Part shown: one piece after another, positions 1 through 49,745 of the stretch | Layout: the number at the start of each line of letters is the position of its first letter | Numbering within the stretch: position 1 is the first letter of the stretch | Virus record (IMG/VR): IMGVR_UViG_3300042937_000479 | Location: 1 to 49,745 of that record | From: a virus | Length of the DNA stretch: 49,745 nucleotides | Strand: one strand, 5' to 3' | Translations under genes and position numbers: made by a program | The notes under the pieces: generated by a model | What the model was told of the DNA's origin: nothing | Database searches by the model: none | The model's input: only the letters and a program-made list of their open reading frames with translations

Positions 1-1
1 A

Positions 2-796
2 ACACCTGCTGGAAGAAAAAGGTATATGGAAATTTTATTATCACATATGTTAAAACAAAAAAATATAATAGATGAATATAGAATATGGGTAAATACTAAT
101 AACTCAGAAGATTTAAACTGGTTTAATGAATTAAAGATACAACATAAAGATTTTATTACTTTAGAATATTTGCCATCAGATGTAATTACAACAGGTGAAG
201 TTAGTGGAACAATATATAAATTTTTTGAAAATACAATAGACGAAAATACAATTTATATAAGACTTGATGATGATATTGTTTGGACAGAAAATAATTTTGT
301 AGAAAATCTAGTAAAATTTAGAATAGATAATCCTGATTATTTTTTAATATTTGGAAATATTATAAATAATGCAGTAATAGATCATATACACCAAAAACAA
401 GGTATTCCGTATTCCAAACACATAGAAAATGAATGTTTATCTAAAACTGGTTGGGAAAGTTCTACTATATGTGAAGAAAAACATATTAACTTTATAAATA
501 ATTTAAATAATAATAATGTTGAAAAATATAAATTTGATCGTTATGAAACTATAGGGCAAAGAATTTCTATAAATGCTATTTGTTGGTTTGGTAAAGATTT
601 TAAAGAATTTTCTGGAATTGTCGATAAAAATGAAGAAACATGGTTAGCCGAAATAGCACCAGGTCAAAGAAATAAAAAAATATGTGTTTGTGGTAATGCA
701 TTATGCGTTCATTATGCCTTTTGGACACAAAGAGATTATTTAGATAAAACTGATATATTACAAAAATATAAAACAATTTCAGAGAATATAAAATGA
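2..796 (+). CDS. Glycosyltransferase-like protein, 5' end cut by window edge
   Basis: A putative sugar transferase. The first ATG in the window is at 26, but the frame is open to the left edge and reads TPAGRKRY just before it, which resembles the N-terminus of phage and bacterial glycosyltransferases of the rhamnosyltransferase type, so the true start probably lies upstream. Visible support is the acidic DDD motif (IRLDDDIVW, about residue 80 counted from base 26), typical of the nucleotide-sugar/metal site of GT-A enzymes, followed by a Trp-rich C-terminal half. It overlaps the epimerase downstream by ATGA (793-796), suggesting translational coupling and a shared role in sugar modification of phage DNA, virion or host surface. 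The gene is markedly richer in A/T (poly-Asn, AAA/ATA codons) than its neighbours, which may reflect recent acquisition. The family call is moderate and the substrate unknown. Confidence 0.55.
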   Translation, partial: TPAGRKRYMEILLSHMLKQKNIIDEYRIWVNTNNSEDLNWFNELKIQHKDFITLEYLPSDVITTGEVSGTIYKFFENTIDENTIYIRLDDDIVWTENNFVENLVKFRIDNPDYFLIFGNIINNAVIDHIHQKQGIPYSKHIENECLSKTGWESSTICEEKHINFINNLNNNNVEKYKFDRYETIGQRISINAICWFGKDFKEFSGIVDKNEETWLAEIAPGQRNKKICVCGNALCVHYAFWTQRDYLDKTDILQKYKTISENIK

Positions 797-1701
797 ACAT
801 AATAGTAACAGGTGGTTGCGGATTTATTGGATCGAACCTTGTTGATGAATTAGTAAAACAAGGCCATGATGTTACCGTTATAGATGATCTTTCATCTGAT
901 GCCCACGATCAGTTCTACTTCAACGAACAAGTTAAATACTACCACCACGATATAACAAATAAGCATATTGTTAATGGAGTATTTCAAAGACACCCACCTG
1001 AATATGTTTTCCATTTAGCTGCAGAAGCAAGAATACAGAATTGCATTTCAGATCCTAGTAAAGCTCTTGATACAAATACTGTGGGTACTCAGAATGTATT
1101 AGAAGCAGCCAAAAGAGTAAAGACAAAAAGAGTAATGCTCTCTAGCACTTCTGCAATCTATGGGCTGTCTAGCAATGATGTCCAAAAAGAATCCGATACA
1201 CCGGATTGCTTAAATGCATATTCGTACTCTAAGTTCTTCTCCGAAGGATTGTGTAAAATGTATTCTAATCTTTATGGGTTGGACACCGCTTGTTTTAGAT
1301 ATTTTAATGTATATGGAAACAGACAGCCAATCAGAGGATCGTATGCTCCCGTCATTGGAGTGTTTTCTAGACAAAAGAAAAACAACGAAGCAATGACTGT
1401 GGTTGGTGATGGATTGCAAACCAGAGATTACGTTCATGTATCTGATATTGTTTCTGCAAATATAGCAGCAATGAATCATACAGAATCTCTTGCCGGTAAG
1501 ATCATGAATGTTGGCACAGGAACGAGTTATTCAGTTTTAGATGTTGCAAAAATGATGGGCGGAGAGTATACTCATGTAGCACCAAGGGATGGAGAGGCAA
1601 GACAAACTTGCGCCAATATTTCTGTAATACAAGAAACTCTTGGGTGGAAGCCAACTAAATCATTATTACAATACATGGAGAATAAAGAATATGATACTTG
1701 A
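793..1701 (+). CDS. NAD-dependent nucleotide-sugar epimerase/dehydratase (UDP-glucose 4-epimerase-like)
   Basis: An extended short-chain dehydrogenase/reductase acting on a nucleotide sugar in the cytoplasm. The N-terminus has the Rossmann NAD-binding motif GGCGFIGSNL (residues 7-16), followed by the acidic strand end VIDDLSS. The catalytic signature is present as TSAIYG (about 118-123) with the YxxxK motif YSYSK (about 142-146). The stretch RYFNVYGNRQ and the late RDYVHVSDI are typical of GalE/WcaG-like epimerases. The length of 302 aa is normal for the family. It starts inside the end of the glycosyltransferase gene (ATGA overlap) and its own end overlaps the start of gp33, so the three may be co-transcribed. 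The exact reaction (4-epimerase, 4,6-dehydratase or other) cannot be read from sequence; the fold assignment is secure. Confidence 0.85.
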   Translation: MNIIVTGGCGFIGSNLVDELVKQGHDVTVIDDLSSDAHDQFYFNEQVKYYHHDITNKHIVNGVFQRHPPEYVFHLAAEARIQNCISDPSKALDTNTVGTQNVLEAAKRVKTKRVMLSSTSAIYGLSSNDVQKESDTPDCLNAYSYSKFFSEGLCKMYSNLYGLDTACFRYFNVYGNRQPIRGSYAPVIGVFSRQKKNNEAMTVVGDGLQTRDYVHVSDIVSANIAAMNHTESLAGKIMNVGTGTSYSVLDVAKMMGGEYTHVAPRDGEARQTCANISVIQETLGWKPTKSLLQYMENKEYDT

Positions 1702-1912
1702 ATCGGGTGAATTGAATATACAAACAGAAGTTGAAAAGATAATCAAAAAGAAGAATTGCTCGTATATGGATGCTGTTCTTCAAATTTGTGAAAATCATGA
1801 AATCGATCCTTCATATATTGCCAAACATTTGTCTAAGCCAATCATTGAAAAGATCAAAGCAGAGGGGCAGTCACTGAATCTTCTTCCAAGAACTTCTAGA
1901 CTTCCCATTTGA
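1691..1912 (+). CDS. 33: Late-transcription co-activator gp33-like
   Basis: In T4, gp33 bridges host RNA polymerase, the gp55 sigma factor and the gp45 sliding clamp so that late promoters are transcribed. This 73-aa protein resembles the short gp33 of T4-like cyanophages: a helical body (YMDAVLQICENHEIDP), then KPIIEKIKAEGQSLNLLP and a C-terminal LPI. I chose ATG 1691 rather than the in-frame ATG 1640 because GGAG at 1677-1680 is well placed and the longer form would overlap the epimerase by over 60 bases. It lies directly before gp32; genes 33 and 32 are close neighbours in T4 too. Recognition is from recalled family pattern rather than a diagnostic motif. The TATAAATA-type promoters elsewhere in the window fit its presence. 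Confidence 0.65.
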   Translation: MILESGELNIQTEVEKIIKKKNCSYMDAVLQICENHEIDPSYIAKHLSKPIIEKIKAEGQSLNLLPRTSRLPI

Positions 1913-1936
1913 CTTATCTAAATAAGTCAGTATAAT
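1909..1936 (+). promoter_or_regulatory. Sigma70-type promoter for gp32
   Basis: TTGACT at 1909-1914 is separated by 16 bases from TATAAT at 1931-1936, a near-consensus host sigma70 promoter. The -35 box overlaps the gp33 stop codon (TGA 1910-1912). The DNA also contains a 7-bp inverted repeat, GACTTAT (1911-1917) and ATAAGTC (1922-1928) around a CTAA loop, lying over the -35 box and spacer. That repeat could be an operator or an RNA hairpin in read-through transcripts. Transcription would start near 1943, leaving a leader of about 46 bases before gp32. Confidence 0.6.
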
Positions 1937-1966
1937 AAATCGTATACAGTTACTACACTCTTAATA

Positions 1967-1983
1967 TTTCGTACACGAAAGGA
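1967..1983 (+). promoter_or_regulatory. Leader hairpin abutting the gp32 ribosome binding site
   Basis: TTTCG (1967-1971) and CGAAA (1976-1980) pair around a TACA loop, and the 3' arm runs directly into the Shine-Dalgarno AAAGGA (1978-1983) of gp32 (ATG 1989). Part of the SD is thus in the stem. T4 gp32 represses its own translation by binding a structured, AU-rich leader. A comparable role here is an inference from position only, and the 5-bp stem is weak. Confidence 0.35.
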
Positions 1984-1988
1984 TATAA

Positions 1989-2909
1989 ATGTCATTTAAA
2001 GATTTAAAGAAGAAGTCTAAGGATATCTCCAAGCTAACTCAGGAGTTGGACAAACTCAACAAGGGGGGAGCAGAATCCTACAAGGATGATCGATTCTGGA
2101 AGCCAGAGTTAGATCAAGCATCAAACGGTTTCGCAGTAATTCGATTCCTCCCAGTTGTTGATGGAGAGGATGTTCCTTGGGCGCGTATCTTCAGTCATGG
2201 TTTCCAAGGCAAGGGTGGATGGCTCATTGAGAATTGCCCAACCACATTGGGTAAGAAGTGCCCAATCTGTGAAGGAAACAATGAGTTGTGGAATAGCGGC
2301 AATGAAGATGACAAGACAGTTGCGCGTGATCGTAAGCGCAAGTTGAGTTATGTCTCAAACATCATGGTTGTTTCTGATCCAAAGCATCCTGAGAACGAGG
2401 GAAAGATCTTCCTGTTCAAGTATGGCAAGAAGATCTTCGATAAGTTGATGGAGAAGATTCAACCGGAGTTCCCGGATGATGAGCCAATCAATGTCTTTGA
2501 TTTCTGGCAAGGTGCTAACTTCAAGTTGAAGATTCGTAAGGTTGCGGGTTATGTCAACTACGACAAGAGTGAATTTGAAACTCCGTCGGCTTTGCTTGGT
2601 GGTGAAGATGCCAAGTTGGAAGAACTTTGGAAGAAGCAGTATGCTCTGAAGGAATTTACTTCTGCAGAAAACTTCAAGTCGTATGATGAATTGAAGACTA
2701 AGATGGACACTGTTCTCAAGGGTGGTAACGAGAGCAAGGCTAAGTCAGCAGAAGAGATGGAAGAGATCGAAGCGGAGGCTGAGGCTCGTTTCGGTTCTCC
2801 GAAGATGAGACCTGCTCCTAAGATGTCTGAGAAGAAGATCGCTGTCGATGAAGACGCAGAAGAAGAGAATGCTCTCTCGTACTTCGAGAAGTTGGCTAAG
2901 GAAGACTGA
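1989..2909 (+). CDS. 32: Single-stranded DNA-binding protein gp32
   Basis: The replication/recombination ssDNA-binding protein that coats ssDNA cooperatively and recruits phage replication proteins. The 306 aa match the T4 gp32 layout: a basic N-terminal cooperativity segment (KKKSK, residues 7-11, a LAST-like motif); a core beginning NGFAVIRFLP (46-55); a zinc site assignable to His70, Cys83, Cys91 and Cys94 (T4 uses one His and three Cys); a second basic motif RKRKLS (115-120); GANFKLKIRKVAGYVNYDKS; and an acidic C-terminal tail ending in Glu/Asp-rich residues used for partner binding. A good SD (AAAGGA) precedes the start. Lys is coded mainly by AAG and the gene is visibly more GC-rich than the tail genes, as expected for a very highly expressed gene. 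A terminator follows immediately. Confidence 0.95.
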   Translation: MSFKDLKKKSKDISKLTQELDKLNKGGAESYKDDRFWKPELDQASNGFAVIRFLPVVDGEDVPWARIFSHGFQGKGGWLIENCPTTLGKKCPICEGNNELWNSGNEDDKTVARDRKRKLSYVSNIMVVSDPKHPENEGKIFLFKYGKKIFDKLMEKIQPEFPDDEPINVFDFWQGANFKLKIRKVAGYVNYDKSEFETPSALLGGEDAKLEELWKKQYALKEFTSAENFKSYDELKTKMDTVLKGGNESKAKSAEEMEEIEAEAEARFGSPKMRPAPKMSEKKIAVDEDAEEENALSYFEKLAKED

Positions 2910-2931
2910 GTTTAAATTTAAATAGTTTCAC

Positions 2932-2962
2932 AAAAGGGATGATCTTCGGATCATCCTTTTTT
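2932..2962. terminator. Bidirectional terminator between gp32 and the convergent tail operon
   Basis: GGATGATC (2937-2944) and GATCATCC (2949-2956) form a perfect 8-bp stem capped by a stable TTCG tetraloop. A T-run follows on the plus strand (2957-2962), and AAAA precedes it (2932-2935), which gives a T-run on the minus strand. It can therefore end gp32 transcription rightward and the minus-strand operon leftward. The minus gene's stop codon (TAA, 2961-2963) lies at its edge. Confidence 0.9.
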
Positions 2963-4916
2963 ATGTACTTACGCCACCAACATTGCCAACCAACATACTT
3001 TGCATAGATGGTTCTGGAGATGCAGTCATGTTTGGCGCACTAGATTCGGCTGCAGGTGAACTATTGGTAGTAGTGTTGTAATAATTGTTAACTACAGTAT
3101 TTCCAGGCGCAGTAGAAGCCATAGGTTGTCTTGCTTCGGCTTGTTGTTGTATACCCGAATTTATAGATTGCTGTGTTTGTGTCTGCAATGCTTTACCAGA
3201 TGATGCGGCAACCGCACTAGGCGTTACTGGGCTGCTTCCAGCAGCAGGAGTTGGGGACTGTGGTGTTCCTGTGCTTGGAACTGTAGGCTTCTGCATTGCC
3301 TGAGACATGGATGGTAAGTCTCCATATTCAGGATGTGCTGGCCCAGCTGGGCCAGTAGGAGCATCTTGCTTAGGTTTTGTTTCCTCTACCTGTATCTTTG
3401 GACCAATACCGGGTATACTGGCAGCAAAATCATACACACCAGTCGGCCCAATTGCGTTTACTAATGCACCACCCAAATATTCTCCTCCAAGAGAACCAAC
3501 CAATCCACCAGCAATCATTCCAAGTGGTCCTCCAAGCGTACCAACAGCACCGCCAATGATAGCACCAAGACCAGAACCAAGTCTTGCACCTAATTCTGTA
3601 CCAATTGCTTTTTTCTTTTCTTCAACACTCATATTTGGATCATCTTGGATGGCTTTTATAGTAAAGACTGCAATGAGTGGTTCTAAAACGGCAGAGATCA
3701 GTGCGCTACCTTTGATGCTTTTCAGCATCAATTTGCCACCAGGTCCTGCTAAGAATGCCTTTGGATTAGCAATTGCTTTTGCCAGCGCGGCTGGAGCAGA
3801 CGCCAGTTCACCCATAGCACTAAATGTTCGCGAAAAGAATCCTGCACTCTTTCCTGCTGTACCTGCCGCGCCTGCAGCACCCGCTGCTCCAGCAACACTA
3901 GTTGCTCCAGCGGCTCCTGCTCCTGCAGCACCAGTCATTCCAGCGGCTCCTGCTCCTGCAGCACCAGTCATTCCAGCGGCTCCTGCAACACCGGCTCCTG
4001 CTGCCGATCCTGTAGCACCTTTGCTAGCCAAACTTGTACCAAACCCAAGCATTTGAGCCCCTTTGCTCGTAACTGTTCCGGCTGCTTTAGTAGCAGTCTC
4101 TGCCACCCTAGTTTTTACTGCACCAACTCCTCGAACTACAGAATCAGATTTTTTAGCCAAGGTACTTACTACTGGACTTGCACCGCGTGCATTGGCTAGT
4201 TTTGCTAACCCCCCAGACTTTGCAATACCTGCAAATTGACCTACCATCCTTGGTAATGCTTTTTTTCCTAATGCACCCATCATTTTACCTTTACCAGGCA
4301 CCAACGATGCTATTGCAGCAACATCTCCCAAGGAAGAAAGCAGTCCTCCCCCACCTTCACCGCCACCACTTTTCTTCAATATCTTTTCTAATACTTTTTT
4401 AATCTTCTCTAACAGAGAGACTTGTTCAGATTCTAATTGAATTTCTTTCTCTTTGCCTTCCGCAGTTTCTCGCGATTCTTCTATAGAAGGATTTACAGAT
4501 GCGCTTTTCGATGCTCCAACTGAAGAAGATACGCCAGTATCCTTGGACATACCAACAATAGTTTTTGTTTTTTGTACTAAATCATTTACACTTTTCTTGA
4601 CAAAATTTACTAGATTGGTGTAAATGTCCAGTGCCTTTTTAGTATAATTATCACCAGATGTTATACTAGTAGGTTTAGTTACAGTAGAACCCCCTACAAC
4701 TCTTTCAGCGTTTTCTGCTGGAGTGCCAGTTCTTTCGGGTTTGGCTACATTTCTATTCTGTCTTTTTTTGGGAGATTTAGCTGGGCGACGACCTTTAGTC
4801 GCTGCTGACATATCAGACTGTTTTCCTAATACCATTTTAGCAATGTTACCAACTACAGTTCCATACCCCTTTGTTCCGGTATTTGTCTTTGGTAATGGTT
4901 TACTGCTTTTTTCCAT
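2961..4916 (-). CDS. Putative tape measure / baseplate hub protein (gp29-like)
   Basis: A 651-aa protein with the composition of a tail tape measure. In order: a basic, Lys/Arg/Pro-rich N-terminus (1-70); an amphipathic, probably coiled region (about 145-185, SLLEKIKKVLEKILKK); a low-complexity Ala/Gly segment with an 11-residue repeat (about 305-360); a glycine-zipper-like hydrophobic stretch (about 440-495, GLGAIIGGAVGTLGGPLGMI) that may insert in a membrane during DNA ejection; a Pro/Gln/Ser linker; and VVNNYYNTTT (about 605), a motif often seen in tape measures. It starts 1 base after the stop of the gp26-associated short ORF, as tape measures follow tail chaperone pairs in many phages. 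In T4 the tape measure gp29 is 590 aa. The main alternative is another hub structural protein. No sequence motif settles it. Confidence 0.55.
   Translation of the reverse strand: MEKSSKPLPKTNTGTKGYGTVVGNIAKMVLGKQSDMSAATKGRRPAKSPKKRQNRNVAKPERTGTPAENAERVVGGSTVTKPTSITSGDNYTKKALDIYTNLVNFVKKSVNDLVQKTKTIVGMSKDTGVSSSVGASKSASVNPSIEESRETAEGKEKEIQLESEQVSLLEKIKKVLEKILKKSGGGEGGGGLLSSLGDVAAIASLVPGKGKMMGALGKKALPRMVGQFAGIAKSGGLAKLANARGASPVVSTLAKKSDSVVRGVGAVKTRVAETATKAAGTVTSKGAQMLGFGTSLASKGATGSAAGAGVAGAAGMTGAAGAGAAGMTGAAGAGAAGATSVAGAAGAAGAAGTAGKSAGFFSRTFSAMGELASAPAALAKAIANPKAFLAGPGGKLMLKSIKGSALISAVLEPLIAVFTIKAIQDDPNMSVEEKKKAIGTELGARLGSGLGAIIGGAVGTLGGPLGMIAGGLVGSLGGEYLGGALVNAIGPTGVYDFAASIPGIGPKIQVEETKPKQDAPTGPAGPAHPEYGDLPSMSQAMQKPTVPSTGTPQSPTPAAGSSPVTPSAVAASSGKALQTQTQQSINSGIQQQAEARQPMASTAPGNTVVNNYYNTTTNSSPAAESSAPNMTASPEPSMQSMLVGNVGGVST
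3907..3986 (-). repeat. 33-bp tandem repeat coding for Ala/Gly 11-mers
   Basis: On the plus strand the unit beginning CCAGCGGCTCCTGCTCCTGC starts at 3907 and repeats identically at 3940, with a partial third copy from 3973, a period of 33 bases. In the minus-strand protein this gives tandem AAGAGAAGMTG units. Near-identical DNA in adjacent copies suggests recent slippage or unequal crossing over, so copy number may vary between relatives. Confidence 0.85.
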
Positions 4917-4917
4917 G

Positions 4918-5118
4918 TTATTTCTTCTTATTCAGCATGTCTCTTTTCTTATTTATGTCCTCGACATGTTTAATTAACATATTCAAATAGATTTCCCTCT
5001 CCCAAGGTATCATATTCTCTAATTCACTTAGGCTATACTTGTGTTCTTGAATTAGTATAAAATTGGTTCTATACATGTTTTCAAGAGATTCACTAGTAAG
5101 CCCTAATTGAAAAAATCG
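4918..5118 (-). CDS. Short tail-chaperone-like ORF, probably made as a -1 frameshift extension of gp26
   Basis: This minus-strand ORF is in the -1 frame relative to gp26. It overlaps the gp26 end and reads on from CGA TTT TTT CAA through GLTSESLENM to YSLSELENMIPWEREIYL and a Lys-rich end (stop 4920-4918). The 'ELENMIPWEREIY' pattern is like the short ORFs that follow gp26-type proteins in T4-like phages (gp51-like) and the downstream partner of tail assembly chaperones. The frame is open back to about 5148 without an ATG. The first ATG (5076-5074) would give only 52 aa, lacks a good SD and would drop conserved-looking sequence. The heptamer T TTT TTC at 5115-5109 is in the correct gp26 phase for -1 slippage. 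Function is inferred: assembly of the hub or tail tube around the tape measure, encoded next. Confidence 0.7.
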   Translation of the reverse strand, partial: RFFQLGLTSESLENMYRTNFILIQEHKYSLSELENMIPWEREIYLNMLIKHVEDINKKRDMLNKKK

Positions 5119-5807
5119 ATAAATTTGTCCAATACTACCTTTATCTTTTTATTTGTATATGGAGATATTGCGTCGTTTTCGTAATATAGCGTTGGCATGG
5201 TTTCAAAGAAATTGCCAATCTTGTCATACATGTCTTGTGGGAACTGTTCTATAAATTCCTGAAGTTCTTTCTTGGTATAGTCTTTTGAAGCATACACAAC
5301 ATCTTTATCGTATATCTTATCGATACAACTAGTCAATATATCAAATCCATTCTCGATGAGTGGCTTGGTTGCATCTACTGACATGATCGTTTTCATTGTT
5401 GGATATTTCATCTCAACGAACATATTTTCCGATAGCTTTATTCGCTTTTCGTGTTTTGGTGATCTCTTAACTATAACTTTGCTCAGATCAACATCTACTT
5501 CAAATTTTTTCTTTTCCTCTGGATCTACTATATTTACCTTTATAATTTCTCCCATAGATTTCTCTCTGATCTTCAGAAAGATATACTCAACATCAAAAGA
5601 AGGTAGGATGCTTATATCAACTTGATCTAATAAACAGTTTGTGATTACTTGTTCTAGTCCCAATAGAATCTGTTCGTTGTTTTTAGATTCTGCAGCAATG
5701 AGAAGAATTTTTTCTTCTTTTACTAAGAATGGTCTGTATTTTATTTTCTGCTCGCTAGAGGGCAATTTCAATTCATATGTTACAAAGTCGATCTTGGGTA
5801 ATGCCAT
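5103..5807 (-). CDS. 26: Baseplate hub protein gp26-like
   Basis: A member of the T4 gp26/gp51 baseplate family (T4_baseplate), which acts in assembly of the central hub. The 234-aa protein begins MALPKIDFVTYELKLPSS and has the family hallmark YRPFLVKEEKILLIAAES (about 25-42), then a mixed alpha/beta body with basic VKRSPKHEKRIKL and a C-terminal helical part (YDKIGNFFETMPTLYYE). T4 gp26 is 208 aa. The start is supported by AGGAG about 9 bases upstream on the minus strand. It ends two codons after a slippery heptamer, giving both a short product and a predicted extended fusion with the -1 ORF. Neighbours are a tail-tube-like gene upstream and the tape measure downstream, the expected setting for a tail assembly chaperone. 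Confidence 0.85.
   Translation of the reverse strand: MALPKIDFVTYELKLPSSEQKIKYRPFLVKEEKILLIAAESKNNEQILLGLEQVITNCLLDQVDISILPSFDVEYIFLKIREKSMGEIIKVNIVDPEEKKKFEVDVDLSKVIVKRSPKHEKRIKLSENMFVEMKYPTMKTIMSVDATKPLIENGFDILTSCIDKIYDKDVVYASKDYTKKELQEFIEQFPQDMYDKIGNFFETMPTLYYENDAISPYTNKKIKVVLDKFIDFFN
5109..5115 (-). promoter_or_regulatory. Candidate -1 ribosomal frameshift site (T TTT TTC)
   Basis: On the minus strand gp26 ends GAT TTT TTC AAT TAG. The heptamer T TTT TTC (5115 down to 5109) fits X XXY YYZ in the gp26 frame, two codons before its stop. Slipping back one base continues as CAA TTA GGG into the downstream ORF. I see no strong stem-loop just downstream, so efficiency may be modest. Confidence 0.65.
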
Positions 5808-5836
5808 TATTTAATCTCCTAAAGGGTATATTTCAA

Positions 5837-6385
5837 TCACACTCCGCCGGTTTCAAATTTTGCTTCTTGGTATGCAAATGATACTGTTTGCTTCAAGTAA
5901 GAATCTCTCTCATCGAATGAATATTGTGTAGTATCTATATTTGTTACTAACACTTTCGATAATGTCAAATTGTATATTGTTTTGTCTTGTATATTCATTA
6001 CATTTATTTTGATTTCACCCCATATGGTATCTGCATATGCTACAAAATATTCTCCACTCTGAGCCGATACAATCTCTTCGATGTTTTCATATAATCCTTT
6101 TACTGGATTGCCGCTTCCATCTAATCTAAATGTAATATTACACACCTGTGCTGGTAGTTTTGCATATGGCACCTTCAGAGTGGGATGTGTGTTATATTGA
6201 TAGTCTGCAGTTCCGATTGCCATCGCAGGAAACTCTACACTTTCTGCATATGAATCGAAATTTGCAACTCCTTTATTTTTTGCAAATGGAAAATTAATTT
6301 CTACAAAAAATCGATTAGGTCTAACCAATCCATTTGTTGCTAGTGCTATTGCAGAAAACCCAGTTACTGATGATGATATTGCCAT
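5837..6385 (-). CDS. Tail-tube-like protein (gp19/gp54 family)
   Basis: A 182-aa protein with the two ends typical of the T4 gp19 tube fold: near the N-terminus RPNRFFVEINFP (T4 gp19 has RPNLFQVEIS), and near the C-terminus YSFDERDSYLKQTVSFAYQEAKFE, which parallels the final strands of gp19. The middle (FDSYAESVEFPAMAIGT and FRLDGSGNPVKGLYENI) also fits that fold. The normal gp19 gene lies beside the sheath gene gp18, outside this window, so this is probably a tube-initiating paralogue such as gp54, which joins gp48 at the hub. It is shorter than T4 gp54 (320 aa). The start overlaps the stop of the previous gene by one base (TAATG), indicating translational coupling. Confidence 0.6.
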   Translation of the reverse strand: MAISSSVTGFSAIALATNGLVRPNRFFVEINFPFAKNKGVANFDSYAESVEFPAMAIGTADYQYNTHPTLKVPYAKLPAQVCNITFRLDGSGNPVKGLYENIEEIVSAQSGEYFVAYADTIWGEIKINVMNIQDKTIYNLTLSKVLVTNIDTTQYSFDERDSYLKQTVSFAYQEAKFETGGV

Positions 6386-6963
6386 TATTTGTTTACTTCC
6401 TTTAGAATCTCGGAATATAATCTACTTGGATTGATTCCCTTGAATACGGGAAGAAACGCAAAATTTGTCCATTCTTCTGGTGTCGTTATTTTAGGTTTTC
6501 CAAAAATATTAGCAGTAGTGTATTGATTGAATACTGTTCCGTAATATTTAGCAAAGATTTTCTTATTAAATAATGACAATATCTTAATACGCATTTTTTG
6601 AGGATCTTCTTCTTTTCTATTATATAAAAGAGAGTCCATCATCAATACAATCTTCAATCTGTCCATTGGTGGGATATAATGCAAATTTATACCAGAAAAC
6701 CCAGTTCCCGTCATTCCAGTGACTATTACTAATGGAAACTTATCGTATACCCGTATTCTGGAAGTGGGTCTATAGTTAAAAAGTAAAACCTGTCCTAGCA
6801 GCTTTCTGCGTACATTCTTCTCACTATCTTGAAAAAACTCTTTATAATCGGATGGTTTTCCTTTTTGAGTTTTAACAATACCTTTAATGCTTTCTTTGAA
6901 CCAATTTGCTGCGTTCTTGGGAGCATCCTCAGAGTTCGTCGGTTGTTGGTTCTTTTCCACCAA
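6385..6963 (-). CDS. Conserved T4-like structural-region protein, function unassigned
   Basis: A 192-aa protein with a hydrophilic N-terminus (NQQPTNSEDAPKN), a central block LLFNYRPTSRIRVYDKFPLVIVTG, and a distinctive GINLHYIPPMDR (about residues 92-103), then a basic C-terminal half rich in Lys, Tyr and Phe. The 'YDxFPLV ... GxNLHYxPP' combination recalls a protein encoded near gp4 in T4-like cyanophages that is variably annotated, sometimes as a DNA end protector. I cannot confirm that role. The start at 6963 lies 35 bases inside the end of gp4 and its stop overlaps the start of the tube-like gene, so the three are translationally linked. A head-to-tail or hub structural role is the likeliest inference. 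Confidence 0.5.
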   Translation of the reverse strand: MVEKNQQPTNSEDAPKNAANWFKESIKGIVKTQKGKPSDYKEFFQDSEKNVRRKLLGQVLLFNYRPTSRIRVYDKFPLVIVTGMTGTGFSGINLHYIPPMDRLKIVLMMDSLLYNRKEEDPQKMRIKILSLFNKKIFAKYYGTVFNQYTTANIFGKPKITTPEEWTNFAFLPVFKGINPSRLYSEILKEVNK

Positions 6964-7390
6964 ATAGTTCTTTCTCTGTTATTATCTTAAACTTCCAGTT
7001 GCGTTTATTTGCAAATTGTTCTGCAAATGCCCATTTTGATTTATTTATCTGCCATTCTACTATTTCGTGCAGATATCCTTTTGTGATCTTCTTCTTTTTC
7101 ACAGGCTCTGAGCATTTTCTATGTGGTTTTATCTCTACTAGATATGTTTGAACTTCACCATTCTTCTCTTTTACTTCTATTATAAAGTCAACAAAATACC
7201 TATGATATTTTTTATCTACGGGGGATATGTACGGTATTGGAAGTTCTTCTGATGCCCATTTGATTATGTTTTCGGTATTGTCACAGAAAGTCATAAATTT
7301 TCTTTCCCACAGAGAACGATACACAATATTTGTGTGATCCCCAGAGTACTTTGATGGGTTCTTTGGTTTAAATTTACCTTTATAGGACAT
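6929..7390 (-). CDS. 4: Head completion protein gp4
   Basis: In T4, gp4 (also called gp50/gp4) is needed late in head maturation, before tails can join. The 153-aa protein opens with the family signature YKGKFKPKNPSKYSGD, then IVYRSLWERKFMTFCD, IIKWASEELPIPYISPVD and HRYFVDFIIEV, and ends with VITEKELFG-like sequence (IITEKELFGG). The segment with D, E and K residues (YFVDF... LVEIKPHRK) looks like a PD-(D/E)xK nuclease-like core, as noted for this family. The length is about that of T4 gp4 (150 aa). It is the first gene of the minus-strand operon and diverges from gp48 across only 35 bases, so the operon promoter must lie in that gap or inside gp48. I found no SD upstream. Confidence 0.9.
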   Translation of the reverse strand: MSYKGKFKPKNPSKYSGDHTNIVYRSLWERKFMTFCDNTENIIKWASEELPIPYISPVDKKYHRYFVDFIIEVKEKNGEVQTYLVEIKPHRKCSEPVKKKKITKGYLHEIVEWQINKSKWAFAEQFANKRNWKFKIITEKELFGGKEPTTDEL

Positions 7391-7425
7391 ACATACTATT
7401 TAGCAGAAACGGAGTAATTGCGAAA

Positions 7426-8205
7426 ATGGCAGATAAAGAACGCAAATCTGAAGGCAAATATTCAAACTTAATACCACCAAGAGCAAACGGCAATCAATCT
7501 GGTGGAATGTGGTCTGTAATAGAAATACTAGAACCTACTGAATTTGGTGCCAATGCTACTCCAATAATGTCATATTATTTACAGTTACCAAAAGAACTGA
7601 ATAATGTATTTTCCATAGATTGGCAACAAAAAGAATTAGGCGATAGTGCATTGAGTGCTTTATTTACTGGTGGTAAAACGGGTGGTGGTGCTGGTTCTGA
7701 CAGTGGTGCAGTAGGAGCAAATGCCATGTATGGTAGTGGTCTTGATATTGTCGCTGGTGCTGGCATTCTTCCCGGTGTAATGGATTCTCTGAGGCAGAAT
7801 GCTGGAATTGCAAAAAATACAGTAAATACTTTACTGTTTCAATCATCCAATTTGAGAAATTTTCAATTCACTTGGGATCTTATTCCGCTTAGACGAGAAG
7901 ATTCTAAGGGGTATAATAGAATGATAGAAGATTTTCGTTTGAAGATGCATCCACGATTAGAAAGTAATATGAATTTTCTTACTCCATATTTGTTCAGAGT
8001 GAAACTCCAGGTACAAAGCAAAATTATCATCAGCACACTACCATGTGCTATGACCAATCTTACCATAAATTCATTTGGTTCAGGAATGCCCGCATTTCAT
8101 GATGATGGTACTGCAGTACATACAGTCTTGACTATAGAATTACAAGAACTGTTCCCACAAACTCAGCAATCAATTCAGAAACTATACAGCGACAATTCAA
8201 AGTAA
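7426..8205 (+). CDS. 48: Baseplate tail tube cap gp48
   Basis: gp48 sits on the finished hub and, with gp54, starts polymerisation of the tail tube. This 259-aa protein has a variable N-terminus (YSNLIPPRANGNQSGG), a Gly-rich middle (about 85-115), and the diagnostic FQFTWDLIPLRREDSKGYNRMIEDFR (about 147-172; first half FQFTWDLIPLRRED), equivalent to T4 gp48 FTWDLTPRSTEDL. It ends with a tube-fold pair of strands (PCAMTNLTINSFGSG and AVHTVLTIELQELFP). T4 gp48 is longer (364 aa); the shorter form is usual in relatives with compact N-termini. GGAG at 7411-7414 precedes the ATG by 11 bases. It heads the rightward structural operon, divergent from gp4. Confidence 0.8.
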   Translation: MADKERKSEGKYSNLIPPRANGNQSGGMWSVIEILEPTEFGANATPIMSYYLQLPKELNNVFSIDWQQKELGDSALSALFTGGKTGGGAGSDSGAVGANAMYGSGLDIVAGAGILPGVMDSLRQNAGIAKNTVNTLLFQSSNLRNFQFTWDLIPLRREDSKGYNRMIEDFRLKMHPRLESNMNFLTPYLFRVKLQVQSKIIISTLPCAMTNLTINSFGSGMPAFHDDGTAVHTVLTIELQELFPQTQQSIQKLYSDNSK

Positions 8206-8214
8206 AGGTTAATT

Positions 8215-8937
8215 GTGTATTTCAATAAATTAGGAACAACCGAATATAATGGAATAGTAATTCCAGATATCTTAAAGAGAATTTCACTTACTGGTGATGT
8301 ATCTAAAAGTAATTTGGTAGATCAATATTCCATAGGTGAAGGAGAAACTCCAGAGAGTGTTTCTTTTGATTACTATGGAAGTGTTGATTACTATTGGACT
8401 ATTCTTCTTGTCAATAATATTAAGAGTCGTTATTTTGATTGGCCAATGTCTTCGCAAGAATTAGGACAATATGTGGAATCGAAATATGGCAATAGGATTG
8501 CTTTGTTTTTCAAGGAAACTGATATAAACAATCAATTTAATTTTTGTGATACCAAGTATATTAGAAATTCTGCTGGCAAAATAAGCACTGTATCAGAATG
8601 TGACAGAAATTTAAATAAAATAGTAATAGCAAAAACAGAAGAAATTGTTATTTCTGGATCTGTTCAATTTCTTGATATAAATCAAAAAACAATTGCATCC
8701 TTAGTTGTTTCTAGAGTAGTATACGAAAACATGTATGCAGTTCACCATACAAATGATGGTGATGAAAATAGAACATATTTAAATAATTATATTGTTTCAC
8801 AAGGACAGCAAAATATTGTTTCTAATTACGATTATGAAGTACAAGAAAACGAAAACAGAAGAAGTATATTTTTAATAAACCCCACATATATTTCGACATA
8901 TGTAAACTCATTTAAAGTATTAGCGAGAGCTGATTGA
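8215..8937 (+). CDS. 53: Baseplate wedge protein gp53
   Basis: gp53 joins the baseplate wedges together around the hub. The 240-aa protein carries the family core: YSIGEGETPESVSFDYYGSVDYYWTILLVNNI spans about residues 39-70 (key parts GETPESVSFDYYG and YYWTILLVNN), similar to T4 gp53 AYAIYGNPQLYWVLLMCN, followed by FDWPMSSQELGQYVESKYG. The pattern resembles a LysM-like fold. The start is a GTG (8215) with AAAGG five to eight bases upstream and overlapping the gp48 stop region; there is no suitable ATG. T4 gp53 is 196 aa. It ends one base before the ATG of gp27, with which it shares tight spacing. Confidence 0.8.
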   Translation: MYFNKLGTTEYNGIVIPDILKRISLTGDVSKSNLVDQYSIGEGETPESVSFDYYGSVDYYWTILLVNNIKSRYFDWPMSSQELGQYVESKYGNRIALFFKETDINNQFNFCDTKYIRNSAGKISTVSECDRNLNKIVIAKTEEIVISGSVQFLDINQKTIASLVVSRVVYENMYAVHHTNDGDENRTYLNNYIVSQGQQNIVSNYDYEVQENENRRSIFLINPTYISTYVNSFKVLARAD

Positions 8938-8938
8938 T

Positions 8939-10231
8939 ATGATTCCACTTGTTTTAAATACAAATAGACCAATTATTAAAATAAAAGATATTGATGTTTC
9001 TGATATCATAAAAGAGATATCACTGACTGAAAGTGTCTTTGAACCTGTTTTGCGTGGATTTTTTGTTGTATTTGATACAGCAAGTTCTAGATTATCTCAG
9101 GTTATTGGTGGGTTCAACGGATTGACTAAAATTGAATTTTCCTTTCATAGTATGCTCGGCAATAGTTCTGAAAAAGAAATTCAAAGCAAAGAATTTTTTG
9201 TTTACAAGTACATGCCCGGACCAACAGAAGGAACTACAAACAGCGTTGCGATTGGTTATTTTAGTTCTAAATATGTTTTTATCAATGAATCTAGAATGAT
9301 ATCAAGATATTTTGATGATACTGTTTCTGACATAGTGACAAAAATGTGCAAGGAACTTGATATAAAATGTGAAACTACAAAATCTGTTGGTAAAATTAAA
9401 AAAGTTCTTCCATACGATTCGGTGTTTTCCCATATAACAAATCTGTCAAAGCAAGCAAGAGCATCAGAAAATCCAAAAGATGTTGATTTTATTTTCTATC
9501 AGGATATAGATCACAAGTTTTATTTTAAACCACTATCTTCCTTTAAGAAAAAAGAAGTAAAATGGAAGTACAAATACATTTTACCAACTCCAGAACTAAC
9601 CATAACGGATGCAAAGTATAGCGTATTGAAACACGGCTCCGAATCTTTTGCGCCAATAGACAACGCACTAGGAGGAATGTATTCATCAGAAATCATTTCC
9701 TTTGATAGTACTACAGGCGATTACTATTCAAAAACACATGTGCTACAACAAGATCAATACACAAAAATATCAAATAAACCAATAGTAGATACAACAAAAG
9801 ATCCATTATTTGATGATATTGCAAAGAGTGGAGTAGCAGTAAGAAGATACAATAAGCAAAGATTTTTGTACGATTGTTCTGAAAATGCATCAGGACAAGA
9901 TGAAGTTGGTCTTCAGGACGATTGGGTTGGAAATAGACTAACATCTATGCAATTATCAAATCAGATGACATTGAATATGGTTGTACCTGGAAATAGTGAA
10001 ATGAAAGTTGGAGATTTACTGGAATTTAGACGACCATTACACGAATCAATTCTGGATACAAGTAAAGTACAAATGAAACAAACTGATATATTTTATAGTG
10101 GAAAATTCCTAGTAGTAGAAATAACACACGATATCGTTATGCGACAAGGAGTAACACCAACAGCAGCAACTGCTGTGTATACTATGCGCGTAAAAGCAAT
10201 TAAAGATTCTATAGGAGATGAATATGCCTAA
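8939..10231 (+). CDS. 27: Baseplate hub protein gp27-like
   Basis: gp27 forms the trimeric ring of the hub that carries gp5 and docks the tail tube. The 430-aa protein has the typical start with strands (KIKDIDVSDIIKEISLTESVFEPVLRG; key VLRGFFVVFDTAS), a middle domain with VSDIVTKMCKELDIK, and the C-terminal tube-like domain MTLNMVVPGNSEMKVGDLLEF (about 345-365) followed by YSGKFLVVEITHDIV, a pattern shared with T4 gp27, P2 gpD and VgrG N-terminal regions. T4 gp27 is 391 aa. It lies directly before the OB-fold gp5-like gene, as gp27 and gp5 are physical partners, and overlaps it by a few bases. Confidence 0.75.
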   Translation: MIPLVLNTNRPIIKIKDIDVSDIIKEISLTESVFEPVLRGFFVVFDTASSRLSQVIGGFNGLTKIEFSFHSMLGNSSEKEIQSKEFFVYKYMPGPTEGTTNSVAIGYFSSKYVFINESRMISRYFDDTVSDIVTKMCKELDIKCETTKSVGKIKKVLPYDSVFSHITNLSKQARASENPKDVDFIFYQDIDHKFYFKPLSSFKKKEVKWKYKYILPTPELTITDAKYSVLKHGSESFAPIDNALGGMYSSEIISFDSTTGDYYSKTHVLQQDQYTKISNKPIVDTTKDPLFDDIAKSGVAVRRYNKQRFLYDCSENASGQDEVGLQDDWVGNRLTSMQLSNQMTLNMVVPGNSEMKVGDLLEFRRPLHESILDTSKVQMKQTDIFYSGKFLVVEITHDIVMRQGVTPTAATAVYTMRVKAIKDSIGDEYA

Positions 10232-11060
10232 TCCAACATTAGGAAATCCTACATTTAGATGGTGGTGGGGGTGTGTTGAAGATCGTATAGATCCTCTACA
10301 AAAGGGCAGAGTTCGTGTAAGAATACATGGATATCATAGTCCATTTCAAAAGGATATCCCAACATCGGCTTTGCCATGGGCAGAAGTAGTACAACCACCA
10401 ACGACCGGTGCAACACCACAGAGCAGTCCAACTGGAATTGCGGAAGGTCTTTGGGTTTTTGGTTTCTTTAAAGATGGAGTTGATTGTCAACAACCTGTGA
10501 TCATTGGATGGTTGCCAACTCTTCCGGAAGAAACTGAGAAAAAAGACACAACAGGTTCTGATACTTTACAGCAAAAGACTTCAGCAAAAGAAACATTTCA
10601 GAAAAATTATGGAGATGGATTTAGAGATCCTAGAACTGAAAAGGAACTAAAAGAATTCCCATCGAAAGATGTTGAACGAAAATATCCATTTGGAAAAGAT
10701 AAAGTAACAAAAGATCGTGGAGTTCAGCTCACCGAAAAAGAACCAAAAAAACAAACAAGCAAAGACGGTCGTTCTATTGCAATAAATGATCCTACCAAAA
10801 TAGCAAACACAATAATAGAATTAAAGAAAACTGCAAGACCGGATGGTCTATATGATTATTCTAAGATTGCAGATATAAAAGTAGAAGAGAAATTCAAATG
10901 TGGTGTTATTAATATTTCTAATACAAATAAAGGAACATTGAGTGGATTTGGATATGGAAATAATTCTGTTGCTAGTACTATGTTATCTTCAGAATTTAAA
11001 AATTGGAAATTGGTAACAGAAGAACCATTGAATGCCAATAATGGAAAGATTTTAGGATAA
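10224..11060 (+). CDS. 5: gp5-like hub protein, OB-fold part
   Basis: The N-terminal half of a gp5/VgrG-type spike, made as a separate polypeptide. It has the OB fold that binds gp27: FRWWWGCVEDRIDPLQKGRV (about residues 11-30), RVRIHGYHSPF, LPWAEVVQPPTTG (about 50-62), SPTGIAEGLWVFGFFKDG and QQPVIIGWLP (to about 98). These match T4 gp5 residues 1-129. The rest (about 100-278) is charged and low-complexity; I see no lysozyme domain, which T4 gp5 carries after the OB fold. I chose ATG 10224 over 10218 because the strong SD AGGAG ends at 10217, leaving no space for the earlier ATG but six bases for this one. The beta-helical needle is encoded by the next gene. Confidence 0.75.
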   Translation: MPNPTLGNPTFRWWWGCVEDRIDPLQKGRVRVRIHGYHSPFQKDIPTSALPWAEVVQPPTTGATPQSSPTGIAEGLWVFGFFKDGVDCQQPVIIGWLPTLPEETEKKDTTGSDTLQQKTSAKETFQKNYGDGFRDPRTEKELKEFPSKDVERKYPFGKDKVTKDRGVQLTEKEPKKQTSKDGRSIAINDPTKIANTIIELKKTARPDGLYDYSKIADIKVEEKFKCGVINISNTNKGTLSGFGYGNNSVASTMLSSEFKNWKLVTEEPLNANNGKILG

Positions 11061-11064
11061 TATA

Positions 11065-12687
11065 ATGTCAAATAATTGCGATGATCCAAATATAATACCA
11101 CCAAATGGTACTGCAAAAGAGGTAAAAGGGAAGACTGGTTCTAGAAATAGAAAACCTTTGCCAAACACCACATCTGCAACTGATGTTCCTGTTTCTGGTG
11201 GAAAAGTAAATCCACCTTCAAATAATGCAACAGATGTAGCAGCATCTCAAGCGGCGTTAGCCGCGGCCGCTGGTGGTGGTGGTGGTGGTGGCAGCGGGGG
11301 TAGTGGTGGTGGCGGTGGAAGTCCAGCAGTAGCCGGCGGAAAGGTGAAAGCCAGTTCTACTCCTCCCGGAGCAGTTCAACCGGCTGCACAAGTAAAACCC
11401 CAAACACAAACACCAACAGTTGAAAAACCACAAGTTAATCAATGGACACAACCAAAAACAGAACATGGTCGTATTAATGGTGAGAAGATCGAAGAAAAAG
11501 ATCCTTGTAATGGTCAAGAAAAGAAAAGTGAAGAATTCAAACCAAGAACAATTTATCCATTCAATAAAGTAACACAAAGCGAATCGGGACATGTTACTGA
11601 AACTGATGATACGCCAGGAAGCGAACGAGTATCATTCTTTCATAGATCCGGTTCTAATTATGAATACTTTCCAAACGGAGATGTGATTCATCAAAATGTT
11701 CGAGACAATTACATTCATGTGTTCAGAGACAATTATGTTCATTTGGGTGGATATTCTACAGTTACTATAGACAAAGGATTGAAGATTCTTGTTAATAGCG
11801 ATGAAGATGAAAATACACCAGAAAAGAATGTAAACTTTGATATTCACATATCAGGTAATGCAAATGTAAACATATATGTTCATAAAGGAAATATGAATGT
11901 TTCCTTAGCAGAAGGTGATTTGAACATGCGTGTGAACAAAGGTGATGTCAACATTTTACAAGATAATGGCAACTACAATCACACGGTTGGTGGAGATTAT
12001 AATTTAGAAGTGGTTGGACACATGCATACTGTTGTTGGCGGAAATGTTATTCATGAAATAGGAGGAAATCGCGATGAAAGAATCGATGGTGAATTTGATC
12101 AAAAATACCTCACAAACCCTTCTGGTTATTATGCGGAATATTTGGAAGGTAGCAAAAGGGTGTATGTCAGCGGAAATCAGATAGTACAGGTTGTTGGTAG
12201 TTCTGATGAATCTGCTAAAATTAAAACAGAGCAATATTACAATAATATGACAATTGATGTTTCTGGATATTGTGCAATTCGCTCCGGTGGTACTCTAAAC
12301 TTGACTTCCGGTACTGATCTGACGGTACAGTCTGCTGGAACGATGCTAATCAAGTCTTTTTCTAGTATGGATATATTTTCTTCTATAGATGGAGTTTCTC
12401 CCATGAAAATATACAGTGCTGCAACTTTCGAGTTTGTAGCAGAAAATTATGCTCTAATTCGTTCATCTAGCGATAAGATAGAGTTGAAAGCTCCTCAGAA
12501 CATCAAAACAATCACAGCAAAGCTGTATATTCCAGAAACCGAAACCGCTCCAAGATTCGGAAGAGATCCAAAACCAATAAATGATAAAGATCCATACTCG
12601 AATAAAGTAACAGATGCTAAGACAACCAATACCTATCTTAAAAATAATAAAAAACCTTGGGTTCCAACCAATACTAAAAATAAATAA
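11065..12687 (+). CDS. gp5-like needle protein (beta-helical spike part)
   Basis: The C-terminal half of the puncturing spike as a separate gene. Residues 1-150 are a flexible Pro/Thr/Gln-rich region with a poly-Gly linker (about 70-90, coded by GGT repeats near 11270-11320). From about residue 190 the sequence becomes a triple-stranded beta-helix of VgrG/gp5C type: PNGDVIHQNVRDNYIHVF, then short repeats such as ANVNIYVHKGNMNVSLAEGD, VNKGDVNILQDNGNYNHTVGGD and HMHTVVGGNVIHEIGGNRDE, with periodic Gly-Asp/Asn turns. This would form the trimeric needle at the tail tip. An SD (AGGA, 11054-11057) lies 7 bases before the ATG and overlaps the end of the OB-fold gene, so equal expression is likely. 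In T4 the two parts are one protein, cleaved during assembly. Confidence 0.75.
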   Translation: MSNNCDDPNIIPPNGTAKEVKGKTGSRNRKPLPNTTSATDVPVSGGKVNPPSNNATDVAASQAALAAAAGGGGGGGSGGSGGGGGSPAVAGGKVKASSTPPGAVQPAAQVKPQTQTPTVEKPQVNQWTQPKTEHGRINGEKIEEKDPCNGQEKKSEEFKPRTIYPFNKVTQSESGHVTETDDTPGSERVSFFHRSGSNYEYFPNGDVIHQNVRDNYIHVFRDNYVHLGGYSTVTIDKGLKILVNSDEDENTPEKNVNFDIHISGNANVNIYVHKGNMNVSLAEGDLNMRVNKGDVNILQDNGNYNHTVGGDYNLEVVGHMHTVVGGNVIHEIGGNRDERIDGEFDQKYLTNPSGYYAEYLEGSKRVYVSGNQIVQVVGSSDESAKIKTEQYYNNMTIDVSGYCAIRSGGTLNLTSGTDLTVQSAGTMLIKSFSSMDIFSSIDGVSPMKIYSAATFEFVAENYALIRSSSDKIELKAPQNIKTITAKLYIPETETAPRFGRDPKPINDKDPYSNKVTDAKTTNTYLKNNKKPWVPTNTKNK

Positions 12688-12690
12688 ATA
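12683..12690 (+). promoter_or_regulatory. Candidate T4-type late promoter (AATAAATA)
   Basis: AATAAATA at 12683-12690 overlaps the stop of the needle gene and lies 30 bases before ATG 12721. It differs from the T4 late -10 element TATAAATA at the first base only, and the position leaves a start site near 12697 and an SD (AGGA, 12710-12713). The surrounding DNA is AT-rich (a short AAAT repeat), so a chance match is possible. Confidence 0.4.
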
Positions 12691-12720
12691 ACAATGTTCA
12701 GTAATTTATAGGATACTAAT

Positions 12721-13371
12721 ATGTTAACATTTTTCAAATCTCTTTCTCCTGATGTGTGGTTTGGTATTGGCGTGGCTGTAGTTTCGTTTCTTGTTGGATG
12801 TGTGATTACATTAATAAGAAAATTAAATATTCGTACAAAATGCAAACACCCTCTTTTCTGCAATGGTACTGGGAAGGATTTCACAAAAGTTCATACACAA
12901 GTAAACGAATTGCTTACTGAGATGCGGCTAGAACTCGATTCCGCTAGAGTATTCATTTCACAGTTTCATAATGGTGGAGATTTCTTCACAGGTGAAAGTA
13001 TATTAAAGTTCTCAATTACACACGAATCCTGTAGTCTTGGGGTTGTGAACACAATAGATCAGCAACAAGGAGTTCTGTTGACCAGATTTATTGAGAAATT
13101 GAAAATACTGCAAGAAGACGAACCAAGATTGATCTTCACAAATACATTAGTGGATAGTCACTTTAAGGGATTTTTGGAAGCAAGAAACACCATTGCGTTT
13201 ATTTTAGTTCCGTTGAGATCGGACAGTTCATTGACTCCATATGGTTATTATTGCTGTGAGTGGTGTTCTTGGGCACATGTTGATGCATTAAATGCAGATG
13301 TAGTAGATACCTTTGAGTTTTTTGTTAAAAAGAATACTAGGATCATAAACACCTTACTTACTTCCAAATAA
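12721..13371 (+). CDS. Membrane-anchored 'FHNG' protein with GAF-like domain, unknown function
   Basis: A 216-aa protein with one clear N-terminal membrane segment (about residues 12-36, WFGIGVAVVSFLVGCVITLI), a short Cys-containing basic linker (RTKCKHPLFCNGTG), and a soluble domain beginning TEMRLELDSARVFISQFHNGGDFFTGESI (key SARVFISQFHNGG, about 76-88). The FHNGG signature followed by a ligand-binding-like beta/alpha domain (FILVPLRSD, YGYYCCEWCSW) resembles a GAF-like protein seen in several phages and bacteria with unknown role. It sits between the hub needle and gp25 and overlaps gp25 by one base (TAATG), so it is made with the tail. It could be an inner-membrane or envelope factor in assembly or lysis timing. 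SD AGGA at 12710-12713; a candidate late promoter precedes it. Confidence 0.5.
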   Translation: MLTFFKSLSPDVWFGIGVAVVSFLVGCVITLIRKLNIRTKCKHPLFCNGTGKDFTKVHTQVNELLTEMRLELDSARVFISQFHNGGDFFTGESILKFSITHESCSLGVVNTIDQQQGVLLTRFIEKLKILQEDEPRLIFTNTLVDSHFKGFLEARNTIAFILVPLRSDSSLTPYGYYCCEWCSWAHVDALNADVVDTFEFFVKKNTRIINTLLTSK

Positions 13372-13766
13372 TGGCAAAATTAAACATAACAGATATAAGT
13401 AATGATTTTACTAAAAATCCTTCAACCGGGGATATTACTATCGTAAAAGATGGCAATGCTATCAAGCAATCCCTGAAAAACCTGCTATTGCTCAATAAAT
13501 TCGATAAACCATTCAATCCTGACATAGATGTTGGTTTAAGAGAAGTTCTATTTGAGAATTTTCCAGATTTCATTCGAAAGAATATAATTCGTGAAAAAGT
13601 TGAATACATAATCAATAAGTACGAACCGCGAGTTAAATTACAAGAAGTAGATGTTGTTAGTTCGGAAGATCAGAATGGTTTAACAATACAGATAACTTAT
13701 GGAGTAGTAAATCAAGAAAATTTACAATCACAATCTCTGCAAGTTAATCTAGAGAGGAATAGATGA
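13371..13766 (+). CDS. 25: Baseplate wedge protein gp25
   Basis: gp25 is the conserved sheath-initiating wedge component of contractile tails, a homologue of type VI secretion TssE. The 131-aa protein (T4: 132 aa) shows the family order: N-terminal DITIVKDGNAIKQSLKNLLLLNKFDKPFNP (key AIKQSLKNLLL, about 31-41), VGLREVLFENFP, and the conserved EPR motif in NKYEPRVKLQEV (about 83-94). It overlaps both neighbours: the start shares a base with the previous stop, and its TGA overlaps the ATG of gp6 (13763-13766). No SD is evident, so translation is likely coupled to upstream ribosomes. With gp6 and gp7 it forms the core of each wedge. Confidence 0.93.
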   Translation: MAKLNITDISNDFTKNPSTGDITIVKDGNAIKQSLKNLLLLNKFDKPFNPDIDVGLREVLFENFPDFIRKNIIREKVEYIINKYEPRVKLQEVDVVSSEDQNGLTIQITYGVVNQENLQSQSLQVNLERNR

Positions 13767-15652
13767 ATCCCGATTTTTCTAAGCTAGATTACAACGACAT
13801 CAAACAAAATCTTATTTCGTTCTTAAAGAATCAAGATAAGTTTAGTGGTTACAATTTTGAGGGATCTACCTTAAATATTCTGTTGGACATACTTGCATAC
13901 AACACACATTATCAAGCATTATACAATAACATAACTTTCAATGAAGCTTTTCTGGATACTGCACAGAAAAGATCCTCTGTTGTGTCTATTGCTAAAAATT
14001 TAGGATATACCCCCTCTTCTTCTAGAAGTGCCACTTGCATAGTGGAAATTGTTAGATCTGCTTCAGATACCGGAGCGATAGTAGGATCTCTCATATTACC
14101 AAAATATCAAGCATTTAAAGCCAATAAAGATTCTACTGCATTCTTTTTCTATAATTTAGAAGAAGCAACCTTTAGTGTAAATGAACTGGATGTTGATGGA
14201 ATAACTCCTATCAACTACACAACAGGATCTGTTGCTATTCGTGAAGGATTCTTAAGAACGAATTCTTTCGTTATAGATGGATCAAATCCAACTCAAAAAT
14301 TCACACTAAGATACAAAAATATAGACACACAAACAATATCGATAGCAGTTCAAAATAGCACATCAAATGCTACAGGAAGTGATGCTGCTTGGACAGAATC
14401 TCAGAATATAACACTAATCAATGGCGAGTCTAATGTATTCTTCTTAGAAGAAGGACCGGATGAGTATTATAGAATATATTTTGGTGATGGTATTTTAGGT
14501 AAAAGATTGAACGAAGGTAATCTAGTTACTATTACCTTCTTAGAAAGCAGCGGAATAGAAGCAAACGACATAGGATTTACAGATGCAGAATCCAACAGAG
14601 TATTCAATTCGTTAGATTCTGTAGATACTGTAAAAGTCGTACTGCCTTCTTTTGGTGGTTCGGAGAAAGAAACAACAAATTCCATCAAGTACAATGCTCC
14701 AAAGAATTTTACTACACAAGAAAGAGCAGTGACTGCAAGCGATTATTCTATAATTTTACAAAAAGATTTTGCATTCATCAAATCTATAAAATGCTGGGGA
14801 GGAGAAGAAAACGATCCACCTGCATACGGTAAAGTATTCATTTGTATTAAACCTGAAAATCGAGCAGCACTTACTAGTAGTGAAAAGAATGCCATATTGA
14901 AATCTTTGACTAAGAATAGAGGAGTTGTTGGGGTTGTACCAGAACTAGTAGATCCAAATATAATATACCTTATTATAAATTGTGATGCTAAGGTGGATAT
15001 TGTTAAAAATAAAGGATCAATTACTCAATTAAATGCAAAAATAATTAAAGCAATTGATGATTATATAATAACTAATTTGGATATCTTTGACGCAGATCTG
15101 ATAGCAAATGAACTGGAAGCTTCTATTCTTGATATGGATTCTTCTATATTAAGTGTGACAATTACTCCTCAATTAGAATATCGTCTGATACCAGAATATG
15201 GTGCAGCAAGATCCTATACTGTAAAATTCCAAAATGCCATTCAAAGGAGTAATAGTATAGATGTGCCGAATATTCAAAGCAATTCATTTACATACTTAGA
15301 TTACAAAAATGTAGTTCGTGTCTGTAAGCTATATGACGATGGATTTGGATTGATTTATATTGGCTATGAACAAGATGGTTTGAGTTATTCAATTGGAAGA
15401 TTTGATAATTTAGATCTGTCTGTATTCTCACCAGAATCTATTGGCACAATTGATTATGAAACTGGAGAAATGAATTTAGTAAAATTCAATCCAATATATT
15501 CTGCCGAAAACAATACCATAAAGATATTTGCAAATGTTGTAGACAGCGACATATTTGTAAATCCTAATACCATATTATCAATAGACACAAACGATAGAAA
15601 TGCAACCGTTATTAACTTGATTGAGTCTGCATTCAGAAAACCGATTAGATGA
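13763..15652 (+). CDS. 6: Baseplate wedge protein gp6
   Basis: gp6 forms the inner ring linking the wedges and contacts gp25, gp53 and gp7; it is the homologue of gpJ-type baseplate proteins and TssF. The 629-aa protein (T4: 660 aa) begins with YNDIKQNLISFLKNQDKFSGYNFEGSTLNILLDILAYNT (key FEGSTLNILLDILAYNTHY, about 33-51), then FNEAFLDTAQKRSSVVSIAKNLGYTPSS (SSVVSIAKNLGYTP), all strongly like T4 gp6. The later TQERAVTASDYSIILQKDFAFIKSIKCWGGEE region (TASDYSIILQKDF) is the second hallmark of this family. The C-terminal 130 residues are beta-rich and variable. ATGA overlaps occur at both ends, with gp25 and with gp7, marking a coupled wedge operon. Confidence 0.93.
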   Translation: MNPDFSKLDYNDIKQNLISFLKNQDKFSGYNFEGSTLNILLDILAYNTHYQALYNNITFNEAFLDTAQKRSSVVSIAKNLGYTPSSSRSATCIVEIVRSASDTGAIVGSLILPKYQAFKANKDSTAFFFYNLEEATFSVNELDVDGITPINYTTGSVAIREGFLRTNSFVIDGSNPTQKFTLRYKNIDTQTISIAVQNSTSNATGSDAAWTESQNITLINGESNVFFLEEGPDEYYRIYFGDGILGKRLNEGNLVTITFLESSGIEANDIGFTDAESNRVFNSLDSVDTVKVVLPSFGGSEKETTNSIKYNAPKNFTTQERAVTASDYSIILQKDFAFIKSIKCWGGEENDPPAYGKVFICIKPENRAALTSSEKNAILKSLTKNRGVVGVVPELVDPNIIYLIINCDAKVDIVKNKGSITQLNAKIIKAIDDYIITNLDIFDADLIANELEASILDMDSSILSVTITPQLEYRLIPEYGAARSYTVKFQNAIQRSNSIDVPNIQSNSFTYLDYKNVVRVCKLYDDGFGLIYIGYEQDGLSYSIGRFDNLDLSVFSPESIGTIDYETGEMNLVKFNPIYSAENNTIKIFANVVDSDIFVNPNTILSIDTNDRNATVINLIESAFRKPIR

Positions 15653-17577
15653 TATCACTCACGATTAAAACACCAACAGCAGGAGATTTGATTTTTTCAA
15701 ATCGAGTTGTTATTAATTATGAGGTAAAGGATACTGAGGGAATATTCAATAAAGTTATATTTGATGTTGATGGTCTTCTTTTCGAAAAAACTACAAGATC
15801 TGGTTTATTTGAAATAACAGTGCCAGAAGGGGATCATGTACTTGTTGCATATGTAAAAAACAAATATGGAAAAGAGATAATTTCTACAAGAAATACTGTA
15901 GAATTTTCAGCTAAACCAATAACGATAGAATTAAAGAACAAATTATCTTCGGTGGTTAGTTCTAGTATTCCTGATTTTTTAGAACAAGAATATTCAGTAT
16001 TTGTTGATTTCGTAAAATATTATTATATGTGGTTGGAATCATCGAAAGATCCGAATTTAATTCCACATAGCATAGAGCAGTTCTTGGATGTTGATACAAT
16101 TCCACCAGAATTGCTTGATAAATTTTATGCAACATATCTTTCATCTTTTCCTACACAATTCTCTGTAGATAAAGAAACAGGTGCTAGAATAGATGTTACC
16201 AAAGTAATAAAAAGAATAAGAGAATTTTATTCCAAAAAAGGAACAGAAGACTCATTTAGATTTCTTTTTCGTTTGATGTTTGATACAGAAATCACATTAA
16301 CTTATCCACGAGAAAAGATGCTAATTGCATCGCAAGCCAAATGGAAAGAATCTGTATTTGTAATTGCAAAAGTAAATTCTCATGAACAACTGGAAACAAT
16401 ACATTCAACTGAAATTTATGCATTAAATGATTCTGGTGATAAAGTATTTTCCGCATATGTTGATGATGTTATTGTTATAACCAAAAAAGGTAGTATATAC
16501 GCAACTCTACTTTTATCTGGAATAAATGGCACTTTACCATCTTCTACTGTGTATTACAAATATATCTTAGCTGGTATAGAAGAAACTACAAAATTGACTC
16601 TAAGTCCTATGGTAGTTTCTGCAACACCAAAAAATTGTCCTGTTTATGATTTCAAAGTTGGTCAAAAGATACGGTTTGAAAACACCGGATCTCATTCATG
16701 TTCTTCGTGTAATTCTGTTGAAACTACAGATTTAGATACAACTCCTGTTGATGGTTATAATTTTATTGCATCTGTTCAGGAAATAGATAAATTTGGTAAA
16801 ATTCAGAAAATAGAAATTTTAAATCCTGGATTCGAGTATACTTCACCTATAAATGAAGCATACACAATTGTGATAAACGGAGAGATCAATAATTGTATTA
16901 TTGAATTTGAAACTGGCTATATCTTCTATGAGCAAGGTAAATACCAAAACAAATATTCTTTATTATCACAAATAGCAGTACTTCAAGATAATTTTTATTA
17001 TCAACAAAATTCATATGAAATTGGCGCTGCTATAACTCCATATCGTTATTCTGATATTCTTAAAGAAACTGTACATCCAGTAGGATATAAAGCATTTTAT
17101 AAGTATGACATTATAGATTCTATAATCGAAGCAAAACGAATAAGTTTTACTTCATATGATGTCAGTGCTTTTGATCAGGATGTAGATGATTTCCAAAATT
17201 TGGTGGCAAGAACTGCACCGTTGAATAGACGATTTGCAAGTTTAATTATTGCGGAATATGAACCGTCTGCTCCTATTATAGATATACCAGTAGTATCTAC
17301 AACTTCTACTGATGCTGGAACAGATGTAAGCACAGATCAAATAATATATTCTACTGATGATTTAGAAGAGTATGTAGCAGCAGATGAAGCAGTTGAAAGA
17401 CCGCAACAAAGAGAAAGAGAAACTAGGATTCTTGTACCAAATTTCACCGTAGTATTATCAATCGTACCTCCTATTACAAATACAACAGACATGTATTCTA
17501 CAGATCAAATTTCAACAGATAATCCTGGACCAGAACACCCATTTGCTGCATTTCTCTTTATAGAAAACGACTTATAA
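15649..17577 (+). CDS. 7: Baseplate wedge protein gp7-like
   Basis: A wedge protein in the gp7 position, directly after gp6. Residues 1-85 look like an Ig-like beta-sandwich (NRVVINYEVKDTEG ... GDHVLVAYVKNKYGKEII). Residues about 95-230 carry the conserved block: FLEQEYSVFVDFVKYYYMWLE, FLDVDTIPPELLDKFYATYL, then VIKRIREFYSKKGTEDSFRF and LFRLMFDTEITLTYPREKML, a pattern characteristic of gp7 of T4-like phages other than T4 itself. A CxxC pair (Cys351, Cys354) lies in a probable zinc or disulfide loop. The last 100 residues are Thr/Asp/Ser-rich with repeated 'STD' tripeptides, likely a flexible tail. At 642 aa it is shorter than T4 gp7 (1032 aa). The next gene starts three bases after its stop and may supply the missing outer part. 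Confidence 0.7.
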   Translation: MISLTIKTPTAGDLIFSNRVVINYEVKDTEGIFNKVIFDVDGLLFEKTTRSGLFEITVPEGDHVLVAYVKNKYGKEIISTRNTVEFSAKPITIELKNKLSSVVSSSIPDFLEQEYSVFVDFVKYYYMWLESSKDPNLIPHSIEQFLDVDTIPPELLDKFYATYLSSFPTQFSVDKETGARIDVTKVIKRIREFYSKKGTEDSFRFLFRLMFDTEITLTYPREKMLIASQAKWKESVFVIAKVNSHEQLETIHSTEIYALNDSGDKVFSAYVDDVIVITKKGSIYATLLLSGINGTLPSSTVYYKYILAGIEETTKLTLSPMVVSATPKNCPVYDFKVGQKIRFENTGSHSCSSCNSVETTDLDTTPVDGYNFIASVQEIDKFGKIQKIEILNPGFEYTSPINEAYTIVINGEINNCIIEFETGYIFYEQGKYQNKYSLLSQIAVLQDNFYYQQNSYEIGAAITPYRYSDILKETVHPVGYKAFYKYDIIDSIIEAKRISFTSYDVSAFDQDVDDFQNLVARTAPLNRRFASLIIAEYEPSAPIIDIPVVSTTSTDAGTDVSTDQIIYSTDDLEEYVAADEAVERPQQRERETRILVPNFTVVLSIVPPITNTTDMYSTDQISTDNPGPEHPFAAFLFIENDL

Positions 17578-17579
17578 TT

Positions 17580-20500
17580 ATGCAAAAAATTAATTCTTTT
17601 GTAACACAGACAAGCACAACAGACAATCTTGGACCTATTATAAAGGATCCGAGCAATGTTTTCAATCAAGTATTGGGTCAATTACCAACCGAACCAGAAA
17701 CAACAACTACAGACGGACTTCCCGGTACAGATATTGTCTATCCACCGAGCACAGATATAGTAGTTCCTGAGCTTCCTACAAATGCATCCTCTCTTAATTA
17801 TGAAGTATGGGCAGCAACATGGAATAGACAAGTTCACGAAGATGCGATTTCTGTTGTACCTTTTGTGTATGTGGATAATATGGGAGAATGGACACCTACT
17901 CCAGGCGATGATTATTTTGTAAATACTACTCAATATAATAATTTCAAAACAGCACTAGAAGCAATACCAGAAGGAAGACGAGTTGTGCAGCCAACATTCT
18001 GGAGTGCTGCTCCTGCAAATTGGACATGGTCTTCGTTAGATATGATTGATTATTATATTGATCGTGATGGCACAGAAATAGGTGGTAGAAAATTAATCTG
18101 GACACCTTGGCAAGAAAATGTAACTGCAGATGCCAAAACAAGTATAATACAATTTTTAACTAGATGCAGTAATGATGGATTAGTAATTGATCATATTTCA
18201 GACAACACATTTTACGGAGATGGGGGTCAGCCAGGAATATGGAATCTTTCGATGCCCCCTCGATACACAACTCATAACATATATGTGTCAGATTCTATTG
18301 GAAATGATGCATGGACTGGAGAAACTTCTGTAGTTTCCGGAACAATAGGCCCTGTGAAAACTATTGCTAAAGCAGCTCTTTTAGCAAAAACTTATACAGC
18401 AGCTGGCGGTGATTCGAATATAGAGATTCGAATTGCTGGTGGTACTTACAGAATGCTTGGAACTGATGCAAATCCTATTCTATACATGAATAGTACATAT
18501 AGCGCAAAGGACGGTAGAACTTTAACATTCAAACCAAAATCTGCATCTGATGAAGTTATAATAACTGGATCGGAAGCAATTCCCCACACAGCATTTACAT
18601 TGGTAAATTCTAGTGATCCTAAGTGGAGTCGTATATCTGCTGCTGCAAAAGGAAATGTATATGTTGCTGATATTGATTCTTTTGATATTGGACCAGGATA
18701 TCCTTCTATGTGGAAAGGTGATGGAGTTGGTTCGCAGGTCGGATATACATCAGATCTACCAGCACTTCCTGATTTGATTTTTAATAATGAAACAATGGTT
18801 GTTGCTAGATGGCCTAATAAAAATAATACAAATAGTAGTGGATTTTCTTTGGCGGAATGTGCTACTATTAAAACTGTAGTTGATACTGGCACAGCTGGCG
18901 TTTGGAGTGTAGATAGAACTTATCTTACTGGAATTGGTGATACTACCCCAGATCCATGTGGAGAATATACTCCAGCTGGCGCAAGAACAACTGATGCAAA
19001 TAATGATGGTATTGCTGATTGTTTTAGAAATGGTGTGTTTACATATTCCTCGGAGTATGATTCTGTTATTTCTACTTGGACATCTGCGGCTATTAATGAT
19101 GGAATTTGGTTGTATGGTTCTTGGAGATGGGACTGGGCACAAGAAAATTATAAAGTAGTATCTCTCGATACTGTCAATAGAAGAATCACAGTCAATTCCA
19201 GAAAATCTAATTATGGAATACAAAATTATACATTATGTGATGCAACAACTGGAATTCTTAATTGTCCAACTAATCCAACTTGTGGTTCGTATTTATCAAA
19301 CCCAACTCCAAGAAGATGGTATGCACTGAATATATTAGAAGAATTAGATTCTCCCGGTGAATATTTTATCGATAGAGATAATGAGAAATTATACTTCTGG
19401 CCAAAATCTGCACTGAATAGTAATTCTAGCATAAGATTGACACACAGAGCTGTAGCCGGTGCTGGTGTTAAATCCAACGATACAACTGAGAATGGATTTG
19501 CTCCTAATGGAACCATTAGTAGAATAGACTTCCCATATCCCGGTTGGGAAGATTCTCCGTTTGGATGGTCAGGAACCGGAAGAGCAATGCAATCCAGACA
19601 TATATGGAATGTTAAAGGAGGATTGCGATCATTATTCAAATTGTATGGTGCTAAAAATATAAGATTCGAAGGACTAACTTTCAGAGATAGTGCTGGATCT
19701 GGTATAGAAATTCAATTATGTGAAAACATTACAGTATTGAAATGCAAAATCTATAATATAAAGAAACATGCAATAAATGCACCCGGTGGTAAAAATGTAA
19801 CGATTGATAGTTGTGATATACATGATATTGGACTGATGGCAATTATTAATACAGGTGGTAATAAACAAACACTAGAGCCAGCTAATAAACTAGTAACTAG
19901 ATGCTCTATTAAAAGATTTGGTAGATTAGTAGATACTTCTGCAGCAATAAGAATAGAGGGAGTTGGCAATACAGTTTCTTACAATTTAATATCAGATGGT
20001 CCTAGTGGTGTTCACGCTTCTCTTGGTAATGATATAATAATAGAATATAATCATTTTCATAAGTTGTGCAAAAATAATGATGATGCTGGTGCGGTATACG
20101 CCGGAAGAAATGCATCTTCGTTTAATATTGTAGTACGAAATAATTTCTTTAATGATATTGGACCTGATCAAGATGGTGGATTTATATATGGTAGTTTTAA
20201 TGGTGGATGTGCTGGTGGAAGCCCTCCAAATACAAGATCAGTAACCGATAACGATAAACGCGTACAGGGTGTTATAGGTGTATATTTTGATGATTTGTTA
20301 TCTGGAAATACGATAAGTCAAAATGTATTTTATAAATGTGGTAGAGGTGACTGGGGTGGCGGAATTGGTTTCAATGGTGGTATTAACCACAAAATAGAAA
20401 ATAATATTTTTGTGGAATGTCCAAGTGGATATGGAGATATTATAAATGCTAAAAAAGTGTGGAACGCATCATTATCCGGACAGGCATTTTATGTAATTAA

Positions 20501-23500
20501 TACAGAGGCTTATCCTTGGTATGAGTCTGGCGGACCATTAGATCGCGATGGAATAACAACTATACCAGTCACAGGATACAGTCCTTGGACTATGCCTTTT
20601 GGTCCTACTGCATATCCAAGTGAAGACTTCAGAGGAGTGATGGCTGTGTCTGATATTCGCGCAGATGAATACAAAAATCGCGCACCTTGGTTACATGAAA
20701 TATACAATTTTTCTAATTCTAATCCAGGAACTCCCGGAACAATTACAGTAAATGTAGACAAAGCAGTATTATATAAAACACAAGCAACAAATAATGTTTT
20801 TGTTAATTGTACTAAAATCTCTCATTCTGGTGTTGTTGGAAGTGATCCTCTAGATCCTTCCGTAATTGGTGGATTTATTGTTAATGGTCAGTTCGAATCT
20901 ACAGATATGACACACTTTGTAAATGTGCCAGCATTTGATTTTAGATTAACCGAAGAAGGTCTGAGACAAATAAAACTAGGGATTCCAGGATTTTCCAATA
21001 TACCTTTCCAATCAATTCCTACTATAAATTATGTTCCAGAATCTTACACACAACAAACTTGGCAAACATGTGCAGTAGGCAACGGTCATTACAGCTGCGA
21101 AAGAGAGTTTTCAGATCCGGATGCATTAGAAGCAATCGTTACAGATCCTAGATTTAATACAACAATTAATACTGTAAATGGAAAAACATTCTATACAGAT
21201 TTTATGGACAGATATAATCTGTGCAAAACAGAAATAGACACAAGACAGAGAAGTTTATTTTCTATATATTCGAATGATTGGTATGTTGCTACTGCCACTA
21301 CAGCCGCACAAGCATTATCACCAATGTATGGATATCTTGGAGATACTCAAAATCCACAAAATAACATGCAAGTTTTTCCTTGGGGAAATTCAAATGCTCA
21401 GGCAGCAACTCGTGCTTGGACTGATACTGTTGTAGATTGGGGTGATGCGTTCTATAGACCAACTATGTGGACACAAGCTCTATCTTCTACTGGATATAAT
21501 AATGTTTCCTTGACACAGGATTATAGCTATCCATTAAATAATGAAGAATTTAAATATTTTGACAATGGATATGGTTGGAAAGGATCACCAAAAATTGCAA
21601 AATCTGATACTAATGTATCTCCTCCATTCTATGGAGAACTTACACCAAATGCATTGGGAACATTTAGCTATATTATAAATCCAACTACAGACGATGAGAG
21701 ATATTTGTTTTCTAGTATAGATCCAAATTCTACACCACCAGCTACAACATTACGATACAGTAGTCCGACTTGGTTGGCTTTCTTATTAGACATGAGACTA
21801 ATGAAAGCAATTCACCGTAGTGATGATACTGCATGGCAAAGATTTGCGCCATGGATTGTGAGTACAGATGTAGGTGGAGAAGTTGATCGTTATCGATATG
21901 GTCCGCTAACAGGTGATGTTGGAAAACAGTATTGGAAAGAAATAATATTACATAGCTGTTTGCATGGTGCTAAATTTATTAATTATTTTAATGGAGTTTC
22001 TCCAGAAAATCCACAAAGCACTTTGGATATGCACAATGTTCTTGAAGAATGGAGAACTACCAGTGGCAATTCTCGTGCTCAACCAACTGCTGTAAACAGA
22101 ATAGCAGTAAATTCTAGTGTTATTATTTCTGGTGGTAGACTTCTAAGTACAAATCAATATTTGTGGAGAATCACAGCCAAACCATCGGCTTCTGTGACAC
22201 TCAGAGCATTCGGATCATCTACATCAAGAACAGATATTCCTCAAACTATAACTCTCGACAGCGCATCTAGAGGTGCGTGGTTAACCACAACTACTTCAGT
22301 TCCGCCAGTCTATATTCTAGATGAAAATACACAACAAGAAACTACTCAATTTACTTATGTTACCTTGATGAGAACACAATTAGAGGGTGGGTTAGTAGCA
22401 AGAGCACATGCCATATATGGTGGATCTACTCACGATTTCGGTTCTGGTGTTGGGTTTGATGCAAATGGTAAATCTGTTGGTGGTTTACAATACATGACTG
22501 ATGCCGGTATAGAAAGTTCTGGACATCATTCTGGAAATGTTAATTGGTATTATAAAAATAATTATAGATTAAATGAGGATGGTAATCTTATACCAGTAAC
22601 AATAGAATATGCACCGGGTTTCGCGCAAGTATTGTGCGACGGAGATCGTTGCTATTCTGGTCAAGGTTGCTACCAAGCACCACCTCTTCATGCTGCAGAA
22701 TGGATAGAACAAATGTCCAAATCTGGAGAATGGGGAGCTCCTTTGCGTCCAGAACAACCATTCCCAAATAGCACTTCATATTATGCATCTGCAAATCAAA
22801 GAAATACATGGTTTCCTTATGTTACTTTAGAGGATGGAGTAACTGTAAGAATTCATCAACCATTTGATAATACCAAGGGAAGAGACACTCCTATGGAGTT
22901 TATGGTTTCTGGTAACTTGGATACGACTACTAATATGTACAGTAGTTTCTGGCAAAGAAGCAGATCTCAAGGAGGACGCAGCGACCTTGCATATGACTAT
23001 AGAATAAATGTAGATACTTCTGATTATAGTTCAGTTTCTACTGGATGGTCAAATGTAGTATTCTATACACTTGCAGATGGTACATTAAAATGGCAAACAG
23101 CTTCGTCTACTTATGCTGGATATCCAATATTACCACCGAACAATCTCGCAGTTCTAAAATACAAACAAATAGCTGTTGGATATGGTAGTGTTATTGGGCT
23201 TAAAACAGATGGTACAGTTGTTGGGTGGGGTGGAGTTGATGGAGAAGTTGAAAGAAGTACTGCATTTTTCCAACAACAAGTAACTTTCAAGGGAAGAACT
23301 ATCAAAAAAGTTGCGGCGGGTGCAGGACATTACATAGCACTTCTTGACGATGGACAAGCAGTAACTTGGGGTAGTAATGAATCTGCTCAATGCAGCGATC
23401 CAGATACTGTATGGACACCAATTGGTCTTATTCCTATTCCAACTGCAACAAATAAAGAATACATTACAAATCACATACCATATCAAGATTTCTTTTATGA

Positions 23501-26351
23501 TCAAAAGAAATCATCAATGATGTATACTTTTGATGGCAGTAATGATAGTCAGCCACTATTCAATAGTTGTGTGCCTGCACCTGAAAATAGACATTATAGA
23601 ATATTTAGAAATAATTTATTAGGCTGTCCGTTTCATTCAAATAATGAATATACTCCAGCAAATCCACAGGGTGCATATGATACTCCGTATGTAATAACCG
23701 GAGAAACATATCCAATACAACAAGGCGGAAATTTTGCTTGGAGTGGTAAAATAAATTGGGCAAATCAAACGGGAGCACCAAACGATTATCAATTTAGCAG
23801 AGATACAACACAAGAAAACACAGGAGTGAATTCTTCTGTTGGTAGTTTGGGGTGGATGCGAGCCGAAGAGAATATTCCAATGGTACAAGCATCTGGAGGA
23901 ACTGAAATTGGTTATCAAAATTCTGCAGCTAACGGCGGAACACTAGTATACAATTCTGTTTTTGGTACATCAGCAAAGAAATATGTTGATATTGCAGCTG
24001 GAAGAGCCCATAGTCTATTATTAACGGAAACTGGTAACATAGAAACATGGGGTCAAAATTGGTATTACACAATCACCGGAAGTGGTGAAGCTCCTGAAGA
24101 TCCAGATACTGGAGAAAATCTGGGATGGGGTCGTGTTGGTCAACCAAGTGGAAATGGAAAACCACCAGCCATACCACATGGTTATGGTACATATCGTAAT
24201 GTTAGATTCTTTAAAAGAAATAACAATTCTGTAAAGGCAATTGCAACAGGATATTATACTAGTCAAATTATTAGACAGTCGGACGGTTCTATTTTTGCAT
24301 GGGATAGAAATGAATGGGGAGAATCGCGTCCATATCTAAATTCGGAAGGAAATGAGGGATTGCCAAATGGACCATTTAAACAAGTAAATGGTGGATATCA
24401 TCATACATGTGCCCTCAGAGAAAACGGAACAGTTGTATGTTGGGGAGAAAATACCGAGGGAGAATGTAATGTTCCAACAGATCTTGGCCAATGTCTCTGG
24501 ATAGATGCGGGTGCAAGATTTACACTAGCACTAAAACGCAACGGAGAATTGTGGGCATGGGGAAAGGTTTCAGTACTTAAAGCTGGAGCAACAGATGGTA
24601 TTGCTATTAAATTAGTAAATGATACCATAATAATACCAAACCCTTCAATCGGATTGCTTCCCGGACACGAATATCCAATGATCGTTTCTGGTGCAAAAGA
24701 AATTCGTACAGCCAGTGATGGTTTACCAACAAAATACGAACCGGGTAATATGTGGAAATATGGTGGATTTATATTTGCTCCTATACGCGCAGATGATGGA
24801 TGTGCAGATGCACTTTTCATGTCCACATACACAAAGGTGCTTCAGTCTTCAAAAGCTAGCGAAGAATATGCATATTTTTCAATGCATTTAGATCCGGATA
24901 AAATACCACCTTGCATAACTCAAGGAGACGCCTGGAAAACTTGGTCAGAGGATGATTTTGTTAATGGTGAGTATAGACCAAAGCGTGTGTTTGTGAATTA
25001 TGAAGATCAATTAGTAGATCAAATTCGTGGATTAGATATGACTGCTAGATTTGGACCAGGTCAATATGGTGGTATGGGTGGTGTGCTGGTGAATGCTAAG
25101 ATATGGCAGAAAGTAGTTTCATATGTAAAACTCACCAGAAAAATGAATAACAAAATTCGTGAAGTATGGGGATCTCAAGCAAACATAAATCATTATGATA
25201 TGATGAGTTTCCCTTATTATCAAAATTGGAAATCGGAATGGTATCCTACTGCTGGACCTCTGATGTGGGGTGAATTAGATTTGTTAGAAAATACTGCAGA
25301 TAATCAATCGAGAGTTTCTACTTGTCCATATTGTGGTGAATTGGATATAGATTATCCTGGCGATGCTGTGTTTAATCAATTATCTTTTGAAGAAAAAAGA
25401 GAATTCAACATAAAGGCATTGAAAGCAGTACAAAACAAGGTATTCGCCTTGGCTGCAGCAATAGCAAAAATGTGCTTATTTGAACCGGCTGAAGGTGAAC
25501 CAGATGTTTTAGATTTAAGACCAGAAATGACTGTTCTTATGCCTCAAATAGATCCAAGTAATTTCATTATAACTGGATTGAATCATTATGCAAATTCTGT
25601 ACACGGAGATCTTGTAAATAATGCACATAAATACTATGCAGCAACATCAGACGGGTTTACTGTTGGTGGTGAAACCTTAATGAATAATTCTGAAACAAAT
25701 AAAAGCAGACAGATGAGTGTACATCATAAAGAACAAGCAAGAGTGGGGTTATTCAATAATCAATCATCTGGTAAATTATATTCATTCATGGTTCAAGGAG
25801 TGTGTGGATCTCAAGTATCACCACATTCTTACGAATTCTATAATTCAAGTGATCCTGCTAATGCTGGATATAAAAAATCATTTAATTATCCATGTAACCC
25901 AGAATTATCTACATGTCTTCGTCCTACATTCAATGGTATAGAAGTTAGTTCGTTTCCAATATCAGCATCTGTTGCAAATCATCAGGCAGGGGATCGCAAA
26001 TATGTTGTTCCTACTTTTCCAGAAAACACCAACAGAAAGAGTTTTTTAAGACATTCCGTGTGGGTAAATCTATGGAATGATTTCCTTGTTAGAAGCCAAT
26101 TAGGTTCTGCTTTAAAGAATAAAGATGAAATTATTTGGTCTGACAATAATTTACAAAGTGTAGTTAGTTCATATTTCCCAATGGAAGTTTCTGCACCACC
26201 GGGATATAACGATCAATTGAGACCTTGTGCCCAGGGAGAAACCCCACATGCCGGTTGCAGAGACATAGTTGCAAATCCGTACATTCTACCAACTCCAATG
26301 AATGACAGTTCGCGTATAAGGAACAATTCATTTTCAACATTTAACTGTTAG
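17580..26351 (+). CDS. Giant multidomain tail protein with beta-helix and RCC1-like repeats
   Basis: A 2923-aa protein, the largest in the window. Segments: 1-75 Thr/Pro-rich linker; about 75-230 a possible TIM-barrel-like part (YEVWAATWNRQVHED); about 233-1145 a right-handed parallel beta-helix, starting HNIYVSDSIGNDAWTG and GPVKTIAKAALLA, with ladder repeats such as NVTIDSCDIHDIG and IIIEYNHFHKLC, ending DFRLTEEGLRQIKLG, as in pectate-lyase-like tailspikes; about 1190-1560 another enzyme-like region (LHSCLHGAKFINYFNG); about 1860-2335 at least six RCC1-like propeller repeats (IAVGYGSVIGLKTDGTVVGWG and similar); 2335-2923 a C-terminal region with a CxxC (Cys2582, Cys2585). It probably forms a tailspike or fibre that binds or digests surface sugars. 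It lies inside the baseplate operon between gp7 and gp8, with no SD. Confidence 0.7.
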   Translation: MQKINSFVTQTSTTDNLGPIIKDPSNVFNQVLGQLPTEPETTTTDGLPGTDIVYPPSTDIVVPELPTNASSLNYEVWAATWNRQVHEDAISVVPFVYVDNMGEWTPTPGDDYFVNTTQYNNFKTALEAIPEGRRVVQPTFWSAAPANWTWSSLDMIDYYIDRDGTEIGGRKLIWTPWQENVTADAKTSIIQFLTRCSNDGLVIDHISDNTFYGDGGQPGIWNLSMPPRYTTHNIYVSDSIGNDAWTGETSVVSGTIGPVKTIAKAALLAKTYTAAGGDSNIEIRIAGGTYRMLGTDANPILYMNSTYSAKDGRTLTFKPKSASDEVIITGSEAIPHTAFTLVNSSDPKWSRISAAAKGNVYVADIDSFDIGPGYPSMWKGDGVGSQVGYTSDLPALPDLIFNNETMVVARWPNKNNTNSSGFSLAECATIKTVVDTGTAGVWSVDRTYLTGIGDTTPDPCGEYTPAGARTTDANNDGIADCFRNGVFTYSSEYDSVISTWTSAAINDGIWLYGSWRWDWAQENYKVVSLDTVNRRITVNSRKSNYGIQNYTLCDATTGILNCPTNPTCGSYLSNPTPRRWYALNILEELDSPGEYFIDRDNEKLYFWPKSALNSNSSIRLTHRAVAGAGVKSNDTTENGFAPNGTISRIDFPYPGWEDSPFGWSGTGRAMQSRHIWNVKGGLRSLFKLYGAKNIRFEGLTFRDSAGSGIEIQLCENITVLKCKIYNIKKHAINAPGGKNVTIDSCDIHDIGLMAIINTGGNKQTLEPANKLVTRCSIKRFGRLVDTSAAIRIEGVGNTVSYNLISDGPSGVHASLGNDIIIEYNHFHKLCKNNDDAGAVYAGRNASSFNIVVRNNFFNDIGPDQDGGFIYGSFNGGCAGGSPPNTRSVTDNDKRVQGVIGVYFDDLLSGNTISQNVFYKCGRGDWGGGIGFNGGINHKIENNIFVECPSGYGDIINAKKVWNASLSGQAFYVINTEAYPWYESGGPLDRDGITTIPVTGYSPWTMPFGPTAYPSEDFRGVMAVSDIRADEYKNRAPWLHEIYNFSNSNPGTPGTITVNVDKAVLYKTQATNNVFVNCTKISHSGVVGSDPLDPSVIGGFIVNGQFESTDMTHFVNVPAFDFRLTEEGLRQIKLGIPGFSNIPFQSIPTINYVPESYTQQTWQTCAVGNGHYSCEREFSDPDALEAIVTDPRFNTTINTVNGKTFYTDFMDRYNLCKTEIDTRQRSLFSIYSNDWYVATATTAAQALSPMYGYLGDTQNPQNNMQVFPWGNSNAQAATRAWTDTVVDWGDAFYRPTMWTQALSSTGYNNVSLTQDYSYPLNNEEFKYFDNGYGWKGSPKIAKSDTNVSPPFYGELTPNALGTFSYIINPTTDDERYLFSSIDPNSTPPATTLRYSSPTWLAFLLDMRLMKAIHRSDDTAWQRFAPWIVSTDVGGEVDRYRYGPLTGDVGKQYWKEIILHSCLHGAKFINYFNGVSPENPQSTLDMHNVLEEWRTTSGNSRAQPTAVNRIAVNSSVIISGGRLLSTNQYLWRITAKPSASVTLRAFGSSTSRTDIPQTITLDSASRGAWLTTTTSVPPVYILDENTQQETTQFTYVTLMRTQLEGGLVARAHAIYGGSTHDFGSGVGFDANGKSVGGLQYMTDAGIESSGHHSGNVNWYYKNNYRLNEDGNLIPVTIEYAPGFAQVLCDGDRCYSGQGCYQAPPLHAAEWIEQMSKSGEWGAPLRPEQPFPNSTSYYASANQRNTWFPYVTLEDGVTVRIHQPFDNTKGRDTPMEFMVSGNLDTTTNMYSSFWQRSRSQGGRSDLAYDYRINVDTSDYSSVSTGWSNVVFYTLADGTLKWQTASSTYAGYPILPPNNLAVLKYKQIAVGYGSVIGLKTDGTVVGWGGVDGEVERSTAFFQQQVTFKGRTIKKVAAGAGHYIALLDDGQAVTWGSNESAQCSDPDTVWTPIGLIPIPTATNKEYITNHIPYQDFFYDQKKSSMMYTFDGSNDSQPLFNSCVPAPENRHYRIFRNNLLGCPFHSNNEYTPANPQGAYDTPYVITGETYPIQQGGNFAWSGKINWANQTGAPNDYQFSRDTTQENTGVNSSVGSLGWMRAEENIPMVQASGGTEIGYQNSAANGGTLVYNSVFGTSAKKYVDIAAGRAHSLLLTETGNIETWGQNWYYTITGSGEAPEDPDTGENLGWGRVGQPSGNGKPPAIPHGYGTYRNVRFFKRNNNSVKAIATGYYTSQIIRQSDGSIFAWDRNEWGESRPYLNSEGNEGLPNGPFKQVNGGYHHTCALRENGTVVCWGENTEGECNVPTDLGQCLWIDAGARFTLALKRNGELWAWGKVSVLKAGATDGIAIKLVNDTIIIPNPSIGLLPGHEYPMIVSGAKEIRTASDGLPTKYEPGNMWKYGGFIFAPIRADDGCADALFMSTYTKVLQSSKASEEYAYFSMHLDPDKIPPCITQGDAWKTWSEDDFVNGEYRPKRVFVNYEDQLVDQIRGLDMTARFGPGQYGGMGGVLVNAKIWQKVVSYVKLTRKMNNKIREVWGSQANINHYDMMSFPYYQNWKSEWYPTAGPLMWGELDLLENTADNQSRVSTCPYCGELDIDYPGDAVFNQLSFEEKREFNIKALKAVQNKVFALAAAIAKMCLFEPAEGEPDVLDLRPEMTVLMPQIDPSNFIITGLNHYANSVHGDLVNNAHKYYAATSDGFTVGGETLMNNSETNKSRQMSVHHKEQARVGLFNNQSSGKLYSFMVQGVCGSQVSPHSYEFYNSSDPANAGYKKSFNYPCNPELSTCLRPTFNGIEVSSFPISASVANHQAGDRKYVVPTFPENTNRKSFLRHSVWVNLWNDFLVRSQLGSALKNKDEIIWSDNNLQSVVSSYFPMEVSAPPGYNDQLRPCAQGETPHAGCRDIVANPYILPTPMNDSSRIRNNSFSTFNC

Positions 26352-26360
26352 TATTAAACA

Positions 26361-29300
26361 ATGGCAATACTTAAAAATTATAATCCCGTAATCCATGATG
26401 TCTATACTTTTGATCCGCCTGCACAATTTGTATTACCATTGACTGATGGAATTCCACAGAGTAGTATAGAGGGAATACCAAGAGGATATAGTGAAACCTG
26501 TCTAGCAATACTGGCTGGTGTAGATTTTTCTGGTATTGGTATACGATATAGATCCTTTAAACAAAGAGGAGTTTATCAAAATCAAAGCGGCATTACAATA
26601 CCAATAGATCCGACTAATATAAATTTTTATAATACAAATAGCGGAGCTGTCGTATTAATTTCTCCTAGACATGTATTAGCATGTGCTCATTACTTTCAAT
26701 TCGACGGTCTACAAAATTTTATAGGCAGACAGTTTGGATTTTTAGGAAAATCTGGACAAATGTACTTTAAAACAGTTACAAAAGTATATTGGGATCAAGC
26801 GACACTAGGAACAGGTGCTGATGTACCGGGTGATCAGTTGTTATTTGAATTTGGTCGCGACTTGCCGAATGGAGGCACACAGGATGCATTTGATGGTAAT
26901 GATGTAAAAATTTATGACAAATTTGCAGATTGGTCTAAATTTGAGGATAAAGAAACTTTATGGGTTTTTGAAAATCAAGGAAGATCGTACAGGATATTTA
27001 ATACTTTAAATTTTAGTCCGAGCCCTGCTGTATCAACAACTCCACATCCAGACGATCTTGGTGCCTATCCTGATGGTGAAGTCCCAGTCCACGGGGGGGA
27101 TAGTGGATCTCCAATATTTAAAATTACAGATGGTGGTGAACTTGTATATGCTGGTATGAAAAATGGGGCTCGGTTGGGTTGGAGTGCTGATGATATTGCT
27201 AGTTATATTAGTCCAATATTGAACCCTTTTGGATATTCTGTGTCTCTTTCAACTAGTGAGCTAAATCCATGTGTTGGGTATTGTTATTATGATTCTATAA
27301 TCCCGGCCGGATCTCATGGTGGTGCTGGAATACATACCCTCTTAAATGCTAGAAGACACATTTATGGAATTGCTGTAGAGTATGCATCATATGATGATAT
27401 GGTTGCTGTGCCATATGAAGATTATGGAAACGATTCCTATTGGATTGGATATCATGGTCAAAATGGAAGATTCGATCCATTCATCACAACACCGCCAGCA
27501 ACTATAGAAGAAGCACAAGCATTAGATAGTTCTGGTTGGCCACATAGAAGATTCTCAGAAACTTCTAAGCGTGTTCAAGGATTGATGTATATATTAGCTG
27601 CAAGAAAAGATGCTAGTTTGGCAAAATATGTGAAAAATCCTGAACAAACTCATATCAGAGATTGGCCACAACCAGCAGCAAATTTCAATGTAGATAGAAG
27701 ACCGGTATCGACAATACCAGATTCTGTGTCGGGAGGAAATGCTGCAGCAAAGTATCTTAATTTTGTTAATGGTGAGATTGTCTTTACTAAAAATACTGGA
27801 ATTGCTAAACTCATACAAGATAATCTTGATTGGAATTATAACAGAGGAGTTCGTAGATTTATGCTATGGCTTCCATGTGGATTTTTGTCAGCCGATGGTG
27901 GATTTTATACATCTGCAGTATCATCTGCAATGAAAAACAGAGTATATACTGGAGGTATAATAAATCCGGCAGAATCTTGCTGGTCAGGAATAACAGTAAA
28001 AGATCCTGCAACTCAGTTATTCATACCACAGAGTGTAGAACAAGCAAATACTGCTACTTTTAATCCAAATGGTAGATTGAATGAATGGTTGACGCAATTT
28101 GGTGCATGGATTGCCTCCCATTCAGATGCAGATGTTGGAATTTATATAGGTTATGCAATTCCAACAGTAGATGGAGTTCCTAATGCAAGTACTCATATTG
28201 CAATGATTGATCAAGCCGGTATTAGTAGTGTGGGGCAAAATGTTGCTACTGGAAGAGGTTGGCAAATTCCAGATCCTGCAAATAACGCAGCACATGCAGC
28301 ATTCTTAACTAACGAATTACAGCCATGGATTGATATTGGAATAACTTCTATTGGATTGGATGCAGGAGAGGGAGCGTTTAATTATGCAAATGGAGGCACA
28401 ATGTCATATGGTGCTACTGCTGCGTCTAAAGCTCCCGTTGGTGACTACAGAAAATGGCTGATGGAAAAATGGCCATCACTAAAAACTGTGATAGGAGAAG
28501 CACTTCCAAGAGATCCTAAAGCACCGATCTTGAATGAATTTAATCAAATAGTGAATACTACTTTTCCTAGAAAAACAGTGTATTTAACGGATACTTCTAC
28601 TGAAGTTTGTAAAGCTATTCCTGTTCCGGGCGGTGCTGCACTAGATAGCATAAATCCAATATACACAGATAATTGCTGGGCAAATAAAGGAAGAGAAAGG
28701 TATCGTAAACTAGATCCGTTGGGTAAAGACTATAGAACACCAACAGATCCAAATGGACTGGTTTATAGTGCAGGAGCATATCAATATTGTCCTTATGTAA
28801 TTCTTCAGAGTGGATATTTAAATTCTGGTGAATGGAATATTGGAAAACACAACCTAGACAATATTGGCAATTTTGCAGGACTAGATCCTAATAATATGTG
28901 GTGTTGGTACCGAAGAAATACTGAGATAGGTGTTTATGTCGAAAACTATTATTTGTTAAGTCCGACTTTGCGTTCTTTGTATAGACGGTTTTTTCCAAAT
29001 GATACTAACTATAGTAATATATGGCAATTAACACCAGCATGGCACGATCAAGGTATTGCACAGCCTACTCCCGCCATCACAACACCACAACTGTTGGGAC
29101 CATATGATGGCCGACAATATATAAGAGATTCTGCTTTCTATAATAAGATTAGAAATGAAATTTTCGTAAATATCAAAAATTTCATAGAGCGAGGATATGT
29201 TTTCTGGACAGCTGTAAATAAGATAAATTTACAATTAGTAAAAGATGTACATGCCGATGTTCTTGAATACATTACTGGTTTTGAAGTGATTGATACGCTA

Positions 29301-29453
29301 GATCCACTGGATGTTATTATAGAAAATAGATCATTACCTGTCTATGAAATAGAGTTGAAATCTACTACATTCAGAGCAACAAAACCAATTAAAGATGCCA
29401 CAATAACACAAATATTACTAGATACTTCTGTAAATACAGATCAAAGTACATAA
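26361..29453 (+). CDS. Tail protein with trypsin-like serine protease domain and putative TIM-barrel domain
   Basis: A 1030-aa protein. Residues about 90-285 look like a chymotrypsin/trypsin-fold protease with a full candidate triad: His110 in VLISPRHVLACAH, Asp158 in PGDQLLFEFGRDLP, and Ser248 in VHGGDSGSPIF, with an oxyanion-hole glycine in the GDSG motif. Residues about 440-750 look like an alpha/beta barrel (RRFMLWLPCGFLSADGG, DVGIYIGYAIPTVDG, ITSIGLDAGEG, LKTVIGEALPRD), perhaps glycosidase-related. The C-terminal 100 residues probably anchor it in the baseplate. No signal peptide is present. It sits between the giant protein and gp8, so it is probably a virion component that trims host surface proteins or processes neighbouring tail proteins. 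Both domain calls rest on motifs read by eye; the protease call is the firmer one. Confidence 0.65.
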   Translation: MAILKNYNPVIHDVYTFDPPAQFVLPLTDGIPQSSIEGIPRGYSETCLAILAGVDFSGIGIRYRSFKQRGVYQNQSGITIPIDPTNINFYNTNSGAVVLISPRHVLACAHYFQFDGLQNFIGRQFGFLGKSGQMYFKTVTKVYWDQATLGTGADVPGDQLLFEFGRDLPNGGTQDAFDGNDVKIYDKFADWSKFEDKETLWVFENQGRSYRIFNTLNFSPSPAVSTTPHPDDLGAYPDGEVPVHGGDSGSPIFKITDGGELVYAGMKNGARLGWSADDIASYISPILNPFGYSVSLSTSELNPCVGYCYYDSIIPAGSHGGAGIHTLLNARRHIYGIAVEYASYDDMVAVPYEDYGNDSYWIGYHGQNGRFDPFITTPPATIEEAQALDSSGWPHRRFSETSKRVQGLMYILAARKDASLAKYVKNPEQTHIRDWPQPAANFNVDRRPVSTIPDSVSGGNAAAKYLNFVNGEIVFTKNTGIAKLIQDNLDWNYNRGVRRFMLWLPCGFLSADGGFYTSAVSSAMKNRVYTGGIINPAESCWSGITVKDPATQLFIPQSVEQANTATFNPNGRLNEWLTQFGAWIASHSDADVGIYIGYAIPTVDGVPNASTHIAMIDQAGISSVGQNVATGRGWQIPDPANNAAHAAFLTNELQPWIDIGITSIGLDAGEGAFNYANGGTMSYGATAASKAPVGDYRKWLMEKWPSLKTVIGEALPRDPKAPILNEFNQIVNTTFPRKTVYLTDTSTEVCKAIPVPGGAALDSINPIYTDNCWANKGRERYRKLDPLGKDYRTPTDPNGLVYSAGAYQYCPYVILQSGYLNSGEWNIGKHNLDNIGNFAGLDPNNMWCWYRRNTEIGVYVENYYLLSPTLRSLYRRFFPNDTNYSNIWQLTPAWHDQGIAQPTPAITTPQLLGPYDGRQYIRDSAFYNKIRNEIFVNIKNFIERGYVFWTAVNKINLQLVKDVHADVLEYITGFEVIDTLDPLDVIIENRSLPVYEIELKSTTFRATKPIKDATITQILLDTSVNTDQST

Positions 29454-29463
29454 GAGGACTCAA

Positions 29464-31878
29464 ATGGCAACATTTAGACAAAGAGGAAGAGAAAATACAG
29501 CAAAAGTTTTGTTGAATGACTTTAATGCATCAAAAGATCATTCGTACTTCCTTGCTATTGGCAATGCAGTTACGAGTCCCGTTGCAACTACATCGCCTAC
29601 ACTAGACACCATTCAAGCAGATTATACTACATTTGATAATATGTTTTTTATGAATCAAATTCTAAGATCTGATGTTTCTTTGATGATTAAAAATATACCG
29701 TGGCAAGCAAATCAAGTTTATGTTGCTTTTGACAAAGATAAAAATCAATATGAGTCGGGTGATTTGTTTTATGCGTATAATTCAGATAATCGATCTGTTT
29801 ATCTGTGCTTGGCCAGTCCATCAAACACCTCTGCGACAAGTACATATCCTCCTAGTTCTTTGAGCACAGAACCAGAAATAAAATTAGATGGATATACTTG
29901 GAAATTTTTATATCAAGTCTCAGAAGAAGATTTAGAAAAATTTGATTATCCTAATTTTATTCCTATTCAAGAAATTGGAACAGATTTGTATACAGATCAA
30001 AGACTATATCAACAGAATGTTGCATCAGCAGCAATTAGAGGAGCAATAGAAGCAATTGATGTTTCTGTTCAAGGAAACGCATATGCCGGTGCAGTAAATG
30101 TCAATTTTACCAATTCTTTATATTTTATAGCATCACAAAATACAGATACTGCAGAATTTCCTATAATAACAATAGATCCTAGCGGAAGACTAGAATTAGC
30201 ACTAGCTGATGGATTTTACGATAATAAATATGTTATTTACTTCAAAAATAAATACACCGCAACAATACAGACATCAGTTATTGATTCAACAACTGGATAT
30301 TTGCAATTAACTTTATGTAATCCAAGTTCTGCTGCATCACCACCACAAGGTGTAGAATTTTCTATATTACCAAGAATAGAAATTATTGGAAATGGATCTT
30401 CAGCTATTGCAATTCCAGTAATGACAGAAGATAAACTAATATCAAAAATAACAATGATTGATGGTGGTTCTAATTATAGTTATGTTGATGTGTCTGTTTT
30501 AGTGGAAAATGGAACAGTAATTAAACCAGTGATTGGTCTGAATGGATTAGCATCAGATGTGATTGAAGTTCTTGGTGCAAGACACCTAATGATTTCTAAG
30601 AAAATAAAACCATTATCGTCTTTGAGCGAGAGTGATCCGGTTGTGTATTCTGCCCCAGAAAATACAGGAATTGTATACGATGGAGCCGAATATTTGAATA
30701 TAATTTCTCCAAACACATATTATACACAAATATCGTTAGTAAAGAGTCCCAAAAAATTCATAAATGGTTTAGAAGAGATTGCTGGAACAACTGTGATTGA
30801 AGTAAAGGAAATGATAATAGAAGCAATTGATCCTACAGTTACTATAACAATAGGAACAACAACCACACCTTATACAAATAATGGGAATTTCTTTGAAATT
30901 AATGATGTTATTACTAGAGGACCTAACAACTATCCCGATCAGTTCCGAGCAATAATAACAAATGTAACAAGTACCGGTTTTTCTACTGCTCTTACTTGTT
31001 CTTTAGTGAATGGTGCATTCGAAACATATTCTGGTTATAGAATCAAAAATCTAAAAAATACAACAGAAACTGGAGATGACGAAGAATTTATTTTCCAAGA
31101 CTGTGATAATAATTGTTCTAACAGTATAGAAGTCGTATATGAAAATACATACAACTCTTCTGACTTTATTTTGGATAGTTCTTTGAATGGTGGCACCAGC
31201 TTTGCAACTGCTCAGATTGTACCCCCACCAACTGGTTATGGATTCGTACACCCACACTATCCTACCAAAGCAACCATAAAGGTAAAAAATGTAACTTCCG
31301 GATTCTTGACAGCAAGATATGAAGATGGTGAATATATTCCTGGTGAAGTCGTTACTGCATTCCGTGTGACAGGAAGTGTTGCCTCTGTTGGTAAGAGAGG
31401 CACACTGGTTTCAGTCAGTGAAACTATTCAAACAATTGGAGATGATAGTACCGTAGGATATTCTTACATACTTGAATGTGCTATTGATAGAGGTGCTGGA
31501 CAAATAAACACACCAGAACAACTAGTAGCAGATGGCATTTCTTTAGATACCAACATTCTTATACGACAAGGAACACAAGGAACTGTTGGAAAATTAATAA
31601 GAACTGCTATTCCTGGCGGAACTAGCAATACTGATATTGTGTATTTGTATGTAAACAACTACAATGGGGTATTTACAGTAAGTGGTGATAATTTATACAT
31701 TATAAATGATTTGTATAATCCAACCACATATACAAATATGAAATTGACAGTACAAAGTATAATCTACCAACCAACTGTGGTTAGATATTCTGGTAATTTG
31801 TTATATATAAATGATGCCGGTCCTATACAAAGACGGATAGAAAATACAGAAAATCTAAAACTCCTAATCGAGTCTTGA
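29464..31878 (+). CDS. 8: Baseplate wedge protein gp8-like, with long C-terminal extension
   Basis: gp8 is a wedge component that dimerises and contacts gp10, gp7 and gp6. The N-terminal about 190 residues match: RQRGRENTAKVLLNDFNASK, YFLAIGNAV, the region VSLMIKNIPWQANQVYVAFD, and the family hallmark DGYTWKFLYQVSEEDLEKFDY (key GYTWKFLYQVSEED, about 139-152), comparable to T4 gp8 DGYVWEYLFEIP, then PIQEIGTD. The whole protein is 804 aa, whereas T4 gp8 is 334 aa. The extra 500 residues are beta-rich (ATIKVKNVTSGFLTARYEDGEYIPGE) with repeated small domains, and may carry or replace outer wedge proteins such as gp9 and gp10, which I could not find in this window. A strong SD (AGAGGA, 29453-29458) precedes the ATG. 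Confidence 0.75.
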   Translation: MATFRQRGRENTAKVLLNDFNASKDHSYFLAIGNAVTSPVATTSPTLDTIQADYTTFDNMFFMNQILRSDVSLMIKNIPWQANQVYVAFDKDKNQYESGDLFYAYNSDNRSVYLCLASPSNTSATSTYPPSSLSTEPEIKLDGYTWKFLYQVSEEDLEKFDYPNFIPIQEIGTDLYTDQRLYQQNVASAAIRGAIEAIDVSVQGNAYAGAVNVNFTNSLYFIASQNTDTAEFPIITIDPSGRLELALADGFYDNKYVIYFKNKYTATIQTSVIDSTTGYLQLTLCNPSSAASPPQGVEFSILPRIEIIGNGSSAIAIPVMTEDKLISKITMIDGGSNYSYVDVSVLVENGTVIKPVIGLNGLASDVIEVLGARHLMISKKIKPLSSLSESDPVVYSAPENTGIVYDGAEYLNIISPNTYYTQISLVKSPKKFINGLEEIAGTTVIEVKEMIIEAIDPTVTITIGTTTTPYTNNGNFFEINDVITRGPNNYPDQFRAIITNVTSTGFSTALTCSLVNGAFETYSGYRIKNLKNTTETGDDEEFIFQDCDNNCSNSIEVVYENTYNSSDFILDSSLNGGTSFATAQIVPPPTGYGFVHPHYPTKATIKVKNVTSGFLTARYEDGEYIPGEVVTAFRVTGSVASVGKRGTLVSVSETIQTIGDDSTVGYSYILECAIDRGAGQINTPEQLVADGISLDTNILIRQGTQGTVGKLIRTAIPGGTSNTDIVYLYVNNYNGVFTVSGDNLYIINDLYNPTTYTNMKLTVQSIIYQPTVVRYSGNLLYINDAGPIQRRIENTENLKLLIES

Positions 31879-31885
31879 GGAAAAA

Positions 31886-33859
31886 ATGACATTTAAGAAT
31901 CCAGAATTTAGTAGTAGCTCACCTTACTTTGACGACTTTGATGATGCAAAGAATTTTCTAAAAATTCTTTTCAAGCCAGGATATGCCGTTCAAGCTAGAG
32001 AATTGACACAACTACAAACAATTCTACAATCACAGCTTGCTAAATTTGCTGATAGTATTTTTCAAGACGGTAGTCAAGTTTTTGGGGGAAAGATACAGAT
32101 TGTAAGTAATCCGTATGCTCGTGTAGAGAAATATACACATAGCGCATCTGGAGTTAGCACAAACTCTGCTGACACTTATCTGAATACATTACCTTCTAAT
32201 CTTCTTAAAGTATTCAGCAAATCTGGTTCTATATTTACAGAATTGGCTACTATCAAGATATCGTATTTTGAACCATCTAATTATTCAGTAAACGATGATT
32301 ATCCTGTTGCCTTTTATAATACAGTTTCGGTTGCACCAGAACAAGCAGGAACTTTTGATATACAACGATCTCACTATATTGGATTGAGTTCGTCTGGTCC
32401 GTTTCTGAAAGTTATAAATCCAGCAGAACAAGCTGGCACACCAACCCAGTATACAATAGCTCCATATGGAGAGGGATATCTGGTAACAGTTGATGATGGT
32501 ATCTTCTATATTGATGGCTATTTTGTAAAATCTACAAAACAAACAGTTGCTCTGTTCAAGAAATCTGCAGAAGATGAATCAGAAATAACAGTTGATACTG
32601 GATTAGATTATAATTTTGCCAATAAAGGTGTTCGATTGTTTGCAAAACCATCACATAGAATTGGTTATACTGTAAACAGAGAAACTATAACAGCTACTCA
32701 AGATTCTACTCTGAAAGATCCCGCAAGAGGATTCTATAACTACAATGCTCCCGGTGGAGATCGTTATAGTATCAATTTTACATTAAAAGCAATTGAATAT
32801 GACAATTCTTCTGTTGATATTGAGAATTATGTAAATACAGATTTCATACAACTTCTGAGAACAACACGCGGAGTTGTGGATTATATTAAAGATAAATCCT
32901 CATATTCACAAATTTTAGATTTGTTTGCACGAAGAACACAAGACGAGTCTGGTTCTTATACCGTGGTTCCCTTTATTGCAGATGTAAAAAATCATTTAAG
33001 AAACGATAAATATGTTTTAACCATAGCTGATGCATCTGTTCCTGAAGTTTTTGCTAGTAATGTAGGACAGGCAGCAAATGTATTAGTAAGTGTTGGTGGA
33101 TATATATGGCCAGCAACTCAATCAAATTTTAATCCATTCTCTGCAACTAATTTAAATGATTCTGCTTTTGCTGTTGCAAAAGTTGTTGATATTGTTGTAG
33201 ATCATAATGAAGAAACTGGACAAAATACAGCAAAGCTGGTAGTAGAATTACAAAATAATAAAAAATTATCATCTATCGGTACTTCGTATTATTTTAAACA
33301 ATCAGCAGGTTCTACAAATAAATTATTATTAGTTTCTTCTGTGGAAGTTTTAATTGATCCAAAGGGAGCATATTCAAGACTGGATGTTCCTGTAGGAAGT
33401 TCTGATAAATTAGCAATCACATTGCAATCAGGAAAAGCATATGTGTTTGGTTATGAATACGAAACATTTGCACCAAGAGTAGTTGAATATGTAAATAGTG
33501 GTAATCAAACAAGTATAAAACCTCTGAGTGGATTGAATGTTGACTTTGAATTGGGTAATTATGTCTATGGTTCTTTTGCACAAAGAAATGCAAATCAATC
33601 AATTGATGTGGATTTTGAGAAATTGCCATTATTAGATTTAATCGATGTCAACACAAATACTATTTTATTATACCCCACGACTGGCGGTCAGCAAAAATCA
33701 AAAATATTGGCATGGGCTCCGTTTAAAAATAATGAAGAATTTAAATTAGTAAATGAAGCAAACATAATTGATATTAACAAACTTACTGAAGCGGATGTGG
33801 ATGCACTCTTTCCCCATGAGAGTGTTTTATTTGTAGAAGAAATTAGTTCTCCTGCTTAA
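31886..33859 (+). CDS. DUF4815-type tail structural protein, N-terminal part
   Basis: A 657-aa virion protein of the DUF4815 type found in T4-like cyanophages and relatives. The diagnostic N-terminus is SSPYFDDFDDAKNFLKILFKPGYAVQARELTQLQTILQSQL (key FKPGYAVQARELTQLQTIL, about 32-50), followed by FADSIFQDGSQVFGGKIQIV. Later parts are beta-rich (GEGYLVTVDDGIFYIDGYFV, LQSGKAYVFGYEYETFAPRVVEYV), again typical. In many relatives this domain and the region now in the next gene form one long polypeptide; here a stop at 33859 and a 33-base gap with a separate start divide them. GAGG at 31877-31880 overlaps the previous stop and serves as SD. It is likely a fibre-attachment or baseplate-peripheral protein. 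Confidence 0.65.
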   Translation: MTFKNPEFSSSSPYFDDFDDAKNFLKILFKPGYAVQARELTQLQTILQSQLAKFADSIFQDGSQVFGGKIQIVSNPYARVEKYTHSASGVSTNSADTYLNTLPSNLLKVFSKSGSIFTELATIKISYFEPSNYSVNDDYPVAFYNTVSVAPEQAGTFDIQRSHYIGLSSSGPFLKVINPAEQAGTPTQYTIAPYGEGYLVTVDDGIFYIDGYFVKSTKQTVALFKKSAEDESEITVDTGLDYNFANKGVRLFAKPSHRIGYTVNRETITATQDSTLKDPARGFYNYNAPGGDRYSINFTLKAIEYDNSSVDIENYVNTDFIQLLRTTRGVVDYIKDKSSYSQILDLFARRTQDESGSYTVVPFIADVKNHLRNDKYVLTIADASVPEVFASNVGQAANVLVSVGGYIWPATQSNFNPFSATNLNDSAFAVAKVVDIVVDHNEETGQNTAKLVVELQNNKKLSSIGTSYYFKQSAGSTNKLLLVSSVEVLIDPKGAYSRLDVPVGSSDKLAITLQSGKAYVFGYEYETFAPRVVEYVNSGNQTSIKPLSGLNVDFELGNYVYGSFAQRNANQSIDVDFEKLPLLDLIDVNTNTILLYPTTGGQQKSKILAWAPFKNNEEFKLVNEANIIDINKLTEADVDALFPHESVLFVEEISSPA

Positions 33860-33892
33860 TGAGAGATATATAAAATAAAGGCAAAGCTATAA

Positions 33893-36800
33893 ATGACCAC
33901 TTCCAATACGAACAACCAATTTAAAAACGATTTAGCATCAAATTTGATGGTAGTATCTGGTGAGACAACATCTACCACATATACTGCTAGTAATTTTTCA
34001 GACAAAATAGTCGATGTTATTAAAATAGTATTCAATGATAATTGGCGTGGAAATTTCAGAACTGGATATGATCCGATAAATCGTACTGATGGACATTTAG
34101 GATTTCGCGAAGATATATTCAGTGCTAATTATGAAATCTCTAAGAATTTTAGAGTCAAACAAATAGATGGAGCAACTGGAAATGTTATTGCAGAAGGCAC
34201 TGCACTGCGTTGGGTTCCCGGATCTAAAGAAACTGGTGGAGGAACTCTATTCATTAAAGAACTGTTTCATGAGAGCGGTGCTCCATCAAACTTTAATGTA
34301 AATAATGGTGTTATATTTTGTAACGAAATCAGTCCGTTTACTTCAGGTAAAACATATCCAGCAAACCCAATGTGGGCAGGATCTGCAGTTAGTAGTATTC
34401 AAACTGCGTCAAATGTATATAAACTAACAACAGACCAAGCATATAATGTAGTTTCTAAACTTGTTTGTACAAATACTTCTGGTACAGAAGGAACTGCAAT
34501 AGGTTCTGGTGAATTTGAATATGGACAAAGAGTCGTATTAAAGTCCTCAGAAGATAATATATGCAACAGCAATATTATTAATAAAGGAACTGTGTTGGCG
34601 AGTACAATCGATACTGTATCTCAAAGACTTTCCATATTCGTTCAATTTGATGCTCCATTGAACGATGCTATAAATCAAAATGGCAATTGTACCACATGTG
34701 ATACATTTCTCTGTATTGGTGATTCTAATAATTCTTGCAAAAGTTCTTGCTGCTTATATGGAATAATTAATACTAAAAAAATAAGTACACCAGAATGTGG
34801 CACTGTACAGAAGATTGTATTTGCCGATGAGGGTGGATCTAATTTTATTGCCGGACAAGAAGTATATCAGTGGAAATGGGAAGCAGCTGGAAAACATGAA
34901 GGAAATGGAACCACGGGTAGGGGTTCTGACACAGAATATAAAATAACTGGTACATATTTAAATTGGGACAGTCAAACTAAAGTATTAATTGTTCTTGCTC
35001 CTAGTAAATTATTTGAAATAAAATATGGAAATATATATCAAAAAGATCAAAATAATGCTTTAATTTCTAGAGGATCTGCTATTTCTATTGATAAAAGTAA
35101 TTTTATTCGTAAGAATGGTTCTTTCATTAATATAAAAAACACAGCATCCGCATCAACATATAAAACTAGTTCAGAATTCTATCAAGGTTGGCCAACTACA
35201 GAAACAGGAACTTCTAATGGGGAGTATCTTGTACAAACAACAGAAACCAACGAAACTTCGTATAATCCGGATTATGAATACACAGTCGGAGAAACTGTAA
35301 TACAAGCACTAACGGAAGATGCAAATAGTACTGTTATAAATCAATATGCTGCGGGTAAGGTTGTTTCTTGGGAACCAAATCTTACGGCGCTGTCTACAAT
35401 ACCGTCTAGATTGGTAATCAAACGATACGAATTTGGCACAGATGATCCTAAATTGTTTGACACTAATAATACATTAGTACCAAAAACAAAAAGACTTGCC
35501 AGATTCCGTATTGGTACCATTGCAACTGAAGGTGGAGATGGTAGTACTACTCTTTCTATTCTGAACAGAAGTCAAAGAAATATTCTACCAATCAGACAAT
35601 TTAACAATATTATTCCTGATACGGAAGTGTTTGATTGGTATAATTTTTCATCAGATGCTGTAATACAAGAAAGCACAGCAGCTGATCAGACAGATCCAGA
35701 GCTCGACGGCGTTGGAACGATAGTAAAAGGATCATCTATTGGAAATACACGCATCAAGGCAATACAAGAAGATTCTGCAAATTATAAAATACATTTAATG
35801 GATTCTGATATGAAATATGATGCTATTTCATTCAGTAATGTTTCTCAGATTGGTATAGCAGGTACAGAAGCAGTAGGTAGTATAAACTATACAAAGATAT
35901 TCCCTGTATTAAATGTCGCGCAAACTATTGTTGATGGTATGTCTATAACCACCTTATATGAACCATTTACGGATAAAATGATATTACCTTTACCGGGTGG
36001 TCTTGTTATGGAAAATGTTACGGGTGGTGTTTCTAATTTTGGTGGAACTGAATTAACTATTCAGAAAATTTATAATATAGATTTCAGTGTTGGAGGAACT
36101 TCAATAGACACACTTGAAGTTCCGATTGGAGATAATATCTCATCTGCAGAATTTGCTAGCAGCTTCTCTTCTTCATACTCATTTGGTGCAGATTCTGGTG
36201 GCCACCCTATAAAATTAATAAAATACACCGGATTACAGGGAGATGGAGATGCAAAACCAGCAGATCACCGTTCTGTATATTACGATCTTTTGCAAGATTC
36301 CGCAACCTCTCCTAGAAATAGAATAATAGTTCGTAGAAAAACTCCGGATGGGGAGGGGGGAATTACGAAAATGATATTGGGCGCAGAGGTAAAATGCGTT
36401 GCATCTAGTGTCACAAAAACAAAAACAAAAGAACAATTCACCGAAACTATTCTTTTGAAGTATCAGACTTCTGGAGAGTTTAAAGGTAAATGGGTAGCAG
36501 AAACTTCAAAGTATGATATTGATTCTTTGATATCTGTATTCTTCCTTGGTGTTGGTGGAGTCTTACCGTTAAGTGCCAATCATAAAAGCGTATTCGGTAT
36601 CTCCAATCAAACTGACGATTATTCTTATAACAAATCACTGCTCGTATTGGGTGCTGATGGATTGCAAGAAAATAAAAATACAGATCCATTACAAGGACCA
36701 ATTGTTCCTTTTGTTCCTATCTCAGCAGTTTATACACAGACTGGCTTGAACGCAACAGATTTTTCTGTATATATTTCGGTTACTGGTATTGCAAACTCTA

Positions 36801-39736
36801 TCAATACCGGCACTGCAGGTATAATAGTAAGAGAATCATATAGAGACATCACAGGCGCACAGTCGTCTGTAAAGGACATGCCATTCTATTCTTCTAAAGT
36901 AGATGGTAGTAACTATCACTCTTCTGCAATAATAGACACAAGACCATTAATGACAGACAATAATGATGCTGGTAATACTAAATTTGTAATATTACCACAA
37001 TCGTCTACTATCAATACAACTCTTGGTGTTTATTTACCAAGAAAAGATGTATTGTACATCAATAAAGATGGTGCATTTAAGATTGTATATGGCGAATCTA
37101 GCATTAGTCCAACATATCCAACACTACCAGAAGGTGGATTAGTGTTGTACAAAATAGATAAAGCATCATATATCTTCACTAATAAAGATTTGGCACTGAA
37201 CTACACGGACAATAAGCGATATACCATGAGAGATATCGGTAGAATTGAAAAACGAGTTCAACAATTAGAAGTATATTCTGCTCTGTCTCTATTGGAAAAA
37301 AATGCAGATTCTCTTTTAGTAGAAGATGCAGAGGGCAATAATAGATTCAAGAATGGAATAATAGTTGATTCGTTTGAAAGTCATAAAATAGGCGATGTTT
37401 CTCAACCAGATTATTATATTTCCATTGATAATCAAGAAAATTGTGCAAGACCTAAATTTGATAATGTGCCAATTCCTTTGATACCAATATCAGCTGAAAC
37501 TACATTTATAGAGTTATTTAATGATAAAACTGGAGTAACAGGAACAACCAAAAATGGTGATGTTTCTACTGGTTTGTATATGATGCCATTCACATCAATA
37601 CCATTTGTTGTTCAACCACAAGCAACTCGATCAATAACAGTAACTCCATTCGAAGTAGTTCAAAGCGAAGGTGTTATCAGATTGTCTCCACGAGAAGATG
37701 ATTGGGTAGATACAAACACGATACCGGAGTTGAATGTAAACTTGGCTGGAAGTAATGATGCTTGGCAAGGAATAGTAGAGCAATTAAACTCCTCAACTGA
37801 AGGACCATTTGCACTCGATTATGGTAACTGGAGTACCTTCAGCAGACAAACTTCAAGAACGCGCCAAAGAGGTAGAAAAAATAATGGAGTATTTAATCCG
37901 AGTAACAACAACAGAGGAAGATTTATAAGAACGACCACTGTTTCAACAACACAACAAAGCAGAGAAATTGTTGGAGAACAAGTCTCTACATCAACAGATA
38001 GAGTATCTCTTGGAGATAGAATTGTAGATGTTTCTATAATTCCATATATGAGAGCCAAGAGAATCAAGGTGTTTGTTACTGGAATGAAATCGAATTCAAG
38101 ATTATATCCATTCTTCGATGGAATTGATGTATCTGGGCAGTGCTATTCTTATGATAGTATTGCAGAAGTTGATGCTGCAATTACTTCTGCTACTTTGGAT
38201 TCCGGTAAGAAATTTAGTGCTGCTACGATAAGAAAAACAAATGCTCAAGGAAGTGCATTTATAATTTTTGATATGCCTGCAGCAACTTTCAGAACTGGCG
38301 ATAGAAAGTTTACTGTATCTGATAGTTCTAGTAATGATTTCACCCGTGCATCTACTATTGCAGGAGCAACATTCAGTGCATATGGTGTGTCACAAGTTCG
38401 ACAAGGAACTAGCGCAACGGTAAGAACATTTGATGTTGAGAGTGTTAACAGAACTGAAGAACGAGTACAAACACAGACAACTGTTACTACCAAAAAGAGA
38501 GATCCTCTTGCACAAACATTCGAAATAAATAGAGAGTTGTATCCGGATGGTATCTTCTTAAGTAGCATAGATATATTCTTTGCTAGAAAACCAGCAAACG
38601 ATACAAACATTCCAGTAACAGTGGAAGTAAGACCAACTGTAAACGGATTCCCAGATATCAATAAGATTTATTCTGGTGGTATTTGTATTTTACATCCATC
38701 TCAAGTAAATACTTCAGATTTTCCTGCTTCTAACAATGTTGCAAGTATAACTAAATTTACATTTGAACATCCTGTTTATCTCGAACCGGGAGAACATTCC
38801 TTTGTTGTTAAATCAACTTCAGATGAATATGAAATTTACATAGCTGAAATAGGACAAACTCTTTTAAATAGCACACAAAGAGTAACAGAACAGCCATATG
38901 TTGGTGTGTTCTTCACATCATCTAATGCAAGTACATGGTTACCACAACCAGCAATGGATATGATGATGACTATGAATAAGTGCGAGTTCACTACAAACAC
39001 TCCATATACATTCACAGTAGAAACTGCTTCTCTTGGTAAAACCGTTCAATACGAATTGTTGAATCTAAACAACACATATCAAGAATTCGAAAATGCAAAG
39101 ATTTCTTGGACAACAGGAACTTCTATTAATTTTATAGATGATACTATCAATGCAAATGATGATATCAAATATACATCAACACAAACGCTTCTTGATAGTG
39201 GTAAATTGTATTTTACTGCTACTGGTATTACAACAAATAAAGATATTTCTCCTGTAATTAATACAGAAAGATTGACATTATTTGCAGTAAAGAATCTAAT
39301 AGAGAATAGTAACAACATAGAACTCAATGGTGAATTGAATCCCTATGCATCTGAAACTACTAATATTAGAAGAGCTAGATATATTACAAAAATAGTAACA
39401 CTAGAGGATGGATTTGAGTCTAATGGATTCAAATTGATACTGTCTGTAAATAAACCAACTGGTAGCAAAATTCAAGCTTTCTTGAAAACTCAAACAGTAG
39501 AACAGACTAGGAATTTCCATGAAAATCCATATGTTCAAATGGTTCCAAAAATGGGAGCAACTGCATTCGATGCATATTCTACTCAATATGAAGACGAATT
39601 TGTCGATGTAGAATTTGATTTACCACCAACATCTTCAGCTGAATTTATAAGATTTGCTATAAAAATCTGCTTGTATAGTGAAAACGCCGCATATGTTCCT
39701 CGTGTTAAAGATATGAGAGGAATTGCAGTTCTATGA
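33893..39736 (+). CDS. Large tail structural protein, C-terminal partner of the DUF4815 protein
   Basis: A 1947-aa protein. Its central and C-terminal parts match what normally follows the DUF4815 domain in T4-like cyanophage proteins: a segment near residue 1047 (LGVYLPRKDVLYINKDGAF), RYTMRDIGRIEKRVQQLEVY (about 1110) with a short coiled coil, RFKNGIIVDSFESHKIGD, later DVSIIPYMRAKRIKVFVTGM, and DPLAQTFEINRELYPDGIFL (about 1536) with a following jelly-roll-like domain. The first 1000 residues are unlike those relatives and appear inserted; they include a Cys cluster (Cys266, 269, 274, 282, 286, 287). It probably forms a large peripheral tail or baseplate structure with the preceding gene product. 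Its stop overlaps the next start (ATGA). Confidence 0.6.
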   Translation: MTTSNTNNQFKNDLASNLMVVSGETTSTTYTASNFSDKIVDVIKIVFNDNWRGNFRTGYDPINRTDGHLGFREDIFSANYEISKNFRVKQIDGATGNVIAEGTALRWVPGSKETGGGTLFIKELFHESGAPSNFNVNNGVIFCNEISPFTSGKTYPANPMWAGSAVSSIQTASNVYKLTTDQAYNVVSKLVCTNTSGTEGTAIGSGEFEYGQRVVLKSSEDNICNSNIINKGTVLASTIDTVSQRLSIFVQFDAPLNDAINQNGNCTTCDTFLCIGDSNNSCKSSCCLYGIINTKKISTPECGTVQKIVFADEGGSNFIAGQEVYQWKWEAAGKHEGNGTTGRGSDTEYKITGTYLNWDSQTKVLIVLAPSKLFEIKYGNIYQKDQNNALISRGSAISIDKSNFIRKNGSFINIKNTASASTYKTSSEFYQGWPTTETGTSNGEYLVQTTETNETSYNPDYEYTVGETVIQALTEDANSTVINQYAAGKVVSWEPNLTALSTIPSRLVIKRYEFGTDDPKLFDTNNTLVPKTKRLARFRIGTIATEGGDGSTTLSILNRSQRNILPIRQFNNIIPDTEVFDWYNFSSDAVIQESTAADQTDPELDGVGTIVKGSSIGNTRIKAIQEDSANYKIHLMDSDMKYDAISFSNVSQIGIAGTEAVGSINYTKIFPVLNVAQTIVDGMSITTLYEPFTDKMILPLPGGLVMENVTGGVSNFGGTELTIQKIYNIDFSVGGTSIDTLEVPIGDNISSAEFASSFSSSYSFGADSGGHPIKLIKYTGLQGDGDAKPADHRSVYYDLLQDSATSPRNRIIVRRKTPDGEGGITKMILGAEVKCVASSVTKTKTKEQFTETILLKYQTSGEFKGKWVAETSKYDIDSLISVFFLGVGGVLPLSANHKSVFGISNQTDDYSYNKSLLVLGADGLQENKNTDPLQGPIVPFVPISAVYTQTGLNATDFSVYISVTGIANSINTGTAGIIVRESYRDITGAQSSVKDMPFYSSKVDGSNYHSSAIIDTRPLMTDNNDAGNTKFVILPQSSTINTTLGVYLPRKDVLYINKDGAFKIVYGESSISPTYPTLPEGGLVLYKIDKASYIFTNKDLALNYTDNKRYTMRDIGRIEKRVQQLEVYSALSLLEKNADSLLVEDAEGNNRFKNGIIVDSFESHKIGDVSQPDYYISIDNQENCARPKFDNVPIPLIPISAETTFIELFNDKTGVTGTTKNGDVSTGLYMMPFTSIPFVVQPQATRSITVTPFEVVQSEGVIRLSPREDDWVDTNTIPELNVNLAGSNDAWQGIVEQLNSSTEGPFALDYGNWSTFSRQTSRTRQRGRKNNGVFNPSNNNRGRFIRTTTVSTTQQSREIVGEQVSTSTDRVSLGDRIVDVSIIPYMRAKRIKVFVTGMKSNSRLYPFFDGIDVSGQCYSYDSIAEVDAAITSATLDSGKKFSAATIRKTNAQGSAFIIFDMPAATFRTGDRKFTVSDSSSNDFTRASTIAGATFSAYGVSQVRQGTSATVRTFDVESVNRTEERVQTQTTVTTKKRDPLAQTFEINRELYPDGIFLSSIDIFFARKPANDTNIPVTVEVRPTVNGFPDINKIYSGGICILHPSQVNTSDFPASNNVASITKFTFEHPVYLEPGEHSFVVKSTSDEYEIYIAEIGQTLLNSTQRVTEQPYVGVFFTSSNASTWLPQPAMDMMMTMNKCEFTTNTPYTFTVETASLGKTVQYELLNLNNTYQEFENAKISWTTGTSINFIDDTINANDDIKYTSTQTLLDSGKLYFTATGITTNKDISPVINTERLTLFAVKNLIENSNNIELNGELNPYASETTNIRRARYITKIVTLEDGFESNGFKLILSVNKPTGSKIQAFLKTQTVEQTRNFHENPYVQMVPKMGATAFDAYSTQYEDEFVDVEFDLPPTSSAEFIRFAIKICLYSENAAYVPRVKDMRGIAVL

Positions 39737-39933
39737 ACAACAGAATCTCCATTAATGGTAGAGATGATGTTCGTCGAGATGCAAAAACTGGTGCATTATT
39801 GGCATGCGATAGGTCCAAATTGATTGAAGCTAAGCGGATGAAAAAAGAAAATGATAGATATATAATTTTAGAAAAACGAGTACAAGAATTAGAGCAAATT
39901 ATACAAATGCTTTTAAAAGGTAACAATCAATGA
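39733..39933 (+). CDS. Small coiled-coil 'DVRRD' protein
   Basis: A 66-aa protein with the N-terminal motif DDVRRDAKTGALLACDRSKL and a C-terminal helix (YIILEKRVQELEQIIQMLLK) with heptad-spaced Leu/Ile, probably a coiled coil. Small proteins with the same layout (a 'DVRRDPxTxALLN' start, then a coiled coil) occur beside tail fibre genes of T4-like phages; their role is unknown, perhaps as a fibre or baseplate connector or assembly chaperone. It overlaps both neighbours: ATGA with the large protein upstream and ATGA with the fibre gene downstream, so it is almost certainly translated with them. Its reality is supported by this tight packing despite its size. Confidence 0.7.
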   Translation: MNNRISINGRDDVRRDAKTGALLACDRSKLIEAKRMKKENDRYIILEKRVQELEQIIQMLLKGNNQ

Positions 39934-42900
39934 GCACATTCCGAGAGCCATTATTTAATTTCGATACATTAACAAATGCAGATACCGTGGTTACTTGGTT
40001 GTCAAGAACCAACGATATTATCAATGGAATGAACTCGTTATATGTTTCTGATGTGTTTCAGGGAGATGGCATCTGCACAACTACAGTTGATGGTGTTATA
40101 ACTGTTAATGTAGATCCCGGTCCTGCAATTGCATTCACTGCTGCTAATAAATTGACATTGAGTTTTATTGGAGTTTCTCAATTATCTTCTATAACAACTT
40201 TGTCTCCGGTACTTGCTACTGATCGTCTTTTGCTGGATAGATCTGGAACTTTAAGATCTGTAGCTGCAGATACAGTTTTACCACCAATAATAAAACACGA
40301 ACACACATTTAATGAAACAATCAACTTTGATAAAGATATTTGGTTCAATCCGACAAAACCAGAATATTCAGCAGGAGATCGATGGAATTCTGAGATTAAA
40401 GCAGGCGGTATTGGTTCTTTGGAATATCAAGGATTCGATTCTATCTGGTATTTCAATAATAATATAGGATTAGGCACCTCTGAGTTTTATGGTATTGTGT
40501 CTGATTCAATACTTAACAACACAGAATCTGTATTTAATTTCTGCACACATATAAATCCTGGAGCATTGACGAGTACTAATGCTGATAATATAAAACCAAC
40601 TGGCATTTCTTTCAACTTTAATGTTGGAATTGCTCCAGCAGCATGGAATGAAGCCAATGTAGGAACTACTACTGAATGGCCTGCAACATGGAAATTGAAA
40701 TTTTCAGAAAATACAGCAGGATTTTATAATTATACCCCCACATCTACAGACGGGGATGATGCTGTACTTACTATGCAGAAAATTGGATTGTTTGATAATA
40801 TAGTAAATATAAATGGAAAAATTTATATTTCAGATATTCAAAATTCTAGTCAATTCGTAAGTGGACCAAATGGAACTGCTAACAGAGTCCCATTAACAAA
40901 TTCTTCTGGACTTCTTGACAAGAAATTTACAAATAGAATAAGGACTACAGATTTTGCAGTAACTCCGAGTGTTGGTGATCTTGTAGTAGTTTCTACACTA
41001 ACGGATGGTGATGCTCAGTATTCTCTTGGTATTGCAAATGGAATAGGAAGTTCCGATGTAATTGGAATAGTAGAATCTATTAGTGCAGCCGAAGTTACTT
41101 TAGTTCTTTCTGGTGAATTTGCATTTGTTGGTGAGGCTTCTCTGAATGCTGGTTCTAAGTATTATCTTTCGCAAACACTTCCTGGCAAATTTGTGGAGGA
41201 AGGAACTTACTCTAGCGGAATTATACGACCAGTATTTGTTGCTCTTACCTCAAGCACCGGAATTATTCTTGCATCGTCTTCTTCTGTTACTACTGGTATT
41301 GGCTCTGTTACTGTAAATTATGGAGAAGGATCAGAAGAGACAATAAACATAGATTCTATAAACTATCCTTTAAGATTTGTAGCTGGAACAAACATAGGAT
41401 TCAATGTAACCACTGATAATGAAATTGAAATTCGTACCACTGGTTTGGCTGGTACTCAAGATTTGTTCAAGACGATAAATGTTCCTTCTGGTGGTCCTGT
41501 TGTTGCAGACAGTCCAACAGATATTTTGAATCTGACAAGTTCCACATTAACGATAACGGGAAATGCCGGATCTGATACAATAAATTTCGAAATACCAAAC
41601 ACATTCAAGACATTCAAATTTAGTAGACCTGGGGCTTCGGATCTTACATACAATCCAGAGTCCACTACAGATACTCTACAATTCATTGCTGGAAATGGTA
41701 TATCGTTTACACAAAATACAGACGATTCTGTAATCATAACTTCTTCTTTGACTGGTTCTGTTAATGTTGAGGATATAGTATTTCCATCTGGATCTGGTTA
41801 TGATATATTTGTTTCTGATTCTATGGGTGTTGGCACGGCAGTCAGTCTGAAAGGTTCGGAGTATCCTGGAGGGTTTGATGCAAACTGGAGCACCGTTAGT
41901 AATATTCTTGTACCGGGAAGATTTCTTTCTATCGATACAATAACTTACAATGAAGGAAATTACACTTTTAGCGGTACTGGTGAAGAATATTCCCTCGATT
42001 CATCATATCATGATGCTTTGCTTACTGAATATTATTTGCCGGATGAATTGGCTGGATTTATGGTAGGAAGAATCACTCCTTCTGCACTGGGGACTTCGAC
42101 TAATCCAAGTAACAGTATAACAAGATTAACAAGAAGAGATGTTAGATTTTTCTTAGGAATGAATCCAGAAGGATATATTGATTCTGTTAATAATGTATTC
42201 AAGTCTTTTAGTATTAATGGTGGGGGTACCGTAACAGCAGGATCTAAATCTGGTAATATAGCATTTCAAGCAGGAACTGGTATTGAATTATCAAATCCAA
42301 CTCCAGGTACCAGCGATAAACTACTCATAACAAACACAGGTGTTGCACAAAATGCATTTTCACATGTTGTATTAAAGAACAGCAGTGGAACTACAATAGA
42401 TTCATATGATGCAAACACATCTGCTGATACATTCACACTAAAAGCCGGTACATTTGTTAAACTAGACACAGACACGAATAACGACACAGTAACATTCGAT
42501 TTAGATGTACCATATGACTATGCGTTGCTCGGAAACTCAGGAACAACAGATGGTATGGGAATTATAGATCTTTCCGGATCTCCTTCTTGCCTTGTAGGAA
42601 GAATTGGTGGAAGTCAAATTCAAGCAATAGACAACGATGAGTTGCGTTGGATTTCTACAACTGCTCCAGTTATGCCATTACCTTATTTTGGATTAGTTCG
42701 TGCAACAGACAATAGCACAGGTTCCTCCACGATAAAAAACCTAAATGCAAACACTGCTGGAAAATTGAATATTGCGCCTGGTAATAATGTTGTATTCACT
42801 GTAGACGATACAACAAACACCATATCTATAAGTTCTTCTGGTACTGGAGAAACAAGCTCAAATCCATTCATCGGAAAGATAATTGAAAACAACAATGAGT

Positions 42901-44759
42901 GGCCAGTTTCGTTCGCTGGTACTGATTTAAAGTTCTTTAATGGAACTGGTATTGCTTTTAGTTCAAGTGCCAACGCTCGAACCACCCAGATCAGTGCAAG
43001 TCTTGCGGTAATTGAACCACGGGCTTTGCTTGCTAATGCTTCTACTACAACAGCCGTTCCGACTGGACTATTGTTAGCTTCTTCTTCTGTATTGTTCTCT
43101 GACAGTACGCTAGGTTTGATCAGTCTTTTAGTATCTCCCCGTACAGTACAAGATATAACCAACTTAAATAGTTTAAAATCTAAATTAAATATTGGTCACT
43201 ATAATGGTATATCAGTTCGAGACTCTTCTAATACTGAGACAACTCGTTTAGCAACTACTAATATTTCTGGTGATAAACTAATAATCAAACCCGGCACAAA
43301 TATGATTATTACTGCTGCTGGTGGTAGTGACACGATAATTAGTGCCACTGGTCAAATAATATTTGTTAACGGATCAGGATCCTCCTGGACCGGCACAATA
43401 ACAGGTATGACTACTAATGTTGGATTGAATGTTGGTTCCAAAATTAAAGTAACAGCTGATGTTGGTTCTATAGGAGATGGTAATCCTGCGTATGGAAGTG
43501 TGACTGTAACAAGTATTCTTTCAAGCGGCACACAAATAACCTTTAGTAGTACTGTACAGCCAGTTGCTGGCACTGTGACAAATATACGCACAGAGTCTAA
43601 CACAAGTGAAACTGGTGCTTTAACATTTGTTTCTAATACCGTACTTTCTACTGATACACTTCCTACTTTTATTAGTAAAGAATATACTGGTATTAGTGCT
43701 ACAGGCACAGAAGTATTTTATGGAACTACTGGAAATAACACTAATCGTGTAATATTAAATACAACTAAACTAAACATAACGGACGCGGCTACGACACCTG
43801 TAACTTCCGGTGTTTTACATAAAGAAATGATATCTGTATCTCCACTTGGACCAACTATATCAACTGCAACAGTTACCGCGGCCAGTGGTAGAACATCACA
43901 GAAGTATCTGGCTGGAGTCAATTTTGTAGAATCAATTTATGGAAATTCTTATAAGTTAAGAGTGCAAGATTATAATGGTACTACTGCACAACTTGGTGAT
44001 CTGTCTCTGGAGGCTGATGTTGTTAATATCACAGCAACAAATAATATAAACTTTGCTGGTGTTGGTCCTTTTATTAATTTAGGCAACAAAACTATAAACA
44101 CTGGTAGTATTCAATTCAAATTAGCGACCAGTTCTGGCACAGAAATGGAGATATTGTGTAATAATGGGGTAAACAGTGGACAGTTTGCCAACTTTACTAT
44201 GACAAATGCTACCACATTTAAGATCAATCTGAGTTCTGGTGCAGGCACTTCAGTTCTCACAACAACTGCTAATGGAACTGGTCAAACATTAACATCAACT
44301 GGCACAATAACAATAAATGCAACTACTACATTCACTCCTGGTACTACTATAAACTTTACTAGTTGTACTGTAAATGGATTGCCAGCGGGCGCAGATCATG
44401 CACTTACTCATCAATCAGTAACATCAGAAATTGATGATGCAGTCCCAACAGAACCAACAGGATCTGATGCGATATCAGCATGGCAAGTTGGTGCTGTTGC
44501 AAGAGCAGAGCCAGTCCTCCTAAATAAGATTGCAATAGCAATTTCTAGTGGATTTTATGATCAGTCTGTTGCTTTTAACGACACTCAGTTATATGGAGCA
44601 TCTGGTGGTGTTGCTTCTGCATACAGTACATTGTTCACTGCTGGTAATACAAATGTTGGTCCAATGTATGTGGTTCTTGCAAATGGTCAAGAAAGTAATT
44701 TGACATCTATTGAAGCGAAAGGTCCTCCCGGACAAATCATAATGATAAGGAAAGTATAA
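39930..44759 (+). CDS. Long tail fibre-like protein built of repeated beta modules
   Basis: A 1609-aa fibre candidate. The N-terminus (FREPLFNFDTLTNADTVVTWLSRTNDI) resembles the attachment end of T4-like cyanophage fibres, followed by DGICTTTVDGVITVNVDPGP and VLATDRLLLDRSGTLRSV. From about residue 513 the shaft consists of at least seven related modules of about 50 residues, each with the pattern 'F..I....  DTL.FKAGTGI.L......DTI.I', for example at about 513, 559, 757, 810, 927, 980 and 1090. The C-terminal 150 residues (FTAGNTNVGPMYVVLANGQE, ending GPPGQIIMIRKV) may be the receptor-binding tip. It is Thr/Ser/Asn/Gly-rich, as are trimeric fibres. It probably replaces T4 long or short fibres, but no T4 fibre (gp34-37 or gp12) is recognisable by sequence. 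Confidence 0.65.
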   Translation: MSTFREPLFNFDTLTNADTVVTWLSRTNDIINGMNSLYVSDVFQGDGICTTTVDGVITVNVDPGPAIAFTAANKLTLSFIGVSQLSSITTLSPVLATDRLLLDRSGTLRSVAADTVLPPIIKHEHTFNETINFDKDIWFNPTKPEYSAGDRWNSEIKAGGIGSLEYQGFDSIWYFNNNIGLGTSEFYGIVSDSILNNTESVFNFCTHINPGALTSTNADNIKPTGISFNFNVGIAPAAWNEANVGTTTEWPATWKLKFSENTAGFYNYTPTSTDGDDAVLTMQKIGLFDNIVNINGKIYISDIQNSSQFVSGPNGTANRVPLTNSSGLLDKKFTNRIRTTDFAVTPSVGDLVVVSTLTDGDAQYSLGIANGIGSSDVIGIVESISAAEVTLVLSGEFAFVGEASLNAGSKYYLSQTLPGKFVEEGTYSSGIIRPVFVALTSSTGIILASSSSVTTGIGSVTVNYGEGSEETINIDSINYPLRFVAGTNIGFNVTTDNEIEIRTTGLAGTQDLFKTINVPSGGPVVADSPTDILNLTSSTLTITGNAGSDTINFEIPNTFKTFKFSRPGASDLTYNPESTTDTLQFIAGNGISFTQNTDDSVIITSSLTGSVNVEDIVFPSGSGYDIFVSDSMGVGTAVSLKGSEYPGGFDANWSTVSNILVPGRFLSIDTITYNEGNYTFSGTGEEYSLDSSYHDALLTEYYLPDELAGFMVGRITPSALGTSTNPSNSITRLTRRDVRFFLGMNPEGYIDSVNNVFKSFSINGGGTVTAGSKSGNIAFQAGTGIELSNPTPGTSDKLLITNTGVAQNAFSHVVLKNSSGTTIDSYDANTSADTFTLKAGTFVKLDTDTNNDTVTFDLDVPYDYALLGNSGTTDGMGIIDLSGSPSCLVGRIGGSQIQAIDNDELRWISTTAPVMPLPYFGLVRATDNSTGSSTIKNLNANTAGKLNIAPGNNVVFTVDDTTNTISISSSGTGETSSNPFIGKIIENNNEWPVSFAGTDLKFFNGTGIAFSSSANARTTQISASLAVIEPRALLANASTTTAVPTGLLLASSSVLFSDSTLGLISLLVSPRTVQDITNLNSLKSKLNIGHYNGISVRDSSNTETTRLATTNISGDKLIIKPGTNMIITAAGGSDTIISATGQIIFVNGSGSSWTGTITGMTTNVGLNVGSKIKVTADVGSIGDGNPAYGSVTVTSILSSGTQITFSSTVQPVAGTVTNIRTESNTSETGALTFVSNTVLSTDTLPTFISKEYTGISATGTEVFYGTTGNNTNRVILNTTKLNITDAATTPVTSGVLHKEMISVSPLGPTISTATVTAASGRTSQKYLAGVNFVESIYGNSYKLRVQDYNGTTAQLGDLSLEADVVNITATNNINFAGVGPFINLGNKTINTGSIQFKLATSSGTEMEILCNNGVNSGQFANFTMTNATTFKINLSSGAGTSVLTTTANGTGQTLTSTGTITINATTTFTPGTTINFTSCTVNGLPAGADHALTHQSVTSEIDDAVPTEPTGSDAISAWQVGAVARAEPVLLNKIAIAISSGFYDQSVAFNDTQLYGASGGVASAYSTLFTAGNTNVGPMYVVLANGQESNLTSIEAKGPPGQIIMIRKV

Positions 44760-44760
44760 T

Positions 44761-44895
44761 ATGTTTGTAAGAGATGGTAATAGCAATCCTAGAGAGATAG
44801 CAAAAATATTTGTAAGAGATGCTGCCGGCAACCCGCAAGAGATTAGTAAAATCTATGTGCGGGATGCTGCTGGCAATCCAAAATTAGTTTTTGAT
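44761..44895 (+). repeat. Three 45-bp tandem repeats (15-residue units)
   Basis: Units at 44761-44805, 44806-44850 and 44851-44895 encode related 15-residue segments sharing 'VRDxxxNP'. The protein repeat is clear, while the DNA copies differ at many third positions, so the duplication is old and kept by selection rather than a recent slippage product. Confidence 0.8.
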
Positions 44896-47037
44896 AATAC
44901 TGTGATCATTGTTGAAAATTTTTGCCCAACATGCGGAAATACAATTTTTAGAATTGAACCTGTTGCACAACCCACCACAGCCACGGCAGGATTTAATCGC
45001 ATAAGATTAACGAACGAAGGAACCAGTACATTTGTGGAATCCTCTATATCAACTGGACCTGCATTTGTCAATTCATATACAGTAGATAAAAATTATTGGT
45101 CAAAGGTTGCCATTTCTAGTGAACACACATTTACAACAGAATTTGCAGGGGGGACTGGTGGATTTGTAGTTAACAATACTGGACCTACAAATCCTCCAAA
45201 CAATGTTAGACAATTTGAGTTCCGCGCACCATTTAGTTTTAGCATTACTGTTCCTACGGAAGCAGATTATGAGTTATTACCTAAAGGAACATGGTATTGG
45301 AATAATATTAAAACTGGATTCGATACACTGATAAATTATCCAATATTGCCTGGACATATTATAGTAGATTGGAACACTTATACAATAAGAGATACTCTTT
45401 TAGTAGTAATGAAAGATCCTCAAAGAACATTTACTAGTCATTGTGGGTCTCCTGTTGCTCCTGATAATTCTCAACCCCCTCGTGTGAGCGGATGTCCAGA
45501 AACTGGTGTAAGATCTAGTAGCATATACCCGTTTCATAACAGGACTATTATAACTAAAGTACAAGAATTTGATTCATCTAACATATTCTCGGCTAAGTGT
45601 GGACAAAATTATTGTTTTGATGTTTTTAGCACAATATTTAGTAGTGCAGCTTCTGAATGTTTCAACCAACGCTTGATACAGTATGTGGATCCTGCAGGAA
45701 CCATAGTAACTGGAAATTGCACAGGTGGAATTGATGGTGCTGGTAGCACTGGTATTGGTAAGGTAGGAACAGATATTACATGTGATAGTGCTGTTTTTAT
45801 CAATTGGGATGAGGCAACTGAAAATATTATTAATCCATTTAGTTTCATAGTAAACAAAGAAAATCACGGAACAGGCAGAACACTACCAACACAGCTCGCA
45901 AATGCTGCGGTACAAGATTGTTGCCCGTCAACATGTTACGGTCCTGTTCCAATGAAATTAACAGAGTTTCTAAGTGGAACCGAAAGTATTACTGCATGTA
46001 GACAAGTTTATCAAATACCTCCAATCAATACAATAAACACTGATGGAACTGATCGTCTTGGGTTTTTTGAAAACATTTATACATCTTTGTTGATGGGAGC
46101 TGAAAGTATTGTAGGAACGCCAGGAATTGGTTCTGCAGCAAATATTAGAATTGTTTTACCATGTTATGTAACTCTTCACAGCGATTATACTAATTCTATT
46201 GCTTATGTATTTCCACAACAATATGATACTTTTGTAAGAGGTGGTGCAGGACCAGCTCAACCAAATCTTCCGACGCAAACTAGAGAAGTGTCTGTATGGA
46301 ATGCAATAAAGTCATTCTTCCCGTTTATTCCAGGAACGACCGGCGACATCTCACCACCAGCGAATAGAAGTTGGTTATCTTCAGTTCATTTTCATTACAA
46401 CGAAGATCGAACGGATACAGGATCTGTTGCTCCATTTAACAGAGCGCCTACTGGTATCAGTGCTAGTACTCCTAATGGATTCCCCGCTCTGCTGTGGAAT
46501 ATATCAGGATATCCTACACAAACCTCTACGCATTATATTGTATTTGAATTGCGGTTCGATGCCGATTCGCCATGTGTGTCTAATGCATTCAATATAAATC
46601 AATTAAAAATACTAGAAAATCAAAAATTCTTTATTCTTGGTATGAGATTTTATCCAATAAAAAGAGCAGGATATGTTCATCCAATTTTTCAAGATCACAT
46701 AATACCTGCAACCGTTCAAGCTTTTGCAAATAATCCTAATAATGGTGGATTTATTGACTATTATGCTGGTAGCCTCGATCAAAATGCACCTACAACGGAT
46801 CAGGGTGGGTCTGGCTTGAATATAGGAACATGGTTTACCACAGATACAATACAAAATAATAGAATATCCGATACTGTAAGAACTATTTCGTTTACGAGCC
46901 CGGTGAACGATCAAGGAAATGCACCATGTACCCCGGCCGGTAGTCTATGTACCAGAAATCATGCAATATCGTATCCTGCTATCGGTACAATGAAAAAGTT
47001 CTTAGCTAAATACTACCAGTTACCCATCAACACTTAA
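44761..47037 (+). CDS. Putative tail adhesin with N-terminal 'VRDAAGNP' repeats
   Basis: A 758-aa protein. Residues 1-45 are three tandem 15-residue units (MFVRDGNSNPREIAK, IFVRDAAGNPQEISK, IYVRDAAGNPKLVF), a motif seen at the start of several phage tail proteins and perhaps an attachment segment. A CxxC pair (Cys55, Cys58, in FCPTCGN) follows, then a long Cys-containing, aromatic and Asn/Thr-rich body with possible disulfides (NYCFDVFSTIF, ITCDSAVFINW, QDCCPSTCYGPV). No catalytic motif is recognised. It follows the fibre gene by one base and may be the distal receptor-binding partner or a fibre chaperone/adhesin. An AAGGA SD lies about 10 bases before the ATG within the fibre gene. After its stop comes a strong SD for the next gene. 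Confidence 0.5.
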   Translation: MFVRDGNSNPREIAKIFVRDAAGNPQEISKIYVRDAAGNPKLVFDNTVIIVENFCPTCGNTIFRIEPVAQPTTATAGFNRIRLTNEGTSTFVESSISTGPAFVNSYTVDKNYWSKVAISSEHTFTTEFAGGTGGFVVNNTGPTNPPNNVRQFEFRAPFSFSITVPTEADYELLPKGTWYWNNIKTGFDTLINYPILPGHIIVDWNTYTIRDTLLVVMKDPQRTFTSHCGSPVAPDNSQPPRVSGCPETGVRSSSIYPFHNRTIITKVQEFDSSNIFSAKCGQNYCFDVFSTIFSSAASECFNQRLIQYVDPAGTIVTGNCTGGIDGAGSTGIGKVGTDITCDSAVFINWDEATENIINPFSFIVNKENHGTGRTLPTQLANAAVQDCCPSTCYGPVPMKLTEFLSGTESITACRQVYQIPPINTINTDGTDRLGFFENIYTSLLMGAESIVGTPGIGSAANIRIVLPCYVTLHSDYTNSIAYVFPQQYDTFVRGGAGPAQPNLPTQTREVSVWNAIKSFFPFIPGTTGDISPPANRSWLSSVHFHYNEDRTDTGSVAPFNRAPTGISASTPNGFPALLWNISGYPTQTSTHYIVFELRFDADSPCVSNAFNINQLKILENQKFFILGMRFYPIKRAGYVHPIFQDHIIPATVQAFANNPNNGGFIDYYAGSLDQNAPTTDQGGSGLNIGTWFTTDTIQNNRISDTVRTISFTSPVNDQGNAPCTPAGSLCTRNHAISYPAIGTMKKFLAKYYQLPINT

Positions 47038-47053
47038 ATTATAAGGAGAAATT

Positions 47054-47401
47054 ATGAAGGTTAAATTGATTGAAGTTTATAGTTCTGTCGCAACTCTAAA
47101 CAAACTAATAGAAGAGCCTCTGCCAGCCAGAGTGTCTTTTAAACTCATGAAGCTACTGAATCAACTAAATGCAGAAGTTAAGTTGGTTGAAGATCAAAGA
47201 CTTAAATTGGTGAAACAATATTCTGAAGATGGTTCTACTGTCTCAGACACCAATAAAGACTCATTTATCCAAGAATTTACTGAATTCTTAAATGATGAGA
47301 TTGATCTTGCCTGGGAACCAATAGAAATAGATGCATTAGGTGAAAATATCAAACTATCTGTCACAGATTTGTCTAAAATGCAATATTTGTTCTCAGAATA
47401 A
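47054..47401 (+). CDS. Small conserved phage protein, DUF1617-like
   Basis: A 115-aa acidic, helical protein: LPARVSFKLMKLLNQLNAEVKLVEDQRLKLVKQYSED (key LPARVSFKLMKLLNQL, about 23-38), then FIQEFTEFLNDEIDLAWEPIEIDAL and a C-terminal LSVTDLSKMQYLF. This layout (LPA-K helix, long charged coil, 'E..ELLNEEV' and 'LSxxDLxxLEyL') recalls small proteins of unknown function found among phage tail and morphogenesis genes and grouped as DUF1617-like. It has a strong SD (AAGGAGA, 47042-47048). It is followed by the hairpin/late-promoter element that precedes gp13. Probably a morphogenesis accessory; no function can be stated. Confidence 0.6.
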   Translation: MKVKLIEVYSSVATLNKLIEEPLPARVSFKLMKLLNQLNAEVKLVEDQRLKLVKQYSEDGSTVSDTNKDSFIQEFTEFLNDEIDLAWEPIEIDALGENIKLSVTDLSKMQYLFSE

Positions 47402-47426
47402 CTTAAAACAATAATACAAATAAAGG

Positions 47427-47470
47427 ATCTCCTTGATTTTATAAATAATGTAGAATCAAGGAGATTTTTA
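47427..47470 (+). promoter_or_regulatory. RBS-sequestering hairpin (and possible terminator) before gp13
   Basis: ATCTCCTTGATT (47427-47438) pairs perfectly with AATCAAGGAGAT (47454-47465), a 12-bp stem with a 15-base loop; two G-U and two A-U pairs can extend it. The 3' arm contains the gp13 Shine-Dalgarno AAGGAG, 9 bases before ATG 47472. A TTTTT run follows the stem, so it may also terminate transcription arriving from upstream. Transcripts crossing the whole element should not express gp13 well. Confidence 0.85.
47440..47447 (+). promoter_or_regulatory. T4-type late promoter TATAAATA in the hairpin loop
   Basis: A perfect TATAAATA lies inside the 15-base loop. T4 late transcripts start about six to seven bases after this element, here near 47453, just at the beginning of the 3' arm. 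Such transcripts lack the 5' arm, leaving the gp13 SD free. The element fits the gp33-like protein encoded at 1691-1912. Confidence 0.75.
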
Positions 47471-47471
47471 A

Positions 47472-48290
47472 ATGGCAAGACCTAATTCACGGGAAAAACT
47501 CAAAGACTACTGCCTGCGAAGGTTAGGCTATCCTGTTGTTCAAATAAATGTCGATGATGCTCAATTAGAGGATCGTATGGACGATGCACTCCAATTCTTT
47601 GCAGAATATCATTTTGATGGCGTAGAGAGAGTTTATTTCAAGAAACAAGTAACACAAGAAGATATGGACAGAGGGTACATTGATTTAACACAACCTACTG
47701 TAGAAAATACGGCAGATTATATTGTTGCTGCTCCTGCAATCGATCCAGATGGACAATCTATAATTAGTGTAATTAGATGCTTTCAATTGTTCGATACTCT
47801 TGGTGGTCTTGGTATGTTTGATGCAAAATATCAAATGGCATTGAACGACATGTATGGGTTAAGAACAAACACATACGGAGATTCTCTCATAAGCTACAAC
47901 ATCACTCGTAGTCATATGCAGATGCTTCAGGATATGTTAACTCCCGAAAAGATGATCGATTTCAGTAGAGTTACAAATAGAATATATGTTGAAACAAATT
48001 GGAAAGAGAAAATGACCAAAAGTCAATATCTCGTGTTCGAAGCATATAGAATTCTTGATCCAGGATTATATCCAGAGATCTACAATGATCGTCTGTTGAA
48101 AATGTATTATACCGCTTTGATCAAAGAACAATGGGGAATGAATCTTTCCAAGTTTACCGGAATGAGTTTACCTGGCGGAGTTTCGTTCAATGGTGCGAAT
48201 ATGGCATCAGAAGCAAAAGCAGAAGTAGATAAGATAGAAGAAGAGATCCAAAGCAAGTACGAACTACCACCACAAGGATTCATAGGTTAA
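47472..48290 (+). CDS. 13: Neck protein gp13
   Basis: gp13 and gp14 close the filled head and make the surface to which the tail binds. The 272-aa protein begins RPNSREKLKDYCLRRLGYPV and VNVDDAQLEDRMDDALQFFAEYHFDG in slightly different letters (here INVDDAQLEDRMDDALQ, about 26-42), the signature of gp13 in T4-like phages. It continues with YIDLTQPTVENTADYIV, MFDAKYQMALNDMYGLR and the C-terminal block FEAYRILDPGLYPEIYNDRL, LIKEQWGMNLSKFTGMSLPGG. T4 gp13 is 309 aa. Its SD (AAGGAG) lies in the 3' arm of a hairpin with a late promoter in the loop, so expression is probably confined to late infection. gp14 starts one base after its stop. Confidence 0.92.
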   Translation: MARPNSREKLKDYCLRRLGYPVVQINVDDAQLEDRMDDALQFFAEYHFDGVERVYFKKQVTQEDMDRGYIDLTQPTVENTADYIVAAPAIDPDGQSIISVIRCFQLFDTLGGLGMFDAKYQMALNDMYGLRTNTYGDSLISYNITRSHMQMLQDMLTPEKMIDFSRVTNRIYVETNWKEKMTKSQYLVFEAYRILDPGLYPEIYNDRLLKMYYTALIKEQWGMNLSKFTGMSLPGGVSFNGANMASEAKAEVDKIEEEIQSKYELPPQGFIG

Positions 48291-48291
48291 T

Positions 48292-49008
48292 ATGGCATTA
48301 AATCCGTATTTCAATAATCACGATTATAAACCAACGCAAGATCTCATGGAAGATCTTGTTGAGGAATCTATCAAGATAAATGGAATAAATGTATATTACA
48401 TTCCAAGACGATTTGTTGATTTGGATCAGATCTTTGGTGAAGATTCTTCTTCATTTTTCAAAGATGCAATTCAAATAGAAATGTATATGGATAATTACTC
48501 TGGGTTTGCAGGTGAAAGAGAAATCATCTCCAAATTTGGATTGGAAATAAGAGACACCCTAAGTTTAGTTGTTTCCAAAAGAAGATTTCAAAAAGAATCT
48601 GCTAAATTTCCTGTGATGTCTGATAGACCAGTTCAGATATCAAATCCAATGGAAGGCGATCTAATTTGGTATCCTTTCACCAAAGCTCTGTTTGAAATCA
48701 AATTCGTAGACACCAAAGAAGTATTTTTCCAATTTGGCAAACTGTACACATATAAATTAGAATGCGAACTGTTCAAATATTCACACGAATCTTTGGATAC
48801 TGGTATATCGGATATAGACGCAATTGAAGACGATATTAGCAAGAGTGTAGTGGAGAATCTCGATTACAATCAAGATGGTGTTGTAGATGATGTTATCACA
48901 TCCGATCAAGATTCTAGAGAAAGAAGCGATAATACTAGAATAGAGACAACTACTCGTGATCTTATAGATTTTAGAGAAATTGATCCATTCTCGGAGAACA
49001 AATATTAA
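48292..49008 (+). CDS. 14: Neck protein gp14
   Basis: Partner of gp13 in the neck hexamer. The 238-aa protein (T4: 256 aa) opens ALNPYFNNHDYKPTQDLMEDL and EESIKINGINVYYIPRRFVDLD (key GINVYYIPRRFVDLDQIFGED, about 31-51; first 15 residues shown are diagnostic), then FKDAIQIEMYMDNYSGFAGE and ISKFGLEIRDTLSLVVSKRRF, all typical of gp14. PMEGDLIWYPFTKALFEIKF and the C-terminal acidic DNA-like Asp-rich linker (DYNQDGVVDDVITSDQDS), which resembles a calcium-binding loop, complete it. It follows gp13 by one base and its TAA shares a base with the ATG of gp15 (TAATG), so gp13-14-15 form a coupled set. Confidence 0.92.
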   Translation: MALNPYFNNHDYKPTQDLMEDLVEESIKINGINVYYIPRRFVDLDQIFGEDSSSFFKDAIQIEMYMDNYSGFAGEREIISKFGLEIRDTLSLVVSKRRFQKESAKFPVMSDRPVQISNPMEGDLIWYPFTKALFEIKFVDTKEVFFQFGKLYTYKLECELFKYSHESLDTGISDIDAIEDDISKSVVENLDYNQDGVVDDVITSDQDSRERSDNTRIETTTRDLIDFREIDPFSENKY

Positions 49009-49676
49009 TGTTTACTACTTTCTATCATGGTATGACAAAGAAATTGACAGCCGGCTTTGGCACGCTGTTCAATAACATGTATATCGAACGCGGTGAAAAT
49101 ACCACATACAAGAAAATTAAAGTTCCATTATCATATGCACCAAAAGAAAAAATGATGGAAAGAATTGGTCTTGAATTGGACAATCCTTCTGCTGCAGCAG
49201 TGCAACTGACTTTACCAAGAATGTCGTTCATGTTGACTGGTCTGGAATATGACACAGAAAGAAAACGCAACAGTTCTGGAAAACGGATGTCGGAGAAAAC
49301 CCTACAGAATAGTGATATCATAATCAACTATCACTATAACGAAGTGCCATATAAATTGAACTTTTCGTTGTTTGTATATGCCAGAACAATGGATGATGGA
49401 TTGAAGATAATAGAACAAATCTTCCCATTCTTTACACCGGATTTTACTTTAACAATTAAACCGGGTATTCTTGCAGATTATTATGAAAAGGTAGATGTTC
49501 CTGTCACTCTTATAGAAACAACAACAGATCAGCAGTTCGATGGTTCTTTCAAGGACGAAGCATCTAGAATGATAATTTGGGAATTGAAATTTGTGGTTAG
49601 AACATATTACTACGGTCCAGTAAATCAAGCCGGACTAATCAAAACGATGGATATCAACCTGTTCAATCTGGATTAA
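49008..49676 (+). CDS. 15: Proximal tail sheath stabiliser gp15
   Basis: gp15 forms the hexameric ring that caps the finished tail and connects it to the neck. The 222-aa protein begins FTTFYHGMTKKLTAGFGTLFNN and YIERGENTTYKKIKVPLSYAPKEK (key KIKVPLSYAPKEKMMERIG, about 42-60), comparable to T4 gp15 FIRVPITYASKEHFM, followed by LTLPRMSFMLTGLEYD, YNEVPYKLNFSLFVYARTMDD and IIEQIFPFFTPDFTLTI, then WELKFVVRTYYYGPV near the end. T4 gp15 is 272 aa; the difference is a C-terminal Pro-rich tail absent here. The start shares a base with the gp14 stop. In T4 the genes 13, 14, 15, 16, 17, 18 follow in this order. Confidence 0.92.
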   Translation: MFTTFYHGMTKKLTAGFGTLFNNMYIERGENTTYKKIKVPLSYAPKEKMMERIGLELDNPSAAAVQLTLPRMSFMLTGLEYDTERKRNSSGKRMSEKTLQNSDIIINYHYNEVPYKLNFSLFVYARTMDDGLKIIEQIFPFFTPDFTLTIKPGILADYYEKVDVPVTLIETTTDQQFDGSFKDEASRMIIWELKFVVRTYYYGPVNQAGLIKTMDINLFNLD

Positions 49677-49679
49677 TAT

Positions 49680-49745
49680 ATGTCAAAGAAATTAGCAACA
49701 GTTCATGTAGAAGCCATTGTATATTCTAAAGATACAGATGGTGAA
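49680..49745 (+). CDS. Start of a further gene, cut by the right edge
   Basis: ATG at 49680 lies three bases after the gp15 stop and opens an uninterrupted frame of 22 codons to the window end, reading MSKKLATVHVEAIVYSKDTD. The position after gp15 is where T4 has the terminase genes 16 and 17, but too little is visible to assign it. The tight spacing and the Lys-rich start support a real gene. Confidence 0.5.
   Translation, partial: MSKKLATVHVEAIVYSKDTDGE

Follow-up and report, generated by a model that had tools for sequence, protein, structure and literature searches.

A predicted -1 ribosomal frameshift between gp26 and a gp51-like C-terminal domain at a T4-like phage locus

In the uncultured T4-like virus analysed here (IMG/VR record IMGVR_UViG_3300042937_000479; the window is the whole stretch of 49,745 nucleotides), the homolog of T4 gene 26 ends within a second open reading frame that lies in the -1 frame and has no evident start of its own, and the question is how this second frame comes to be translated. 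The original prediction was that a -1 ribosomal frameshift joins gp26 to the short frame, in the manner of the G/GT tail chaperones and just before a probable tape-measure gene, and comparative evidence supports it. Judging from the sequence of the locus and of its relatives, we consider it very probable (about 0.9) that programmed -1 frameshifting makes a tail assembly chaperone pair, TAC-N and TAC-NC, from gene 26. The features of the locus are listed by position.

2961-4916, minus strand: ORF of 651 aa, probable tape-measure protein (by position and size; weak match to phrog_973, 6e-4)
4918-5109, minus strand: gp51-like C-domain (TAC-C) in the -1 frame, 63 codons past the slip plus TAA
5030-5103, minus strand: predicted 3' RNA stem of 74 nt beginning 5 nt past the heptamer, candidate stimulator
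5074-5076, minus strand: first in-frame ATG of the -1 ORF, at codon 12 after the slip, unlikely as a start
5103-5807, minus strand: gp26, short form (TAC-N), 234 aa, stop TAG at 5103-5105
5109-5115, minus strand: slippery heptamer T TTT TTC, in X XXY YYZ phase with gp26
5837-6385, minus strand: tail tube-like protein upstream of gp26 (phrog_45 tail tube, 9e-19)
Predicted junction peptide of TAC-NC in the window: FIDFFQLGLTSESLENMYR

On the minus strand, gp26 ends with ...AAA TTT ATC GAT TTT TTC AAT TAG, so the terminal GAT TTT TTC AAT TAG on which the original prediction was built is present, and its T TTT TTC is indeed in phase for -1 slippage, being a canonical heptamer in the zero-frame phase. 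Among the 38 ORFs of the window with at least 120 codons, gp26 is the only one whose last 12 codons include a canonical heptamer in frame; this, together with the recurrence of the heptamer in relatives described below, places the slip site above chance. Near-identical contigs of three other datasets (L001-L003) share the site, so that an error of assembly or in the homopolymer is ruled out.

The -1 frame has its nearest upstream stop at 5149-5151 and is then open to the TAA at 4918-4920, with 63 sense codons beyond the slip rather than the 66 first counted, and it contains the conserved-looking peptide YSLSELENMIPWEREIY that had been quoted for it. The conceptual TAC-NC fusion is 296 aa long. 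It had also been claimed that neither an ATG nor a Shine-Dalgarno (SD) sequence lies near the junction, and there is in fact no usable start before codon 12; the ATG found there shows no SD pairing (duplex -0.4 kcal/mol, against -7.3 kcal/mol for gp26's own SD) and sits 11 codons within the homologous region, which starts at the slip. When relatives are compared, codon positions 1, 2 and 3 of the -1 frame take 28, 15 and 56 % of the substitutions; with 56 % of the changes at position 3, the C-domain has the pattern of a protein that is read in the -1 frame and is under purifying selection.

Comparison with gp26- and gp51-like families, a check suggested along with the original prediction, assigns the two frames to the two ends of one family. 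The gp26 product matches PF12322 (T4_baseplate) at 1e-55 with 189 bits, the curated cut-off being 24.5, and it matches phrog_150, a gp26/gp51 profile of 282 positions, at 9e-60 over positions 5-233. The 63 aa peptide of the -1 frame matches phrog_634, the gp51 family labelled "baseplate hub assembly catalyst", at 3e-21, and covers positions 236-280 of phrog_150, the C-terminal end of that profile, so that phrog_150 alone holds both frames head to tail. T4 gp26 covers positions 14-235 of the same profile and T4 gp51 covers positions 13-280. In profile alignments the homology of T4 gp26 with the gp26 family extends over almost all of its length, and T4 gp51 combines a gp26-like N part (P 2e-7) with the C-domain, which lies at its residues 207-244 (P 3e-5). 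T4 gp51 thus carries in a single gene the N and C domains that the window joins through the -1 frame, and a short form and a C-terminally extended form sharing the N-domain are found at the level of genes. Genes 26 and 51 of T4 are two genes on opposite strands, unlike the single overlapping locus of the window; T4 gp26 retains the terminal GLKEFF but codes the FF as TTC TTT, and T4 therefore has no slippery heptamer. At the level of sequence profiles, these comparisons show that T4 holds the counterparts of the short and the long form as two genes, 26 and 51.

To see whether the arrangement is shared, as the original prediction asked, we drew relatives from IMG/VR and from annotated phages. 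The larger IMG/VR scan used the fusion as query and took the best 80 loci, so distant members are under-sampled, a bias that is partly offset by the annotated phages, which were mostly picked by gp26. In the first relative set the C-domain lies at -1 in 88 of 88 loci (window included), and after dereplication all 63 loci (window included) have the second frame at -1 and T TTT TTN in phase near the end of gp26, with TTC as the last codon in 53; elsewhere in gp26 an in-phase T TTT TTN occupies only 17 of 14,169 codon positions. The codon preceding TTT varies among AGT, TCT, GAT, AAT, GCT, ACT and CGT and so encodes six amino acids, yet its third base is always T; against a T-wobble background of 0.64, the product probability of this invariant T is ~1e-13, an indication rather than an exact value, since the loci share the slip site partly by descent and the P values assume independence. 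A second frame at -1 was also read in cyanophages, pelagiphages, ValKK3 (Schizotequatrovirus), Aeromonas phage CC2, Cronobacter phage LPCS28, Rhizobium and Sinorhizobium phages and marine single-cell viruses; the pelagiphage Mosig retains both the heptamer and the -1 C-domain even though its gp26 reads on to a later stop. Ackermannviridae (L095, L098, L100) and the Vibrio phages K475 and D495 (L091, L092), which were excluded from the 63 loci, keep the -1 C-domain with non-canonical slip sequences (ATTTTC, GTTTTC or CTTTTT/CTTTTC), at which only one tRNA could re-pair well, and a different mode of slippage is possible there. The reading frames, the heptamer, the homologies and their conservation are all read directly from these sequences.

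Shine-Dalgarno-like elements and 3' structures are both known types of stimulator in bacterial -1 frameshifting, and candidates for each are found near this slip site. In most relatives GAGGG, GGAGG or a similar sequence stands 8-10 nt before the heptamer, and many have GAGGG at 9-10 nt. At this place the Glu codon is GAG in 34 of 41 cases, whereas GAG makes up 25 % of Glu codons across these genes (P 1e-14, again an indication), which makes the element more than a by-product of encoding Glu-Gly. The upstream SD-like element was not found in the window or its close clade. The window's predicted stem has a folding energy of -23.1 kcal/mol (z -4.0), and none of 200 shuffles was equally stable. 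The pairs at the base of the stem (GGGCU with AGCCU) are invariant within the close clade, so that covariation is little informative, and covariation of the full stem is not clearly above that of shuffles. Across relatives, the RNA right after the heptamer has a mean z of -1.9, compared with -0.4 to -0.9 in five control stretches (P 1.5e-6, likewise an indication). In two loci (L042, L050) there are perfect hairpins (GGCTCTC, a loop of 4 nt, GAGAGCC) a few bases past the heptamer and after the gp26 stop, and the stems at this place differ greatly in other lineages. A simple trade-off between SD strength and 3' structure is unsupported overall (Spearman -0.05), even though z is below -2.6 in the window's clade and in L006, where the SD is weak throughout. 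It is an evenly balanced proposal that T4-like phages tune one T TTT TTN slip by interchangeable stimulators, either an SD-like GAGGG 9-10 nt upstream, in most marine lineages, or a lineage-specific 3' stem in others, the window's clade among them. Such interchange would mean a turnover of stimulators around a slip site that is kept. The relative set amounts to a compact natural experiment on how stimulators change when the slip site is fixed.

Other processes might account for the same arrangement, and we judge all of them unlikely. The C-domain could be a separate small protein made by termination and reinitiation at or just after the gp26 stop. GenBank records frequently list gp51 as a gene of its own that begins at an internal codon. 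In some relatives (L004, L006, L090, L096) an in-frame ATG overlaps or adjoins the gp26 stop, and an overlapping TAATG, which some relatives have, could permit reinitiation. However, the window offers no start before codon 12 and no SD at that codon, no in-frame ATG is found in the junction region in 34 of the 63 loci, and in 24 of the 63 there is no ATG, GTG or TTG at all. Homology is already present from the slip onward, ahead of the ATG, and in T4 gp51 the C-domain is fused to an N-domain. Reinitiation would also leave the heptamer and the wobble T before it unconserved. Where independent translation would let the two frames lie in unrelated phases, with a separate SD for each and without a heptamer, we see the opposite, namely a constant -1 frame, the heptamer throughout the dereplicated set and many junctions with no start, and we therefore regard reinitiation as improbable.

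Frame-joining mRNAs could alternatively arise by transcriptional slippage, given that the heptamer contains a run of six identical bases, but a six-base run is short for slippage by RNA polymerase. The heptamer moreover ends in C at most loci, its phase relative to the codons is invariant, and the SD-like GAGGG and the 3' structure are of types that act on the ribosome, all of which makes this explanation very improbable. Still less credible is the notion that the C-domain is what remains of a decayed sequence, or that a sequencing error broke the frame. The C-domain is short and has no start of its own, as a remnant would, but the identical site recurs in the near-identical contigs of the three other datasets, it is conserved in every one of the dereplicated loci, and the -1 frame is under purifying selection. 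Programmed ribosomal frameshifting thus remains the reading that we prefer.

The neighbouring genes and the predicted fold of gp26 bear on what the two products may do. The 651 aa ORF directly downstream is probably the tape-measure protein, although this assignment is weak; orthologues of this ORF match tape-measure PHROGs (e.g. at 5e-10 and 1.6e-6), and the ORF itself shows no detectable similarity to the part of T4 gp29 with which it was compared. It contains a long Gly-Ala-rich repeat, GAAGMTGAAGAGAAG... Two of its orthologues (L022:2185-3984, L103:3381-5210) include segments that match endolysin PHROGs (phrog_12490, 2e-31; phrog_34252, 2e-22), and these matches are absent from the window's own ORF. 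Further along, at 26-2909 on the plus strand, glycosyltransferase-like and NAD-dependent epimerase-like ORFs were seen by eye beside a gp32-like ssDNA-binding gene (1989-2909).

The AlphaFold model of gp26 has a pLDDT of 89.9, and its N-domain (residues 1-94) superposes on the HK97 tail assembly chaperone 2OB9 with Z 7.8 over 84 residues, a value near the level of a mere common arrangement, yet well above the unrelated structures. Among the other solved matches, 3FGX scores Z 7.9 and 5IR0 4.4, the remainder being at most 2.5. For the comparison with the tail assembly chaperone fold, Foldseek gives a probability of 0.77 and E 1.3; its top-ranked PDB entries, GTP cyclohydrolase IB, were discarded (TM ~0.15, rmsd >20). 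A search of the gp26 profile against PDB sequences gave no match up to E = 1. The two-form architecture, together with the resemblance in fold, whose Z is not decisive by itself, and the tape-measure matches, supports a TAC-N/TAC-NC pair over structural proteins of the baseplate hub, and the label "baseplate hub" for gp26 may be wrong.

What we infer from these data is that slippage occurs, how efficient it is, what the stem does and that the products act as chaperones. Most ribosomes would stop at the TAG at 5103-5105 and release the 234 aa TAC-N. A minority would slip by -1 at T TTT TTC (5109-5115), probably aided by the stem 5 nt downstream, and would read 63 more codons to give the 296 aa TAC-NC with its gp51-like C-domain. 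By analogy with lambda gpG and gpGT, the N part may coat the tape-measure protein, whose gene would follow directly, and the C part may recruit the tail tube protein, so that the slip rate would set the ratio of TAC-N to TAC-NC.

The arrangement also touches on how these genes are annotated. In the GenBank records of P-HM2 (L103), HTVC008M (L089), OLIVR6 (L099) and Melnitz-2 (L104), gp51 begins at an internal start and is reduced to a stub of about 30-50 aa, the P-HM2 stub being 93 bases long including the stop, and it is missing from the annotation of Cronobacter phage LPCS28 and Aeromonas phage CC2 (L094, L097). Both the stubs and the omissions probably reflect a frameshift that went unrecognised, which suggests that in a number of T4-like genomes in public databases gp51 is mis-annotated, being either given a forced internal start or left out.

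Frameshifting in T4-like gp26 is not without precedent. In Virology 2022;566:9-15, Vladimirov, Gautam and Davidson reportedly found frameshifting to be apparently conserved in several T4-like groups, and T4's own group is said there to use genes 26 and 51. The PRFect paper (PMC10885494) cites this work for T4-like phages in which a short gene and a longer fused gene replace frameshifting, and the paper on phage Adele (PMC12846349) cites it for polyT slippery sequences in T4-like TAC-N genes. As described in these citing papers, the T4-like genes resemble the window in having a gp26-type TAC-N that is extended through a -1 frameshift at polyT, so that frameshifting in T4-like gp26 would already be known as a type; the claim that it is not commonly described in this context therefore gives way to that earlier proposal. 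Our statistics on the SD-like element and the 3' structure may be new relative to it. Atkins et al. 2016 described G-T frameshifting as widely conserved in long-tailed phages "except T4" (PMC5009743). Against that exception, the locus in the window and its relatives indicate that much of the wider T4-like group retains the frameshift signal.

The slippery sequence of phage lambda is G GGA AAG, whereas that of the window is T TTT TTC. Otherwise lambda gpG and gpGT resemble the pair proposed here in that a short and a long form come from one gene through -1 slippage just before the tape-measure gene, and in lambda the N part binds the tape measure and the C part the tube protein (PMC5009743), roles that we have carried over by analogy. 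Vandenendeviridae (phage Adele, PMC12846349), as is proposed for the window, have a conserved -1 frameshift with a polyT motif near the 3' end of TAC-N, but they are another phage group and their motif is GTTTTT.

Follow-up and report, generated by a model that had tools for sequence, protein, structure and literature searches.

A serine-protease triad in a baseplate operon

Does the long open reading frame (ORF) at positions 26361-29453 (+) of this virus encode a serine protease that is built into a phage tail, and if so, what could such an enzyme cut? The window analyzed here is the whole stretch of DNA, a virus record of 49,745 bases. The ORF was confirmed as 1030 uninterrupted codons, and its product is hereafter named P0001. 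The original prediction had pointed to an ordered, trypsin-like set of residues in this protein, and all three motifs were found as described: His110 in LACAHY (codon 26688-26690, +), Asp158 in GDQLLFEF (codon 26832-26834, +) and Ser248 in GGDSGSPIF (codon 27102-27104, +). Among the 175 stop-to-stop frames of at least 60 amino acids in the window, only P0001 carries the pattern GDSG[GSTA]P, and the trypsin-type His motif is likewise restricted to it. From its sequence, P0001 appears to combine a protease domain with the C-terminal portion of a giant tail protein that is split here.

The predicted location in a baseplate operon was borne out by PHROG matches. On the plus strand upstream of P0001, we found a gp25-like baseplate wedge gene (13371-13766; phrog_261, E 4.7e-35), a gp6-like baseplate wedge gene (13763-15652; phrog_219, E 2.9e-150), a baseplate wedge gene at the gp7-type position (15649-17577; phrog_26741, of unknown function, and phrog_17744, baseplate wedge) and a gene encoding a giant tail protein of 2923 amino acids (17580-26351). 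A gp8-like baseplate wedge gene follows downstream on the same strand (29464-31878; phrog_438, E 6e-43). Tube cap, wedge, hub and lysozyme parts precede gp25 on the plus strand, two phrog_358 proteins and the neck and sheath genes come after gp8, and the minus strand carries hub, tube, end protector and head closure genes, making up a T4-like structural region. P0001 resembles T4 gp7 in being encoded between gp6 and gp8 and in its length, T4 gp7 having about 1030 amino acids as well. Unlike gp7 and the other wedge proteins, however, it has no PHROG wedge match, and the gp7-type matches fall on the ORF at 15649-17577.

P0001 and its relatives in sequence databases

Searches of P0001 against Pfam, NCBIfam and PADLOC returned no family at cut-off, and the curated Pfam scores of peptidase families S1 (Trypsin/Trypsin_2) and S6 were not reached. 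Below the cut-offs, Trypsin_2 scored 15.0 bits with the domain of L001, an IMG/VR contig (cut-off 27.6), and 17.7 bits with that of relative L084, while Peptidase_S6 scored 20.7 bits with relative L086 (cut-off 23.3). A profile search listed trypsin at E 0.04, behind the unrelated YTM1 at E 0.017. A second one gave Hbp protease at E 0.014, trypsin at 0.19 and factor XII at 0.24, with non-protease matches from 0.62, and the profile aligns Ser248 with the GDSG of trypsins and S6 proteases. Taken alone, the matches to trypsins lack significance (E 0.04 and above); those to trypsins and S6 proteases together are weak, but repeated.

All relatives of P0001 come from uncultivated viral contigs, representing dozens of such viruses. 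The full-length relative L001:10001-13108 is 82% identical. By tblastn against 50,697 phage records, P0001 had no match at E 0.01, the N-terminal domain matched only two SSV4 records at the chance level (E 7), and the members from L031, L037, L012, L086 and L084 had no match in the same records. When compared with plasmids, the L012 member gave one weak match, at 230-325, mostly in its dockerin part. Two strict-pattern scans of genome contigs for bacterial relatives confirmed none of 108 and none of 3 stretches, respectively.

Alignment-based scans of viral contigs gave relatives 33-36% identical over amino acids 1-295 or slightly less, and then 44 loci, many of which lay on already-found contigs and some of which were near-identical. 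From these, 27 representatives were aligned, same-contig repeats and near-copies being left out by eye. The extra upstream residues that the L062 and L085 starts showed in the first alignment were trimmed for the alignment used to count invariant columns; L082 is 5'-truncated. Identity to the window domain falls to 24% in this set, with 15 invariant columns that include His110, Asp158 and Ser248, each conserved in all 27 members. The scan patterns contained His104 and left out His110 and Asp158. The Ser248 motif sat in one of the two patterns of the 44-locus scan, so the conservation of this residue is partly a product of selection, which does not apply to the 33-36%-identity relatives from the earlier scans. 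The conserved order His-Asp-Ser of these putative catalytic residues is that of clan PA serine peptidases.

Chymotrypsin folds are sometimes reused without catalysis, and the domain could accordingly be a structural or binding module with a protease-like fold. In line with this reading, a neighbour of one family member carries GDIGSP and, going by a weak HMM match, may be a degenerated copy. Against it stand the triad and the GDSG(S)P loop, invariant or nearly so across 27 diverged members, and we regard a non-catalytic role as very unlikely.

Predicted fold of the N-terminal domain

The proposed comparison of a predicted structure with trypsin folds gave a chymotrypsin-type match. The AF2 model of amino acids 1-310 was computed from 15 of the family members then known and is moderately confident (mean pLDDT 57.9, pTM 0.64, with 131 of 310 residues below 50). 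Ten-residue means of pLDDT reach 53-87 over residues 91-210 and 71-89 over 251-300, and are poor in the first 50 residues and over 211-240. The order of the elements suits a chymotrypsin fold: a strand and a short helix are found at His110, Asp158 lies directly ahead of a strand, Ser248 is in a loop ahead of two strands, and a C-terminal helix spans 276-290. Foldseek against the PDB retrieved neutrophil elastase, thrombin, urokinase and similar chains (best E 3.3e-5, probability 1.00), with 185 chains at E ≤0.001 and TM-scores of only 0.3-0.5. In VIA-align, pro-Esp gave Z 13.2 (3.6 Å over 175 residues), V8 and thrombin about 13, and all 1000 chains compared reached Z of at least 5. A viral structure library yielded 11 matches at E ≤0.001; several are nameless, and the others include a trypsin-like peptidase of an archaeal virus, a Peptidase S1 protein of a granulosis virus and polyproteins or replicases of RNA viruses. 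The model points, with moderate confidence, to a clan PA double beta-barrel (chymotrypsin) fold in the N-terminal 300 residues of P0001, the VIA-align range being about 54-296 (26520-27248, +).

P0001 shares with the S1 and S6 families of clan PA (trypsin, V8/Esp, SPATE) the predicted fold, the His-Asp-Ser order and the GDSG(S/G)P loop, and it resembles the SPATE proteases in GDSGSP and the strand that follows. It differs from them in scoring below the family cut-offs, in a MAILKNYNPxxHD segment of its own, and in having phage tail sequence in place of autotransporter parts: no Pfam autotransporter match was obtained for an S6 passenger or translocator, and the rest of P0001 is tail-protein sequence. 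The family-specific segment (amino acids 1-53; 26361-26519, +) starts with MAILKNYNPxxHDxY and has low pLDDT in the model. It lies outside the protease fold and holds a nearly invariant MAxLxxYNPxxHD motif, with Asp13 conserved in 27 and His12 in 26 of the 27 members. Common to all members, this segment could be an anchor or a propeptide.

The "barrel-like domain" proposed to follow the protease was not confirmed. For the C-terminal half, AF2 had three sequences to work from and returned a pLDDT of 29.8, the model was left out of the fold search, and family searches as well as PDB profile searches of this half gave no match. The region is better described, from sequence comparison, as the C-terminal 740 amino acids of a giant tail protein, which a relative encodes as one uninterrupted chain.

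The protease domain lies at the split of a giant tail protein

This relative is L033, in which a homolog of the window giant (amino acids 257-2923 of the giant aligned with 3-2641 of the L033 ORF, 44% identity) is continuous with a homolog of P0001 amino acids 290-1030 (27228-29450, +; 56.5% identity to L033 amino acids 2639-3381). The fused frame extends over 3986 codons from stop to stop in the whole record. No protease domain is present in the fused chain, nor did the family profile detect one in the rest of the L033 and L034 records, which are fragments of 77 kb and 43 kb. As L033 and L034 are identical over the stretch compared, the fused form is documented in a single lineage. In the window, the giant and P0001 are in the same frame and are separated by two stops at the split point TGT TAG TAT TAA ACA ATG (26346-26363, +), a sequence shared with L001 and lacking a Shine-Dalgarno-like element. 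We read the protease, which sits exactly at the split of the giant, as a plug-in module.

Two routes could lead to this arrangement, and two lineages do not decide between them: either a free-standing protease gene, bringing its own start codon, entered at this point and became joined in frame to the rest, or loss of the domain gave the fused form. Free-standing relatives with a MAILKNYNP-type start are common, and we therefore favour insertion over loss as the probable direction.

The 2923-aa giant itself contains RCC1_2 repeats (Pfam, E 1.8e-35), a right-handed Beta_helix at 688-857 (E 8.6e-12) and a weak match to a GH141 insertion domain, and a partial related giant is found in L045. Further downstream, two adjacent ORFs at 31886-39736 match successive parts of phrog_358 (positions 9-322 and 783-1603), so that the window may contain another large tail protein that is split.

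Our preferred explanation, to which we give a probability of roughly 60%, is that P0001 is a clan PA serine protease joined to a tail protein, most likely located at the baseplate periphery and cutting host-surface or extracellular proteins. In this view, a protease gene that brought along its start codon would have become joined in frame, at one exact position, to the C-terminal portion of the giant; the giant would now be made as two chains, the second having the protease at its N-terminus. The tail-protein half of P0001 would anchor it in the baseplate periphery, where the displayed protease would be the first part to meet the host surface and would cut proteins there during adsorption. The position in the virion, the proteolytic activity and the substrate are what we infer from the gene and its surroundings.

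Relatives of the protease domain and their genomic contexts

Most relatives are proteins of 320-360 amino acids with a C-terminal dockerin. Pfam Dockerin_1 exceeded the cut-off in L003, L046, L054 and L080 and was just under it in L082. L084 and L085 are longer (about 580-590 amino acids) and end in an ASELNEIQE-type motif recognized by eye, L084 being without a family match. A very divergent protease is encoded in a second T4-like baseplate operon, that of L086, together with gp25 (phrog_261, E 6.1e-33), gp6 (phrog_219, E 2.7e-84), a wedge protein (phrog_17744) and a phrog_358-like protein. Structural or packaging genes were found next to the family member in 5 of the 8 contigs with scanned neighbours. 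L062 adjoins portal, major head and tube genes, L082 is near single-strand-binding, hub and tube genes, L008 adjoins terminase and tail protein genes, and L079 is near a terminase gene. The three neighbours scanned in L013 are non-structural, and the two scanned in L054 and the one in L031 gave no family match. The family tree has long branches and does not decide on a single origin of the baseplate cases.

That most of the other phages carry the domain with a dockerin or another tail counts against the preferred explanation, as does the limited share of scanned contigs (5 of 8) with structural or packaging neighbours. The dockerin tails also bear on the idea of an intracellular effector, which would act on or counter host proteins after infection, its place in a tail operon being incidental. 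Several of the dockerin-tailed proteins are encoded away from tail operons (L005, L013), and the MAILKNYNP start has no obvious signal peptide by eye, as would suit such an effector. The window protease, however, is covalently linked to tail-protein sequence that continues the chain of the giant in a relative, and it is encoded in a tail operon; moreover, the ASELNEIQE-type motif of L084 and L085 resembles, by eye, motifs in tail genes of the window and of L086. An effector role is in our view quite unlikely.

Cohesin-like related proteins are encoded on three dockerin-protease contigs (3 of the 15 searched): L091 (G013:57951-59048), L092 (G008:7061-8287) and L094 (G005:46160-47290). Pfam Cohesin exceeded the cut-off in G013 only, and the cohesin-like gene lies about 0.5 kb from the protease gene in G005 and about 4 kb in G013. 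It would be unusual for a phage to encode a cohesin-dockerin pair. A prepilin-like protein (FTIVELLVVVSIIALLIAILLPAIGKARDAA) adjoins a dockerin-protease, and a PEP-CTERM-like tail is found in another contig (L013:8296-9438; L092:244-993); we take both to recall planctomycete or verrucomicrobial hosts. Next to the L031 family member, an 813-aa protein (L031:11500-13938, -) contains a weak protease-like stretch (LITRKHALVLNS); it was not retained as a degenerate paralog, the HMM match being too weak.

Evolutionary tempo and the choice of substrate

Between the window and L001, identity is 50-64% at P0001 amino acids 151-300 and mostly 82-96% in the C-terminal part, with a minimum of 74% at 901-950. 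Pairwise NG86 estimates for this single genome pair gave a dN/dS of 0.59 (0.168/0.284) for P0001 amino acids 1-300, against 0.26 for amino acids 311-1030, 0.28 for the giant and 0.10 for gp8. The protease region is therefore the fastest of the parts tested, with the triad still fixed. A host-facing specificity domain would be expected to evolve in this way, but relaxed constraint or recombination could have the same effect.

The original prediction had offered two substrates, host surface proteins trimmed at adsorption and neighbouring giant tail proteins. The second would make P0001 a maturation protease of the assembling tail, comparable to gp21 in T4 heads. P0001 does lie between giant tail genes, joined to part of one, and most structural proteases of jumbo phages are assumed to act in maturation, according to a review (PMC7824862). 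The L033/L034 lineage, on the other hand, has a homologous giant, its C-terminal part and gp8 with no detectable protease in its fragmentary records, which argues against an essential role in assembly. In the window, the giant and P0001 are already separate genes, and fast evolution is ill-suited to a conserved self-substrate. We consider maturation unlikely. The trimming of host-surface proteins is favoured over the cleavage of tail proteins, because of this protease-free lineage and also because the protease region evolves fast with its catalytic residues fixed.

Comparison with known phage proteases

The T4 gp21-type prohead protease has a herpes-protease-like fold and acts in head maturation; it differs from P0001 in fold and in operon. 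The two are alike in being phage-encoded serine proteases, as PMC7824862 describes for the gp21 type. That jumbo-phage review covers prohead, ClpP, metallo- and NlpC/P60 peptidases, and the word "trypsin" does not occur in its main text. Within the part of PMC5967307 consulted, only a dockerin-related carbohydrate-binding module is mentioned. A search of the openly licensed PMC literature found no title or abstract on a baseplate trypsin-fold protease. The nearest case is gp102 of Sinorhizobium phage phiM9 (record KP881232), which PMC10783043 presents as a trypsin-like protein in a phage of the T4 superfamily. Like P0001, it is a trypsin-like protein from a T4-like phage. Unlike P0001, it is a free-standing protein of 230 amino acids, encoded on the opposite strand after gp23 and outside the baseplate operon, with a GMSGGG loop. 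It was rejected as an ortholog, with -2.3 bits against the P0001 family HMM with all filters off. The fold and the chemistry are known, and phiM9 gp102 is a precedent of another type.

A broader reading, which we put forward as doubtful, is that the family forms a transferable virion protease cassette. In T4-like phages, a phage-specific trypsin-fold clade would be plugged into giant baseplate proteins; in large phages carrying planctomycete-like genes, dockerins would tether it to phage-encoded cohesin-like proteins. Its task as a host-range module would be to strip or open a proteinaceous host surface ahead of DNA injection.

Enzymes that act on sugars and peptidoglycan are a familiar part of phage tails. 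If a trypsin-fold protease is indeed built into the tail, protein cutting would join the tools of phage entry, and the hosts indicated would be bacteria whose surfaces are rich in protein or S-layer-like. The giant, split in one case and fused in the other, provides a natural before-and-after pair, which makes the role of the module testable. On this evidence, some phages may arrive at the host surface equipped to cut proteins.

Follow-up and report, generated by a model that had tools for sequence, protein, structure and literature searches.

Why does the Shine–Dalgarno (SD) sequence of a phage neck gene lie in the arm of a hairpin that carries a predicted late promoter in its loop? The question is raised by gp13 in the 49,745-base IMG/VR record IMGVR_UViG_3300042937_000479 (the window, i.e. 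the whole stretch analysed here), which comes from an uncultured T4-like phage and is probably a fragment of a larger genome; a DNA search found no near relatives among named phages. We consider it likely that the hairpin hides the ribosome-binding site (RBS) of gp13 and that, through a gp55-type late promoter located in its loop, the translation of gp13 is tied to the start point of the transcript, the likely purpose being insulation. This reading is based on the stem, on its covariation, on its specificity for gp13 and on the gp55 homologues of related phages.

The hairpin, the promoter octamer and the gp13 start

Gene content was assigned by PHROGs. On the plus strand, gp13 (47472..48290; 272 amino acids; neck protein, head–tail adaptor Ad2; phrog_211, E 4e-38) is followed by gp14 (48292..49008; neck, head closure Hc2; phrog_460, E 4e-72) and gp15 (49008..49676; tail sheath stabilizer; phrog_227, E 1e-62). 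The gap upstream of gp13 (47401–47472), which holds the hairpin and the promoter, begins at the end of a co-directional ORF of 115 amino acids taken from the ORF list (47054..47401, plus strand; phrog_1401, unknown function, E 6e-7), and the region of this ORF is where any read-through RNA would come from. In the gap, ATCTCCTTGATT (47427–47438) pairs without mismatch to AATCAAGGAGAT (47454–47465), forming a 12-bp stem with a loop of 15 nt (47439–47453) that contains the late-promoter octamer TATAAATA at 47440–47447. The SD, AAGGAG, is in the 3' arm (47458–47463), 8 nt ahead of the ATG at 47472, and the anti-SD, CTCCTT, is in the 5' arm (47429–47434). The coordinates of the stem, and the presence of the octamer in its loop, are as given by the first-pass annotation. 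This is the only perfect stem of at least 11 bp with a loop of 3–20 nt in the window, and ten first-order Markov random windows together yielded one stem of at least 12 bp. In the RNA fold, A–U and G·U pairs lengthen the stem to 21 pairs (5' arm 47423..47443, 3' arm 47449..47469, plus strand), with the octamer partly paired near the top of the hairpin; the energy of this fold is −24.8 kcal/mol (z −6.5, equalled by no shuffle), as predicted at 37 °C, which may not be the host's temperature. An Rfam scan of the element gave only sub-threshold chance matches, with no family near its gathering score. CTCCTT was also considered as the SD of a divergent gene in the window and rejected on inspection, since the mirrored SD is not followed by a plausible start on the minus strand.

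In T4 the late octamer spans positions −13 to −6 (PMC1524935), which places the predicted late start at 47453 on the plus strand. The predicted unpaired probability of the SD is 0.00 in a read-through RNA, where it is held in a stable stem as in T4-type RBS-hiding hairpins, and is about 0.99 at five of the six SD bases in an RNA that begins at 47453; its mean over the SD is at least 84% for every start from 47450 to 47457. An RNA initiated upstream would therefore have its SD folded into the stem and would translate gp13 poorly, and one begun at about 47453 would lack the 5' arm and have its SD free. Both the spacing of the octamer and the folding agree with the late start first proposed near this position. 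The window contains three copies of TATAAATA against 7.3 expected by chance, and only the gp13 copy shortly precedes a gene start with an SD. No homologue of gp55, the late sigma factor, is encoded in the window, which is a fragment; all four long relatives encode one, so that T4-like late transcription is to be expected.

Covariation of the stem and its specificity for gp13

Three IMG/VR scans with gp13, together with named phages, provided 153 non-redundant leaders. Among leaders whose gp13 shares at least about 62% identity with the window's, nearly every one that bears the promoter has a matched stem with an anti-SD ahead of ATAAATA and an SD behind it, and the sequences of these stems differ: TCTCCCCCTTAT/ATAAAGGGGAGA with one mismatch in L021, TCTCCTCAATT/AATTGAGGAGA in L029 and TCCTTTGCAT/ATGCAAAGGA in L035. 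In L374, a more distant relative, TTTCCTCCAATT precedes the promoter and AAATGGAGGAAA follows it. An alignment of 35 non-redundant gp13 leaders, anchored at the SD, shows pairing between the arms of the same leader at 86% of scored positions, compared with a mean of 61% and a maximum of 68% in 2000 permutations of the arm partners; the leaders are phylogenetically related, and counts of leaders are counts of non-independent events. Inner positions of the stem show many pair types (for one pair, AT 10, TA 13, GC 3, GT 3 and TG 2). Departures from Watson–Crick pairing inside the stems are G·U in 25 cases and A·C in 7, as expected for RNA, the true number of events being smaller because close relatives share some of them. 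For this figure as for the 86%, the pairing axis was picked to maximise pairing, and is largely fixed by the SD. The stem is thus kept in relatives by compensatory change, the outcome on which the first-pass annotation had staked its proposal, and the element persists while the sequence of its stem and its distance to the upstream gene turn over.

A shuffle test in which the promoter, the SD and the start were held fixed, only the preceding 40 nt being shuffled, detected pairing in 39 of 85 ATAAATA leaders at P ≤ 0.05 and in 23 of 85 at P ≤ 0.01; these counts are lower bounds, since the test is blind to leaders with the promoter within the 5' arm (the L049 group) or with a 3' arm that starts before the predicted transcription start (L035, L039). 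Roughly half of the leaders with ATAAATA, most of them distant, have no significant pairing in this test. The Mosig leader is borderline (P = 0.022) and the HTVC008M leader shows no significant pairing (P = 0.92). Where the sequence upstream of a hairpin-bearing leader is long enough, it shows a co-directional ORF that stops 34–70 nt before gp13, whereas in HTVC008M, which has no SD hairpin, the upstream gene is in the opposite orientation; this contrast, a single comparison, is in line with insulation from read-through.

Several leaders deserve separate mention. In the gp13 leader of L334 the SD is covered by a long perfect stem, the loop of which has TATACATA instead of TATAAATA; ATACATA also precedes gp13 in other marine leaders and is perhaps a variant late motif. 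A hairpin identical to that of the window lies close to the end of a contig of 4.2 kb (L199:222–280), before a gp13 that is only distantly related; either the element was exchanged or the contig is a chimera. In seven leaders (L043, L322, L329, L323, L346, L379, L387) only 12–13 nt separate ATAAATA from the gp13 ATG and no clear SD is present, so that the predicted late mRNA would be almost leaderless; in the first three of them a short stem includes the start codon, whose pairing partner lies upstream of the promoter or overlaps its beginning.

Specificity was surveyed in the window, in four long relatives and in the gp13 loci of the clade. Pairing is significant (P ≤ 0.05) in 12 of 18 gp13 leaders versus 2 of 23 other late-promoter leaders, and in the same genomes capsid genes of the gp22 and gp23 types, among others, have leaders with ATAAATA but no such stem. 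At the level of sequence, the hairpin therefore appears nearly private to gp13 in the surveyed clade genomes. The two other significantly paired leaders are at 49400(−) and 25788(−) in relative G005; their genes are a 478-amino-acid ORF downstream of gp20, and regA. A like design, CTCCTTTACGGTATAAATACTGTAAAGGAG, precedes another gene at L105:4463–4492, L109:423–452 and L137:8791–8820, the protein starting with MQNTLSYFMGRDGF or MADMLSYFIGRDGF and being possibly a baseplate hub protein. In L084, L120, L161, L177 and L182, divergent gene pairs share a single TATTTATAAATA, which can be read on either strand as a late promoter and is flanked by the SD of each gene. Degenerate CTCCTT..ATAAATA..AAGGAG matches found at many other IMG/VR genes were not used as evidence of generality, because they mix real stems with chance matches and with divergent pairs in which CTCCTT is the SD of the other gene.

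Gene order and the role of the element

The genes around gp13 suggest which RNAs the hairpin would silence, all statements on the timing of transcription resting here on gene content. A gp32-type ssDNA-binding protein (1989–2909) is followed by minus-strand genes up to 7390 (baseplate hub, tail tube, DNA end protector, head closure and others). After 7390 the plus strand carries baseplate genes (among them tube cap, wedge, hub/lysozyme, gp25 and gp6) and, up to the phrog_1401 ORF, very large ORFs that mostly have no PHROGs assignment and are probably fibre genes. One ORF amid the baseplate genes (17580–26351) is 2,923 amino acids long and has weak matches only, to tail and RCC1-like families. 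The roughly 40 kb of plus strand upstream of gp13 are thus occupied by genes for the baseplate and probably for fibres, which are presumably also late. The gp32 ORF is followed at 2937–2963 by a strong hairpin that resembles a terminator and has a TTCG loop and a T-run, and those replication genes that were located in relatives (gp45, gp44, gp62 and regA) are downstream of gp13. These three features lead us to favour insulation: the output of the neck genes would track their own promoter and not read-through from the fibre and baseplate genes. Insulation is more likely than a delay until late infection, although it is deduced from gene order on a fragment and early transcripts may cross the region.

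The delay was the purpose put forward in the first-pass annotation, a lock by which the hairpin would keep early and middle transcripts from yielding gp13, so that head closure waits until late infection. T4 e and I-TevI are known to be controlled in this way (PMC3014915, PMC2988022), gp32 lies upstream of gp13 on the same strand, and the mechanism is identical whichever RNA reads through. We nevertheless regard it as unlikely here: the baseplate and probable fibre genes, about 40 kb in all, separate gp32 from gp13, and a delay through early read-through is not indicated, given the terminator-like hairpin after gp32 and the position of the replication genes in relatives.

The element could also be an intrinsic terminator of the upstream unit, with a stem that overlaps the gp13 SD by chance. 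A run of T (TTTTT, 47465..47469, plus strand) follows the perfect stem in the window, and T4, RB69 and RB49 carry terminator-like hairpins at the same boundary. A T-run of at least four after the SD is found in 11 of 12 leaders with an upstream gap of at least 57 nt, the subtype to which the window belongs, versus 3 of 23 leaders with a shorter gap (Fisher P = 9e-6, kinship ignored), hence in 14 of 35 overall. However, the run is not a general feature of relatives: the other 20 short-gap leaders retain the SD-pairing stem with the promoter in its loop, and a terminator has no need to track the SD or to enclose a promoter. We therefore find it quite improbable that termination is all there is to the element. 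The restriction of the U-run mainly to one subtype indicates that termination is at most an added function and not the shared one, an added role that is possible in the window. Of the two fates first proposed for a read-through RNA, a locked SD is consistent with its predicted pairing, whereas termination at TTTTT would concern mainly one subtype of leader.

In a third explanation, translational coupling, ribosomes ending the upstream ORF would open the stem, and gp13 would be translated only along with that ORF. The upstream stop is indeed just a few nucleotides before the 5' arm in many relatives. In the window, however, it is separated from the full stem by 21 nt and from the perfect core by 25 nt, distances that are outside the reach of a terminating ribosome. 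Moreover, the distance from the upstream stop to the gp13 start codon ranges from 34 to 70 nt among leaders and coupling leaves the promoter in the loop unexplained, which makes it very unlikely. Finally, a DNA-level operator, in which the inverted repeat is the binding site of a protein controlling late initiation, would account for a repeat symmetric about the promoter and has a precedent in I-TevI, whose binding to an operator at its late promoter brings about its own repression (PMC2988022), but is scarcely credible for stems whose letters vary freely with pairing retained, whose G·U departures outnumber A·C (25 versus 7) and whose arms follow the SD. RNase III processing was set aside, as the stems of many relatives have just 7–9 Watson–Crick pairs.

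Returning to insulation, we propose tentatively, as a possibility that we rate somewhat below even, that an insulator of about 50 bp is maintained throughout the lineage between two late units, where it would hide the neck SD, perhaps terminate transcription in some phages, and restart transcription internally, making neck and fibre outputs independent. The element is found in one T4-like phage and in dozens of uncultured relatives, and its covariation extends the argument beyond one sequence, pointing to selection for start-site-dependent translation at an essential virion gene of uncultured T4-like phages. The gp13 leaders offer natural compensatory variants for studying the ratio of neck to fibre proteins.

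Comparison with known late-relieved hairpins

The working principle, SD hiding that depends on the transcription start, is already known. We found no description of an RBS-hiding hairpin at gp13 or another neck gene in the open-access literature searched, as the first-pass annotation had supposed; subscription papers may hold one. Relative to that literature, the new features are the neck gene as target, the persistence across uncultured phage lineages and the position between presumably late genes. At the wac–13 boundary, between fibre and neck genes, T4, RB69 and RB49 also have a hairpin directly before gp13. Unlike that of the window, the hairpin of T4 and RB69 precedes and excludes the SD and has no ATAAATA nearby; that of RB49 is U-tailed and terminator-like.

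The closest parallels are the leaders of T4 e, soc and 49, in which RBS hiding is relieved by late promoters (PMC3014915). The comparison with gene e made at the outset fits, and extends to soc, 49 and I-TevI (PMC3014915, PMC2988022): as in e, soc and 49, the SD is in a stem on the longer RNA, a late promoter lies just upstream of the RBS, and the late RNA would lack the 5' part of the structure. The RNAs silenced in T4 are early or middle ones (PMC3014915, PMC2988022), and the known cases share a location on long early or middle transcripts (PMC2988022), a location against which gene order argues for gp13. Unlike T4 e, a lysis gene silenced on early RNA, gp13 is a neck gene preceded by structural genes. 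The element also resembles the leaders of I-TevI, I-TevII, I-TevIII, segB and Aeh1 mobE, which have a stable hairpin over the RBS and a late promoter sited so that the late RNA cannot form it (PMC2988022). These homing endonuclease genes lie within host-gene units that are early or middle, whereas gp13 encodes an essential structural protein and has retained its element in many lineages. This comparison suggests that the late-hairpin device of T4 lysozyme and the homing endonucleases, used there in early and middle units, can also separate late genes.
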